Assembly (NCBI GenBank): GCA_015179125.1
Contig: WHVA01000585.1
Coordinates: forward strand, 1 to 64,000
Reading direction: 5' to 3'
DNA length: 64,000 nucleotides
DNA from: Gautieria morchelliformis
Lineage: Eukaryota > Basidiomycota > Agaricomycetes > Gomphales > Gomphaceae
This document shows positions 1-64,000 of this stretch, in pieces (position 1 is the first letter of the stretch; each line of letters starts with the position of its first letter). The position numbers and the translations under genes were made by a program. A model generated the notes under the pieces. It had not been told where the DNA came from, did no database searches, and saw only the letters and a list, made by a program, of their open reading frames with translations.

Positions 1-389
1 GGTCCAAGGAACCAGTTAATAAATGCCGAATTGTTGTGCCCGTTCCTCAGATGCAGGCTAGTCAGGTGACGACTCCGCTCGAACCTCTGCTTATTGTCCT
101 CCCCTTGTTTGGTTTCCAAAGGACACTGAGGAAGGCATGACAGGTCAACATAAGCCAAGGAGAGGCCTGTTAGACCTCTGGCACTTATAAAGTTTGTAAA
201 GTCGTCCAGGATAAATCGTGTCTCGGTGAAACATACAAACGCCACCGAGGGCAGTTCAAGTACCTGGAAAAGCGATTGTCTGAAATCCCCTGGCAAGTCA
301 CTCCAAGCCAGGCGTGAAATTTTGAGTTTCTGCACATGGGTGAGCTTGCGCAATAGTGGGGCGAGTGGTTCATCTGTCGCGGTCATTGG
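1..389 (-). pseudogene. F-box gene copy A, downstream part (split by Copia element 1, truncated by window edge)
   Basis: This is the middle of an F-box/leucine-rich-type protein whose start lies at 5232. Read on the minus strand it is open throughout and aligns with copies C and D, for example LLRKLTHVQKLKISRLAW and LETKQGEDNKQRFER. When the Copia element and one copy of its ATTGG target duplication are removed, the frame runs on without interruption (HHAP/MTATDEPLAPLL), so the gene was open when the element landed. The 3' end, including the small intron seen in the other copies, lies left of the window. F-box proteins normally recruit substrates to SCF ubiquitin ligases; the substrate is unknown. 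Confidence 0.85.
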
Positions 390-612
390 TGTTAGTAATC
401 GGGACGATGACACCGCCGAGGCAGAGCCGGCACGCACTTAGCCGAAGGTTCGAGATCGCTCTCGACCCCGGGTTGCTGGTGCACCGGCATCGCATCGGCA
501 CAGCAGCTCGAAGGGATTGGTAATATAATGGACACCATATTTTGTATATAAAGGAACGATCTACTTGAGATCAAGATAGAACATCAGATTATTATATCTC
601 CTTCGTTCCACA
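390..612 (+). repeat. 5' LTR of Copia element 1
   Basis: It begins TGTTAG and ends TTCCACA, and the same 223 bases recur at 4663-4885. A TATA-like box lies at 545-552. The copy at the 3' end also supplies the last codons and the stop codon of gag-pol. Confidence 0.96.
545..552 (+). promoter_or_regulatory. TATA-like box (TATATAAA) in the element 1 LTR
   Basis: A canonical TATA motif about 60 bases before the LTR end, suitable for starting the genomic transcript in the 5' LTR. The equivalent box in the 3' LTR is at 4818-4825. Confidence 0.6.
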
Positions 613-624
613 GGTTATGGGCCC
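613..624 (+). other. Primer-binding site of element 1 (GGTTATGGGCCC)
   Basis: It directly follows the 5' LTR. Its complement GGGCCCATAACC matches the anticodon stem-loop of an initiator tRNA-Met (CAU anticodon inside CCCAUAA) and not a tRNA 3' end. This is the half-tRNA priming site known from Drosophila copia. Elements 2 and 3 carry the same site. Confidence 0.8.
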
Positions 625-691
625 CGCGCATAACTAAACTACTACAAATCTAACTACGCTCTATACTCCAATAACTCAATACCGATCAACG

Positions 692-3600
692 ATGTCGAGT
701 AGCAATAACACGTACAAGATCGATCCCTTGAACGGGGATAATTACGCGGCGTGGCGCCGGCGGCTCGAGTGGATACTCGATGACTCAGATCTGTGGGACG
801 TGGCTATCGGCAGGGAGACGGAACCGAGACCGGCAGATGCCGACAACGTCACTGCGACCGAACAGCAGGAGATCGACGATTGGAGAAGGAAGGACAAGAA
901 GGCTAGAAAAGAGATTTGCCTCAGAGTTGCCGATGAACAACTAGTTTACATCAATCAGACGATGTCTGCGTTTGCTGTATGGACTAGTCTACAAGCTATA
1001 TTCGAATCTAAGGGAGCAGTGGGAATTGTAAATCTCCGAAGAGATTTCTTCCGGACGCTTGCCGAGGACGGCGCGAACATGGAGGAGCACGTACGCAAGC
1101 TCCGCGGCATTCAACAGGAACTGAATGCGCGGGGGCATTACATCAGTGACACCGAGTTCTCGAACACGTTGCTGACGTCATTACCAGATTCTTGGTCGGC
1201 GTTTATTACGGCAGTAAACGCCAGTGGAGCCGGGACAACAGCTGATATATTAATAGCTCGGGTCCTCGATGAGGATCGAGCACGGAAAGCTGGATCGGCA
1301 CGGCAGACGGCGCTTAAGGCGCAACAACGTCACAGGACCAGGAAAGATGACTCAGGAGCAACAAAGGGAAAGTGCCGAAATTGCGGCAAGAAGGGTCATT
1401 ACGTGAAGGACTGTTGGGCGAAAGGTGGCGGCAAAGAAGGCCAAGCGCCAAAATGGTTCAAATCAGGGAACAAAGAAACAGTCAAACAAGCAGAAGAAAA
1501 GGACTTCGCATTTGTATCTAAGGAGGTAGCATACAGTGCTATATCCGCATCCGACTGGTTAGCCGATTCAGCGGCAACAACACATATAGCTCGAAGCCGA
1601 AACGATTTCGCTAGCTATGCCGAGGAACCATCTGAAATCGAAGGAATTTCACCCGGTGCGGTACTACATACACAAGGCCGAGGCACTATATACATGGAAT
1701 TCAAGATCGGCACCAAGACGAACACGATCGAGCTACGTGACGTCAAACACGCACCAGATGCGCCGAACAACCTTATCAGCGTAGGGCGTTTAACTGATAA
1801 GGGCAACACGGCCACATTTTCAGGCACCGGCGTCGAATTCAAATCACGCGCCGGAGTTATCTTCGCACAGGGACAAAAGCGTGGGCGGCTGTTCTGTATG
1901 AAGGCACGGGTCACTCGATCAGTCGAGGCACGGGACTTTGCCGCAGCGGCAAAAGGACGGTCATGGGACAAATGGCACAGAATACTCAGGCACGTCAACA
2001 TAAATTCTATAAAGATGTTGAAATCTAACGATCTAGTCACCGGACTTGAGATCGACGAATCAAACGAGCCGAGCCAGTGCAAGGCATGCATACAAGGCAA
2101 GCGGCATGTGGAGCCGTTCCCCAAAAGAGCCGAGGACACTGTAGAACAGGTCGGTGACCTGACAGTATCCGATGTATGGGGACCTGCCCAGACCGAGGGA
2201 CCATCGCGTGAGAAATACTTTTATTCTTTCACGGACATCAAATCGAGGTACACCGTAATCTATTTTGGGAGCACCAAAGATGAAGCGCTCAAACACTTCG
2301 AGACGTACAAGGCATTCCTCGAGACCCAAACAGGTCAGAAACTGAAGAAGTTTCGCTCGGATAATGGAGGGGAATATGTCAATAAAAATTTCAAGGAATT
2401 TTGTGCAAAATATGGCATTATCATGGAGACCACAGCTCCATACTCCCCAGCCCAGAATGGAATCGCCGAACGACTCAACCGGACCTTACTCGAGCACGCA
2501 CGGGCAATGATATTTGCCAAGAACCTGCCAAAAATACTCTGGCCTGAGGCCGTGGCTTACGCGTGTTATATCAAAAATCGATCACCCACGCGAGCGCTTG
2601 GAGATGACGCAACGCCGTTCCAAGCACTATTCGGCAAGAAGCCGAACCTAGCACGTCTAGAGGAATTCGGGACAAATTGTTGGGTTATGGTGCTGGATCA
2701 ACGTCGAGCCAAACTTGATCCAAAGGCAGAAGAACATATATTCGTCGGAGTAGCTGAACATGCAAAGGCCTGGAGGTACTACAATAAAGCCTCAAAGCAC
2801 GTTCAAGTATCTAGGAACATTACATTTGACGAAAATGACAACCGACTCTACCCCATCCCAGATAACGACGATGACGACACGGCACCGCTCGAGGGGGAGC
2901 ACTCACCGCGCGAGCATGTGCCGGACCCGATCACATCTACCCCACAGACGTCATCACCCCAGACAACACCCGTTCCTGATCCACCTGAACAAGCGCCAGC
3001 TCCAGAGATCCGACGAAGCGCGCGTATCACTCAAAGACCGGATTACCGGAAGCTGAATAATTCAGGACGCACCGAGCAGGTTTACATAACGAAAGAAATC
3101 GTCACTGAACCTGAGAATTACAGAGCGGCGGTATCACGTGATGATGCGCCGATCTGGGAGAAAGCGATGGAAATTGAGATGGACCAACACAAGACGTTAG
3201 GAACATGGGAGCTAACAGAACTACCACCCGGACGAATAGCTATCGGTTGCCGATGGGTATACGCTGTCAAAACACAACCGGATGGACAATTCGATAAGGC
3301 TAAAGCAAGGGTTGTGGCTCAAGGATTCACACAGAGGCCAGGGATGGATTACTACGAGATAACCTCACCCGTGGTCAAATTCGATTCACTACGTGTTCTA
3401 TTAGCGATCGCAAACACACTCGATTGGGAAATCGAAATGATGGATGTCAAAGGCGCCTACCTCAATTCAACCATAGATGAGGAGATCTACATGCGCCAGC
3501 CCGACGGATTTGATGATGGATCTGGACGCGTTCTAAGAATATACAGAGCGCTCTACGGACTCAAGCAATCGGGACGAGCTTGGCATCAGCGCTTACGCAA

Positions 3601-4714
3601 ATTACTACTCGATCTCGGCTTCCATCAAAGTACAGCCGATGAATGCGTCTACATCAGACAAGATAAGGACTCAATCGAAGTCATATCAGTATATGTGGAC
3701 GACTTTGGACTATTTGCTGACTCCAAAGGAGGGATGATTAAGCTCAAGGGGGAGCTTCATGGAAAATTCCCCTTAACAGATTTAGGAGAAATGAAGAAAA
3801 TATTGGGAATTAGAGTTGAGAGGAATAGGGATGAGGGAACACTGATCATGTCACAAGGACATTACATCGACATCATACTCGATCGATTCAACATGACAAC
3901 GGCTCATTCGGTATCTACACCTCTGCATAAAATGATCAAACTCACGACACCCATGGACTCAACAGGTCCAACTGCCGAAGTACCTTATGCTAAGGCGATC
4001 GGATCACTCATGTATGCAGCACTCAGCACGCGACCTGATTTGGCCTTTACCGTACAACATCTGAGCCAATTCACTACTACTTACGGAACCGAGCACTGGA
4101 CGGCGATCAAGCACGCGCTCAGGTACCTCAAAGGGTCACGTGACGACGGCATAATCTTCCGACGAGACGCTGGTCTCGATCTCGAAATATTTGTCGACTC
4201 GGATTATGCTAATAGAAACGACGCACTATCTATTAGTGGCTACGTAGCTATACTAGGAGGAGGAACTATTGCATGGAGCTCGAAGAAGCAGCGAACGATT
4301 GCGCTATCTACCACGGAGGCCGAATACATGGCACTTACCGAGGGCGCCAAGCAATTAATCTGGCTGAGGCGTTTTATCGAAGAACTTGGAATCGATCAAA
4401 CCCAGCCCACGTCACTTCGATCAGACAATCTAGGCGCCATTACACTATCGCATGACGCAACGTATCATGCGCATACCAAACACATCAATGTCGCATATCA
4501 TTTCATCCGTGAGAAAGTGGTCTCTCACGAGGCATCACTTACATACGTACCGACGAAGGAGAACATAGCGGACATATTTACAAAGGGACTAGATATGCAT
4601 CAACACAGGTATCTATTAGGGAAATTAGGATTTTACCGAAGGGACTTCTCGCTGAGGGGGAGTGTTAGTAATCGGGACGATGACACCGCCGAGGCAGAGC
4701 CGGCACGCACTTAG
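692..4714 (+). CDS. Gag-Pol polyprotein of Copia element 1 (1340 aa)
   Basis: One frame without shift or stop. Approximate order: Gag; CCHC zinc knuckle CRNCGKKGHYVKDC (res ~229-242); aspartic protease WLADSAATTHIA (~290); integrase HHCC region WHRILRHVN...CKAC (~428-465); integrase DDE core with VSDVWGP (~494), SDNGGEY (~556) and NGIAERLNRT (~591); reverse transcriptase with MMDVKGAYLN and the YVDD box (~1002); RNase H with VDSDYANRND, STTEAEYMAL and TKHINVAYHF. All catalytic residues that I can locate are present. The start codon at 692 is the first ATG after the primer site and opens directly into a typical Copia Gag. The last 17 codons and the stop lie inside the 3' LTR. Confidence 0.96.
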   Translation: MSSSNNTYKIDPLNGDNYAAWRRRLEWILDDSDLWDVAIGRETEPRPADADNVTATEQQEIDDWRRKDKKARKEICLRVADEQLVYINQTMSAFAVWTSLQAIFESKGAVGIVNLRRDFFRTLAEDGANMEEHVRKLRGIQQELNARGHYISDTEFSNTLLTSLPDSWSAFITAVNASGAGTTADILIARVLDEDRARKAGSARQTALKAQQRHRTRKDDSGATKGKCRNCGKKGHYVKDCWAKGGGKEGQAPKWFKSGNKETVKQAEEKDFAFVSKEVAYSAISASDWLADSAATTHIARSRNDFASYAEEPSEIEGISPGAVLHTQGRGTIYMEFKIGTKTNTIELRDVKHAPDAPNNLISVGRLTDKGNTATFSGTGVEFKSRAGVIFAQGQKRGRLFCMKARVTRSVEARDFAAAAKGRSWDKWHRILRHVNINSIKMLKSNDLVTGLEIDESNEPSQCKACIQGKRHVEPFPKRAEDTVEQVGDLTVSDVWGPAQTEGPSREKYFYSFTDIKSRYTVIYFGSTKDEALKHFETYKAFLETQTGQKLKKFRSDNGGEYVNKNFKEFCAKYGIIMETTAPYSPAQNGIAERLNRTLLEHARAMIFAKNLPKILWPEAVAYACYIKNRSPTRALGDDATPFQALFGKKPNLARLEEFGTNCWVMVLDQRRAKLDPKAEEHIFVGVAEHAKAWRYYNKASKHVQVSRNITFDENDNRLYPIPDNDDDDTAPLEGEHSPREHVPDPITSTPQTSSPQTTPVPDPPEQAPAPEIRRSARITQRPDYRKLNNSGRTEQVYITKEIVTEPENYRAAVSRDDAPIWEKAMEIEMDQHKTLGTWELTELPPGRIAIGCRWVYAVKTQPDGQFDKAKARVVAQGFTQRPGMDYYEITSPVVKFDSLRVLLAIANTLDWEIEMMDVKGAYLNSTIDEEIYMRQPDGFDDGSGRVLRIYRALYGLKQSGRAWHQRLRKLLLDLGFHQSTADECVYIRQDKDSIEVISVYVDDFGLFADSKGGMIKLKGELHGKFPLTDLGEMKKILGIRVERNRDEGTLIMSQGHYIDIILDRFNMTTAHSVSTPLHKMIKLTTPMDSTGPTAEVPYAKAIGSLMYAALSTRPDLAFTVQHLSQFTTTYGTEHWTAIKHALRYLKGSRDDGIIFRRDAGLDLEIFVDSDYANRNDALSISGYVAILGGGTIAWSSKKQRTIALSTTEAEYMALTEGAKQLIWLRRFIEELGIDQTQPTSLRSDNLGAITLSHDATYHAHTKHINVAYHFIREKVVSHEASLTYVPTKENIADIFTKGLDMHQHRYLLGKLGFYRRDFSLRGSVSNRDDDTAEAEPART

Positions 4715-4885
4715 CCGAAGGTTCGAGATCGCTCTCGACCCCGGGTTGCTGGTGCACCGGCATCGCATCGGCACAGCAGCTCGAAGGGATTGGTAATATA
4801 ATGGACACCATATTTTGTATATAAAGGAACGATCTACTTGAGATCAAGATAGAACATCAGATTATTATATCTCCTTCGTTCCACA
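4663..4885 (+). repeat. 3' LTR of Copia element 1
   Basis: Base-for-base the same as 390-612 by eye, and preceded by the purine tract GAGGGGGAG. The gag-pol stop codon falls at 4712-4714 within it. Confidence 0.96.
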
Positions 4886-5232
4886 ATTGGGGCGTGGTGG
4901 TTGCATGAATACCGTTCACAGGACAAGTCAGGTAGCTCCAGCACCCGGATATAACTGGTAAGGTGGGGCGAGTGGAGTAGAGCCTGGTCGAGTCGCTGGA
5001 TATGTGCATGCAGCATTGCGAGCAGCACTCGTGGAGGCTTAAGATTTATGCGGTGAAAGAGGCGACGTTGGCTTGAGGGAAGCCAGAAACGGCAAACGAG
5101 CGAGTAGGCGCGCAGGTGAAGGTGGCTAATATCGTCCTTCTCGTCAACATGACCGATGATTTCATCAATGAGTTCTAGGGCTAGACTGTTCATGGTTGTT
5201 CGCAGGATGGCCGTAGTAGTGGCGGCGTTCAC
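4886..5232 (-). pseudogene. F-box gene copy A, 5' part with the F-box motif
   Basis: It starts with ATG at 5232 and encodes an N-terminal F-box (SLALELIDEIIGHVDEKDD, then SLVCRFWLPSSQRRLF), followed by the family-specific stretch LNSPHLTSYI-like and VLELPDLS. It is nearly the same as copies B, C and D. Codon 114 abuts the ATTGG target duplication of Copia element 1; beyond that the gene continues at 389. The intact frame on both sides suggests a functional gene recently knocked out. If translated up to the element it would give only a short F-box peptide ending in LTR-derived residues. Confidence 0.88.
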
Positions 5233-5451
5233 GTCAGGATATGAAACGTACGCTTGACGCTAAGTGGCGACGCTAGAGGTGTAACGTGCTTCAGATCTCT
5301 TGTTTGGATTTGTATCAGCATGCACTCACACTCACGGTGGATGACTATCCGTAGTCTTAAACCCCTACGAATAGAGCAAAAAACTCCAAAGTTGTCGAGA
5401 GCCAAAAAAGCGTGCGAAGATGGGCGTGTGAGTGAATGTGCGACTCGGAGA

Positions 5452-5470
5452 GTCCCTGCTAAATAGAGAC
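5452..5470 (-). promoter_or_regulatory. Conserved promoter-like block of F-box copy A
   Basis: On the minus strand this reads TCTATTTAGCAGGGAC, about 220 bases upstream of the ATG. The same block, with small changes, lies at a similar distance upstream of copies B, C, D and E, within a longer conserved 5' flank that ends near the motif ATTCGAATCACAT (5560-5572). Its TATTTA core may serve as a TATA element; this is inferred from conservation only. Confidence 0.5.
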
Positions 5471-5579
5471 CCGGCTGAGAGGGGACCTGTGAGACAACAC
5501 TGTCGTCAGCATCATAATTCAATCATATGTCGGAACGCCGCAACAACTAGTCGCCCTATTCGAATCACATAGGAGCTAT

Positions 5580-6133
5580 ATGCCTATAGCTCGGCCGGAA
5601 TTTTACCCTCTCAAGGACCTGGGTTTCAACGTACTAGCTGTATACGTCCACGTCAAGTCGTCGGCCTTGAGTAGGGCTGTCTGCGATTCTCCCGTAGCTA
5701 TCTTGGCTCACCCTACATTCCGTTTTGACCAAATCAGTTACTAGTAGTCATCCGTCATGTATCTCTGCAATAATTTCAGCAATAAATGTGTTTTCTAGTT
5801 TACTTATAAGCCGTGAGCGCGATTTATAATTTACAGCAGGGTGGGAATATGAAGGAAGTCATCAAAAAAGCCCGCAGGATTTGACGCGCCCTCTGCTTTC
5901 GATCACCCATCCAAACGAGGCGGTTCTGGCACATATGCCTTGACGAATACTCTGGACCACATCCCTCGTCAGTGTGCATAGAATAGGATCCCTATCTTGC
6001 CTAACAACACGGCAATGTTCGTATGATCTAGTACCTCACGGCTCCGCCACAGTCCACACTCAGCGCAGGCGTCCCCAAGGTCGACGGCTCTCAAACCGGT
6101 ACGAACCTTTTGCCAACATCACGACGCTTACAG
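5580..6133. other. Intergenic stretch, no gene recognised
   Basis: After the conserved F-box 5' flank the sequence becomes unique. A short inverted repeat, AGCTATA/TATAGCT, lies at about 5575-5592. Small ORFs near 5974-6243 show no recognisable motif. The end of this stretch may contain an intron of the membrane-protein exon that follows: an AG lies just before 6134. Confidence 0.4.
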
Positions 6134-6219
6134 GCTCCAGGCTTTATCGGTCTCATCGTCGGCCTCGGAGTAGTCATCATCCTATGCTGTCTTCTACCTC
6201 CTCTTTTATACAATATCTC
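6134..6219 (+). pseudogene. Exon encoding one transmembrane helix, cut by Copia element 2
   Basis: After a plausible 3' splice site (CTTACAG) the frame reads APGFIGLIVGLGVVIILCC followed by LLPPLLYNI, a strongly hydrophobic single-pass membrane segment. The Copia element 2 target duplication ATCTC sits at its end, and the frame would carry on at 11111 in a pyrimidine-rich tract. I do not recognise the family; small fungal membrane proteins with one glycine-rich helix are common. The exon call is an inference from hydrophobicity and the splice site. Confidence 0.4.
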
Positions 6220-6494
6220 TGTAGGATGTCGAGCGTCTTGTAGCTCGGCATGACCCGGGAAGGTGGAACAATTGGTCTGTGCTCGACCCCCTTTCAATCT
6301 GAGACACGCGTATTTGTATGAGCGTATGTACAATAGTGTAGTCTTCCCAGTGTGTTTTCGCTGCCACTGGGAAGTGAGTACCTAACCTGTATAACGAGAG
6401 CAAAGCTAACTAGCTTGTAGCTTACATTTGTCTTTAGGTAGTGTATACTACCTAGTGTGTTTTCGCTGCCACTGGGAACTTACATTTGTCTTTA
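6220..6494 (+). repeat. 5' LTR of Copia element 2, with internal unspliced/spliced tandem repeat
   Basis: The LTR runs from TGTAGG to TCTTTA. It holds two copies of a leader-like sequence. The first copy (6349-6436) is split by a 47-nt GT...AG segment. The second (6454-6494) has the same two flanks joined directly. A near-palindrome, AGGTAGTGTATACTACCT, spans the junction between the copies. Confidence 0.93.
6374..6420 (+). other. Intron-like segment inside the 5' LTR of element 2 (47 nt)
   Basis: It begins GTGAGTACC, contains GCTAAC (a CTAAC branch-site match about 10 nt before the end) and ends TTGTAG. The same left and right flanks occur 80 nt downstream (6454-6494) without this segment, joined exactly at the predicted splice junction. 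Size and signals match introns of host genes in this window. Confidence 0.75.
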
Positions 6495-6506
6495 GGTTAT
6501 GGGCCC
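6495..6506 (+). other. Primer-binding site of element 2 (GGTTATGGGCCC)
   Basis: Identical to the site in element 1 although the two LTRs are unrelated. Complementary to the anticodon arm of initiator tRNA-Met. Confidence 0.8.
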
Positions 6507-6543
6507 CGGCCCTACCTTCTGAACGCAAAAATCCACTGTAACA

Positions 6544-9500
6544 ATGCCAGCTACACCTCTTGATAAAATGAACAATTACCAGTCAAGTACTGGTACTGCC
6601 TACTCAGTGTTCCCAAAGTTGCACCATGATAATTACTTTTCATGGAGCGCAAGTATGGAGTCGATGTTGCGATCCCTCAACCAGTGGGAGGTTGTGATGG
6701 GAAGAGTCCCCGGTCCGATACGTGCTGACTCGAAAGCTCCTACGGAAGAGGAGCTGGAGCTAGAAGAAGCTTGGACGCTCCGGATGGAGCGTGCGTACAC
6801 AGAAATTGATCTGCGTCTTGAAGAACAGCAACGGACAGCGATTCGTGATAATCGCAACCCATGCTTGGCCTGGAACACACTGCATACGGTGTATGGCAAT
6901 CGTTTAGCGAATACGAGAGCGTCGCTGCTCGGAGAAATCACTCACATTCATTATGACGGTTCCGGTATCATGGAGCATAAAGCCAGGATGGACTCATTAC
7001 GTTTGAGGCTCATAGAAGCTGGCCATCCCGTTCCGGAGCCGCTCTATCTTAGCTTCTTTCTCAACACACTCCTGGAGGAGTTTGACGCAGTTACCAATAC
7101 CATCGACTGGGATCATGATACGGTGGCGGAATTGGTTGGCAATCTGCGTCAGGTGGAGATAAGGAAGGGTTTGCGCACCGGGGCAGAGGGCTCAGCGTTT
7201 GCTATAGCAAAGAAGAACCAACAAAAGCCCGGAACGACCTCAACTTCGACCTCGCAGGGGGCCACGCAGAGCACCCCACAGAGTGCGAGGGGGAGCAAGC
7301 CGAAGAAGTCTTCGGGACGCTCAGGCAAATGCTATAATTGCGGAGGTCAAGGTCATTTTGCAAAGGATTGCCCCTCTCCGAAGAAGAAGAGGGACAGCGG
7401 TTCGCAACAAGATAGAAAAAAGGACTCACCGACTGGCGATCAGGATAAGACCAAAGGGAGCCCTTCTACGTCGCGCGGCTTATTCTCAGTCATTGAGACT
7501 TCAATGTTCTTGGGCGATAGTCCTGTTACGCGGCGCTGCTTTATTGATACAGCGGCGTCAGGGAACTTTACGCCAAAAATAGAGGACTTACACGATTTCG
7601 TCCCATTTACGAGTCCTAGGTCCTTCACTGCCGCAAATGGTGCGGAGGTGCAATCGAAGGGTAGCGGTACTGTGAAAATCGGGATGAACAATCATGGAGA
7701 AAGGAGGACCGTTGAAATCCCGCACGTCCAGTGGGTGCCAAGCATTTATACGCACCTATTCTCTCCTGGACAGCTTATCAAAGATGGGTTCAAAGTAAAC
7801 CTCCACAGAGATGGCTGTACCATCAAAGACTCGGCGAATAGATTAGTAGCCGAAGTACGCGAAAGAGGAAACACTTACCCTGCGGATTTCTCGATCGTGC
7901 AGCTGGGTAACCCATGCCCGATTGTTCACTCGATCATAGAACCTACTGCAGAAGAGTTGAACAATAGACTCGATGAAGCAGTAATGGCACTTACAGTGAA
8001 GGAGGAGAATGATGCTATGCGTTGGCATCAGAGGCTCGGACATCTGAACGTCGCGGACGTGCGCAATTTGGCAGCGAAGCATGCCACAGGCATGCAAATC
8101 ATAGAAGATCAGATCAGTAGTGCGGATTGTTTGGCGTGCATACACGGTAAACAGCATAAGACGCCGTTTAAAACAGGGAGAACCAGAGCGACTCACGCAG
8201 GTGAATTGATCCATATGGACTTGGCCGGTCCCATGGAGACGACCAGCTTTGATGGAAAAAAATATTTCCTGATCATCGTGGATGATTATACACGAGCGAT
8301 TTGGGTGGAACCACTTACCCTCAAGTCGGAAGTCGTTTCCAAGGTACGAGAGTATATCCAGTTATTTGAAACTGGTTATGAAGCCAAGGTCCGAGGCATT
8401 ATGGCCGACAATGGAACCGAGTTCGTTAATAATGAGATGAACCGGTATTTAAAGGAGAAAGGAATCACCTTGTATACTTCAGTCCCTTACACGCACGAAC
8501 AGAATGGCGTCGCTGAAAGAGCGATCCGCACGATTACTGAGGGGGCGCGAGCGATGTTGTACGCATCCAAACTGCCAAAGAACTTGTGGTCAATGGCAGT
8601 GAAGACCATGGCGTACCTTCGCAATAGATCGCCGGCACGAGCTAATGGGGGAATTACGCCGATTGAGCGCATTACGGGTGAGAAGCCGAATTTAGCTCAC
8701 CTGAGAGTTTTTGGTTCCCCAGTCAGTGTTGCAATCCCTAAAGAAAAGAGGAAGAAATGGGATGTACGGTCACGTATGGCGTACATGGTGGGGTATGAAT
8801 CGTACTCCACTGGATACTTAGTCTGGTATCCAGGTACGCGCCGTGTGGATAAAGCGAGGGACGTCATCTTTCATGAAGACGCTGTAACCCCCGCAATACC
8901 TACAGTATACAGCGACAATGATATGCCTCGCAGTGTTAGCGAGTCAACGACGATGAAACCGACGTCGTACGTACCTCAAAAATCCTCAGCAGCACCTCAA
9001 GCTCCAGCTGTACCCCCGCGACTTTTCATACGCATCCCAGCACGCCCTACACGCGTCGAATATGGCCCTGAGGATCAGGGCCATGCTACAATTGAAGAAG
9101 TCTCCCCGGATCAGCCTGAACAAGAACGGTCAAAATTAGTTTCAGACGTACCTGATTTTCCTCAAGGAACAACGCGTTCAGGCAAAGCGCGAGGAGCGAT
9201 ACAGGCCTTACTAGCGACCGATGAGCAATTTCAAGACTCTGTAATAATGTCAGCTAATATTGCAGGAGAGCCAACGAACATAAACGATGCAGTGAGCTTA
9301 CCTGGTGAAGAAGGTGAAGCGTGGGAGCGAGCACGCCAGGCAGAATGGCAGAACATGGTCGATCATAACGTGTTCAGCGAGCCTGCAGAACCTCCTCCCA
9401 ATACGCAGGTGCTCAAAACGGGCACAGCACTGCGTTCGACGCGTCACAATGACATAATCACCAAACGCAAAGTTCGGATCGTCGCAAAAGGATATAGTCA

Positions 9501-10854
9501 AATCCCAGGTCTCCATTATAATGAGACCTACGCTCCTGTAATACGATGGGAAACTTTCCGCATCATCCTAGCTATCGGCGCGGTGTACGGCCTTGCAATC
9601 CGTCAATTCGACGTAAAATCAGCGTATTTACACGGAGTCATGCAAGAAGATGTATGGGTCGAGCAACCAGAAGGGTTTAGAGTACCGGGGAAGGAACACT
9701 TACCAGTGAGACTGAAGAAAGCCCTTTATGGAACGAAGCAAGGCGGAAATCAATGGAGGAAGACCCTCGAAGAGTTTATGAAGACGCTCGAATGGACCTG
9801 CTCAGAGCACGATCAAGCGTTATTCTTCAAAACGTGGGATGATGGATCATGGGCCATCGTTGGATTCTGGGTCGACGACGCTACATCAGTAGGTCACGAA
9901 AATCGACTCATGGGGCTTGAAGACGCGTTCAGCAATCGATTCGGCGTGTCCGGTCAGGGAGACGCACATTGGATCCTTGGGACAGCCATAACTCGTAATG
10001 CTAAGTCTCATTCTATCCATATCTCGCAAGAAAGTTATATTGAGGACATAGCGGTGAAATTCAAAGTACAGAATACAAAACCACCCAAAATTCCCATTCC
10101 CCTCGGCATCGACTTCTCCGCGATCGCGAACGATGACGAACAAACGAAGGATTTCCCCTATCGAGAACTTATAGGCAGCTTAATGTTCGCTGCCACCGTG
10201 TCGCGCCCTGACATAGCACATGCTACCAATAAATTGGCGCAATACTCGTCAAATCCTAGCCAAACTCATTGGAATCTGGCTAAGCGAATCCTTCAATATG
10301 TATATCACACTCGCGACCGAATCTTAACACTCGGTGGAGAAAATTTCACTTTATGTGCGTACTCAGATGCAGATTTTGCTGGAGATTCCGAGGACAGGAA
10401 ATCGACGAGCGGAAACGCTCTATTTTTGGGTAAAGGTGCCGTTTCGTGGTCCTCAAAGAAACAGAACATTGTTGCTCTGTCCTCTACAGAATCGGAATAC
10501 ATCGCACTATCCGAAGCTGCGCGTGAGATACTATGGACACGTCGACTTCTTCAAGAATTGCGTTTTACACTAGACGAACCCACCATCATCTACGAGGACA
10601 ACCAGGGAACCATCGCGTTTGCTAACCACCAAAAGCCATTACGTCGGATGAAGCACATTGACGTCAAGTACCATTTTATTAGGCAGCAAATTACCGACGG
10701 TACAATCCAACTGAAATACAAGCCATCCTCCAACATGACCGTGGACATTTTTACGAAATTCCTTTCCCCATCCACCTTCGACCTTCATTCCAAATCACTC
10801 GGCCTCTCTACTGCAACGCTCGAGGGGGAGTGTAGGATGTCGAGCGTCTTGTAG
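6544..10854 (+). CDS. Gag-Pol polyprotein of Copia element 2 (1436 aa)
   Basis: A single open frame. In order: Gag; zinc knuckle CYNCGGQGHFAKDC (res ~263-276); protease FIDTAASGNFTP (~334); integrase WHQRLGHLNVADV...CLAC (~494-535), DDE core HMDLAGP (~557), MADNGTEF (~620) and NGVAERAIRT (~654); RT with RQFDVKSAYLHG and catalytic box FWVDD (~1107); RNase H YSDADFAGDSEDRKSTSG, SSTESEYIALSEAAREI and MKHIDVKYHF. The RT box has W where YVDD is usual; both aspartates are kept. The start at 6544 is the first ATG after the primer site; an in-frame alternative is at 6568. The stop lies inside the 3' LTR. No frameshift separates gag from pol. Confidence 0.96.
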   Translation: MPATPLDKMNNYQSSTGTAYSVFPKLHHDNYFSWSASMESMLRSLNQWEVVMGRVPGPIRADSKAPTEEELELEEAWTLRMERAYTEIDLRLEEQQRTAIRDNRNPCLAWNTLHTVYGNRLANTRASLLGEITHIHYDGSGIMEHKARMDSLRLRLIEAGHPVPEPLYLSFFLNTLLEEFDAVTNTIDWDHDTVAELVGNLRQVEIRKGLRTGAEGSAFAIAKKNQQKPGTTSTSTSQGATQSTPQSARGSKPKKSSGRSGKCYNCGGQGHFAKDCPSPKKKRDSGSQQDRKKDSPTGDQDKTKGSPSTSRGLFSVIETSMFLGDSPVTRRCFIDTAASGNFTPKIEDLHDFVPFTSPRSFTAANGAEVQSKGSGTVKIGMNNHGERRTVEIPHVQWVPSIYTHLFSPGQLIKDGFKVNLHRDGCTIKDSANRLVAEVRERGNTYPADFSIVQLGNPCPIVHSIIEPTAEELNNRLDEAVMALTVKEENDAMRWHQRLGHLNVADVRNLAAKHATGMQIIEDQISSADCLACIHGKQHKTPFKTGRTRATHAGELIHMDLAGPMETTSFDGKKYFLIIVDDYTRAIWVEPLTLKSEVVSKVREYIQLFETGYEAKVRGIMADNGTEFVNNEMNRYLKEKGITLYTSVPYTHEQNGVAERAIRTITEGARAMLYASKLPKNLWSMAVKTMAYLRNRSPARANGGITPIERITGEKPNLAHLRVFGSPVSVAIPKEKRKKWDVRSRMAYMVGYESYSTGYLVWYPGTRRVDKARDVIFHEDAVTPAIPTVYSDNDMPRSVSESTTMKPTSYVPQKSSAAPQAPAVPPRLFIRIPARPTRVEYGPEDQGHATIEEVSPDQPEQERSKLVSDVPDFPQGTTRSGKARGAIQALLATDEQFQDSVIMSANIAGEPTNINDAVSLPGEEGEAWERARQAEWQNMVDHNVFSEPAEPPPNTQVLKTGTALRSTRHNDIITKRKVRIVAKGYSQIPGLHYNETYAPVIRWETFRIILAIGAVYGLAIRQFDVKSAYLHGVMQEDVWVEQPEGFRVPGKEHLPVRLKKALYGTKQGGNQWRKTLEEFMKTLEWTCSEHDQALFFKTWDDGSWAIVGFWVDDATSVGHENRLMGLEDAFSNRFGVSGQGDAHWILGTAITRNAKSHSIHISQESYIEDIAVKFKVQNTKPPKIPIPLGIDFSAIANDDEQTKDFPYRELIGSLMFAATVSRPDIAHATNKLAQYSSNPSQTHWNLAKRILQYVYHTRDRILTLGGENFTLCAYSDADFAGDSEDRKSTSGNALFLGKGAVSWSSKKQNIVALSSTESEYIALSEAAREILWTRRLLQELRFTLDEPTIIYEDNQGTIAFANHQKPLRRMKHIDVKYHFIRQQITDGTIQLKYKPSSNMTVDIFTKFLSPSTFDLHSKSLGLSTATLEGECRMSSVL

Positions 10855-11105
10855 CTCGGCATGACCCGGGAAGGTGGAACAATTGGTCTGTGCTCGACCC
10901 CCTTTCAATCTGAGACACGCGTATTTGTATGAGCGTATGTACAATAGTGTAGTCTTCCCAGTGTGTTTTCGCTGCCACTGGGAAGTGAGTACCTAACCTG
11001 TATAACGAGAGCAAAGCTAACTAGCTTGTAGCTTACATTTGTCTTTAGGTAGTGTATACTACCTAGTGTGTTTTCGCTGCCACTGGGAACTTACATTTGT
11101 CTTTA
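10831..11105 (+). repeat. 3' LTR of Copia element 2
   Basis: The same sequence as 6220-6494, including the intron-like segment at 10985-11031 and the joined copy at 11065-11105. It carries the gag-pol stop codon at 10852-10854. Confidence 0.95.
10985..11031 (+). other. Intron-like segment inside the 3' LTR of element 2
   Basis: Identical to 6374-6420. Left flank 10960-10984 and right flank 11032-11047 reappear fused at 11065-11105. Confidence 0.75.
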
Positions 11106-11350
11106 ATCTCGCTACTTTCTCACCTCCTTTCCTTTCCTTTCCTTTCAACCTCCTCCTACTCCCCCCTCTCCTTCACGCTCGCATCCCAAGCTGTCTCTCC
11201 CCGACGCCAGACGTCCGGTTTATCATATCGATATCGATGCCCTGTCTTCGCTCCCACGCCCGAGTCCGAGCCGTTGTGTTTGCACCCACCCAACCCCCCG
11301 GCCTTCCCCGAGCCCGGTGTCTGTCCCTGTCGGTGTACGCTCCCCGGTGC

Positions 11351-11570
11351 CGGTGTACGCGTCGTTAGACATAGTATCGTAGTTCGTCTCAATTTATACA
11401 CCAAGTACGAAGTAGGTCGGGAGCCTGAGCGGCGTGAAGCACGAGCCACGAGCCACGATCCGGCCGTACCGCGTACACCACCCGGGCCCGCACTTGTCAC
11501 TTGTTACTTGTACAGGAGACGTGCGCGATGTGTTGCAGCGGCGCGCTGTCGCTATGCACGTCATGCGCGT
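11351..11570. repeat. Segmental duplication, copy 1 (partner 17011-17222)
   Basis: Both copies begin CGGTGTACGCGTCGTTAGAC and share the blocks AATTTATACAC, CCTGAGCGGCGTGA, ACGTGCGCGA and TATGCACGTCATGC in the same order, with small indels. This belongs to the wider duplication of the F-box/glyoxalase module. Confidence 0.75.
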
Positions 11571-11589
11571 CGCCGGCATCGACATCGGC

Positions 11590-11661
11590 CATCGGCGTCA
11601 GCACGATCCTGCCATCCTCGCCCTCGCCCTCGTCCGCCGCCGGCAGCGTAACCCAGCCACG
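11590..11661 (-). pseudogene. Glyoxalase-like gene relic, extreme 3' end
   Basis: One minus-strand frame reads GWVTLPAADEGEGEDGRIV followed by LTPM, matching the C-terminus of the complete glyoxalase-like protein at 23160-24109 (GFWVRE...YGRIVMTPM). No other part of the gene is recognisable here, so it is a remnant. Confidence 0.45.
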
Positions 11662-12066
11662 ATACAGGATAGCGGCAGGCGGTAGGTAGCTCAGCGACTG
11701 GCCCAACCTCCTCGTATTGAGGCAAATGGCCACACATGTGACCCTTTTGAACCGGGAAGCAGCTTCGCTACAGTACAGTATAGCTGGCACGAGTTAGAGC
11801 ATAGGCGTCAGGATGGCGCAGCCCAAAATATATAACGGCAAAATAATCCGAGTACCTCTGATTGAGGTTCATCTGTGGAGGAGTCGGGATTGGTGGGTCG
11901 TGGGTCATGGTTGACCTTGGTCTTAAGCTCCTACTCTTAGCTAAGCTTCATCCAGCTGTGTTAATGCTGGTACTGTATTTCCGCTCTTTACAGAATTTGA
12001 TCAGTCCACCCACAGAAATGTTTGTGTAAATGCCAATTATATCCCACTTAATCCCGGGGGATTCTT

Positions 12067-13367
12067 CTAACAGAAGATACAATGGGAATGATCAATTCGC
12101 TCACAAGAAGCCACCCTAACGCCTCGTGTTGCTAATGACGGATGGCCGGCAACCATCTCCTTATGCCTCTTAACCTCAGAGTCACCACGTAAGAGATTGA
12201 TGTACAGCACCCGCAGAAACTTGAAATGAGGCCTCGCGAGGGCGCTGTACGCTTCTTCCCAATCTGCCCAGTCCAAGGCAACCACGCCAAGAGGCCCCAT
12301 ACGTGGATCCATACGCAATTCCATACGATGTATATGGTTGGATGCATCGATAGTAGACAGGACCCTCCTTAAGGTGGATAGGCTGTTCCTTCCCATATTC
12401 ACGCGAACCAAACTTAAGGTTTCAATATTCACGTTGAACGCCAGATTCACGAAGACGCAGGCTTTTGCTATCAAGTCAGGCAAAGTTTTTGTGTTCAATC
12501 AAACAGGTGGTCACTCACAGGCAGATGGCTGGATAATAGAGACGTGTTTGAGTGAGAAGGGAGAGCTATGTGTAACGTATGGACGTGCGACACGCCCAAA
12601 TGTGATCGAGGTCCAAGGGACCAGCTAATAAATGCGGAATTCTCGTACCCGTTCCTCATATCCAGGCTAGTCAGGTGAATGCGATTCTCGAACCTCTGTT
12701 TACTGTCCTCCCCTTGGTTGGTTTCCAAAGGAGGCCGAGGAAGCCACGACATGTCGATAAGATTTAAGGAGAGGCCTGTTAGGCCTCTGGCACGATTTAT
12801 AAAGTTCGTAAAGTCGTCCATGGGAGTAAATAGAGCGGAGGTGATACGTACAAACGCCATCGAGAGCAGCTCAAGTAGTACCTGGCCAAGCAATTCTCTG
12901 GCATCCTCTAGCAGCAAGAACTCCCAAGCCAGGCCTGAAATTTTGAGCTCCTGCACATGGGTGAGCTTGGGCAATAATGGGGAGAGTGTATAATCTATTG
13001 CAATCCAACCTGGGGTGCAGGGGTGGGGGTGGGGGTGGGTGTATGCAGAGAAAGGGAGCGACAAGTCAGGTAGCTCCAGCACTCGGATATATCTGATCAG
13101 ATGGGGGGAGTTGAGTAGAAGCTGGTTGAGTCGCTGGATATGGGCACGCAGCATTGCGGGCTGCACTGGTGTAGACATAAGATTTATGTGGTGAAAGAGG
13201 CGACGTTGGCTTGAGGGAAGCCAGGATCGGCAAACGAGCGAGCAGGCGAGCAGGTGAAAGCGGCTAATATCGTCCTTCTCGTCAACATGACCGATGATTT
13301 CATCAAGGAGTTCTAGGGCTAGACTATCCATGGTTGTTCGTAGGATGGCCGTGGTAGTGGCGTTCAC
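12067..13367 (-). pseudogene. F-box gene copy B, frameshifted
   Basis: ATG at 13367; the F-box SLALELLDEIIGHVDEKDD is intact, and the leucine-rich-like middle aligns with copies C and D. The 51-nt intron is conserved (12468-12518; donor GTGAGT, branch CTGAC, acceptor GATAG), and exon 2 (12067-12467) ends in a stop. Exon 1 however is 849 nt, a multiple of 3, while in C and D it is 3n+1. About 43 nt coding for the GDASVNRLLRAIG region are missing just before the junction, so exon 2 is read out of frame. Without splicing the protein stops at 290 aa. I infer a pseudogene or a C-terminally altered protein. Confidence 0.8.
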
Positions 13368-13593
13368 GCCAAAATATGAAATGTGGGCTTGACGCTGAGC
13401 TGTGAAGCCAAAGGCTCGGTGCTGCCTCAGATATCTTGTTTGGATTTGTATGAATATGTGCCACTCACCCTCACAGTAACTTATCCGCAGTCCTAAATCC
13501 TTACGAATAGAGCGAAAGGACGTGCCGCGGTAAAGTTAGCGCGACAGCCAAAAAAGCGTTTGAGCGAGGACGCAAGTGTGGGAGTGACTCGAT

Positions 13594-13612
13594 GTCTCTG
13601 CTAAATAGAGAC
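13594..13612 (-). promoter_or_regulatory. Conserved promoter-like block of F-box copy B
   Basis: Minus-strand TCTATTTAGCAGAGAC, about 230 bases before the ATG, matching the block of copies A, D and E. Confidence 0.5.
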
Positions 13613-13734
13613 CCCGGCTGAGAAGGGACCTGGGAGACAACGCTCTCATCAACATAATTCAATGACATAGTCGCCCTATTCGAATCACATAGGAGCATAC
13701 ATTGTACACGTACAGAATCTCAATCTACACACCA

Positions 13735-14165
13735 GTGACACCACGCACGCCCCGCCCGCAGGCATCGACGTCATCACGATCCGTACGGGCTCTCCACCTC
13801 CCCGCCGGGGCCCTCCCGCACCCAGAACCCTACCTCGCAGGCCCCGGCGCGCGTGTCCGCGTCCGCGTCCACGCCCGCCGCCGCGTCCTCCAGGACGAGC
13901 ACGAGCGTGGTGTGCAGCCCCGCGGCGCTCCGCCCGTCCGCGGCCGGCGTGGGTCCCCGACGACCAGCTGCGCCCCTGTGCGCGTAGCTTCACATGCGAC
14001 ACGCCCTGCGCCGTGCAGGGGTGCTTGCCCGCCTTGGGGACCTGCACACACAATCCAGTCAGCCAGCCACGGGCACCACGCACACTCGTCACTATGCGTA
14101 GGGGAGCGCACCCGCCGGTCCCGAGGCGTAACATCTTCACAGAAAAACGGAGGCCGGCCGAGGGA
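13735..14165 (-). pseudogene. Glyoxalase-like gene relic next to F-box B/C
   Basis: Collinear with the last exon, second intron and end of exon 2 of the intact gene at 23160-24109 (shared HPCTAQGVSHVKLRA, then the intron ending in TGTGTGCAG, then the FFCEDVTPRDRR region). Two deletions break the frame: a few bases in the YGRIVMTPM coding part near 13780, and about 32 bases in the RAGAELHT coding part near 13920. The 5' half of the gene is missing and is replaced at about 14166 by a protein kinase fragment on the opposite strand. Confidence 0.75.
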
Positions 14166-14672
14166 GGTCCGTGTACGGGCTCCGCCCGCGCCTGCCCGCT
14201 TGCGCCACCCTCACACACGCGCAGTGGGACGCCGACGCCCCGGGGTCGGACGTCGCCAACCGCGACCACGACCACGAGGCGCAGAGCGTGGTCGCCATCA
14301 AGATGATCGACTGCACTTGCCTCAGCTTCGTGCGCGAGGTGGAGGTCGTACGCGTGAGCACCGCATCTCTCTCGTCTTCCCCGCCCGTCGCTCACCCCCC
14401 GCGCGTCTGTCCCCGGCAGCACATCTCGCACCCCTCCATCGTGGCGTACCTCCACTCCTTCACGACGCCGACGCACCACTGCCTCGTGCTCGAGGCGTTG
14501 GAGACGCTGCACGGCGGCGAGGGCTTCGAGCTCCTCGACCACGGCGACAGCCACGCAGGCACGCCCGAGCAGCTCCTCCGCCGCATCTGCGGCGAGCTCT
14601 GCCTCGCCGTCTCGTGGATGCACGCCGTCGGCCTCGCGCGCCTCATAGACCCCGCGCGCCCCGTGAGGTGCG
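14166..14672 (+). pseudogene. Serine/threonine protein kinase fragment
   Basis: Two exons of a kinase N-lobe: VVAIKMIDC (the subdomain II lysine), FVREVEVV (the alphaC glutamate), then a 66-nt intron (14354-14419, GTGAGC...GGCAG), then HPSIVAYLHSF, HCLVLEALE and a C-lobe start LLRRICGELCLAVSWMHAVGL. The sequence leaves the kinase pattern exactly where the catalytic HRD motif should follow (GLARLIDPARP). There is no start codon context, glycine loop or C-lobe. It is joined head to head with a glyoxalase relic, so it arrived by rearrangement. It cannot encode an active kinase. Confidence 0.7.
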
Positions 14673-14748
14673 GGCATGGCGAATGTCACCCGGAAACTGA
14701 TCCGTCTACCCACAGAAATGTTCGTGTAAATCCCAAATTATATCCCAC

Positions 14749-16137
14749 TTAATTCCAGGGATTATCAGAACAAAATACACAACAATGGTAACTATTAATT
14801 TGCTCAGAACACACCCTAACGCCTCGTGTTGCTAATGACGGATGTCTGGCAACCATGTCCTTACTCATCTCAACCACAGGGTCACCGTGTAAGTGGGGAT
14901 GATGATCGGGAGCACCGTGCTCGGGCTCGATATTGATGTACAGCACCCGCAGAAACTGGAAGTGAGGCCCCGCAAGGACGCTGTACACTTCTTCCCAAGC
15001 TGCCCAATCCACGAAGCCACCCACGCGGCCAAGAGGATCCATACGCAATTCCATATGATGTATACGGTTAGATGCATCGATAGTAGACAGGACCCTCCTT
15101 AAGGTGGATAGGCTGTCCCCTCGCATATCCATGTCAACCAAACTTAAGACTTCAATATTCACGTTGAATGCCAGATTAACGAAGACGCAGGCTTTTGCTA
15201 TCAAGTCAGGCAATGTTTTTGTGTTCAATCAAACAGGTGGTCACTCACAGGAATATGGTTGGATAATAGAGACGTGCTTGAGTGAGCTTCCGATGGCGCG
15301 AAGTAACCTGTTGACACTAGCATCTCCAGCGTCAGGGTGCCCTATGTGCAATGTATGGATGTGCGACACGTCCAAGTGTGACCGAGGTCCAAGGAGCCAG
15401 TTAATAAACACTGGATTGTTGTGCCTCCACCGCGGCCTCATATGCAGGCTAGTAAGGTGAATGCGATTCCGCTCGAACATCTGGTTATTATCCTCCCCTT
15501 GTTTGGTTTCCAAAGGACGCCGAGGAACCCATGACACGTCAACAAGAATTAAGGAGAGGCCTGTTAGGCCTCTGGCATGATTTATAAAGTTCGTAAAGTC
15601 ATCCGTGCGAGTAAATATAGCTTCGTTGATACATACAAACGCCATCGAGGTAAGCTCAAGTACCTGGCAAAGTGATTGTCTGAAATCACCCGGCAAGTCA
15701 CTCCAAGCCAGGCCTGAAATTGTGAGTTTCTGCACATGGGTGAGCTTGCGCAATAGTGGGGGGAGTGGATTATCTATCGCAATCCAACTTGGGGAGCCGG
15801 GGTGGTCGTATGTAGAAAGTTCACAGCTCGATAAGTCAGGTAGCTCCAGCACTAGGATATAACTGGTAAGGTGGGGCGAGTTGAGTAGAACCTGGTCGAG
15901 TCGCTGGATTTGTGCATGCAGCTTCGCGAGCTGCAGTGGTCGACGCTTAAGATTTATGTGGCGAAAGAGGCGACGTTGGCTTGAGGGAAGCCAGAAACGG
16001 CAAACCAGCGAGCAGGCGAGCAGGTGAAAATGGCTAATATCGTCCTTCTCGTCAACATGACCGATGATTTCTTCAAGGAGTTCTAGGGCTAGACTATCCA
16101 TGGTTGTTCGTAGGATGGCCATGGTAGTGGCGTTCAC
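14749..16137 (-). CDS. F-box protein, copy C (445 aa, one intron)
   Basis: Exon 1 is 16137-15249, the intron 15198-15248 (51 nt: GTGAGTGACC start, CTGAC branch, GATAG end), exon 2 15197-14749. The exons add up to 446 codons including the stop, and the junction restores the frame as QPYS/SKACVFVNLAFN. The N-terminal F-box is SLALELLEEIIGHVDEKDD...RFWLPSSQRRLF; the rest is leucine-rich, ending in a conserved block DWAAWEEVYSVLAGPHFQFL. F-box proteins bind SKP1 and present substrates to a cullin ubiquitin ligase; the target is unknown. This is the best-preserved copy. Without splicing a stop follows immediately (SCE*). A glyoxalase relic and the conserved 5' block lie upstream. Confidence 0.88.
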
Positions 16138-16385
16138 GCCAGGATAATATGAAACGTGGGCTTGACGCTGAGCGGCGAAGCTAAAGGCTCGGAGCTGAGG
16201 TGAAACGTGCCTCAGTTATGTTGTTTGAATTTGTATCGATATGTGCTCACCCTCACAGTGGATGACAACTTATCCGTAGTCCTAAATACCCACAAATAGA
16301 GCAAAAAACTGTTGCAAAGTTAGTGCCAGAAGCGTGTGCGAGGATGGGCGTGCGGCGCAAGCGTGTGAGTGAAATGTGCGAGGTT

Positions 16386-16400
16386 GCTGCTAAATAGAGG
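16386..16400 (-). promoter_or_regulatory. Conserved promoter-like block of F-box copy C
   Basis: Minus-strand CCTCTATTTAGCAGCA, about 250 bases upstream of the ATG. It is one of five such blocks in the window. Confidence 0.45.
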
Positions 16401-16504
16401 CCCCGGCTGAGAGGAGACCTGTGAGACAACGCCGTCATCGATGATGGAATATCGCAAGATGGAGACACCTAGCTCCTAGGTGATTCGAATAGGGCGACCT
16501 CGTC

Positions 16505-16712
16505 ACCCCACACATCTACAGCACGGCCCGCCGCGGGTATCGGCGTGATCGCGATCCGTGCTCTGCACCTCCCCGCCCATCCCGCACCCAGAACGCGACC
16601 TCGCAGATCCCGGCGCGCGTCCACACTACCTCCTGGGTCCTCCGAGCAGGACGAGCATGAGGGTGGTGTGTGCCACTCCCGTGCGGGGCGCCTGTAGGCG
16701 CCACACCTTTAC
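16505..16712 (-). pseudogene. Glyoxalase-like gene relic upstream of F-box C
   Basis: Aligns with part of the last exon of the intact gene (GRIAITPI-like end, then the AGICEVAFWVRDG block, then the HTTLMLVL coding part). It breaks off near 16712, and the rest of the gene is absent. Just before it, the ATTCGAATAGGG motif of the F-box 5' flank is in inverted orientation compared with copies A and B, showing a local rearrangement. Confidence 0.65.
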
Positions 16713-17010
16713 GGCACTAAATTGAAATCCAGTTGGACCCACAGCCCACATATGTGGTCTCTAACTAGCAATTGCCTCGTGATATTCCGTCAAGGTCAGT
16801 ACTCATGTCATCGACTCGTCTCGGCTCATGCATCCGGCGTCGTCCAATGTATCCGGATTCCGGAACAACACGGCGTCATGCCACGGACCACCGCAAACCA
16901 CTCGTGCCCGTCGTCGCCGACAATGACCACGCAGCCAACATGGGAAATAAATAATATTTGCACCACTTCCCCCTCCGCTGCCTCCCCGGTCCCTGTCCTG
17001 GTGTCTGTCC

Positions 17011-17222
17011 CGGTGTACGCGTCGTTAGACATAGTATGGTAGTCATCTCAATTTATACACTAAGTACGAAGTTTACGTCTCAGCGATTCAGCAGGGGTGC
17101 CTGAGCGGCGTGAGCGCGATCCACGATCCCGCCGTACGCCCCTTGCACTTGCAGTACTTGTACAAAAGACGTGCGCGACGTTGTGCAGCGAGCGGGGCGC
17201 TGTACCTATGCACGTCATGCAC
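17011..17222. repeat. Segmental duplication, copy 2 (partner 11351-11570)
   Basis: Shares ordered blocks with the partner. Here it continues into a GC-rich stretch instead of the short glyoxalase relic found after copy 1. Confidence 0.75.
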
Positions 17223-18130
17223 CGCGGGGCCCCCATCTCGTACGTCCCATTCGCCAGTGCCTCCTCCCTCTTACCCAATGCCCCCTCCTCTCACCAAACT
17301 CCGCCCTCCCGCCCCTGGCGCAGGTCCCCCATCGTCCCGCCGGGCCCATGAAGGTGTTCACCACCTGTCCGCCAAGTTGCGGCTCCTCCCCGCATGATCC
17401 GCACGCCCACCGCGACCCCACCGGAACAGCACACCGTTCGCCGCGGAGGACGCGCGGTGTCCGTGCGAAACGTGTCATATGCAGCTGGAGCACGTGGCGC
17501 GGGACGTCCGCGTGGTTCGGCGTGCCGGAGCGCGCGCGGTTCGAGGGAGTGGGGGGCGGGCGTGGGCGGAGCTGGGAGCGGTTTGCGGGCGAGGACGGGG
17601 CATTCAAAAGCGGGCCAGAAGACACCAGACGACGTGAGTGATTCAAGACGGTGCCGGCAAAGGAGTTTAGCGGCGCCGGCGAGGATTGGCGCCGCGACAG
17701 TGGACAGTGACATTGAATTGCGGTGTTTGTGGGTAGGCGGGTAGGTAGGGAAGTGTCTATTTCTCCCTCCGGACACGGGTGCTCCACATAGCTCGGCAAC
17801 CAGCCACAAAACAGTGCGCACGGGCAGGGTAGAAAGGGAGGCACATCCAGACAAGACGGCCCACTGGTCAGTGACACCAGGATCCTTCTCAGGGAATCTG
17901 GATCAAAGCACTAGCTACATTTTAATGTCGACGTTGTTCTGCGGCGCGATCGCGTCGTATGTGAACTCGCGGTCCATCGTGCCGCGCTCGTTGGTTTGCC
18001 GGCGTGTTCCTCGGTCTGTCCTTTCACCATGTGAAACAGTGAGTAACCCGTGGCTTTTCACACAGTGACGCGGTCCGCCCAGAACGCAAAGGGCGCAACC
18101 ATTGGCCAGCGCAACGTGTTGCCCTCACAG
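17223..18130. other. GC-rich stretch without a recognised gene
   Basis: Several long overlapping frames exist on both strands, but this is expected from the base composition. A plus-strand reading, WFGVPERARFEGVGG and ERFAGEDGAFKSGPEDTRR followed by GTGAGTG, could be the end of a real exon. I could not tie it to a family. Confidence 0.35.
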
Positions 18131-18138
18131 GCTTTGAC

Positions 18139-18713
18139 TATGGACTCCCGGATTGTTCAGTGGCTGTATTCCACGACGCCGTTGGCCTGCTTATTATATG
18201 GTGAGATGCAAATATGGTTGATATGGTACATTTTGCTAAGCCATTTGAGTCCAGTAACAATAGGAGCCCCGTTGTCCATGACGATCATCTCCACCCCTCC
18301 CCATTTGCACAGCAAATTCTCAAAGATAAATCTCCACAGCAACACCTGTCTCCCTCTTCAACTTTGTCCACTCCAGATGATTTGTAAGACTACAGCGCAC
18401 CTGAACGAGATACCAGATTCTCTGGGCAACTGGAAAAAGGGCTGTGTGAACATATGCCTTGCAAAATAAAGGTGTGGGAATCAATGGTGTTGGTGGAATA
18501 AAAAGGTGCCACATTCTGGATTTGACACTCATGACAGGTCATAATAAACCATGCAATGTCGCATTCCAGGCCTGGCCACCAGAAGCGGTCCAAGAGCATG
18601 AACCATGTAGAGTAGAGCCCCTTTGTTACGAACATGCATTTCTGACTTCCGATCTATCTTACTTTGGATCCGCCTTTGCCAGTTCGCCGCTTGAGTGTAG
18701 AGTGTCTGCCTAG
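18139..18713 (-). mobile_element. Ty3/gypsy integrase relic
   Basis: Minus-strand frames give an integrase zinc-binding part (KGLYSTWFMLLDRFWWPGL, ITCHECQ-like MTCHECQI) and, in another frame, the catalytic core LLCKWGGVEMIVMDNGAP and YNKQANGVVEYSH (second aspartate and the glutamate of the DDE triad). The two parts are separated by frameshifts. No LTRs or other domains were found around it. Old and inactive. Confidence 0.75.
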
Positions 18714-20165
18714 GTTGCCCTTATACCAACTGATTTGAATGAGTATCTAGTATGACTTTCATCCCTTATGAAGAAGCAACCTAGAGACTCATATGTCTGA
18801 AGGAAATGTAATAATATAATTCATCTATGTGATGCTTTCATTGTCACTTCTCTGATCAGAGTACAGATACTTTTTCAATTAGAATTATTTAACACAATGT
18901 CCTTGTCTAGGCCTTCTGCTAGCTCACACCTATGCTATCTCCTTTCAGAATCAAAGGGTTTTGGGTATCCTTGGGCTGCTTATCCTTGGTGCTATTATCA
19001 CTGATGTGGTATGTCCTTGTGCAGACTTTGTATAAATCATATAAATTCATTTCACTGGATATAGTACCAGTTTGCTTTGGACAACTGCAATCCCACTAGT
19101 TTACAATTTAATAAAACAATTTTGTCAGTACTGTGTAAGACTTTCTGCCTAGATTAACACTAACAAACTCTTTAGGTGTAAGATCTGGGGGCCTACATTT
19201 GTCCAATCTGTCTCTGAATATCTTTGACAGTGGCTACCATCAGTAGTGTCGCTGTAATCCTTTTTGACACTGGAGTTGTGATGGTAACTGTTCTAAGCTC
19301 AATTCAAACCTTGGAAGAAAGGTGAAATTCAGGATAAGAAATCACTCATTAGTCTAATGATTTACCAAGGTGGATATACGACATAATACTCATATGTGTG
19401 GGCAACTCACTAATCTGCAGCCAAGGCTTTGTCAGATATGGGTATGGAAGATTGTTCCTATGATAAGCATATATCTGATTCATATTCAGATTTATGCTTA
19501 CAATTACTTTGGCTAATACTATCACAGTAACAAAGGTACAGTTACTTAAAAACCTGTTGAGCTTCACAGTTTATTTGGTGTTCTGTCTCAATTTAGGTGT
19601 TAAGGGTATGTAAGGTATTGATCATGATAATAAATTGCTAATATCAATTCATTCATTGTATAAAGCCAAGCCTTGCTGGCTTCTTAAACTCACCTCAGAA
19701 CAGGTATATTCTCACCAATTTATGAAGAAGGCTTTGATAGTACTAACAGTGCACATACAGCTTGTCAGTGATTATCACCTGCCGGTTCCATCTAACTCTC
19801 CAAGAGAGACACAGTCAACTTCACAGCCCCTCATTACCTACTCTTTCATTCTCCACCTTTGAAGCTGCCAGACAAAGTGTTCACAATGCTATAGTGGCTG
19901 AATTTGGAAACCCACACTTAATCCAGGCTTTTAGTGCTGAGACCTTGGAGAATGGTGTGGCTGTTGAGGAAAGCCAGCATGGAGAGGCCAGGGCTGCTGA
20001 GATAGAGTTGGACGAGTTTCCTTGGGTGACTGGAATTCCAGGAGATGTAGAAGTGGTGGGGTCTATTGTCTCCAGTGAGAAGTTGGTGCTGTCATAACTC
20101 ATTTAGTTTGGCGTAATCCATCTCTGTTCCACTTACAATCTTCAACATACCTGTTCACTTCAATT
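18714..20165. other. AT-richer stretch, no gene recognised
   Basis: Short ORFs only (for example plus-strand 19762-20097, with an acidic tail). Base composition resembles the transposon relics to the right of 41 kb rather than the F-box block. It probably consists of decayed transposon sequence, but no diagnostic motif remains. Confidence 0.4.
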
Positions 20166-20169
20166 CACT

Positions 20170-20515
20170 GTCCAATTGGTTCACCAATCTCCATCGCCAC
20201 TCACATAATTCACCCTTGCCCCCATCATCAGCCATGACCAAGTGTCCCTGACCAACACCATAATACATCAGTATCCTATCATTTGTCGACCCTGGGCCCA
20301 CATGGTTGTTTGAATGGTTCAGAAGCATTCGTGCCACACCCTGCCCACCTGTCATGCAGGATTGAGCCCATGGGCCAGGAATCAGCACAGGATAAGAGGC
20401 CACTTTGTCTTGCGATGATCATTTGCATAAAATGTTGACTCATCATCAGTGACAAGAATAAGATGGAATCGGCCACCAGGAATTGGGAAACCATCAGGTA
20501 TGCTTGCAACTGTTA
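20170..20515 (-). mobile_element. Possible DDE transposase relic
   Basis: A minus-strand frame reads FHLILVTDDESTFYANDHRK and then TKW. This resembles the H-D-E-S-T-F-Y-A-N-D-x-R block I associate with DDE transposases in basidiomycete genomes. Downstream frames (GQGHLVMADDGG) could be the following conserved block in decayed form. Frameshifts and stops break it. The assignment rests on one motif. Confidence 0.4.
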
Positions 20516-21003
20516 AGAAGTGAATCGTACTTAAGACTCAACCCAAGGGCTGAGCTGAGGTTTGGGAACAGAGGGCTTGGCTTCAACTTCATAGGTTGCA
20601 CCCACTACAGTGTTGGGTCCTAATTTTGGGAAACAGATTCAGCTTCAAGCTGAGGTTCAGGAATAGAGATCAGACAGAGGAGGAGAGATATGAGGATCTA
20701 AGTTGGTATCAGAACTGAGGAATCATGATGAGGGGTTTATATACCAATTGCAAGGAACGGAAAGAGGGCATCAATGCCTGGATCAAGCAGATAGGAAAGA
20801 TAAGGGGACGATCATCAGGAATGGAATAGGACTATTTAGGAAAGGAAGGCAGGGGTAAATGATGAACCAAGGGATACCCAAATTAAGCCAAAAGGGTTCC
20901 TGATTGAGTACTGAGGCCAAGGCCTTGGGACTGAACTCGGGAATGGGTCTTAACAGTACCTTTTGCATCTGTTTTCTTGCTTCCTCCCATTACCATCAGT
21001 ACC

Positions 21004-21384
21004 ATGAAATCAATGTCAGACACCCAAGAGCCGACAGTTGATGAACTCAATGTGGAACTTGAGAAGGAGGAGCGAGAGGCTGAGGAGAGGAAGGAGTGAT
21101 TGAAGGAAAAACAACACCTTGCCCAGGAGTGTAAGGAAGTGGCAGAGTGGAAGGTGGAGGAGGAGTGGAAAGTGTGGGAAGCTGAGGAGGAAGCCCCAAA
21201 AGCTAAGGAAGAGCGTGAACGGCAAGTCGTGGTTGAGAAAGAGGCCGAGGAAGCTAAGCAAGCTGAAATAAAGCGGAAGAAGCTTAAAGAAATCCTCAAG
21301 GCCAAAAAGGTTTGGCAATACTCAGTCAACCAGACTTTGTGGATTCGGTCACCTGGGCCGGTGCTCGACTCGGGGATGGGGTAG
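21004..21384 (+). pseudogene. Glu/Lys-rich coiled-coil ORF with an internal stop codon
   Basis: ATG at 21004 opens MKSMSDTQEPTVDELNVELE, followed by charged repeats EEREAEERKE, then a TGA at 21097-21099, then the same frame continues (KEKQHLAQECKEVAEWK, EEEAPKAKEERERQVVVEKE) to 21384. The heptad-like E/K/A pattern predicts a long helix or coiled coil of about 120 residues. A single nonsense codon divides it. The family is not recognised; such proteins accompany transposons in mushroom genomes. Confidence 0.45.
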
Positions 21385-21469
21385 GGCAAAAGCCCTTATG
21401 TCTAAACAGGCTGCCCAGAGGGGTTTGGCGAAGCTGAAGCTGAGGTCTGTAGGACCAAATAAAACGAAA

Positions 21470-22820
21470 TTAATTCCAGGGATTCTTCGAACAAAATATA
21501 CAATGGTAACTATTAATTCGCTCAGAAGTAACCCTAATGCCTCGTGTTGCTAATGACGGATGTCCAGCAACCATGTCCTTACTCGTCTCAACCACAGGGT
21601 CATCGCGTAAGGGAGGAAAGGCAGGCCTGATATTGATGTACAGCAACCGCAGAAACTGGAAATGAGGCCCCGCAAGGACGCTGTACACTTCTTCCCAAGC
21701 TGCCCAGTCCATGCAGCCACAAATATTCATACGCAATTCCATATGATGTATGTGGTTGGATGCATCGATGGTAGCCAGGACCCTCCTTAAGGTGGATAGG
21801 CTTCCACTTTGCATATCCACATCAACCAAACTTAAGATTTCAATATTCATGTTGAATGCCAGATTAACGAAGAAGGCTTTTGCCATCAAGTCAGGCAAAT
21901 GTTTTTGTGTTCAATCAAACAGGTGGTCACTCACAGCCATATGGGTGGATAATAGAGACGTGCTTGAGTGAGCTGCCGATGGCGCGAAGTAACCGGTTGA
22001 CACTAGCATCTTCAGTGGCAGGGAGCCATACGTGTAATGTATGGATGTGCGACACGCCCAGATGTGATCGAGGTCCAAGGAGCCAGTTAATAAACACGGA
22101 ATGGTTGTGCGTCCACCTCGGCCTCATATCCAGGTTAGTAAGGTGAATGCGATTCCGCTCGAACCTCTGTTCATTGTCCTCCCCTTGTTTGGTTTCCGTT
22201 TCCAAAGGACGCCAACGCCGAGGAACCCATGACACGTCGATAAGATTTAAGGAGAGGCCTGTTAGGCCTCTGGCATGATTTATAAAGTTCGTAAACTCGT
22301 CCATGCGAGTAAATAGAGCGTCGACACATACAAACGCCATCGAGGGAAGCTCAAGTACCTGGCAAAGCGATTGTCTGACATCCCCTGGCAAGAGACTCCA
22401 AACCAGGCGTGGAAATTTGAGTTTCTGCACATGGGTGAGCTTGCGCAATAGTGGGGGGAGTGGATTATGTAGCGCAATCCAACCTGGGGTGCCGCTGGGG
22501 TGGTATGCAGGAAGTCTAGAGGTCGACAGTAGCTCCAGCACTAGGATGTAACTGATAAGATGGGGCGAGTTGAGTAGAACCTGGTTGAGTCGATGGATTT
22601 GTGCATGTGCGGGCTGCTCTAGTCCAGGCATAAACTTTATGTGGCGAAAGAGGCGACGTTGGGTTGAGGGAAGCCAGAAACGGCAAACGAGCGAGCAGGC
22701 GCGCAGGTGAAAGTGGCTAATATCGTCCTTGTCGTCAACATGACCGATAATTTCATCAATGACTTCTAGGCCCAGACTATTCATGGTTGTTCGCGGGATG
22801 GCCATGGTAGTGGCGTTCAC
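21470..22820 (-). CDS. F-box protein, copy D (430 aa if a shifted splice site is used)
   Basis: ATG at 22820; F-box SLGLEVIDEIIGHVDDKDD...RFWLPSTQRRLF. Exon 1 ends at 21935 at the same GTGAGT donor as copies B and C. The acceptor used there (GATAG) is GATGG here, so that AG is lost. The next AG, six bases further (CAAAAG), keeps the frame and removes two codons: exon 2 would be 21876-21470 and the intron 58 nt. Exons then total 431 codons. Failing that, translation ends just after the donor (PYGCE*), giving 297 aa. The intact glyoxalase-like gene lies 340 bases upstream, on the same strand. Confidence 0.8.
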
Positions 22821-23043
22821 GCCAGGATATGAAACGTGGCTTGACGCTGAGGTGTAACGTGCCTCAGATATGATCTTGTTTGGATTTGTATCGATATGTG
22901 CTCACACTCACCGTGGATGACTACTTATCCGTAGTCCTAAATCCCTACAAATAGAGCCAAAAGACGTGCCGGGGTCAAGTTAGTGCGACGGCCAGAAAAG
23001 CGTTTGAGCGAGGATGGGCGTGCGACGCAAGCGGCGAGTGGGG

Positions 23044-23060
23044 GTCTCTGCTAAATAGAT
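23044..23060 (-). promoter_or_regulatory. Conserved promoter-like block of F-box copy D
   Basis: Minus-strand ATCTATTTAGCAGAGAC, between the glyoxalase-like stop codon (23160) and the F-box start (22820). The F-box gene therefore keeps its own promoter and is not a read-through product. Confidence 0.5.
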
Positions 23061-23159
23061 CCGATGGACCCCGGCCGAGAGGGGACCTGGACCTGAGACA
23101 ACGCTCTCTCAACATAATTCAATGACATAGGAGCTTACACGTCGCTACATCATCTCAAT

Positions 23160-24109
23160 CTACACACCACGCACATCCCCGCCCGCGGGCATCGGCGTCA
23201 TCACGATCCTGCCATACGGGCTCTCCACCTCCCCGCCGGGGCCCTCCCGCACCCAGAACCCCACCTCGCAGATCCCGGCGCGCGCGTCCACACCCGCCGC
23301 CGCGTCCTCCAGGACGAGCACGAGCGTGGTGTGCAGCTCCGCCCCCGCGCGGGGCGTCTGCAGGCGCCACGCGACGCTCCGCCCGTCCGCGGCCGGCGTG
23401 GGCCCCCGCCCGACGACCGTGCTCAGCTGCGCCTTCGCCGTCTCGAACGCCGCGCTCCCCGGTGCGCGTAGCTTCACGTGCGACACGCCCTGCGCCGTGC
23501 AGGGGTGCTTGCCCGCCGCGGGGACCTGCGCACACAATCCAGCCAGTCAGCCACGCGCACGCACGCACACTCGTGACTATGTGTAGCGGAGCGCACCCGT
23601 CGGTCCCGGGGCGTAACATCTTCACAGAAAAACGGCAGCCGGCCCACGCCATGCTCCGCCCCCGGCGCCGTCAGGCGCCACTCCAGCCTCTCCCCCCCGG
23701 GCGTCTCCCGCCCGCCGTCCACCGCCACGCAGTACTCGACGCCGCTCCCGTCCTGCGCCGCGCGCGCGTTGATCACGCTGGACACGTCCGCGCTGAGCCC
23801 GAGGTGCGCAAAGTCGATCCACCCCGGCGCGGTGCGGCCCCAGCGGTGCGAGGCGGGCGGCGCGCCCGGGTGCACGAACGCGATGAGCTCCAGGTACACG
23901 CCGTCCGCGAGGACCACGAGCGCGTTGGCCGTGAGCCCGTCCGCGTGCGTACCGCCTGGGATTACACTAGAGCCACATAAGTCAGTACGTGAAGGCGGGG
24001 CGCAGGGCGGGTATTACTCGAAGCCTAGCTTTCGGAACTCAGAGGCGGCTTGCTCGACAGTTCCGGGAGGTGTGAGGTGCACGATGTGGTCCAAGACATC
24101 GGTGGCCAT
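23160..24109 (-). CDS. Glyoxalase-like domain protein (275 aa, three exons)
   Basis: Exon 1 is 24109-24018 (MATDVLDHIVHLTPPGTVEQ...), intron 1 23967-24017 (51 nt, CTGAC branch), exon 2 23966-23597, intron 2 23526-23596 (71 nt), exon 3 23525-23160. Exon lengths 92, 370 and 366 give 276 codons with stop. The pattern LDHIVHL, PGGTHADGLTAN, GVYLELIAF, WIDFAHLG, RLEWRLT, PFFCEDVTPR and HPCTAQGVSHVKL is that of the glyoxalase-like family (vicinal oxygen chelate fold) of fungi and bacteria. Substrate and metal dependence are unknown. It is the only full copy in the window; three or four relics show it was duplicated together with the F-box gene. Coding GC is much higher than in the surroundings. Confidence 0.85.
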
Positions 24110-24896
24110 CGTAGCGGCGGTTAGCCAACTACTGATTTAGAGTAGTCACAGTCACGCATGTTTTCATTTCGACGGATACATGACAATCTGACGAGATAGA
24201 TATAGGACAATGGGACAGGATGCAGGATGTAGCAATGCGTAGAGCGTGCGAGCTCGAAGAAAGAAAGGCCCAACCCCGGCATGAATGACTCTGAAATCCA
24301 TTGTGATGCGGGACAAGCCCTCATTTATAGGCTGAGGGAAACAGAAAGGGGAAGCAAGATCAAGTGTAAAGTCCAAGCAATTGCCCAGCGCCGCGCAGGC
24401 GCGAGCGAGTGCCAAGATAAGTGGGTGCAACGGTCCATAAGAACGAGCAACGGAAGACAAAGAAAGGGAACAGATACCGACTCCAGCCATGAATGTCATT
24501 GGTGGGTATTGTAGTCAAGACGAAATGAATCAAAAAAAAAAAATCACGGGAACAATGGGGAAACGCAATGCAGATCAATAGAATAATCGCCTCGAGGCGG
24601 ACGGGTTTTTCAACGAGAATGGAAATGGACTGCTTTTGTTTTTATCGTTTCTTTGATTCGGGACATAACTTGGGCGTAGTGATCGTAGGTGAGCGTTGCG
24701 TCATGCAGCAGCAAAAGCTCGCAGCGAACGTGAGGGAATAACGAAGGGCGTGTGGGTCGATCGGGTCGTACTTCATCGATGGCATAGGTTTCTGTGTTGT
24801 AGCGCATATGGTGTCTGGGATGCTCTTAAGGCTGTAAGGGAAGTTGGGGAACACGTTGGTTAAGTTGTTGGTCCTATCAGGGCGGGTATCCTCTGT
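24110..24896. other. Intergenic region between the glyoxalase-like gene and CDC25
   Basis: Contains the 5' flank of the glyoxalase-like gene and, at the right, the 3' region of the CDC25 gene. An A13 run lies near 24533. No convincing coding sequence was seen. Confidence 0.5.
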
Positions 24897-27284
24897 TCAA
24901 CGCCGTGCTGGTCCAAACGACGATCCGGCACGTTCGAGGTTACTCCGACCGGACGACAGGCGGGAAGGACCCTTTGACGGGGGAGGGCATGGGCTATCTT
25001 GCAATCCATTGCTTTCGCTATCTTCGTGACCACTGGACGACGCATCCTCATCAAGCGTGGACAGACCTTTGAGTGCAACCCCAGCTCTGCGGCCACGCGC
25101 GGCATTCGCAGCAGCAAACATGGTCCCACCGCAAGGTCCTCCACTCGGTGCAGTTTTCCTATGCTCCCTTGACGTCGCTGTGGAAGAACTTGCGGCAGAA
25201 GGCAGGGTCGATAAAGCCGAAGTTCCGCTCGAGGGCTGGCCGTACGTGAACGACTGCGTGCGGCCCCATTTGCCGCGCCGGAACTTGTCCAAGTCTATGT
25301 CACGCGCATGCGTATGCGCAGGGTCGTCCATCTGAACATAGCCGTTAGGCTCGCAATCGTCCTGCAAGTAATAAATAAGTCAGTAAAGTGACCAAGCTCG
25401 AATGCCGAGTACTCACAGGAAACTGTTCATAGAACTGAGAATAACCGCCTTCCAGGATGTACATTTCGGGGTAGCATACTTTCGGGTACACGCGACCATT
25501 CATTGACCTGTCCTTCGAACGTACATGCTTTGCGCTGCGTCGGACCACGTCAGTACCGCCTGCTTGCCCCCAACATGTACTCACAAAGTCGGGGCACGCT
25601 TAACGCTGAATTCGCAATGAAAAATAAGCACGGTCTTGGCCGTTGGATCTCCACTCTCGCAGGGAGCCGGTTTGTTTGGGCCGAGGAAGTAACCTTCGAT
25701 GGAATCTGCGGTGTTAAGGTTGATAGCACCGGGAATGTGCCCGCCATCGTACTCATACTCGAACCGGCAATCAACAATAGTAAAACTCGATACCTGCGTC
25801 GAGTACACTCCATGAATCAGATCTTTGAGCTGAGGATAGCGTTAACAGACTGAACTCGCAACTAGCGAGCAACCTCTTACCGTGCTGCAAGTTATTCTGA
25901 CAAGTCCATCCTCACTTACACGGTGACAAGGCAAGAGCTTCTTCTCAACCTCCTTGACGCCAAAGCCAGCCAAGCTCTTAGGACTGCAAACCCTGGCATT
26001 CTCACCTCCCTGAAAGTCTTCTCGGTCGCGCTTGCCTAATGACCCGGCCCCATGGAGCGGACGCAGGTCTTCACTCCCGTCGCACCGCCTGAGAATACGA
26101 GCGTGATGGCGTTTAGCATAAGCCGCGGCTGGCGAGCTGGTCTGTATGTCCGAAGAGTCGTCGGAGCTAGGTTCCATCTGTGTCGCGGGTGGAATCATAG
26201 CAGAAAAGGCACGACGGGCAGGGGGTAGGGGCGCGGTGAGAGGCCCATTGTCCAGACCGGGACTCGAAGACACAGAATACGCAGACTCTACGTCCCCTGA
26301 TACGTTAACGGGACTAACGGCACCAACCAGGGCAGAGAGTGCAGGACGACGCTGGGGTATGCGTTTGCTCGAGGGTGCGTTGTAATCGAGCGCAGGTTTC
26401 TTTTTGAACAATTGCCCAGCTGCGCCCACAGTAGCAGCACGAGTGAACTTGGCATGGGGAGGGGAGGAAGAAGGTGGGTCCGACGAGCCGGTAGATTGGT
26501 TACCCTCTGGAGATAGCGAGCGTCGTTTCTTCGCAGGAGCTGCATGAGGCCCTGGAGGCGTAGCGACGCCGATGAAGAGATTCGAGTAACTTGGTTCTTG
26601 GGCAGTTGGGGCTGGGATCGCTGAAGTGTGGTCAGCCAGAGCTGCAGGAGCAGAGGGGGACGAAGATATCATATCGATGTCCATAGCATCATCGGGAGAG
26701 GGAACAGAGAATGTCTCAGGCTGCCGAAACGGTCAACTTCGCTCTAGCCATAACCTGCCTGGGGAACGTACCACATAGAAGATACCTCGAGACGGCTCGT
26801 CCATAATCGAGGAGTCGCCGGAGGCTATCCGTTTAGCTGGTAAAGTCGCGCGTTGCCTACCCCGGTTGCTAGATGTAGTACCATTGGACTTGGTGCTGGC
26901 AGACGAGACACCGCCGTCTTCGTTGAGTAGATCGCGACCAAACAATCGGGGCACAGGTGGAGCGAGATGGGTGTGTGACTTGGGTGGCACTGCTGGAGAA
27001 ATGTCCATGGAAATTGGAGAAGGCGCTCGAGATGGCGATGGTGAATTTAAGGACATGGTTGACGCGAAGGACAGCTCAAGATCGGAAGAAAGAAAGTCAT
27101 CTATATCGTTCGTTGGTTGACTTATCTGGATCTTCTGTGGAGGAGTCGGCGGCGGCGACGGCGACGATGCAGGATTGAAAAATGCCATGTCGTCGCGGAG
27201 ACGGGATAGTTGTGCAGATGTCAAAGGTCGATGTCGTCGTGAGGAATCGGAGTCTGTGGAGTAAGTCAACATGTTTATGGCCAA
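24897..27284 (-). CDS. cdc25: CDC25-type dual-specificity (M-phase inducer) phosphatase
   Basis: Five exons: 27284-26772, 26720-25881, 25829-25585, 25534-25417 and 25361-24897, with introns of 50-55 nt that all keep the frame (726 aa). The first 450 residues are a Ser/Pro-rich regulatory region. The rhodanese-fold catalytic domain begins at CHRVSEDGLVRIT, with DCRFEYEYDGGHIPGA and the signature HCEFSVKR (His ~522, Cys ~523, the C-X5-R loop), then RSMNGRVYPKVCYPEMYILE, GGYSQFYEQFP and a tail with MDDPAH...KWGRTQSFTYG. It should remove inhibitory phosphates from the Thr-Tyr pair of CDK1 and trigger mitosis. The start is uncertain: Met33 (27188, MAFFNP) is an alternative, because a splice-acceptor-like TTGACTTACTCCACAG lies upstream. 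Confidence 0.93.
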
Positions 27285-28313
27285 CGCGACACGGTCACGA
27301 GATGGGGGCGCTGAAGCGAATTTTGATGAAACAGAGGGCTGGGTTTAAGACTCACATGTGGCTGGCGTTGTGGCTGGTGTGGTTGGGCGTCTGGAACAAA
27401 AGAAATGAGATGTGGACTAGTCTAAAAACAGAAACAAAAGAGAAGAACGATATAGACCAGTTGGGCGTACGCGGAGGAGGCCGTGCCTGTGGACGTGGGC
27501 TGGAACGAAACCAAGTATGCAGTATGGGAGCAGATGGTGGCCAGAGGAGAGCGGAGAAAGAAAGGGCGCAAAACTCTAAACTATGAACTCACCGCGGGAA
27601 TGTTTAACGTTTAAATGGCAAAGTATGCGTGCAAGTTGATCTCTGGACGCTTGTCGCTCAGCTCCTAGGCTGTGTGGTATTTCCTGTAGATGCAAATATA
27701 TCAATGAGTGATAGAATTCCTTCCTGTTCGTGGTCGAGACTGGCGTGCTCGCTGTAGGCCTCGTCGGCGAAGGAGAGTCGCCTGTAGTACGCGAACGAGT
27801 CACGTGATGAAAAAGGGTTGTCTTGTCAGCCGGCGCCGCGACCCTTGCCACATGGGGCAAGCCCATCAAGGGTCTTGCTTCGCTGTCGCTTCGACGTATG
27901 AGCTTCGGCTGGAGGAGCCAGTTTTCTGATCCGTTGCCATGGGCTCTGACATTTGTGTATCGACATTTTAAGTATGTGGGACGCTTTTCTCAGCTAACCA
28001 AATACCTCTACGTATGGCCTCAACGTAGATTTCTTTCTCGATTCTGGATGTTACAACTGGGTGGCTCTCACCAGCTCTAAGCTGTCATCGGCGTACTCTC
28101 GGCATCCGCTGGCCAGGCTCCTGGGCCGCTGTAGAGGGTGTGATCAGAACTGTCAGCTAAGTATGGATTTTGATTATGGCTGGAAAGAGGGTCAGACCGG
28201 GCCTGCGTAGATTCAGAGATCGGGTAATCTGTCACCGGCTATTTCAGGCTCCCGGCTCGCTAGTTTCGAGGTATTTAGGAAAAGGAATTTAGCATTTTAG
28301 GGCTAGGGAAGGT
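27285..28313. other. CDC25 5' flank and unassigned sequence
   Basis: Presumed promoter region of the CDC25 gene, with a CACGTG core at about 27799. Small ORFs around 27576-28080 have no recognised motif. No second gene could be supported. Confidence 0.4.
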
Positions 28314-28314
28314 G

Positions 28315-28870
28315 CACCTGTAGTGCCCGGTTAGTCATACCTTCTTAGCTAGGGTAACCGGCCGGGTTGCAGAGGCTAAGTAGGTATGTTTTGCAGAGAG
28401 GACCAGTACTACGAATAATACTACCTATAATTCTTACTTAGCTACAAAATGTGACTGTGGACACCTGTCCTGCCCGTCGGAACCACATCCAGCGTCTCGA
28501 GCCACGGCTCAACTGTTCACGTGACCGTCTCCAGCGACCGCCACGTCGCATCAACCACTGTCGCCGTCGTCGCACGCAGTGAGCTCAACCGGTGAATTTC
28601 CATTGCTCCAAAACCTCCCGCTTTTTTTAAAATGCCTCCTGCTTGACCCTCCCATATCAAACTCAGCTTGTCCGTTCGTAGTACGGTAAGTAAACATCTC
28701 AAAAGTATGTATTTACATATCTACTTTCTCATGCCTTACTCACCGGGAATGACAGCTTCTCCCGCACATTGAGCCCCATACTCAACGGCCACACCCGCAC
28801 ACCTCATGTTCCCGCCCCCGCATTGTCTGATCCACCTCTTGGTCCCGGCCAGGCGCACAAGCCCATACCT
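28315..28870 (+). repeat. Left arm of the long inverted repeat
   Basis: Pairs with 32011-32568. Identity is visible from the outer CACCTGTAGTGCCC through GAGCTCAACCGGTGAATTTC to the inner GCCCATACCT. Confidence 0.9.
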
Positions 28871-29039
28871 ACGTTCTCAACTCTCTTATCGCACATCAAG
28901 ACAAGGCGTATAAAGTCCCGAGCCCCAATCATGAATCCTTCCGAGCAGGGTCGAAAAGTCAAGAACATCGAAGACGGCGTACACATTCTCGACACTTCCA
29001 ATAATAATAGACGTGACAGCTGTAATCATCTCAACAGTT

Positions 29040-29330
29040 GGAGATCAGCGACTGTCCACGTACCGAGAGTAGTTTGGCGAAGGCGTTGGGGTCCAGGATG
29101 CTCGCGCTTTGCAAGAACCACTGGTATGTTGGGGATCGGAGGACGGTGTGTGCGGTGAGCCTTCGTGGAATCAAAGTAGAAGTGCATGGTAGCCAAGGGA
29201 CAGGCTTGTAGTTTCGACTCGGCCTCGACGGACGCATCAGCACGTTCCCATGCCTTGACCTGTTTAAAATCACCGGGTCAATCCATGACGAGAAGGTTTG
29301 GGAGAGAGATGAACCCATTGACTAGTGCGG
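29040..29330 (-). pseudogene. Unrecognised host-gene fragment inside the inverted-repeat element
   Basis: One minus-strand frame reads VKAWERADASVEAESKLQA and then CPLATMHFYFDSTKAHR, which looks like a real, conserved protein stretch with normal codon use. It is flanked by frames with stops. I do not know the family. It may belong to the same source gene as the helicase fragment. Confidence 0.35.
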
Positions 29331-30874
29331 TCGAAGAGTATGACAATGGGTGTACGAAGGCAGCTGCCAATGATCAAGTTAAAAATGGAAACTTATTGAA
29401 GATTAGATGAAACGCACCGCTGCCTCACTTGAGCTGCTCGTATGCAACGTCTCTGACCAGATCTAGCTACGTACCTTATCAGAGGGTTCGACGCTATTGA
29501 CTCATCACGCGCCCTGTTTAGGCCTGTTCAGGTGGTGTCTCTGGGCTGTATATTCCTCGGCAGCCTTTTATACAGTGGACGGTCCACGCCAGATTACATA
29601 TTCGCTGCATCGAGTCACCCATCGCTCCACAGTGGTGTTCCGCACATGGTTCCAGGTCGGAAAGTCACGACTTCAACTAACATCACAATGAGTAAATTGA
29701 ACCCATTCGTGGAAACTTGACAGCACAGCCAGAGAAGGGGCTGACAACATGTCCTAGGTTTATTCTGAAGGTGTATGGTGTGTTTTTGATAATGTACGCA
29801 CTAGTTCTGCGAATGGATCACATCAAAAAATTGCTTGTGCGCGGGTGTCGGCTAGCAAGGGTTCAAGCTTGCAACCAAGACAGGATTCGGCTTACACAGC
29901 CTGCAATAGCCACGACAATATGCATTGGAGCTTGACGTTGAACAAATATCTGATTAATGTTAGGGATGTTTAAGCCAAGGACTGCCGCTGGTCACAGGAA
30001 ATATGAACAGCATTAGAAGCCAAGAGAAGCACAGGCAATTTTCGGTGGTGTTCCTTGACAAGGCAAGCATGAGCACAGAGCCAGCGTCGTTGATATAGAT
30101 ATATATGACCTATTCTGAGCTATACAGACCTACCTAACATCTTTAAATGCAGTCCATTGTGATTCTTGATCTGATCGTTCTATAAAATCCATATCTCACT
30201 TGTTTTCAGGCTGGTATTCTAAAGCCAATGTGTCGTCAAGATCACGAGGTACACTTACTACTAATCGCCATACATATTTATTCATTTAATGCACCTATCC
30301 AGTTGCGCCCTAGTGTAATCATTTGAAGGTTGTGGTATCACTTTTTCATGCGACGCGCGACGTGTTCGTTCGTCGGACATATGAAATGTGGTGACCTGAT
30401 CCTATAAAAACTCAGTGCTGCTTATCTTCCTATCTGTACCTTCTTCACACACTTGAACTATCAGTCCCCACATTGCAACTTCTCAATGTTTTGGTTATAA
30501 TGAAGCCAATTATGTGAGTCTAACCTGCCGGCATATATAGGAGTGTAAGGCCCACCATCAATCGTCTGCTTGTCAATGTTGATATCGCAATGGTGGTGAT
30601 GTAAGTCATGTTCTACTTAGTCTTTGGGAGGAAAAATGACCATTGTGCTCAGGTGTAACGGTGGTCCCCTTATAGATCTTATCCTTGTGTTCCTCAACCT
30701 ATGCGACACAAGGATCTCAACCCAAGTCGCCTTAAACCGCCATCTGATGCAGAAGCCGGTACGCACATACTCTATCTTGTCAAATTCCAATTTACATGAT
30801 TTATACAGAATGACTGTATACAGGCCATAAAGCATAGCACAGGGGTAAGGTCATGCATATCAGTTGCTCGACAA
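29331..30874. other. Interior of the inverted-repeat element, no gene recognised
   Basis: AT-richer sequence with only short ORFs. No transposase motif was found. Confidence 0.4.
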
Positions 30875-31980
30875 CTAGCTAACTTGTGAGTCTCCAAGCC
30901 AGAGCACGATCGCACATACCTCAGCAACCACAACCACCCTGACACCTTCAAGGCCGTTTCCAATGGTCAACCTCCGGAGGACGACACCTGTGGTGCAGAA
31001 AAGGAGCATCGTGCGCCGAGACGCATTACTTTCCCCTCGAATCGTGTAACCAACGGAGCCGTCATCTCCATGCTCGGCTGAAACACGGGAGGCCACGGAA
31101 AGCGCAGCAACTCTGCGAGGCTGGGTAGCGATGATTTGCAATCGGGAAAGAGGGGGCGCATCGGGAGCCAGCGGAGTGGTGAGATAATCGTTGAGAATGT
31201 ATTGCGGTACTTGGATCTCAATCCTGATGTTCGCTTGGTCCCTCGCTACTCTGTCCTACGCGTTGATCCAGAATCGTATGTAATGATTCAGGTCTCTCTC
31301 GTTTCCTTTGCTGTAAAATGTTATAGGTTCTAGGTATTGGATCGTGCGAGCTTGGATTGCCATAACGGAAGGAGGTGCGGTTCCGGCCACATTGGTATAC
31401 TTGAGTGAGTAAATTTTATGATCAAAGAGTTTGCAATTGCTTTAACTACGTATAGGCGGATTCTACAAAGGAAACGAACTTGCATCTCAATTGGGTTGGT
31501 TTTGGGGTGTACAGGTGCGCGATGCTGACCACAATATGCATGTTTTCTCAGACTGAGAGGTCTGCAGAATATTGCAAGCGCTTCGAGTGGTCTAATGGCG
31601 AGTGGGTTGCTCCAGCTCCGAGGTGTAAGAGGTCTTGAAGGATGACGCTGGCTGTTCATAGTTGACGGTGAGTTGAGATCTTTTTCCATGAATTCTCGAC
31701 GGAGGTTGGGTGTCGTCCTACAATACGAACCCTGATCTTTTCTACAGGCATTATAAGTAAGTGTCCTCATATTCGCCCTTGTCTTTCCGCACCTCGTTTC
31801 CCCTACACATACCACCACCCTGTTGGTCTTGAAAGCCTGAAGAAATTCCGACTTGGCTCTCCACGCAGGCAGGTTCATCCTGGCCCCGAGCAGCAATTGA
31901 TACTGTTCTCTCTTCTGTGTCACTTTGAAATCCACATGGATTTGAGCATCGCTTGGGTCATCTCCAACATGGGCTGACAT
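30875..31980 (-). pseudogene. DEAH-box RNA helicase fragment, inactivated
   Basis: The upstream part (31980-31740) reads REQYQLLLGARMNLPAWRAK, then VVVCVGETRCGKTRA. This is helicase motif I, but the GETGCGKTT pattern is changed at two positions (G to R, T to R). After about 600 nt without a continuous frame comes QIIATQPRRVAALSVASRV (motif Ia), GSVGYTIRGE (Ib region), then TTGVVLRRL and VVVVAEV, where motif II should read DE-x-H: the catalytic Asp is Ala. Motifs III-VI are absent. It therefore cannot be an active helicase. Its position within the inverted-repeat element suggests capture of a genomic fragment. Confidence 0.75.
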
Positions 31981-32010
31981 CGGCCCTTGCTGGCGCTGTT
32001 TCTCCAGCTT

Positions 32011-32568
32011 AGGTATGGGCTCGTGCGCCCGTCCGGTACCAAGAGGTGGATCGACAATGCGGGGGCGGGAACATGGGGTGTGCAGGTGTGGCGGTTGAGT
32101 ATGGGGCTCAATGTTGGGGAGAAGCTGTCGTTCCTCGTGAGTAAGGCATGAGAAAGTAGATATGTAAACACATACTTTTGAGTTTACTTACCATACTACA
32201 AATGGACAAGCACAAGCTGAGTTTGATATGGGAGGGTCAAGCAGGAGGCATTTTAAAAAAAGCGGGAGGTTTTGGAGCAATGGAAATTCACCGGTTGAGC
32301 TCACTGCGTGCGACGACGGCGACAGTGGTTGATGCGACGTGGCGGTCGCTGGAGACGGTCACGTGAACAGTTGAGCCGTGGCTCGAGACGCTGGATGTGG
32401 TTCCGACGGGCAGGACAGGTGTCCACAGTCGCATTTTGTAGCTAAGTAAGAATTATAGGTAGTATTATTTGTAGTACTGGTCCTCTCTGCAAAACATACC
32501 TACTTAGCCTCTGCAACCCGGCCGGTTACCCTAGCTAAGAAGGTATGACTAACCGGGCACTACAGGTG
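32011..32568 (-). repeat. Right arm of the long inverted repeat
   Basis: Inverted copy of 28315-28870. On its inner side the helicase-like frame begins (KLEKQRQQGPMSAHVGDD), which is not the case at the left arm. Confidence 0.9.
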
Positions 32569-32813
32569 GGAAGGTCTTCGATTCATCCACATGTGGTTCC
32601 ATTTCTTCATAACTGCACGGAAGAGAACTCAATAATTATGTAAATGGATTGCCATCGTCATATTTTTATCTACTGCCAGTACAGCCACATGCCTAGCGCT
32701 GTTCTTCTGAGTTCCTAAAGGTTCTCGCCCCCATTCATATATATCTTCGTGTGGCACAGCCTTGAACCAACGATAAGCGTCGGGAAGGATCAACACCACA
32801 AAGTCCCACATAT

Positions 32814-34556
32814 TTAGTCTGAAATTGTATCCTCCTCCTCGATGCCCTGAGGGAGCCGGGTGATAAGGTATCTAGAGCATTGTTGAGTATGGAATTAGAT
32901 AACTTCACCTGAACTTACTCGACTTCGTGTTTCAGCTCTTTGCAGTAATCGTCTGAGGACGTAACCGTTAAAAGTGCCGGCAAATCAGGACGCACGAAAC
33001 ATACCTAGAGGGAGATCGCATGTACCGGAACCTAGTCAAGCGAGGGTCAATTACGTTTTGCTGGACTAAGATTCAAGAATAAACTTGCCAAACGGCATCT
33101 CAATCTCGTCTGCGATACCTTCAATCCCCATTAGAGTAATTGCAACTACAGTCACTACTGGAATCATTCTCCATCTGACGATCTTTGAGATAATACTACA
33201 CGGTTGGTCACAACATACGCTCACCCGAGTTCCTTGACTAAGGTGAATGGCAGCGCGAAGAGATATAATGTCACAGACTGTTTCAAATGCACCCCTTCCC
33301 TCAAGGTCAGCGAAAAATATCCAAAGCACAGACACGAAATGAACATACCATAAAACGAAGGGATAGGGGTATTTGCAATTCTCTCCATTGCGGTTAACTG
33401 ATCGGAAAGCGAGGCACACAACTGCGTCATGGCGTTGGTTCCTTTAAAATGTTGCTGTTATATGACCAATGCTGAGCTACGCTCGAAGATTGACTCACCG
33501 GCAGGTCCAATAACGTCCAAGTACCCTAGTCGTTTGAATTTGTATATCATGCGAGTTACCTCATGCGTAATGCTGAACCGTGAATGTTTCAACAATAATT
33601 CATGGAGCAGAAATATGACCGTACAGCATAGGCAGGGGCAATGCATATGAAATCTCGACGGTTTGGGCATCCGTAAGAAGCGGGGTCGATGAGTTGGCTG
33701 CAGTGGTTTGGGAGTTCCACATTTCAGCACGCCCAGAAACTTTCCTACTTAAGGCAGGACTTTGGCTCCCAACGCTGACAGTGGAATACGCCGTATTTGC
33801 TGTTCCAGCGAAAGTCGCTTGGTCAAATCGTGGAAATCCAGCCGGGAATACATCGTCGTAGTCTTTGTGTGCGATGCCATCTTCTCCTCGCAAGTGGTGC
33901 TTCACGGCATATGCGTAAGACAGGAGTAATCTGATAGTGCGTACTTTCTCCAGCGTGAGTTTTTCAGAACTTAGAAACATCCTCTTGTCCGAGCCGTGCT
34001 GGAGTGGTGTCGATGATGGCGCATTAGTCTTTGGATCGGTTATGTTCACATTGATCCAAATCAAGCGCGAGAGGTTACGGATCTAAAACGTGATAAGGTT
34101 TTCAGGCGACTCTGAATGACTGCTGAGCCTCTCACAGTGGACATCATTGACCCAAAATCCTTCCGTCCCTCGTAGTATCGGTCGTAAGAAGTCCTGGTGC
34201 AGTGATAGAATTAGACAGTTTATCATTCCAAATAGGCGATAAAAACAAACGTATTACGGAATACAAGGATTAGACCGACCTGGAGACGAAGAGGTCACAA
34301 TGTATTCAGCTATGTGTATAAACCGTACGTACCACGACGGCCAAAAGAGGCGTGACAGAGTTGGTGAGAGTTACGGGGTACCCATAGTGAAAAGCCGTTG
34401 CGATACCAGTCGCAAAAATCGTTACGGTTAGGACTGGACCCAATATGTGTATGAGAATCTTTTCACTTGTAGGTCAGACGTGTTTCCTGCGGGGACAAAT
34501 CGCCGTATGAAGGAAACGCACACTGCCTTGGATTCTGAATACATCAGGAAGCCATG
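32814..34556 (-). pseudogene. Bestrophin-like (UPF0187) anion-channel gene, probably decayed
   Basis: At least nine exons with introns of about 45-60 nt can be followed: WLPDVFRIQGS (34556-34522); LIHILGPVLTVTIFATGIAT (to 34333, hydrophobic); VGLILVFRN (34279-34251); TSYDRYYEGRKDFGSM (34193-34136); IRNLSRLIWINVN from 34082, with SYAYAVKHHLRGEDGI; then LSDQLTAMERIANTPIPSFY, VHLKQSVTLYLFALPFTLV, WRMIPVVTVVAITLMGIEG with EIEMPFG, and LPLDDYCKELKHEVEYL up to the stop at 32814. This series is the bestrophin pattern of fungi (membrane chloride channel). Two junctions do not join in frame with canonical sites (before LIHIL and after EMPFG), and a start codon was not found, so I think it is a pseudogene. 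Confidence 0.75.
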
Positions 34557-35389
34557 AATACTATAAAGGATGTGGTCAAGTCCGAAATTACAACCGAGGG
34601 CCGTATGAAATGCACTTTTCTTAGATGTCTCCTTTTAATCGGCGGCTATCTCATGCGTTAGTGATCTGGATGGTAATTGGCTCGGTTGAATAACCTTGAT
34701 AATGACACTGGCCAAGGAGGCGACACTGAAATCTCTAGACATGTCTACGGAGACGATCCAAGTTTGAAGCTGTGGTGGGAATCGTCAAGGACGAGAGTGC
34801 CTAGAGAAGGCTGAACCGCATTTTGGCGAAGCGGAAAGTCCCATTTGGTATGGATCAGGGTGACGGTTTGGCCCAAAGTGACATTTGGGCGCGACAGACA
34901 CGAGGTTATTACTTTTTAATTTACGTAAGTCCCACCTACAGTGCAGCTCTGTACTTCCATCTCTGCCCCAAAGTCAGAATTGGGTATATATATAAGGGCT
35001 ATTACAGCAAATGCTAGACAGGCCGAGGTGGCCGCAGCTAGCTGTGCGCGCGCCCGAACGAGTTACCTCTCGGCTTCGCGGACTTCCGCTTCAGAGAATA
35101 CTGTCACAGAAAATAGGGTCTGTAGTTATAACGAAACCACATTCAGAAAGGACGAAGCTACCTAGGTAAGCATCACTAGCTGAGGCGGATATTAGTCATG
35201 CAAAGGTGCAGTAGGTTCCATGGCCTGCCACTGGCCAATGGTTTTCCATATTTCCATAAGTATTGGCAGTTAAATCATCTGTTCTCCTACCTGTGCAAGC
35301 TGCCACTGCCCCACAGTCCCCTCATTGTAAGATATCAGACTCAATATCGATAAACAGGCAAGGTCTTCCCCCGAGTCCATTGACATGGT
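34557..35389. other. Intergenic stretch, no gene recognised
   Basis: Only short ORFs. Between about 35000 and 35100 the sequence is locally GC-rich without a recognisable product. Confidence 0.4.
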
Positions 35390-35829
35390 TACATTCTGTC
35401 CCATCGATTCTGCCTACCCGAAAATTTGGAGCAGGAATGCCAAACGCCTCAACGTTATGACGGTCTGTATTCTTGTACTTGTTTCGTGGGTGCTTCATAA
35501 CGCTTTCAATTATCCACGGCTGACGTCTTGCTTAGCGTCATTTGGTCAAGCTTATATGTAGGTCTCTCTTGTGGTGAATTTCCAGACCGACCTTACCATT
35601 AATCTCTAGGCTCCTGCTGAATTACAAATTCGTCAAATATACGGTGTCAACGCCAACGTCGCCAGTCGGGGGGTGACATATATATCTATTAGGTTTCGCC
35701 TTCGGTCCCTTGATGTTACCATTCTTTTCAAGAATGGCTCAAAACTTACTGTTTCCTTCCGGGGGTACGTTATTTTTATCTTGACCGTTGAGCCTAAACC
35801 TTGAATGATACAGGCCCAATGGGAGAGAT
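35390..35829 (+). pseudogene. MFS transporter relic, N-terminal part
   Basis: Plus-strand fragments read WSRNAKRLNVMTVCILVLVS, then APAELQIRQIYGVNANVASR, then LLGFAFGPLML, and after a GT...CAG intron (about 35765-35813) GPMGEI. These follow the start of fungal drug:H+ antiporter-type MFS proteins (N-terminal linker, helix 1, the cytosolic VS..V..LG block, helix 2 and the GR-motif loop). Some joins need frameshifts, so the gene was already decayed or is misread. Copia element 3 is inserted in the codon of the I in GEIYGRKR. Confidence 0.6.
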
Positions 35830-35980
35830 TGTTGGAGTTACACGCGTGACCGTGCCGCGTACACAAGTACCCACACTCTGGCGGGTACTTGAGACGCGAG
35901 TCGGAGTTTCACCCTTTCCCTCAGTTACATCACACGTATTGTGAGACTGAGAACTGATCCCTCGGGTACAGTTTCCTACA
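35830..35980 (+). repeat. 5' LTR of Copia element 3
   Basis: TGTTGGAGTT...TTTCCTACA. It lacks the 52-nt GT...AG segment of the 3' LTR; the junction lies between 35951 and 35952 (CTGAG/AACTG). At seven sites it has C or G where the 3' LTR has T or A. Confidence 0.92.
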
Positions 35981-35992
35981 GGTTATGGGCCT
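35981..35992 (+). other. Primer-binding site of element 3 (GGTTATGGGCCT)
   Basis: Matches the sites of elements 1 and 2 except for the last base. Complementary to the anticodon arm of initiator tRNA-Met. Confidence 0.75.
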
Positions 35993-36074
35993 ACCGTCCA
36001 CGCTTTAAGTATCACTACTACGCGCGGATCTACGTAACCGTTATCACAGCTACTCCCTATACAGCATCTCTACG

Positions 36075-36420
36075 ATGGTACTCGATTATCACGTCCAGGT
36101 GAAGGACTTGGAGAAGCTTACTGAGGGATCTTGGCCGAAGTGGTCTCGGGAGATGGAGTTCTCCGCTGGCATCATGGGCTATGTCGATGGCTCCTTTGAT
36201 GAACCTGCGGATCAGAAAAAGTCTGCCGAGTGGCGACTCGTCAACTCACGCATTATCGGCACCCTTGGTAAACATGTCAATGGTTCCCTCTGTCGTCTCT
36301 TACTTCCCACTATGTCTGCAAAAGAAGCCTGGGACCTCCTTAAGCTCCGCACTCATCACGGCGGCATGATTTCCAAGATTGATGCGCTCACTTTCACTAT
36401 CGGTGCTAAATTCACCGATG
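36075..36420 (+). pseudogene. Gag N-terminal part of Copia element 3
   Basis: The first ATG after the primer site opens MVLDYHVQVKDLEKLTEGSW...KKSAEWRLVNSRIIGTL, a typical Copia Gag (DUF4219/UBN2-like) start. The frame leaves the Gag pattern near 36415, where the next part continues in another frame (AHTVADIEDAVSNIYDEG). Confidence 0.8.
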
Positions 36421-38571
36421 TCCAGGACTGCTCACACTGTTGCTGACATCGAGGATGCTGTCTCCAATATCTATGACGAGGGCAGGGCACCCACACAGGA
36501 CGAGTACACTATACTTGTCTTGATGAATGCGCTCAAGGGGTCCGGCCTTGACTGGGTCCACAAGCACTTGCTCACGGTATTCTCGAACAGCAAGTCGAGG
36601 TCCATACCGTCTAAAAACGACATCATAGAGACAATACACCTTGCTGCTCGCGAGAATGCCCACTCCTTGCCTGATAGGGCTAATGCCGCGAGATCTGACC
36701 AGTGCTCTACTGTGAAGTGCACTAACTGTGGCCGCAACCACCCTTTCGAGCGGTGCTGGAAAAAAGGGGGCGGCACTGAGGATAAGGCGCCTGACTGGTT
36801 CAAAGAGGCTCAGAAGAAGCGGGCTGACAAGAAGCAGAAGAAGATGGACAAGGCTGCGAAAACCAACGCTGCTACTGCCGCAGCTGACTCTAGCAGTGAT
36901 TCCGATACTGCCAACGTGGCCATTGAGGCATCACTCGCTACTGAATCCATTGAGGCGTCACTCGCTACTGAATCCCGCTTGAACGATGGGTATTACTCCT
37001 GTGCTGCCGTTGATCCCGATGCCTCAGTTGTCTCCTGTGACCATGCTCACCTGGCTGCTGGACCCATCCCTTGGTGCACAGACTCTGGCTGTACGACCCA
37101 CGTTTCGCCCATACACTCTGACTTCTTTGATCTCTCCCCTACCACTTGGAGGATCAAACATGTTGGGGGCCAGTATCTCCCTGCGGCTGGCGTTGGTACG
37201 ATCCGTCTGCGCTGTGGAAAGGGTCGTTGCCTTACCCTGCGTAATGCTCTCTATGTCCCGGATGCTTCCCTCCGTCTCATCTCGATTGGTTGCCTCGACA
37301 ATGCGGGCTCTGACATCACTTTCCCCAAGGGTCGTTGCTCCATTAAGAGCTCGTCCGGTAAGGTCATAGCTCAGGGCACGAAACTCGGCTCCGACCTCTA
37401 TTATATATCCGGCAACCCGTCACCTGCCCCTGACAAAGTGAATATTGCTCGCGCCGCTCCTGACCTCGAGACTTGGCACAAACGCCTCGGACACCTCAAC
37501 TATGCTTCCATCATCGAAATGGCTAAGTCTGGCATGGCTCGAGGTATGCCTGCTGACTTATCCTCCCTTCCCCTCCTTTGTGAACACTGTGTCCTTGGCA
37601 AACAGACTAAGACCCCTATTCCCAAAGTCCGAGGGGGGGTGAGGGCGACAAGGAGACTCGAGAAGGTGTTTTCCGACATTACTGGTCCAGAAGACGTCGG
37701 TAGTGCTGCTGGTGATAGATTTGTTCTTAACTTCATCGATGATTACTCGAACATGTTGTGGCTTTTTCCGCTAAAGAGAAAGTCCGATGCTGCTGCAGTA
37801 TTCAAAGAATGGCTATCACGGGTTGAGCGGGAGTGCGATGCCAAGGTGCACATCTGTCGCTCCAGCAATTTTGAGTCCTATCTCAAACGGGAAGGCATCC
37901 TCCATGAGACTACTGCCCCCTACTCGTCGGCTGAAAACGGTAAGGCAGAATGCTGCCACCGTACTGTCATGAATCGCGCTCACGTGATCAGGTCTGATAC
38001 GAACCTGCCACCTAGCCTCTGGGCTGAATCGGTCAGGGCTGCTGCGTATCTAAAGAACCGGACACACACAGGCACCCTTAATGGGAAGACCCCCTATGAG
38101 ATGTGGTACGGGAGTCATCCCGACATCTCACACCTGCGCGAGCTTGGCTGCCCTGCCTGGGTCCACGTCCCTGGGGATAACCCGAAAATTTACAATCGTT
38201 CTGTTGCCTGCGTCTTAGTCGGTTACTCTGAGACTTCAAAGGCTTACCGTTGCCTAGAGAGACCCACCAGCAAGATACATGTGACCAGGAATGTGGTCTT
38301 TGCGGAAAGTCAGGATTGCCGCCTGTGCAAACTGCATCCTGGCGTTGTTGCTAACGAGTCTGAACTGCCGCCTGTCGACCTGCACGTTGAGTTCCGCGAT
38401 GAGATCCTTGCTGACGTTCCTCCCGACCTGCCCACCCGGTCCTGCCTGTACCAGCTGAAGCCACTGTCCCACCTGCTCCTGTCCTCTGTCACTCCAGCCG
38501 TGTTCCAAAACCCTCTGCTGCCGGTGCTGCTTCGCGTGGCATCTCATATGAGTCCATACTGGACAGGGTAG
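36421..38571 (+). pseudogene. Gag C-terminus, protease and integrase of Copia element 3
   Basis: Contains a zinc knuckle CTNCGRNHPFERC (one residue shorter than CX2CX4HX4C), protease WCTDSGCTTHVSP, integrase zinc region WHKRLGHLNYASI...CEHC, first catalytic Asp in FSDITGPED, and the third catalytic residue in ENGKAECCHRT. Where the second Asp should be (R-x-D-N-G-G-E-F) the sequence is CRSSNFESYL: about ten codons are lost, so integrase is dead. A stop at 38569-38571 ends the frame before RT. Confidence 0.85.
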
Positions 38572-38659
38572 TGAAGGATTTGCATACTGGCAAACCTGAC
38601 GCTCACTCTTGAGGGGGTGCTGCCCTTGCTGACGACACCATCGGGGTTCTTGTAACAAA

Positions 38660-39243
38660 CTCTGCTCAAGAGTGGTGCTGTGCAGGGGGTGAATTGGACC
38701 CGAGAAATTACCGTGAGGTTCTGTCTCGCTCGGATGCTCCTCAGTGGGAGCTGAGCATGTCGGAAGAGATGGTCTCCCTGTCCGGACATAAGGTCTGGGA
38801 GCTTGTCCCACGCGCGGATGTGCCTGCTGACCGCCGTGTTATCCCCTCCAAATGGGTGTACCTCACGAAAAAGGACGTGTCTGGCTCTCCAAAGCGTTTT
38901 AAGTCCCACGTTGTTGCCAAGGGTTTTGCGCAGCACTCCGGTATAGATTATTCCAACACTTTCGCCCCTGTCACTAGGATGGAGTCTGTGCATGCCATCT
39001 TGCATGTTGGCGCTGTGCTGGACTGGGACATTCACCAACTGGACATCAAGACTGCTTTCTTACATGGGGAGCTTGAAGATGACGTCTACATGGAGCAGCC
39101 GGAGGGTCGCATCGAGAAGGGCAAGGAGTCATGGGTCTGCCGCTTGAAGAAGACCCTGTACCGGCTTGTGCAATCGCCGAGGCTGTGGAATGCCCACCTG
39201 AACAGGGCCTTGGTTGAAGTGTGGATTCACGAGGGTCACTGTT
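38660..39243 (+). pseudogene. Reverse transcriptase, first part, of Copia element 3
   Basis: In frame: ELDPRNYREVLSRSDAPQWE, KWVYLTKKD, VVAKGFAQHSGIDYSNTFAP, HQLDIKTAFLHGELEDDVYM with the first catalytic Asp, and LKKTLYRLVQSPRLWN. A one-base shift near 39235 stops it; the protein continues in the next frame. Confidence 0.85.
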
Positions 39244-40287
39244 GATCACTGCGTGTATATGCGCACCACCGCTGCCGGTACGTCCATCATGGCTGTCCAC
39301 GTGGACGACTTATGCATCACCGCAAGCACGGCAGATGAGATGCGCGATCTAAAGCCTGCGATCGGTGCCATTTTCTACCTCATTGATCTCGGTGATGTCC
39401 ACCACCTCCTTGGTATCGCTGTCACCAGGGATCATGCCAATAGATCTATTTCTCTTTCCCAGACATCTTACATCAAGACTATCACCAAGCGACTGAACCT
39501 CGTCCATGCATACCCTAAGTATACACCCCTCGACCATGCTGTTCTCCTCACCAAGGACCTGTGCCCCTCCACCGAGAAGGTTCAGCACGAAATGAAAAAG
39601 GTTCCTTACCTCACTGCCATTGGCTCCATGATGTATGCTGCCATGGCTACGCATCCTGACATTTCCTTCGCGGTCGCTCATCTCAGCCAGTTCAACGTGA
39701 ACCCTGGGCCGGCTCACTGGGCGCAGGCCCAGCGTGTCATAACTTATCTCTATACCACACGTGACGTCTGCCTGGTGCTGGGTGGTCCACGTATCTCCCT
39801 GTCTGGGTACGTCGACTCCGACTGGGCGTTGAATCGTGGTGACCAAAAATCGATCGCTGCTTACCTCTACTCCCTGGGCAGCAGCCCGATTTCTTGGGGT
39901 TCAAAGAAGCAGACCACCGTGGCGATGTCAAGTGTTGAGGCCGAGTACATGGCATGTAGCTACGCTACGAAGGAGGCCCTCTGGCTGAGGAATCTCCTTG
40001 GACTCATCGGTTTTGCGCAGGCATCCTCTACTCCTATCCAATGTGACAACATGGGCGGGATCAGTCTTACCAAGGACCCGTCTTTCCATGCCAGGTCCAA
40101 GCACATCGACGTGGCTCAACATTTTATTTGCGATTATGTCTCACGCGGCGAGATACACTTCGCTCATGTCCCTACATGGGAGAATGCTGCCGATCTACTC
40201 ACCAAGCCCCTCCCCCGCCCCACGTTCTCCTACCTCACTTCTAAACTCGGTTTGCATAGGCATTCTGGTGTCATGGTCACCACTTGA
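39214..40287 (+). pseudogene. Reverse transcriptase end and RNase H of Copia element 3
   Basis: Contains VTVDHCVYMRTT, the polymerase box VHVDDLCI (HVDD instead of YVDD), IGSMMYAAMATHPDISFAV, RNase H GYVDSDWALNRGDQKS, MSSVEAEYMACSYATKEALW and SKHIDVAQHFICDYV. It ends at a TGA eight bases before the 3' LTR. Otherwise open over 357 codons. Confidence 0.85.
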
Positions 40288-40294
40288 GGGGGTG

Positions 40295-40497
40295 TGTTGG
40301 AGTTACACGCATGACCGTGCCGCGTACACAAGTACCCACACTCTGGTGGGTACTTGAGACGTGAGTCAGAGTTTCACTCTTTCCCTCAGTTACATCACAT
40401 GTATTGTGAGACTGAGGTAAAGTGCACCCATACTTGCGCATATACTTTATTGATAGCCCTGTATCTAGAACTGATCCCTTGGGTACAGTTTCCTACA
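40295..40497 (+). repeat. 3' LTR of Copia element 3, carrying the extra 52-nt segment
   Basis: Same ends as the 5' LTR (TGTTGG...CCTACA). Compared with the 5' LTR it has six transitions at CpG positions and one at a CCC, all in the direction C to T or G to A, plus the insertion 40417-40468. Confidence 0.92.
40417..40468 (+). other. Intron-like segment in the 3' LTR of element 3 (52 nt)
   Basis: Begins GTAAAG, has TTGAT before its end, and ends ATCTAG. It is exactly absent from the 5' LTR. The flanking bases are GAG on the left and AG at the end of the segment, so a deletion between short AG repeats would give the same junction; splicing is not proven. Confidence 0.5.
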
Positions 40498-40502
40498 GAT
40501 AT

Positions 40503-40745
40503 ATATGGTCGCAAACGACTTTACTTAATTGCATGGCCTCTTTACATCAGTACGCCCCTATCGAATACAGGCCACGGTATGCACGAACCTAACACCGCGA
40601 AGTCGCCCTGGCGCCTAGCGCATGGATCGACAATGCTCCCACGATTATTCTTTTCCAGTTCTTTGCAGGATATCTTTGTGCTGCAGGGTTGAACAAGTAT
40701 GTCACCACGTATATCCGCATTTTTTACACTCTAAATAAACTATTA
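40503..40745 (+). pseudogene. MFS transporter relic, continuation after element 3
   Basis: Reads IYGRKRLYLIAWPLYI (the loop 2-3 GR motif and helix 3) and, after a broken stretch, FQFFAGYLCAAGLN (helix 4-like). Together with 35390-35829 it forms the first four helices of the transporter. At about 40770 it is joined to the 5' flank of F-box copy E by rearrangement. Confidence 0.6.
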
Positions 40746-40881
40746 TAGCACACGAGCAGTCAGAAGGTGAACTTCCGGCCGAACTATGGACATATGTGAT
40801 TCGAATAGGCGACTAATTGTTGCGGCATTCATCATGTCATTGAATTATACAGTGGTTGTCTCACAGGTCTCCTCTCATCCG

Positions 40882-40903
40882 GGTCTCTATTTAGCAGGGA
40901 CCG
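40882..40903 (+). promoter_or_regulatory. Conserved promoter-like block of F-box copy E
   Basis: TCTCTATTTAGCAGGGACC in plus orientation, about 275 bases before the ATG of the fragment. The whole flank 40795-41167 resembles that of copy A. Confidence 0.5.
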
Positions 40904-41167
40904 CACATTCACTTGCATGCCAATCCTTGCACAACACTTTTTGGGCTCTCGGACAAACTTTGCAGTTTTTTGCTCTATTTGTAGGGATTGAGGACTACCA
41001 ATAGCCATCCACTGTGAGTGTGAGTACACGCTGATACAGATCCAAACAAGATATCTGAGGCATGTTACACCTCTCTGAGCCTTTAGCTTCGCCGCTCAGC
41101 TTCACGTCCACCCAACGCTTCATATCCTGGCGTGAACGACACTACCATGGTAATCCTGTGAACAAGC

Positions 41168-41288
41168 ATGAATAGTCTAGCCCTAGAACTTGTTGATGAA
41201 ATTATTGGCCATGTTGACGAGAAGGATGATATTAGCCACTTTTGCCTGCTCACCTGTTCACTCATTTGCCGTTTCTGGCTTCCCTCAA
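41168..41288 (+). pseudogene. F-box gene copy E, truncated after the F-box
   Basis: The only copy on the plus strand: MNSLALELVDEIIGHVDEKD followed by DISHFCLLTCSLICRFWLPS. Directly after the codons for WLPS the sequence changes into an AG dinucleotide run and no further homology to the family follows. It contains just the F-box motif, so it is non-functional unless a very short protein is used. Confidence 0.8.
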
Positions 41289-41310
41289 GAGAGAGAGAGA
41301 GAGAGAGAGA
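41288..41310. repeat. (AG)n microsatellite
   Basis: About 11 AG units mark the breakpoint of F-box copy E. It could be the seam of a rearrangement. Confidence 0.9.
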
Positions 41311-41429
41311 TAAAATTAATTAGAGTGCTTGAAGCGCCTGGCACTTATGGTGGGCACCATCATCCATGACTGTGCATCACTGTTAGCCTCCATCCAACAG
41401 GGACAATTGACTGACCCCTTATCCTCAGC

Positions 41430-42380
41430 AGCCAGCTAGGCAAAACACTGTTGTATAAGCAGCAAGTGTACATCCCTGATCATAGTGATATTTGGCTGTA
41501 CATCCCCCACTCGCTGCATGATCACCAGATAGCAGGACACCCAGGGATCAGCAAGACAATGAAGAGTATTCAGAGACAGTACCACTGGCCCAACATGTCC
41601 TATTTTGTCACTAACTACAGTGGCTCCTGCTCCAAAAGTCATCATGCCAAGTTGATCCACCACAAACCTTTTGGCCCTCTTCGCTTCCTACCCATTGGTG
41701 AATGACCCTGAGACTTGATTTCCATAGACTTCATATATCCGATCACCACAACATGATCCTGTAGAGGACAGGAATTATAGGCAGTAGGTTTGGACTTGTT
41801 GCTCAAAAGAATAGACTAGAAATTAATTCACTCTCAGTGAATTTAGTTATCACTATAAATATATTATACACTACCTAGAAATTAATTCACTACAGAGGAT
41901 TTCTAGGTCAATAAATCGAAGGAACACTAGACTAATTTACTTGCCTCTCTCAGTGAATTTAGTTGTCACTGAGAGAGGGGGAAATCTGTCTCACTGTGCA
42001 TGTACTACTACCCGGCTCTTTAGCGCCCAAGAGCTCGCACGTCGAAGTCATTTCAGACTCCGCTGGGTGCAGCCGCTTGTGAAAATAGAAATAACAAAAT
42101 GAAATGGAGAGGTAGGGAGTGACAGGAAAATTTCGAAAATAATCAGAGAAATGGATGCATGGTACAAGAACAATGTGAGAAGAAATTGAAACACCGTACA
42201 ATAAATCGAATATATTATGCTTGATTTTGGTGCAGGAGCATAAATGCACCCAACAGATCCTTGTCATTGTTGACTGGCTCACAAAACTTTTGTCATGAAC
42301 CAGTTTATTTCACCAACTACGAGCACTTACATGGAATCTTTTCCCACAATCATCTCATCAGACCACTGGAGGTTAATCAA
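41430..42380 (+). mobile_element. Ty3/gypsy integrase relic, interrupted by a solo LTR
   Basis: IPHSLHDHQIAGHPGISKTM, KSIQRQYHWPNMSYFV and SKSHHAKLIHHKPFGP form the integrase zinc-binding domain (the usual CxxC is changed). Then LISIDFIYPI starts the catalytic core with its first Asp. After removal of the solo LTR 41760-42255 and one GATCC copy the core continues in frame as NMILVIVDWLTKL. Stops and shifts elsewhere show that it is old. No other pol part was found. Confidence 0.75.
41760..42255 (+). repeat. Solo LTR (496 bp) with target duplication GATCC
   Basis: Begins TGTAGAGGACAGG and ends ACCCAACA; GATCC at 41755-41759 and 42256-42260. Removing it rejoins the gypsy integrase frame. It contains a perfect 12-bp inverted repeat, CTCTCTCAGTGA...TCACTGAGAGAG (41945-41977), and two direct copies of CTCAGTGAATTTAGTT. 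Confidence 0.8.
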
Positions 42381-42389
42381 AAAGGTCAT

Positions 42390-42640
42390 GTGATACAGTA
42401 TATATGAGTATATAATATATATTATAAGAGTATTAATAACAACATATAGGAATATATAGTAGTATTTATAAGGAGAATAATAGATGTTATTAGAAGATTC
42501 TGTATATTTAAACATCTTGGAGATATATATACATATGAGAGAGTATTAGAGTACAGTATGAAGTAATAGTAGTTGGATAGATATTTGTAATATATATGAA
42601 AAGGAGTATTAATATGAATAGTTATAATGATATAGTGTAT
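42390..42640. repeat. AT-rich low-complexity stretch
   Basis: Dominated by TATA-type repeats (ATATATTATAAGAG and similar). No coding content. Confidence 0.8.
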
Positions 42641-42862
42641 ATTAAAAGTTGGTAGAAAAAATAAGAAGACACGTAAAAATCAAAAGAGGCATTCTCATCA
42701 GTGGAGCCACCGCTCGGAGAGGGACAAAAGTAGAATTATTTATATCCCAACAATAAAATTGCCATATACTTTCACCCTCTTCTTTTCTATAACCTGAGAA
42801 TAAAATGGGTGAAGCTACATGTAATAAAAAGTTGCGAGCATCTGCCCTAGCCATCAGTCATG

Positions 42863-43480
42863 GCCGTTTTGGAACCCTCCAAGACTTTGGTGTTATTGCT
42901 AACACTTCAATATATCAGAACGTGTTGTTTACAAGACTCAAAGCATATTAAACAAGGCTGAAGCACAACTCCAGAAACAATTTAATATTTGTACCTTGCA
43001 ATCCATGTAAAAACTAGTCCAAGTTAATACAGATGGCAGGCAATGTGTTTCTTAGCAGCACTGAATAATAAATTAAAAGACTGCAGGTTCAAGGACACTA
43101 TCAGGGTCCAAGTGTATTCCAAAATATAAAGGAATGTACTTCACAGGTGACTTTGTAAATGGACTGACCTGATAATCTACCAGCACACTGTAATAAAACA
43201 AGAGACAAGAGAGTAGTATATGAGGTGGCTAAGCAACTCAACTAGACTTGTGAAATGTATCAATCAGGACTTTCAACTGATCAACACTCTCAGGTATTGG
43301 AGTGTAAATAGCAAGACTATCAATTGTCAGACTCACTCTGTGGAATTTCACCTGAAGGATTAGTCTAGGTGGCTAAGCAGTAAAGCAACTACTTAACTCA
43401 GAATTAGACACTAAAGTAAGTGAATAACCGTTAGCTGGGGTTAGCAGCTTAGTAAGAAGCAAGTCACACAAGGTCACATG
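42863..43480 (+). repeat. Dispersed repeat, decayed copy (partner 54880-55385)
   Basis: Aligns from TGTTTTGGAACCC through AGACTTTGGTGTTA, TATCAGAACGTGT, TATTGGAGTG, AATTTCACCT, AGCAACTACTTAACT and TAGCTGGGGTTAGCAGC to CAAGTCAC. Many differences are C to T or G to A relative to the partner. The first 100 bases correspond to the end of an ORF in the partner copy. Confidence 0.8.
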
Positions 43481-43814
43481 TAGGTAGGGCTCAGCACCGT
43501 ACCCGTACATGCCATTTATATGGCATCCATATTACGGGCATGTACCTGCACCAAAGCCTGTTGAGGCAGGTCTGACTGTACGATGGTGATGGCTGTTATG
43601 ACCACCATATGCATCCATACACCATATGGCCGTATATGGCTGTATTTACACAGTGTATGGGTCAAATTATTCACTGGTATGTATCTAGAGCATCTGTTAA
43701 GTATATCTTCTCCAACTTATCAATGTTTTGGACATGGTCGTTGGTGACCCCACTGATCACGATCAGGTGAGTAATAATGGTATGGTTTAGTCTGTACATC
43801 TCTTCTAATGTCCC
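43481..43814. other. Short region with inverted-repeat motifs
   Basis: GTACATGCC (about 43505) and GGCATGTAC (about 43537) form an inverted repeat, and several CCATATGG-like palindromes follow. Possibly a small non-autonomous element; ends not determined. Confidence 0.35.
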
Positions 43815-44225
43815 TTGCCGAGGCCTCTCCACACCATGGCATTGCTCATCCAGGATGAGTGTGCGCAATTGGTACAGCTCTTCAAACACCTCCCTCCAAC
43901 ACTTCCAGTGTCACCATACAATTCCAAACTGCCACCAGTGATTGACTTCGTGTTTTTTCATGAAGAGGGTGTGTGGCCAGCCTTCAACAAAGCCATGCAC
44001 CCTGCATTTGGTGAGAAATCTAGCCAAATTATACTGACTGAGCAGGGGGCTGGACTGATGAAAATGGTCAGGCTGGTTCAGTGGTGCTTGGAGGAAATAA
44101 GAAAGCAACTGGACAAGGCTGCTGTTGATCTGGTGGAACTCTGGATCAAAGCACTGTGTAAGGCTGCAACTGCCGCCCAGGCAAAGGGTGATGAGATGGA
44201 AGTTGATGGTAGATTGATTGACTAG
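43815..44225 (+). CDS. Unrecognised ORF (136 aa)
   Basis: An uninterrupted frame from MPRPLHTMALLIQDECAQLV to ATAAQAKGDEMEVDGRLID. It contains a hydrophobic patch (PPVIDFVFFHEEGVWPAF) and a helical, charged C-terminal half (MVRLVQWCLEEIRKQLDKAA). Amino-acid use is protein-like. It stands among transposon relics and may be the piece of a transposon-encoded Gag-like or DNA-binding protein. I do not recognise it, and neighbouring frames are broken. Confidence 0.35.
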   Translation: MPRPLHTMALLIQDECAQLVQLFKHLPPTLPVSPYNSKLPPVIDFVFFHEEGVWPAFNKAMHPAFGEKSSQIILTEQGAGLMKMVRLVQWCLEEIRKQLDKAAVDLVELWIKALCKAATAAQAKGDEMEVDGRLID

Positions 44226-44675
44226 CTTCTAAATCACTGGGTTCTGATGCATAGCTTGAAGATGAACACAGTGTCACTATTATGCAGGGTAGAACATGCC
44301 AGACTTATCAACCGAGCTGGCTGATACTCCTTCGTGAACAGGCTGCTGATGCAAATGCGAGTACAAAAGCAAAGGCAAGTGCACAAAAGCCTGAGTGTGA
44401 GACCAGGCAATCCATGAATATCCTGAGTTGGCATTGAACGAGGATTTATTCAAAGTGCTGGCTTTCAATCCTGACTCACCCAGGAGTGATTCAGTGTATG
44501 CGGATAAGCCAAGTGACAATGAAACAAGTTCAGATGGCAATAGCGGTCCTGATGACTTTGTCCCAAATGCTGAGGTATGTGTATAATAGCCTTACATGCA
44601 CATGTGACCTGATCGGGATATTAGCTTGCAGACATCCTGCCATGAAAGGCGATCCCAGAGACGAATCATAGAGGC

Positions 44676-44957
44676 ATGTCAAGTGCTCCACCTGGTGCCG
44701 CTATTGTATCCCAAGAAAAGAAATGTAAAAGTAAGCCAAAGAGGCAGATGCACCAGGTGAAGAAGCAACTCATAGACTGTGATGACCATCTAGGAGCAAA
44801 TGTGACTAACAAGGGTGGGACATCAATGGATAAACAAGGGACAGTTGTAGTTGACATAGATCTGGTGGACGATGCATGCCAAAAGGGCACTGGCACTGAG
44901 GTAGATCCCAAGGTATCAATCTGGCATGGTGGTTGGGGCTGTCGTACTATATACTGA
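44676..44957 (+). CDS. Unrecognised Lys-rich ORF (93 aa)
   Basis: MSSAPPGAAIVSQEKKCKSK opens a basic stretch (KPKRQMHQVKKQL), followed by an acidic middle and VSIWHGGWGCRTIY. It could be a fragment of the same element as 43815-44225. No known motif. Confidence 0.25.
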   Translation: MSSAPPGAAIVSQEKKCKSKPKRQMHQVKKQLIDCDDHLGANVTNKGGTSMDKQGTVVVDIDLVDDACQKGTGTEVDPKVSIWHGGWGCRTIY

Positions 44958-45402
44958 CTTCATACATCCAGGCCCCAGTGATGGGTATAGTATGACCTGC
45001 AATCTATTCATTCTACGAGGTCGTTGACAAGAATAGCAATGGTCATCTTGGGCAACCAGGTGGCAAACACTACCATTGCTACCAAAGACAGCGGACCTCA
45101 TAGTGACCAAGAAAATGAAAGGTTCTCAGAATGGTAAGAATACTGCAATTCAAAGGTGCTCATGTGGATCGGCTGATGGAGACCATCAAGAATTGTCCTG
45201 ATCAGTGAGCAACTCTTGAGGAGCTACAGATTGCTGCAAACAAGGTGCCACTGGAATCTAAAACAGTCCAGAACTACCTGTGAACTCTGGAAGCACAACA
45301 TGGTCCATTGGTGGCTGCATTCTCATGACAGGCTGCAAAGAATGAGGTATGCCTCATTGGTAAGTTGTTGAGCTAATTGGTCCTGAGTTGGAGGTAGGTT
45401 CC

Positions 45403-45646
45403 TGTCAGGATTGGTTCTTTTAGGGTTTAATAGTGGGTGTCAATGAATTCTAGACACCCAAACACAGCGAACCAAGAGGTCCCTGTGCGAACTGACTACG
45501 TAGCTGGTGAATAGTACCAGACTATGACTAGTACTATGTGGGGGTATACAAGAGGTGAACCCCAAGTCTACAGTTGAAGCGAAGCCTTTACAACACTTGG
45601 TAAAGTCGTCCGAAGTGATGAGGGAGGGTTATCTGAGGTAGATGAT
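45403..45646 (+). repeat. Possible LTR fragment, left part
   Basis: Starts TGTCAGGATTGGTTC, similar to the start of the 985-bp LTR family (TGTCAAGATTGG at 52307), but then differs. It ends where the next LTR starts (45647), so it may be an older LTR hit by a younger one. The right end was not found. Confidence 0.4.
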
Positions 45647-47095
45647 TGTTAAGATTGGTTTTTAGGCGTTAATATCATGTATTAGTGAACACAGAAAATG
45701 CCTGAATAGCTTGTGCGAATAAGTGTGCCATTCGGTGAATAAGGTGAACCAATAAATGTTCAGAAGATAAGAGGGCTGCCCGAATGGGGCTCGCATCTAC
45801 AGTCATAGCGAAATGGCCCGTGGCACTTGACGATGTAACGTGCAAGGTGTCACAGAAAGGTTGTTTAAGTAGCAACAATCCTTTCGCCAGCGAAGGCACC
45901 CCTTCGGAGCCCTTCCCCGACAGCGCAGATAATAGTTCAAAGGCTAAGGTAACGAATGTGAAGTATGAAAACTCACCAGTGGTGCTTAAGTCTTCCTCTG
46001 GTCAAAGATAGAAATCTACAGGAGAGGGCTCAAGACAATGGTCACAGTGAGGTCAAGTTTTGCACAAGATAGACGTATGATAATTGAACTGGGGAATATA
46101 CATGCGATTAGAAACTACTTATATCGAATGCTCGTATGATATTAGCGAATAGGAAAGAGGCCATCTGGAGTCAGGGTTGGATAGGGGTGTGCAGTCATGA
46201 TACAAAATAGATGAAACTGTCAGGGTTCACACATTTCCTTCCACAAGTTTCTATTTCCTTCCATGAGTTTCCGTCACCTTCCGTCAGTTTCCGTCACCTT
46301 CCGTAACCTTCTACGAGTTTCTATCATCTTCCATGAGTTTCCACAACCTTCTACAAGTTTCCGCCTCCCCTATTATGTAAACCTTGCCAGCGCTATAAGA
46401 CTGTAGCCAGTGTGGTGGTGTTTCCTCAGCTTGATCTCTGAGGATACCCACTACACAGACAAGTCCCCATGTATCTATCATTGGTAGATTTATAAACTGA
46501 GGATACCCACTACACTGTTGGTTATTGTCCTTGCATCGGCTGCTATCTCCTTGAGTATCTTTAGGTTGTGGTTTCGTCATTAGTGTTGCCCTCACAGAAA
46601 CACAGATACAATAGAATGAAAGAGGAGTGTGAACATGAAACGACAGGGAGGAAAGGGGACGAAGGTACTTTATATACGAAAACACGCCTTGGGACCTGCA
46701 TATATGCTACCCTGCATGGGCTCTTCATCTGCTGGGTTGATCCCACACGACCTACGGATAGGACGTCCCACGAATGCATTCTGGCCATGCGAACACCTAA
46801 AGGGGTTGGATCGGGAAGATGATGGGGCCAGTGATGAACCATCACGCCGGGTAGAGGGTGTCAATCGTGTTTGATGGTGTAGCTGCTGGCGAATGATGTG
46901 AGCAGCAAATGGTCATTTGGCGAACGAGGCGAAGAGCAAATGGAGCGAACATGGAGGAGGAGTGGTCAAAGGGTAGAGCGAACTCAGGTGAAGGTTGTGC
47001 AACATAAATGCTGCTCTTGGTGATGGGGCCTCCATCTCTGTGCCTCTTCTGTGGGGTAGCTAATCAAGCATACGTGCTTGGAATGACATTCTGTC
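45647..47095 (+). repeat. Solo LTR, family X copy 1, with another solo LTR inserted
   Basis: Collinear with copy 2 (52307-53291) over about 930 bp: GGGCTGCCC, AATGGGGCTC, ATCTACAGTCATAGCGAAAT, AGGCTAAGGTAA, ACTCACCAGTGGTGCTTAAG, GGGTTGATCCCACA, GAAGATGATGGGGCCAGT. Homology is interrupted only by the inserted LTR 46218-46596. The right end is uncertain: homology fades after about 46960, and ATGAT, found before the left end, recurs at 47096-47100. Confidence 0.65.
46218..46596 (+). repeat. Solo LTR (379 bp) with target duplication GAAAC, nested in LTR family X
   Basis: TGTCAGGG...CCCTCACA flanked by GAAAC at 46213-46217 and 46597-46601. The other copy of the host LTR has the empty site (GGTGAAACACATATACAATG, about 52870), which proves the insertion. 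Its first third is built from short TTCCGTCACCTTCCGT-like repeats. Confidence 0.9.
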
Positions 47096-47099
47096 ATGA

Positions 47100-48548
47100 T
47101 TCCGTAATGTCCGATGCTCCTGCACAGTCTCTGTACCTCTGCGGCATTTGGTGCCCGCACCTCCTTGGTGCCTGTCGACGTCATGGCTGATGCCATCTGC
47201 CGACCGGCACGCTGTCTCTGATCGGCCACACGTGGCCAATGCCTTTGTTCCTGTATCTTATCTAATATATAGATAAGATAGCTATTGATTATGATGTCAT
47301 CTGCCGCTTGCACATGTCGATTTAATTTTCATTTCCTATTGTACTCCATGACACGTCCAGCTGATTATTATCCTAACATCATGTACACAGGAGCTTTGTA
47401 TAGTAGGTACAAGACTCTATTCCAAAGCCTATCATCCCTGTTATTATCCCCATCTTTTTCATGGCTTTATGACTACAAATAGTCACCCTTTTATTTACAC
47501 ATAGTTTTTCGACCCATTTACTCATTATCCTGAACACTGGTAGTCATTACTATTATAGTATAAATAGCTACCACAAGTGTACAAACCGATCATCCAGAAA
47601 TTACTGTTTCACCACCTGAAGTGACTATAGTCTTGTTTGATAGCTACAGAAATTAATCCTTGATAATTTTATTTGAGAGATTGCCTACTCTAAACTATCT
47701 CAAAAGGGAAGCCTTTTGAGATAACCTTTCCCTAGATCGAACCCACTTTTCCATCAACATGGTCACATGACCAGCATCCATCAGTGACAGATGCGCCTCT
47801 CCGAGCTTAGTCAGCACACAGCGACGGGACAAACATAGCGGTCCCAGCTGCTAAGCAATGGAAATCATCTATCAAAACATTTTAATCTGACATATATCAT
47901 AGAAGTATGTACTCTAGCATCACCTTAAATTCAGGCTTTTTGACCTCATCAAATAGTTGGTCCCAGGCCACCTGCCATTCAACCAAGAGCCATTCAAACA
48001 TCCCTTGACCCCAAGGAACTGTCATGATTCATTTATTCTATGAACCAGACATCAACATTCAGCAAATGAACATCCCCGCTGTCATACCTTCAAACCTTTT
48101 GCTGAAGGGTTCTTCGCAATACACCTTTCGTATTTGCTGATCCCATCATTCCCATCAGGACCCCAGTCCGTGGAACCATCATCCATCATAGAACCCATCA
48201 TCTGTTAAACTCCCACTCCATGAAACACCCACATGCTCAGGATGCATTCAGACAGTGTCAAGCAGCCTCCGTGCAGGTTGGAATTGATGGGGTTAGCACT
48301 GCCTCAGGACAGGATGGTAGGAACTGCCAAGGGAGGATGTTCACATTGACAACAATGTACATTCTTCTAGGATATATCAGATATCTTTTAAAAAATCAAC
48401 CATAACTGAGTTCATAGTCCATCATTTTGAGCAACTTGTATATTGTGGATATCCTAAATTTTTTTGAATGTTCTGATATTTTAAAAATATGGTTGTATGT
48501 GCTAAAGCATGGTGTATATTCAGATGACAGAGCAATTTCAGATAGGAT
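47100..48548. other. Non-coding stretch with a perfect hairpin, no gene recognised
   Basis: Mostly AT-rich, small ORFs only. At 47696-47723 TATCTCAAAAGG and CCTTTTGAGATA form a perfect 12-bp stem with the four-base loop GAAG. Confidence 0.45.
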
Positions 48549-48731
48549 TTGGATGACTATATATTAAAAGTATATATGAAGCTTGTTACATGTATGATGA
48601 TAGAATGTAGAGGCAAGTATGGACCATATGAGTACATGTTAGAAGTATATATGAAACATGTTAGATGTACAACCACAGAATATAGAAGCAAGTATGGACA
48701 ATACCTGTACTATATTATTATATATGGTTGA
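48549..48731 (+). repeat. Two 75-bp tandem units (48557-48705) that keep one reading frame
   Basis: The unit length is a multiple of three, so the ORF encodes two copies of a 25-residue unit (YILKVYMKLVTCMMIECRGK and YMLEVYMKHVRCTTTEYRSK). No larger gene context; it is most likely a local duplication in AT-rich DNA. Confidence 0.5.
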
Positions 48732-49689
48732 GAGTACTGATTAGAAGGTATGTTTAAAATAATATGCATGTATAGTACAAAGATATGTAACTATTGATGT
48801 TTAGACAATGGGGTATACACCTTTTCCTGGGGGAGCAGCAGACTGTGAGAAAGAACTTTAGGACTAGGATTAAGCATGCCTTACAAATGCTGGCAACTGT
48901 CTCAATTGTGATATATTTTATGAAATATAGGTGAGCTAAGTTATATATACATATATATGAGAGTTACAACCATCCCCCAAGGCGTGGAATCTCTATTAAT
49001 CTTTCGGAAACCCCTCTTTCTTATTATAATTAGCTTTGCTGAAGTTTTCACTCTATACAGTATGTCTCCCCTTTGTTTGTAACACGACTGTGCATCCTTT
49101 GTAATATTCTGAACCACCCGGCCTCTTTCTCATTTGCCAGTAGCATACATGTATTCTCTATAAAAAGGACTCGTTCAGCATGTATGTTCTCCAGTTCAAT
49201 TATCATATGTCTTCCTTGTGCTTCAAACCAACTCTTGAACTCAACCCTCCCATCGTGCCCCCACCTTTATCAAGGCCAAGAATATCACTCGTGAGTTTAC
49301 ACCATCAATTCTCCTTACTCTGAACCCTTGGAATTCCTCTGAGCCTATTGGCGAAGGCCTCTCAAGGAGTGCCTTCGTCAACAATGGGATATTGTCATGA
49401 CCCGTCTATTTCCCTTACCTTGCTGTCTCTATGTTCCCCTTTATCGCTCCTCCTGTTCCGTTCTTTAATAGATTCTTCTTTTGTTCTTTTTGTTAGTTTC
49501 TACATATATGAGAGTGATTTAAATAGTGTAGATGCGTATATCATAACACATACATCACCATGCCATTTCCCTGCATATTCCCAGTGCTTCTACAGTCAAA
49601 CGATGGGTAAATGCAGTTGATGGCATGAAGGTTTTCATCATGGTGTGTATGTAACCATGTTATATGATCAGTACCTTATAATGTTGAAA

Positions 49690-49985
49690 CAGGAGTTGGA
49701 CAGCAAGGTTAGCTTGTTGCTGGATGCATGGACATCAAGCAATGGTTATGCATTCCTGGCCATCATTATGCACTACGTCTCAAACAGCTGGAAGCTAGGT
49801 AATTCGTTGCTGACTATTCTAGTGTTGCAGCAGACTTACCCAGTGTTCATAAATCTAAGAAGAAGTCTTCATTGACGTCCAAGAGCTGCTTGGTGAGCAT
49901 TCTGGTGAAAATATGGCAACATCAGTGTGGAAACCTTTATAGATGTATTGGTTGAAAGTGCATGTAAGTGGCTATGATTTCATGG
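49690..49985 (+). mobile_element. hAT-type transposase fragment
   Basis: LDSKVSLLLDAWTSSNGYAF followed by LAIIMHYVSNSWKL, then in a shifted frame FIDVQELLGEHSGENMATSV. This is the DDE-core segment (D-x-W-T-S, with GEHSG-N) of hAT family transposases. Only this part of the protein remains, and no terminal repeats were identified. Confidence 0.75.
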
Positions 49986-51163
49986 CAGAACACCCAACAT
50001 TGCCCACTGGTTACAGTATCCATAAGCTGCCAGGTTAAAAATGCACAATTTGCAAATTTTCACTTACCAATTGTACGCTTTACATAACCAGGGTGTTTAT
50101 CTCCACCACTTGCAGTTCCTGTTTATGCACATGATCAGACTGCATCGATTGGGCTCCCCACATGTTGTGCAAAGTGGCAAAGGGTAGGTACTTAGATATC
50201 AGTCAGTGTCCATCTGGACTTTCAACTGGACCATCTACCTCATGAAAATGTTGTCCACACCATTCTGCAGTGTGTTTGCCTGTATGGCCGTTGAAAATGG
50301 CAAAGTAGCCCTGCCTGCACATGTTGGCAAAGTCTGCCACAAAGGCATATGCATCCTCCATCATCCATCATTGACCCTTATCCTCAGATACATCAATGCC
50401 ATAAGAAATTGAGACATATGGGTGTCTACTAAGATAATCCTAAAATCTCCCTGGACATTGAGTTTCGCAGGTACTACAACCTTGATTGGAGGGGGAATCA
50501 CGCCTTCTCCCTTCTATGTCTGACATTTGTTGGGCGCTGCAGGCCTCAAGCTGCATGAAGTAGGTCAGCTCACTGTCAACATTGCCAGAAAAGTTTTGAT
50601 TTTCTCCTGTGTAGGATTGGCGCAGCAGGCCAGCAGCAATCCACAACTGGTTGGATGTCAGAGATAAATATGATGTTCAGGTGCTTTACTCGTCTCCATT
50701 TCATGGTGCAGAATATAGATCAAGAGGAAATACTCGTTTAAGGTCAATATTCATACTGATATGCTTAACAAAAGCAGATTCATTCAGAGTACATAGACTG
50801 TGAACCCCTTGAGGCCTACCATTGGCTGACCGTTGCAGGTACCATTGAAGTATTCAGAGGCCATACAATCCACACTTATCACACCAAATGTGCAGGTGAG
50901 AGCTACTTGCTACTTTCCTGATTTTCAGACCTCACTCCAAACTGATCATCTTTGATCCTCCAGTTCATGGCTTACAGGCACACACTCCACCTCCTATTTA
51001 GTATTATGTGTGTCTCCATTCCTACAACTCTTGAGCAGCATGTTGACAATGATGTCTTGGGCCTTACTGGCAACCCCACTGCTGAATAGGGCAGGATGTG
51101 GAGACCCCCTCATGAACCCAACGGTGAACAATAACTGTAAGTATTCTTGTAAACTTAAAATAA
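49986..51163. other. Decayed sequence, no gene recognised
   Basis: Only short ORFs on both strands. Probably continuation of transposon debris. Confidence 0.4.
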
Positions 51164-51586
51164 CTATCCAGCATTCACTGTAATATCTGCCAACAGGTCT
51201 ATCATATTGCGCCACGTAGCCGAAGCATTCCTGATGTCCACTTTGGGATGGCCCAGTTGTTCAAACAGAGCTTGGGCAAGCGTGTTTCCTTCATCGGTAG
51301 CGAACTGGAAAAGCCACTGGGGTGTGGGCTCTAGCAGCAAACACTCAATAACATCTTCATCAACTTGAACAAGCATCTCCTTTCCACCCCATTTCTCAGG
51401 ATTGTTGGAAAAATCTTTGATCCTTCCTCTGGTGGGAAGGATGACTCTGGCCTGCTTCTGCACCTTATGTACTGCATTCTCATCCCGTACATGATTCAAA
51501 CGGTCTTGCACCACTTGAGCCCAAAGCCATATTGCAATCATGCTAGGTTCAGAGAGGTAAGCAAATATGGTTTGAAATGTATTCAA
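51164..51586 (-). CDS. Unrecognised ORF (140 aa), possibly a transposon protein fragment
   Basis: An open frame with protein-like composition: VVQDRLNHVRDENAVHKVQK, then QARVILPTRGRIKDFSNNPE, KWGGKEMLVQVDEDVI and LFEQLGHPKVDIRNASATWR. The LPTRGR...NPEKWGG part reminds me of the C-terminal region of basidiomycete integrase-core proteins, but this is from memory and weak. It lacks a visible catalytic motif. Upstream and downstream frames are broken. Confidence 0.35.
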   Translation of the reverse strand: MNTFQTIFAYLSEPSMIAIWLWAQVVQDRLNHVRDENAVHKVQKQARVILPTRGRIKDFSNNPEKWGGKEMLVQVDEDVIECLLLEPTPQWLFQFATDEGNTLAQALFEQLGHPKVDIRNASATWRNMIDLLADITVNAG

Positions 51587-51589
51587 GCC

Positions 51590-52301
51590 ATCTCACTGAT
51601 GTGTTGGGTCATTGTCTCAGTATCCTACGTCTATCTGACCATCTTGCCATGTGGCTAGGATGTTCTTCAATTCCTGATGAAAAATTGGACACCAGGCTCT
51701 CTCCCTTGTGATGTTATGCACACTCTTGACAAATCGGTGTGGAGGGAGCTCATCAATGGTGAGTCCAGGTAGGTATTCTGTTCTACTGCCAAGTTAAGCA
51801 CTAACAAACTATTTAGAATCCTGCAGCAAATGGTACCTACCACAGGGCTGTCTGGAGGGCCACAAGTTGACCAGTCTCTGCCCCCATATCACTGGTCACT
51901 TGCAGAGCAATTCCCAGGTAGGTAACGTTAGTGGCATACATGCATGGAAAGTATGTGACAATCAAACCTCTTTCTCCTTAACTAGCATCACAAATAATGC
52001 AGAAGGGACAATTGCCATTCAGGAGTTTGGCACAGCCCACAAGCCAAGCTCATGGCGTGAATACTTATCACAAATTCCCCACACGTCTGTGTCCATTTGT
52101 TCTCTCAAATTTTCATGACCATCCACACACCACTTCTCGTTTGGACCTGGGCTGATTAGGACCCTGCGGGCAATTCTTTCGAGGATGCCTTTCTCACCTC
52201 GACTTCTTCAGGTGCTTGAACACGCTGGAAATCCTCAATAAAGGTTCTATATGGTGTTTTGATGACCTCACGACTATGTAATAAGCTATCCATTATACCT
52301 G
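51590..52301. other. No gene recognised
   Basis: Short ORFs only. It ends at the target duplication of the solo LTR at 52307. Confidence 0.4.
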
Positions 52302-52306
52302 GACAG

Positions 52307-53291
52307 TGTCAAGATTGGATTTCAGGCATTAATATTGTGTATTAGTGAACACAGCGAATGCCCGAATGATTTGTGCCATGAAATGTGTAGTTTGGTGAAT
52401 AAGATCACAAATAAATGTTTAGAAGGTAACAGGGCTGCCCAAATGGGGCTCACCCTATCTACAGTCATAGCGAAATAGCCCATGACACTTGATGATGTAA
52501 TGTTCAAGGTCTCATGGAAAGGTTGTCTAGTAGTAACAATCCTTTCACTGGCGAAGGTGCTCCTTCAGAGCCCTTTGCAGACAGCACCAATAATAGTATA
52601 AAGGCTAAGGTAATGAAGGTGAAGTATGAAGACTCACCAGTGGTGCTTAAGTCCTCCTCTGGTCTAAGATAGGAGTCTATAGAAGAGGGCCCAGGACGAT
52701 GATCACAGTGAGGTCAAGCTTTTGCACAAGATAGACATATGATAATTGCACTGGGGAATATACATGCGAATGTGAACTACTTATACCAAATGCTCATATG
52801 TTGTCAGCGAATAGGAAAGAGGCCATCTTGAGTCAGGGTTAGATCGGGGTGCGCAGTCAGGATACAAATAGGTGAAACACATATACAATGGAAGAAGGGA
52901 GGAGTGCAAACATGAAATAATGGAGGGAGAGAGGACAAAGGTACCTATGTAGGAAAACATGCCTTGAGATCTGCATAAATGCTACCCTGCATGGACTCTT
53001 GGTCTGCTGGGTTGATCCCACATGATCTACGGGCAGGACGTCCCGCGAATGCATTCCAGCCATAGGAACACCCAAAGGGGGTTGAGTCGGGAAGATGATG
53101 GGGCCAGTGGTGAACCATCACACTGGGTAAAGGATATCGATCGTGTTTGATGATGTGCCTACTTGTGAATGATGCAAGTAGCGAATGATCGTTCGGCAAA
53201 TTCGGCGAAGAGCGAATGGAGTGAACATAGAGGTGGAGAGAAGGAAGGGAAAATGGAGGTAACTGGATACAGGAATAAATGAGTCATGACA
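52307..53291 (+). repeat. Solo LTR, family X copy 2 (985 bp), target duplication GACAG
   Basis: TGTCAAGATTGG...GTCATGACA with GACAG at 52302-52306 and 53292-53296. Its own duplication shows that it is an independent insertion and not the partner LTR of copy 1. A TATA-like region or internal genes were not identified. Confidence 0.85.
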
Positions 53292-53819
53292 GACAGGTGT
53301 ATTCCTCAGAGTTGAAGCTTTCCTTGGACCTTGTGAGCACCCCATGCTCCAAGGGGATCTTCTTGGGTGAGTTGCAGTATGGCAATACCCGCAGCATCTA
53401 GGTCAAGCTGAGGATTCTGTGCTGTTTGCAGGTGATGTTTAGATATGAGTTGTTCAAGGGTATGTGTACTGATAGTGATCTCATGTTCTCAAGCGATCAT
53501 TGGTGATAACTCTTTCACTTAGCAGTTGTTGGAATAAATAAATGTATGTAGGCTAGCACCATACTGATTCCTCCATTCCTCATTGGGGTACCATGATGTA
53601 GCCATGTCATGAATGGGGACCTTATGCCGGGAGTACTGCAACGCATTACTGACTGTTCCACTCACGGACAATCAAGTGGCACAGGACAAGTATTGTATTC
53701 AAAGTGTTGTCACATGTTGTGTCACTCTAGCACTGCAGCCCATTAACTACTATGTCAAATGCTGCTCATACCAACTCTTTCCAAGGCCATTGTTCTTTAT
53801 GTACTCAGTTTTTGTTTAT

Positions 53820-53970
53820 CTCTCAGGAAGCTCAATCTGTGGCCACTGCAAGGACAAAACCAACAACAAGGAAATGGCAGGAACTCAGTGCTTGAAATGT
53901 AGGAAAGTCTTCCTCAACCTGGTAGACCCAAACATGTGTGGATTCTGCAAAAGCTATGGTATGCTAGATG
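53820..53970 (+). other. Cysteine-rich (zinc-ribbon-like) coding fragment
   Basis: The frame reads SSICGHCKDKTNNKEMAGTQ, CLKCRKVFLNLVDPN and MCGFCKSYG: three CxxC pairs spaced 15 and 13-14 residues apart. This looks like a metal-binding domain. It lies 1.7 kb before an alpha-kinase domain on the same strand. N-terminal CxxC repeats occur in fungal alpha-kinase proteins as I recall them, so it may be the start of that gene. Confidence 0.4.
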
Positions 53971-54292
53971 TGTGCCGATTCTCTTTTCCTCACTCATAAT
54001 GCTGTACCCCTGCAGAAGACGGTATCAGCGGGCATGTTCAGCAGGCTGTTTCTAACACTCCGAATCCTTGTGATAAAGCTGCTGGACTGCTTCAATATGC
54101 GTCCCCTGTAGTGGCCACAAGTCAGGTTCATTGCCCACGATGTCCATCCTCGCATCTTTGACTGGGTTGGCAGAAATGGGAGCAGGCGCTATCTGTACTC
54201 AATGATCTCAACAGCTCCTACTGCGATGCCTTCCAACAGAACCATGGTGACACCCAACTGATCCAGAAGAATAAGGTCATGGGTTCAATTGC

Positions 54293-54971
54293 ATGTCAGC
54301 TCACAAGAAAGCAATGGCGCCAGAGCATCCAGATATGGGTACGTTCATGTGTATGATCCAGTTTGTCACTAGCCTAATCAATCAGGAATGCCAGCTTGAA
54401 CATTTCACTGTCCATACTGCAAACAAGGATGAGAAATTCTCCATGGGTTGGGTCACCAACCTGTTTGCAATCTCGGCTTTGTGGTTTGAAGTTGTAGCAT
54501 TCTTTGCTGTGGCCATATGCAAAGTCATGCTTGAATGCAGAGGACTCACCATGGAAAAGTACATAGACATTTTATTGTTTCCATTGGATACTAATTACTA
54601 ATTATATAGCTCCCAAATTCAAACTTGGTGGGTCCTTAGGTGGCAAGCGTGGCACCCAGTTCTTGGATAGTGTCATTGATGGCACAGTAGAAAGGCTCTG
54701 GACTCATTTGTGTGAGCCAGCACAGAGAGGAGTGTATCTTACCATGCAAGAGATGAATAAGGGCTCACTTCACTGCCATGGCCTTGTTACTCTTACTGAA
54801 GAGCAGCACCTGGTCCTACAGATTAACCACAAGACTGTTAAGAAGCACACCCAAGCACAACTGGGCAATGACATGCTCTCAGGCTGTTTTGGAACCCTTC
54901 AAGACTTTGGTGTTAGAGCTAACGCCTTGGTCTATCAGAACGTGTCGTATACGAAACTGCAAGAATATTAG
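54293..54971 (+). mobile_element. Transposon ORF pair with a possible HUH-type motif
   Basis: Two frames (54293-54601 and 54663-54971) seem to be one broken protein: LWFEVVAFFAVAICKVMLE, then GGSLGGKRGTQFLDSVIDGT and YLTMQEMNKGSLHCHGLVTL. The G-S-L-H-C-H-G motif after a hydrophobic helix resembles the Rep (HUH) region of Helitron helicase-like proteins (R-G-x-x-H-x-H). The last part (GCFGTLQDFGVRANALVYQN) recurs at 42863, so the protein belongs to a multi-copy element. A Helitron assignment is tentative; no helicase part was found. Confidence 0.4.
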
Positions 54972-55385
54972 ACACTACTGGTGTAATGAATAACAAACTA
55001 TTAGTTTGTAGGTTCGAGGACGACTATCGGGGTCCAAGTATTCCAAAAAAGAGAGGAATGGCTTTCGTAGGAGAGTTTGTAAGTGGGCTGACCCGATTAA
55101 CGTCAATGCACTGCAATAAACGAGTGACTGGTTTTTGGGTAGTGACTTGTGAAAGTCTCTGAACAGGAAAATCGACTGATCAGATCGTCTCGGGTATTGG
55201 AGTGCTAATTGGCAAGAAAATCAATTGACAACCTCACTCTGCAGAATTTCACCTAGAGGGTTAGTCTGGGTGGCTAAGTAGAAAAGCAACTACTTAACTG
55301 AGAATTAATACACTAAGCAAGTGTAATAACCCTAGCTGGGGTTAGCAGCCTGGTAAGCTGTGCAAGCTTGGCAAGTCACGCAAGG
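54880..55385 (+). repeat. Dispersed repeat, better-preserved copy (partner 42863-43480)
   Basis: Covers the end of the ORF at 54663-54971 and about 400 bp of non-coding sequence behind it. Homology to the partner ends after CAAGTCACGCAAGGT. Confidence 0.8.
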
Positions 55386-55628
55386 TGCGTTGGATAGAAG
55401 ATGGTAGATTGGCTGATGAAAAGGCAGGCAAAAGGGCCTCCTTTTATATTGTAATGTACATGAGCTTAGTAAGCAGGTAGAACCTTCTATCTATTAATGG
55501 AATGGGGGGAGCAGCTTGTGGAAGCTGGAAGAAAGTATAGGAAGGTTCTGGGTGGTTCCAGATGACTCACAGTGTTTCCTACCAATCACAGCTTGATTTG
55601 TCAGGAATGACTCACTGATCAGAGTCAT

Positions 55629-56414
55629 GTGACTTGGCACACCCAAGCATTATGCTCTGTGTGTGTGATTACATCAGATGGGATCACCACTCTCAGTACA
55701 GCCCCTACTCGGGTTGATATCACCCTTGGAGACATAGTGATTGCATCTGGAACAACAAAAGAGGTCTATTGGGTAAGTGACAATCTCTTGGAAATGGAAA
55801 CCTGGGAGTGCAGTGATTAACAGTATTCCTAGCTCACACAGGGAGCTGATGTTTTTGCAGCAAAATTCTTCGAATATATTGGACAGGCAGTGCCAATGAC
55901 ACCCACTGATAAGTGCCGCCACCTGGAAGAGGAATTCTCATGTCATGTCATAGCCACAGATATAGGAACTAACTTTCTTCAACCAGCGCAGCGGAAGAAA
56001 GTTCAAGTTCATAGTATGTTTGCCTTTTTCACATATGCAATATATCGAAAATGAATTCATGTTTTCTGAGTGTCAAATGTTTTCAATCCTCAGCGGCACT
56101 CAGAAGGGATGGGACTATCGTGCTGACCCATACCTAGGACAGTGTGCAGTTACCAAATTCTCCCGGACAACGACAGCTGGAACTAACAGTGACTCCCTCA
56201 TGGGCAAGACTATAGATGCCCTAGCACACTTCTCTGTGGTTACATCGGATGAGTCCCTGGTTTTGGTAGATCTGCAGGTACACACCCACTATTATACCAC
56301 GCATGCCTGTCTCATGCATTCCAGGCATAGAGACTCCTGTGTATGTCAACAGGATGTGTGACATTGCCAACAAACTGACCCTGCTTGACACTATTACTCA
56401 CACATGTGTACCTT
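55629..56414 (+). pseudogene. Alpha-kinase domain gene, cut by a solo LTR
   Basis: Exons readable on the plus strand: ITLGDIVIASGTTKEVYW (55706-55772), AKFFEYIGQAVPMTPTDKCR and HLEEEFSCHVIATDIGTNFL (about 55860-56013), GTQKGWDYRADPYLGQCAVT with KFSRTTTAG, IDALAHFSVVTSDESLVLVD and LQ (56093-56278), then after a 45-nt intron GIETPVYVNRMCDIANKL and TLLDTITHTC. The series VTKFS...DALAHFS...LVLVDLQG...LLD..THT is the atypical alpha-kinase (eEF2K/MHCK-like) core. The C-terminal G-x-x-G and zinc-binding H...C-x-x-x-C parts should follow but are replaced by the LTR at 56415. The family is greatly expanded in mushrooms. Substrates unknown. Confidence 0.65.
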
Positions 56415-56964
56415 TGTTACGATACAATCCGTCGTAAGGTTGACCGAGGTCGGGGACGAAACCCGAGGCAAGGTCCGAGGTTACGGGGCGAGGTTTGGAT
56501 GGGGAAGTCGGAGAGGGACTTGGCTTCAGCTTATGTGCTGCGCCGACCCTACGCACGAGTCCCAACTTCGGAGGCAAATGAATAAGAGGCGAGGTTTGGC
56601 TTAAGAGGCAAGGCTTAGAAACTAGCTAAGGATCGAAGGGATACGATAGTTGATTTTCAGACTGAGGAGTAGGAATGCATACAGGAGGGTTTATATATGG
56701 GGTGAGAGTACAAGTCAGGGGCGAACATATTAGTGGAGATCAGGGCGAGGTCAGGGCGAGGTAATATGTGAATGATGCGTGATGGAGCGGAATCAGTAAC
56801 TAAGGGGATACAGGCATGGGATCAAGGTCGGATATGAACTCTAGCTCGGGCTCGGGCTCGGGTGCAAGATAATAATCATATGTACTCGGGCATGAGTATC
56901 ACAAGGCTCAGGCTCGGAAGAAAGTTATACCGGTAAGTAACCGGCCAAAGGCCGGGTTCTTACA
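56415..56964 (+). repeat. Solo LTR (550 bp) inserted after the alpha-kinase exons
   Basis: TGTTACGATACAATCC...GGGTTCTTACA; flanked by ACCTT (56410-56414) and ACCTC (56965-56969), a five-base duplication with one transition. Purine-rich with repeats such as GGGCGAGGTCAGGGCGAGGT and GCTCGGGCTCGGGCTCGGG. Confidence 0.75.
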
Positions 56965-56983
56965 ACCTCTCTATTTCACTGCA

Positions 56984-57259
56984 GTGCCTAGAAATAACTA
57001 TTTATGTACAGCATTGATGGCAAATCAGGTCTCAGTGACAAAGGTTGTGCTAGCATTGCACAATTTAAGGACCAGCACCAATGCAATGAAATTTGCCATG
57101 CACTGGGCTTTCCCAGGTTCTCCCCCGCTAGGCCTAGCTCTGGATGGGTTTCCATGCGCATGCATAACTGAGAGCTGCCCCTTTTTGAAACTGGTAACAT
57201 GTCATCAGCCAGCGAGGCCTCAGCCAATGAAGAGGCTCATTTACAACAGCAAATGGTGA
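56984..57259 (+). CDS. Unrecognised ORF (91 aa)
   Basis: MPRNNYLCTALMANQVSVTK and HWAFPGSPPLGLALDGFPCA, then CITESCPFLKLVTCHQPARP. An intron 3' end (TTTCACTGCAG, 56976-56986) overlaps its start, so the true exon may begin just after. It might belong to the interrupted gene left of the LTR, but I see no alpha-kinase motif in it. Confidence 0.25.
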   Translation: MPRNNYLCTALMANQVSVTKVVLALHNLRTSTNAMKFAMHWAFPGSPPLGLALDGFPCACITESCPFLKLVTCHQPARPQPMKRLIYNSKW

Positions 57260-57392
57260 CACTCACCTCAGAGGGCTACTCTCCTGAGGGTGACTTGGGA
57301 GAGATACATGGAGACATACCCAAAACTGCTTGAATGCATATTGGTACGAGGTTGCAGAGCTATGATGGAGGCCACTATGTATTTTTCAAGGT

Positions 57393-57713
57393 GTGTTGAT
57401 GAGACCTAAGGCCATGACCCAAACTCTGAACAACGATCAGGCCAAATTATATTTCAGTGGAGAACAAGCCACAGACTATCTAGCCATTAAAGCCCCAGAT
57501 GACAAGGCCGAATGGTTTTCCCATTATATGTCCTACGAGATCCATCACTTTTACCTAATGAAAGAGCTGTTCAAATATTTTGAGACAGTGGCCATGGAAA
57601 AGACGGTTGAACTCACTGGTATGTGCTATTTGGCTGACTATAACTTGTGTTTGGGATATGTGCTGATTGTCGCCAGAGATTTACGCTGGAGCTATGAGAT
57701 GGTCCAAGTGTAA
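57393..57713 (+). CDS. Unrecognised ORF (106 aa) next to the gypsy element
   Basis: MLMRPKAMTQTLNNDQAKLY, FSGEQATDYLAIKAPDDKAE, then EIHHFYLMKELFKYFETVAM. Composition is protein-like with alternating charged and aromatic residues. The likely LTR start of the following gypsy element (57709) overlaps its last codons, so the original gene may have been longer. Confidence 0.3.
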   Translation: MLMRPKAMTQTLNNDQAKLYFSGEQATDYLAIKAPDDKAEWFSHYMSYEIHHFYLMKELFKYFETVAMEKTVELTGMCYLADYNLCLGYVLIVARDLRWSYEMVQV

Positions 57714-58059
57714 ATAACCCGTGTATCTACATGTACATTAGTTATTACATAATCCCAGTGGGCCCCTTAGGGACCCACTGTATAGTTTATGCGTGGGAAC
57801 CGGCTAGCGGTCCCCATCGCATCTTACCCTTACACTGTCACTACGTAGCATCAGAATACCACACATTGGTCAAGTTCTGTTGTGCTCTTGTGACCTAAGG
57901 CTTAAGATAGATATCTTTACACCTTTTTGAACTATCCTGTGGTTGATCGCCATGTGACCAACCGATAGTGGATTCGAAGCAATCTTGAAAAAGATCGCTG
58001 CGTCGACGACTAAACATTGTTGAGACCCTCCAGTAGACCTTCTACTGTCGGCTGCGAGC

Positions 58060-59412
58060 ATGATGATTCCACGCAGTCGAAGACGGACACGAGCGACGAG
58101 CTTGAGGTCCACACCCCAGGCGCAGCCCAGTGACACGACGGCTGACGCTATCCTGGACCAAGAGAACAGGACGATAGAAGATGGAGAGATCGTAGATCTC
58201 ACCGCCCTCGTCCCCTCAGTAGGGGATGAGGAAAACCCCGACCACGTCTCGTCGAGCGTGGCCGAAGAAGAGACAACGCCGAGCAACGAGCCGGCACCGC
58301 CCCCCCATCTCCCTCTGCCCAAGGACAAAGGAAAGGGCATAGAAGTCTCGCCGTCGTCAGACGGTAGAGCAACAACGTCGAGACGGGCACAAAGCCATGG
58401 CTCAAACCGACGCTCACGAAGTAGAGCGACGACGATCGTCCCTGAAGGAGGACAACGGCAAAAGAGACGAGCCCCAGACGATGGTCAGGACTCGGAATAC
58501 TCGAGCTCTAGTCGCAAGAGCTCGAGGGCTCACGGCATCAACCACGAGACGGCAGAGGCCCTGAACAAACAGGTGCAGGCTGCGCTGCATCAAAGTATGC
58601 TGACGCACCACAAGCACGATCAGCTGGCATCGCAGCTTGACAACGCCACCGCCGCCCTAATGGCAATCGGCAAGGAACTCCACCAGGCGGAGGAGGTCAG
58701 GCTGCAAGACGCAGCCACGCTGGAGGACGTCCAGAAAGCACTCCGCCCACATGGGGAACGCGACGCAACTCATCCGAGCTCGCGACAGTCTGCAGCTAAC
58801 AAACGCAGTCATGACGCGCGCCGAAAGGAGCGAGACAAACAGCGAATGCCGCCGCCAGCCGTCCCGGTCGAACAGGACGTAAGGTTCGGGAACAAATGTC
58901 AGGAGCAACCGGCTGCCCCATCGGACAGCCATAAAACGATCCAACAGATCGTTACGGATCAGGTTGCCTCAGAGCCTGACTCTGAAACGACAACCGAGAG
59001 CTTAGAGCTCGAAGTCGCACACTGGCAGCGTAAAGAAGCCGCAGCCGCACGGCGCCACACACGGGCACTCGAGCTACTAGCAAAGAATGCCGAAGAGATG
59101 GTGGCCCACAGCCACACCGCTCAGCTGCCCGACGAGCAGCTCACGCAAGCCGTACAGGACGCACGGCAAGCGCGCGCAGCCTACAACAGCAGGCTACGGA
59201 TCCGCAACGCGGGACTGACCGGGGACACCAGGCACAAAATGCTCCCGATCCCAAGCCTGATCCGGGCCCGGGGCCCGTCAGGGCATATAACAGCCTGCCC
59301 CCCATGGCGTCACAACCGCGCGAGCGATCCATGGCCCCAACGGAAGGCCAGGGAATCCCTGACCAGGCCAACGTCGTACCAATGGAGCCATACGACGGGA
59401 TCACATGGATGA
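58060..59412 (+). pseudogene. Gag N-terminal region of the gypsy element
   Basis: MMIPRSRRRTRATSLRSTPQ opens 450 codons: an Arg-rich, low-complexity start, a Ser/Arg stretch, a coiled-coil part (LASQLDNATAALMAIGKELH) and a Gln/Ala-rich tail. After about 59290 it is out of frame with the Gag core that begins with PLNMEPYDG-like sequence at 59380. The length is long for a gypsy Gag N-terminus. Confidence 0.6.
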
Positions 59413-60866
59413 TCCGTGTGGCATTGGCAGACGCCATGGACACAGACCTGGAAAAGTCTGTGCTAGCGAAGGCCGGCGTAAAATTGGCCCACCCCAAGCC
59501 ATATGCAGGGGGATCGGACCTCGAAGAGTTTGAAATCTTCGTGGCAGCCATCCTACGATGGCTAAAAATCAATTGCCTCCTAGGGCCAACCAGCATTGAC
59601 ACGCAGGTCGGCTATGTGGGCACTCGCCTCACCGGCAAAGCCCAGGAATGGTTCCTTTGAAACGTTGAACACTTCGATCGCCAGGTCCGCAGCTGGACAC
59701 TGGAATCTGTGATGCAAGGCCTTCAAAAGAGGTTCCTGCACACACTGACATACCATCACGCATCGAATAAGTTCGACGCGGTCATGCAAGGCATGAAAAC
59801 CGTTCAGGAGATGCTGAACGAGCTCACGAAATACGCGGCACGTATGATACAGCCGCCAGACGAGTACACGTTCCGGAGACGGTTCGTATCGGCGCTGCGC
59901 GAAACGCTGCGCAACAAGGTCCTCCAAAAGGGCTATAATGCCGAGAGCAGCTCAATAGAGCAACTCTTCGAGACAGCCCGGATGATCGAGGAGGCATCCC
60001 GATACAACATGGGTATGCGCCGCGCGGAAATTTCAGCAGCAACGGCAAGCGCCGCGCGGCTCACAGGGAGCAAGCCGTTGACACAAACGGGCCTGACCAG
60101 GCCCAGCCTGTTCGCGAGAAGCAGAACAGGACAACAGCTACCGCCCTCATGCCCAGCACAAGCTGGACGCCCACCTGAAGCTAAACAGCCTCAAGCGTCA
60201 GGGTCGTCCCCGCGACCTGCCCCACCGACGAAAACGTCGGGCCGGCCCAACGACAGGCCCAGCGGCAGCCAAAGCAACACCACATGCTTTGAATGCGGCC
60301 AACCTGGCCACAAGAAGGCAGAGTGCCCCCAGCTTAGGTCCGGTATAAGGACAGCGGCCGTGAGGCACGACGGTGAAGCCGAGGATCCGGAGACAGATCT
60401 CGGTCAAAACTCTCTTCAGCAGAGTGATGAAGAGGGTGAGGGTGATCCCCAACCCAACAACACTCCGGATAACGGAGACACGCCCGCTGAAGAGTGGGAC
60501 CCAGAGCCATCCCAATACTATGAATGGGACGAAGAGGTGGAGGACACCACCTACAGGTCCAGCGCGATCAGATTCGCACTGGAAGACGAAACCACCACGA
60601 AGGTCATGGCGGCATGCACATCGGTCACGCCAGACAAGGCGGCCGAGCCGGTGTATCACCACCGCAGCAAACACAGGACGCGGCCAACGCGTCCGCGCAT
60701 TGAGAACCGTACCCTATCTGGGTACTGGGAAATAAACGGCGTAAAAGCCCACTGCCTGCTAGATAGCGGCAGCGAAGGGGTACTGCTGTCCCCCGAGTTC
60801 ACGCGAGCTACAGGGATGAAGACGTTCTCCCTGGAGCAACCAATCGCGCTGCAGCTACCTGCATAG
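59304..60866 (+). pseudogene. Gag core, zinc knuckle and protease of the gypsy element
   Basis: One frame, broken by a TGA at 59658-59660 (EWFL*NVEHF). Gag capsid part LGPTSIDTQVGYVGTRLTGK and KFDAVMQGMKTVQEMLNELT; CCHC knuckle CFECGQPGHKKAEC at 60285-60326; an acidic linker; protease CLLDSGSEGVLLSPEF with the catalytic DSG near 60757. It stops at 60866; the protease end ANVEYYDAILGTPFLRSFG follows in the next frame to about 61020. Confidence 0.8.
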
Positions 60867-61239
60867 GCAGCTGTTCCACGATCAACTATGGAACGAACAC
60901 GACCATCAAGTTTGGTCGCGGGACATACGACGAATATTTCGACGTAGCAAATGTCGAATATTACGACGCGATCTTAGGGACACCGTTCCTAAGGAGCTTC
61001 GGCATAACCCTGGACTTCTCGGGCCCAGGGACGATTCGCAAGGGAAACGAGGTGATCCCACGGGCAAGGTCTCATTCGACAACAACGAATCGAAGAACGA
61101 GGACAAAGGGCAACGGGTGAGCATGATCACCCAGGCGCCGAAGCCAAACCTGGCTCATTGAAGCCAGGAGGACGAGTCGCGGGACGACTCGTCCTCAAAC
61201 TCACCCTACAGTCGTAGGGAGAGACGCTCTCACCTAACA

Positions 61240-62000
61240 GTGAAAGCTATGGGAAAGAGGAAAGCAGGCCCGCGCGCCGCGGGACCTAATAGACGCCAAC
61301 AGCGCCTAATGGCATCTAAGCCAACCACTACCATCATCCTCATGGATGATGACCTTCCTCGCCTCCGCGAGGAATGGATGGAAAGAATCACTGACCTAGT
61401 CAGTGGAATTCCATTAGAACTCCCGCCACTGCGGGAGATCAACCATGAGATCAACCTCATCGATCCCAACAAGCACATGCGGTATCGACTACCAAATGCC
61501 CCGAACACTTCCGAGAGGAACTGTGGCAAAGATAGAACGATACACCACTGCAAAGTGGTGGATTCCGGCAGTAGCGCAGCAGGCAGTGCCCATGCTGTGT
61601 GTGCCGAAGAAGAACGGTACATTGAGAACCGTCTTCGATCTGCGCCAGCAGAACGAAAACACGGTGAAGGACGTCACGCCCTTCCCGGATCAGGATATCA
61701 TACGCAGCGACATGGCTCGCTGCCAATATCGAACTAAACTCGATATGTCAGAAGCATATGAGCAGATCCGGATCCATCCGGATCACGTAGCAAAGACAGC
61801 CTTTGCCACGATCCTCGGCACCTTCAGGAGCCAGGTGATACAGATGGGGGACTGTAACACCCCATCAACATTCCAACGGCTGATGACAGCCATTTTCCGC
61901 AACTGCATAGGTCGCTTCGTCCATGTATACATGGACGACATCTTCATATTCTGCTCTCAATACAAGAGCATGAAGACACCTCTACATCGTCTTTGACAGA
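61240..62000 (+). pseudogene. Reverse transcriptase of the gypsy element
   Basis: Starts with LPPLREINHEINLIDPNKHM and shifts frame near 61500-61530. Then come KWWIPAVAQQAVPMLCVPKK, NGTLRTVFDLRQQNENTVKD, RTKLDMSEAYEQIRI with the first catalytic Asp, and VHVYMDDIFIFC with the YMDD box. Frame lost near 61980; the thumb-like part FLSKKKVDLYSIRMECLGHM follows in another frame. Confidence 0.88.
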
Positions 62001-62870
62001 CTGAGGAAGAACCACCTCTTTCTGAGCAAGAAAAAGGTGGACCTCTACTCCATCCGAATGGAGTGCCTCGGCCATATGATCGATGGCCGAGGGGTACATG
62101 CCGACGAGGATAAGATGCAACGCATCCGCGAGTGGCGCAGGCCACGGAGTTCAACACATCCAGCGTTTCCTCGGGCTGGTACAGTATCTGGCACACTACA
62201 TGCCGGATTTTAGCCATATACCACCCCGCTATCGGGCTGTGCGCGTAATAACCGTCCATTCGAATGGACACCACTGGTCGACAAATGCTGGCAAATCATT
62301 AAGGCGTTGGCCTGTAAGGCCCCGATCCTGCGTCCAGTAGACGCAAGGTGCCCAGAGCCGATCTGGGTGATCACCGACAGATCGAAAGCCGGCGTCGGTG
62401 CGGTCTACGGCCAAGGTCCTGACTGGAAAACTTGTCGACCAGCCGGCTTCTTGTCAAAGAAGTTCAGCGTTGCTCAGCAACACTACCGGACTCACGAGCA
62501 CGAGACGATCGCGGTGCTCGAGGCTCTCATGAAATGGGAGGACAAACTGCTGGGGCGAAGGTTCACCCTCGTCACAGACCACAAGGGCTCGAGTACTTCG
62601 AGACCCAAAAGAGCCTATCTGACCGACAGGTCAGATGGTGGGAGTTTCTATCCCGGTTCAATTTCAACACCGTTCATGTAGACGGTGTAGAGAACAAGGT
62701 AGCGGACTGCCTGTCGCGCTACTATGAGAGCGACACGAGTGATGACAATCACCCGGACCACGTCTTCGTGAACGCGGATGCACATTTAGACCCGGACGGT
62801 GAGTTATTGCCCACGACCGGTATGTCGAGCTGCGAACAGCGGCGACAAGACACTCTAAAGCCTCGCTGAG
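62001..62870 (+). pseudogene. RT connection and RNase H of the gypsy element
   Basis: RIEWT-like tether FEWTPLVDKCWQIIKALACK, then RNase H: PIWVITDRSKAGVGAVYGQG, GFLSKKFSVAQQHYRTHEHE, LVTDHKG, and after a one-base shift near 62585 LEYFETQKSLSDRQVRWWEF and VENKVADCLSRYY. Key residues D, E, D and the H-rich end are recognisable. Confidence 0.85.
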
Positions 62871-63179
62871 AAGACAGAGGCGAGAGTAACGGAAGCCGCC
62901 GCATTAAATGAGGGCTCACCAGAGCCCGCAACGTCGCCCGTCCGCACGATGACGATGACGTCAGAGCCATCCCGCAGGAATGACGGCGCACCCCTGCGCC
63001 GGATCGTCGAGCAAGGCGTAGACCTGTCTAAGGTCCTACGAGACGCGTACCATAGGGACACCATGTTCACAAAGATCATGGGCACCCGGACGCGCACCCG
63101 AGATTCGGGATCCGGGACGGGCTGATCTGGACTAGAATCAGCTCAAGAGAGACGTCATTGCCGTCCCCCGCTCTGTTCT

Positions 63180-63960
63180 TCAAGGGGGAAGGAAGCTGAT
63201 CGAAATTATCATGATCGGGCACATCAGATAGTCGGCCACTACGGCCATCTGAAGACTTCGAACTACGTTCGAAGAGCATATTGGTGGCCGGGCATGAACC
63301 CAGACATAGAAGCGTTCTGCACATCGTGCGCGAGGTGTCAGATGACGAAAACCGGGCCACAACGGCCCAAAGGCCTACTACACAGCCTACCCATTCCGGA
63401 TAGGCCGTGGCAGTCGATTGGCATCGACTTCATGGGGCCCCTGCCCAAATCCAACGACTGTGACTACCTGATGGTAGTCATCGACCGACTAACGTCGCTC
63501 GTACACCTCGTACCAACCACGACGAGCGTGTCAGCCAAGGGAGTAGCCTGGCTGTTTCTGAAAGAGGTCATCGACTACACGGAGTTCCCGACTCCATCGT
63601 CTCGGACAGAGACTCAAAGTTCACGTCGATCTTCTGGCGTGAACTCCACGACTCATGGGGACTAAGCTCCTCATGTCAACTGCCTTCCATCCACAAACGG
63701 ATGGAGCCACCGAGCGGGCAAACCGCTCGATTGGCCAGATATTGCGCGTGGTCGTCAGAGACGATCAGAAGGATTGGGCAGTGAAATGCCCAATGGTTGA
63801 GGTCGCCCTCAACAGCAACGTCAGCGCACCACAGGGTTCGCACCTTTCGAGCTGAACCACGCTATATGCCGCGGATAGACCTCCCCATAGCCGGACACCC
63901 CGTTCAAGGGGGTGGCCCGGTTCGCACATCAGGCTAAATGGAACCTGATGCGGCACACGA
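63180..63960 (+). pseudogene. Integrase of the gypsy element
   Basis: Zinc domain HQIVGHYGHLKTSNYVRRAY...CTSCARCQ; catalytic core IGIDFMGPLPKSNDCDYLMV (first Asp), IVSDRDSKFTSIFW (second Asp, in a shifted frame) and AFHPQTDGATERANRSI (Glu). After 63830 the frame shifts once more (GFAPFELNHA). The C-terminus and any chromodomain lie beyond the window. Confidence 0.85.
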
Positions 63961-64000
63961 TGCAATCATAGAGCATCGAGTGACGCAAACGTTTCACGCA

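Follow-up and report, generated by a model that had tools for sequence, protein, structure and literature searches.

How can a long terminal repeat (LTR) come to hold an intron-like segment and, right behind it, its own flanks already fused? This question is raised by a Ty1/copia element at positions 6220-11105 of a stretch of 64,000 nucleotides from the basidiomycete Gautieria morchelliformis (the window). Our best explanation, taken as a whole very probable, is that transcripts would be spliced in their leader and that both states would have been stored in the LTR by reverse transcription. Its core statement, that spliced-leader cDNA would have been set beside an unspliced LTR end to give an unspliced and a spliced copy, is held more firmly still.

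Layout of the window element

The features of the element are the following.

6215..6219 (+): left target-site duplication (TSD) ATCTC, from a letter check of the flank
6220..6494 (+): 5' LTR in tandem (T) form, 275 nt, 100% identical to 10831-11105
6343..6374 (+): complementary arms CTTCCCAGTG/CACTGGGAAG read from the sequence, whose final G opens the splice donor
6349..6373 (+): exon B copy 1, 25 nt, with the transcript start proposed near its left edge
6374..6420 (+): putative intron I, 47 nt, with GTGAGT donor, CTAAC at 6406-6410 and TAG at 6418-6420
6421..6436 (+): exon C copy 1, 16 nt
6437..6453 (+): connector K, 17 nt (GGTAGTGTATACTACCT)
6438..6495 (+): possible second intron K + B2 + C2, AG/GTA...TTTAG/, 58 nt
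6454..6478 (+): second copy of exon B, the same as 6349-6373
6479..6494 (+): second copy of exon C, joined to B with no intron between them; LTR end
6495..6508 (+): primer-binding site (PBS) GGTTATGGGCCCCG, 14 nt that are the complement of nt 27-40 in the host gene for tRNA-iMet
6544..10854 (+): frame for gag-pol (1436 aa), its domains ordered as in Ty1/copia
10822..10830 (+): polypurine tract GAGGGGGAG, read from the sequence
10831..11105 (+): 3' LTR, 275 nt, identical to the 5' LTR, with B at 10960-10984, intron at 10985-11031, C at 11032-11047, K at 11048-11064 and fused B-C at 11065-11105
11106..11110 (+): right TSD ATCTC

The gag - integrase - RT order, the two 275-bp LTRs with the 5-bp TSD ATCTC/ATCTC and the tRNA primer site adjoining the 5' LTR place the element among the Ty1/copia LTR retrotransposons. 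Pfam domains in the frame are Retrotran_gag_2 (38-208), zf-CCHC (261-278), gag_pre-integrs (480-537), rve (550-650) and RVT_2 (971-1185). One-frame gag, integrase and RT, a 5-bp TSD and a PBS complementary to the tRNA-iMet anticodon arm are common to Ty1/copia (Pseudoviridae) elements such as Drosophila copia, which uses a half-tRNA-iMet primer; to our knowledge copia has neither an intron inside its LTR nor a spliced leader copy. The PBS at 6495 is, by its complementarity, a predicted half-tRNA primer site. The same genome has two host tRNA-Met(cat) genes (contigs C166 and C567); two patterns built from initiator-tRNA arms had no match in the genome and a third matched two places. CA followed by the half-tRNA-iMet PBS is found at 717 places in the genome, which suggests that many of its elements probably use half-tRNA priming.

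Both LTRs have the order U3 - exon B - 47-nt GT-AG intron - exon C - K - fused B-C. Every letter of the joined B and C at 6454-6494 equals those of the two separated exons, and only one position is possible for the junction, since B ends in A, the 47-nt segment starts and ends with G, and C starts with C. The preliminary description had located the flanks, the 47-nt segment and the fused copy, had named the GTGAGT donor, CTAAC and TAG, and had seen unspliced and fused copies in both LTRs; a letter-by-letter check bears all of this out, with LTRs that are 100% identical. An RNA fold of window copy 1 (-19.9 kcal/mol) forms the arm stem and leaves the donor GT (6374-6375) unpaired between paired stretches; in six of seven copy-1 folds the donor's first base lies within the stem. 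The window LTR (6220-6494) appears recombinant, its U3 grouping with GTGACTATT-type LTRs and its right half resembling the L024 type, as expected if U3 and R-U5 derive from different RNAs.

The first 217 nt of the LTR contain 3108 possible segments of 40-60 nt, and all of them were compared with the pattern GTRNGT + CTNAY + YAG. A single one fits, namely 6374-6420; none of 3108 fits on the other strand of the same LTR part, and 13 of 400,000 random segments of the 64-kb window do.

LTR forms in the genome

Three forms of LTR occur in this genome, tandem (T), intron-only (I) and spliced-only (S), and all three have TSDs at some loci. The intron-plus, intron-minus and tandem copies that the preliminary description had proposed to look for are hence all found. 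Pattern searches gave 87 unspliced-type places, versus 1 in the reversed control, and 84 spliced-type places versus 178, the two-mismatch rows being therefore weak. The counts are lower bounds from one genome, with the best candidates scored.

The 111 parsed rows comprise 58 with an unspliced and a spliced copy, 22 with an unspliced copy alone, 28 with a spliced copy alone, and one each with two (L029) and three (L040) unspliced copies before the fused one. The lone row scored as spliced+spliced (L023) is really a deletion across the donor. A recount of the 28 spliced rows gave 19 S LTRs with a first-copy arm (L088 at 601 is broken within C), seven fragments or broken tandem LTRs (L086, L089, L090, L091, L095, L102, L104) and two rejected chance matches (L038 at 959, L098 at 1042). 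The 22 unspliced rows resolve into 14 clean I LTRs, L078 with a shortened intron, four with K or a second copy behind (L054, L067, L082, L085) and three broken ones (L064, L081, L084).

With LTR boundaries picked for best agreement, flanking 5-mers agree at 5/5 positions around solo T LTRs (L024, L045, L046, L047, L059, L070, L075, L077), solo S LTRs (L037 GATTG, L097 AGGTG, L098 CTTTG), solo I LTRs (L051, L055) and the L029 LTR with two unspliced copies. Elements with two S LTRs have the TSDs GATCC (C215) and GAAAT (C304, LTRs 9 kb apart). The two identical T LTRs of the C1 element have unlike flanks (GTATG/CAACT). Mixed insertions are L069, T then I with flanks ATGTT/ATATT, and L071, I then T with ATCTT on both sides. 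Chance or an assembly artefact was rejected as the source of these forms in view of the many loci and of the TSDs on T, I, S and multi-copy LTRs. A search of viral contigs, a set that may omit records close to the genome of the window, matched no relatives.

The segment absent from copy 2 is GT..AG in 59 of 60 parsed T LTRs, three of the 59 being doubtful (L021 and L022 have a deletion in the segment, L020 is badly parsed) and the placing script having favoured AG where placements tied. The preliminary description had counted a short copy formed by deletion with other endpoints as evidence against itself; such deletions were looked for in this set, and the outcome favours the description, the exception being L015, one LTR of which ends TAC and its sister TAG. 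Over 40 distinct introns of 40-60 nt, among which those of I LTRs were picked because their 3' end matched, conservation is 85-100% at the six donor positions and 92-100% at the last 16, and falls as low as 32% elsewhere; against conservation of splice signals only, much of the mid-intron AACCTGTATAAC also reaches 88-100%. GTRAGT-like donors, CTAAC or similar, YAG and short length give the segment the form of a spliceosomal intron. In 55 of the window family's 60 T LTRs it measures 47, 48 or 50 nt, and its lengths and signals are presumably those of host introns. In two I-form 5' LTRs, L065 (C282) and L074 (C763), the acceptor reads GTGG in place of GTAG, and these introns may no longer be spliced.

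The two copies within one LTR tend to agree. Among 52 distinct T LTRs, C1 equals C2 in 40, the B loop is equal in 31 and both are equal in 27; against this, 25 of the 52 have at least one difference in the B loop or in C. When 60 LTRs were re-paired 10,000 times, the observed mean distance was never reached for B or for C, but this control leaves in the effect of subfamily membership, and C1 had been placed at its best match to C2, as also in the T rows of other families, which leans towards agreement. The B loop variants of the window clade (TTTT, CTTT, TTTTT, CCTT) are the same in both copies of 14 of 15 distinct T rows; in L019 CCTT is common to both copies, plus one further change. The first base of exon C, which adjoins the junction, is the same in both copies of all 59 rows (T in 32, C in 27; L020 left out), and also in 15 T rows of other families, where it is A, C, G or T. 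In T LTRs read, the likeness of copy 2 to copy 1 starts at about the left edge of B (AGTG/AGTT).

Twelve T-form LTR pairs were compared (window, C1, C331, C773, C387, C904, C275, C729, C716/C171, C354, C2, C347), with the L017 array left out and with doubtful pairing for C1 (unlike flanks) and C716/C171 (two contigs, same flank); 11 of them have no B1/B2 or C1/C2 difference common to both LTRs. The exception is C2 (L126/L129), where B1 and B2 differ in both LTRs, which suggests that copy 2 is not rewritten every cycle.

Some loci have unusual structures. L017 (C157:125274-128797) is a short non-autonomous array: three successive T LTRs are spaced at 1123 bp, an element with an internal deletion lies between them, and the outer flanks are GAAAG/GAAAG. 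In L039 (C693) a polypurine tract precedes the LTR and a PBS follows it, as in a tandem or circle-derived copy. The LTRs L067 (C384), L134 (C36) and L084 (C728) run into their own reverse complement near the B hairpin and look like self-primed snap-back cDNA, a reading that would put the cDNA 3' end at B. The tandem without K in L056 was not counted as an independent event, since a GTCTTT-GTCTTT deletion explains it equally.

Related families and the C804 insertion

The same LTR plan recurs in three groups of families, two of them with LTR text unrelated to that of the window element and with the same or a similar half-tRNA-iMet primer site. Three copia families were examined whose RT shares 36-39% identity with that of the window element. 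One of them (C354, L111/L112) has the plan of the window LTR in unrelated letters; C280 and C870 have other sequence at the PBS place and no visible tandem. Among 14 loci picked by the CA+PBS pattern the plan is clear in three (L119, L125 and, by eye, L126), and it is not seen in ten, most of which are one short-LTR family. L120 (C1:422375) has a related odd leader, in which half of B alone is repeated behind a GTAAGT segment.

Twenty further LTR regions were selected by hairpin and donor, so that S forms could not be picked. The script reads nine of them as T (L127, L129, L130, L132, L135, L136, L137, L142, L145) and L146 is T with an extra unspliced copy. L131 reads as T by eye with a segment ending AT, not AG, L143 is a degenerate T, L133 and L144 are I forms, and L134 is the snap-back palindrome already mentioned; the plan is unreadable in L128, L138, L139, L140 and L141, five of the 20.

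Over the 15 T rows exon C is strongly unlike between families, yet equal or nearly so between its two copies. It ends YAG in nearly all of them, and K starts GTA except in L145. In that locus (C162) the hairpin has flipped, its loop in copy 2 being the copy-1 loop in reverse complement (ATGGGAGAT / ATCTCCCAT). In the CTCAGTG and element-3 groups the junction has 2 nt of play (AG) and is exact within that limit; in the window family it is unique. Intron lengths are 51-54 nt in other families and 52-53 nt in the family of element 3. K as a leftover of the PBS (GGT..) was rejected for the other groups: a tail parts copy 2 from the PBS there, and K still starts with GTA in nearly all rows.

Element 3 is a degenerate copia element of the window (35830-40497, flanks GAGAT/GATAT, 4/5) with unlike LTRs.

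35830..35980 (+): element 3 5' LTR, 151 nt, intron-less, junction 35951/35952
40295..40497 (+): element 3 3' LTR with a 52-nt GT-AG segment at 40417-40468, at the same place

The 5' LTR equals the 3' LTR minus exactly the 52-nt segment (GTAAAG...TATCTAG), with 7 mismatches in 151, and the PBS matches the first 11 of 14 nt (GGTTATGGGCC). A genome search with the element 3 LTR, in which the best 40 of 117 candidates were scored, found all forms. Fourteen loci of this family comprise eight T (L147 with a broken second C), three I (L151 with an extra leader, L152, L157) and three S (L153, L154, L155); L162 and L163 are also T.

The I LTRs L151 and L152 are the 5' and 3' LTRs of one insertion in C804. 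They are 203 bp each, identical and intron-bearing, lie ~4.6 kb apart and are bounded on their outer sides by the TSD GTGCA/GTGCA. Between the 5' LTR and the PBS are 56 extra nt, absent behind the 3' LTR, which match at every letter the leader between the first base of B and the last of the LTR, except that a 53-nt GT-AG segment is missing. As read, the insertion shows an unspliced + spliced joint apparently made in one step, at one end. An RNA with a spliced leader and an unspliced 3' LTR would have been copied, as minus strand, to the RNA 5' end, and the LTR would then have been placed ahead of the leader that was kept. By its left edge, the 56-nt copy places the transcript start at the left edge of B, allowing a 2-nt (CA) overlap. 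Both LTRs have the intron and the extra leader alone is without it, which points to intron removal and not to gain.

C804 and element 3 come, at the level of sequence, close to direct evidence for unspliced/spliced joining. They give good support to the idea, put forward in the preliminary description, that an unspliced 3' end was joined to a spliced 5' leader. The joint is thus upheld by C804, but the assembly envisaged there does not hold for the window LTR itself as a fresh event: its tandem is an inherited architecture common to families.

Proposed mechanism, alternatives and precedents

Transcription would start inside the LTR at the left edge of exon B, host splicing would take intron I from the 5' leader, joining B to C, and the LTR at the RNA 3' end would retain its intron. 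During reverse transcription the spliced-leader cDNA would come to adjoin the full unspliced LTR end; in established families the tandem would be passed on by inheritance. The stem across the donor may keep splicing partial. Legible directly in the DNA are the exact GT-AG difference, its recurrence in three groups and the one-end joint of C804; we infer that the host spliceosome would remove intron I, where transcripts would start and which strand transfer would make the joint, the first-strand transfer proposed in the preliminary description being a candidate.

Against this scheme, splicing of intron I alone from a T transcript followed by normal copying predicts LTRs with two fused copies around K, of which there are none among the 111 parsed rows. 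An extra assumption is therefore required: either K-B2-C2 is also removed, or the leader cDNA slips. That fused-K-fused LTRs are missing agrees with the loss of both introns or of neither. K-B2-C2, which measures 51-60 nt in 54 of the 55 T LTRs parsed in the window family, is a possible second intron; against this, most of its donors do not have the G that is usual at +5. In the window family the final G of K-B2-C2 is also the first PBS base, and by design only the 5' LTR would consequently have this intron. S and I forms can also arise by slippage between T repeats, without splicing.

A tentative extension, against which we lean slightly, is that the fused copy 2 of the 3' LTR acts as a landing pad that receives spliced-leader cDNA, so that the intron survives reverse transcription. 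At the first strand transfer, cDNA of a fully spliced leader would anneal to the fused copy in the 3' LTR, the upstream intron copy would be taken from that LTR and the pad would be rewritten from the spliced leader. In our view this rewriting would be why the fused copy is often identical to its own upstream exons. The pad would lie inside the second intron (AG/GTA..YAG/), whose removal from the leader would close the cycle exactly. Mis-landing of the cDNA on copy 1 would yield S LTRs, failures that lose the intron, and an unspliced leader landing on copy 2 would yield multi-copy LTRs.

If true, a retroelement would hold its intron through repeated cycles of copying from spliced RNA. Copying via spliced RNA normally removes introns, which is the principle of retrotransposition intron reporters. 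Dozens of copia LTRs appear to hold an intron beside the record of its removal; if the reading is right, the spliced leader, the transcript start and the strand transfer with its errors would be legible in genomic DNA, and the protection of an intron through reverse transcription becomes a testable question.

An unlikely alternative derives the tandem from one ancient duplication, subsequently expanded, contracted and homogenised by RT slippage and unequal template switching, the intron being a relic with no present splicing. As inheritance predicts, K starts GTA in 53 of 55 parsed T LTRs. The multi-copy LTRs L029 and L040 agree with this alternative too, and so do the L069 and L071 insertions, whose LTRs differ by exactly the terminal 58-bp K-B-C block. 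The forms are moreover scattered over a U3 tree of 102 rows and 155 columns (61 T, 21 S, 18 I, 2 multi-copy; 35 of 84 inner branches drawn open), requiring 32 changes versus a shuffled mean of 36.0, with 12 of 200 shuffles as low; the starred branches require at least 9 changes for S and at least 10 for I, and identical U3 is found in the window LTR and S LTRs. This tree left out the 2 chance rows and 8 rows without a first-copy arm and added the I LTR L071; by the recount, its S rows L091 and L102 are copy-2 fragments and three of its I rows are broken. Slippage, however, would hardly carry a change in the first base of C into both copies, since this base is flanked by the intron in copy 1 and by B in copy 2, and the base agrees without exception. 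Conservation of donor and acceptor also tells against a relic, as does the new unspliced + spliced joint that C804 has at one end of one insertion.

It is improbable that transcription starts at copy 2 (K/B2), with B1-I-C1 merely part of U3 and splicing without a role in replication. Such a start would keep T LTRs stable and explain the missing fused-K-fused LTRs, but it leaves the conservation of the splice signals and the agreement of the copies without a reason, gives none for the C804 leader, which begins where B begins, and does not suit L119, where TATATAAG begins 29 nt upstream of B1. Very improbable is the gain of the intron by copy 1 of an older fused tandem (B-C-K-B-C). It would lead to the same end state, and S LTRs exist; the fused-K-fused precursor is nevertheless absent from the parsed rows, both identical C804 LTRs have the intron that the extra leader alone lacks, and the plan recurs in three groups with the same geometry. 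A chance deletion in a plain tandem duplication, ending at GT and AG by accident, has nothing beyond its bare possibility in its favour and is scarcely credible when the only one of 3108 segments to fit is exactly this one and the arrangement repeats in unrelated families.

The preferred reading, leader splicing recorded by reverse transcription, has partial parallels. In HTLV/BLV and foamy viruses the major splice donor lies in R, as the putative donor of the window family lies within its LTR transcript; their acceptor is far downstream, the PBS is removed and genomic RNA is unspliced. Penelope-like elements have an intron in their terminal-repeat region, near a repeated end of the retroelement as here, and are another element class without LTR-type strand transfers. 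Among copia elements, copia has a spliced Gag RNA without about 2.9 kb of pol (PMC3735527), the 104-nt intron of barley BARE1 starts just behind the gag domain end and alters the protein (PMC3735527), and an intron of Arabidopsis EVADE takes out the protease (review PMC12786077). BARE1 and EVADE resemble the window family in being copia elements with optional introns and distinct RNA forms, but the cited passages of PMC3735527 and PMC12786077 neither place the intron in the LTR nor mention a tandem left by it. SpIREs are L1 copies of the human genome that derive from spliced RNA, and are presented as generally dead ends (PMC5860796); like the window family they derive from RNA spliced in the 5' UTR and reverse transcribed, with the splice kept in the genome. 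A spliced genomic form with TSDs is found here in S LTRs and S/S elements (best-agreement boundaries). SpIREs differ in being non-LTR and in recording the spliced form alone, whereas T, I and S LTRs have all integrated here; the window element, with copia domains and LTRs, is not of the non-LTR (L1) type. Yeast elements add literature context (PMC7175516). A literature search with most subscription journals outside its coverage found no precedent for an LTR with an intron and its spliced copy.

The window contains two other features of note. A copia element at 389-4885 has 100% identical LTRs (389-612 and 4662-4885), an open frame at 638-4714 and the same half-tRNA PBS at 613, with no intron or tandem visible. 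Three large direct repeats of about 2 kb, 77-81% alike, occupy 11998-23644, and related pieces are found at 1-380, 4887-5611 and 40762-41289.
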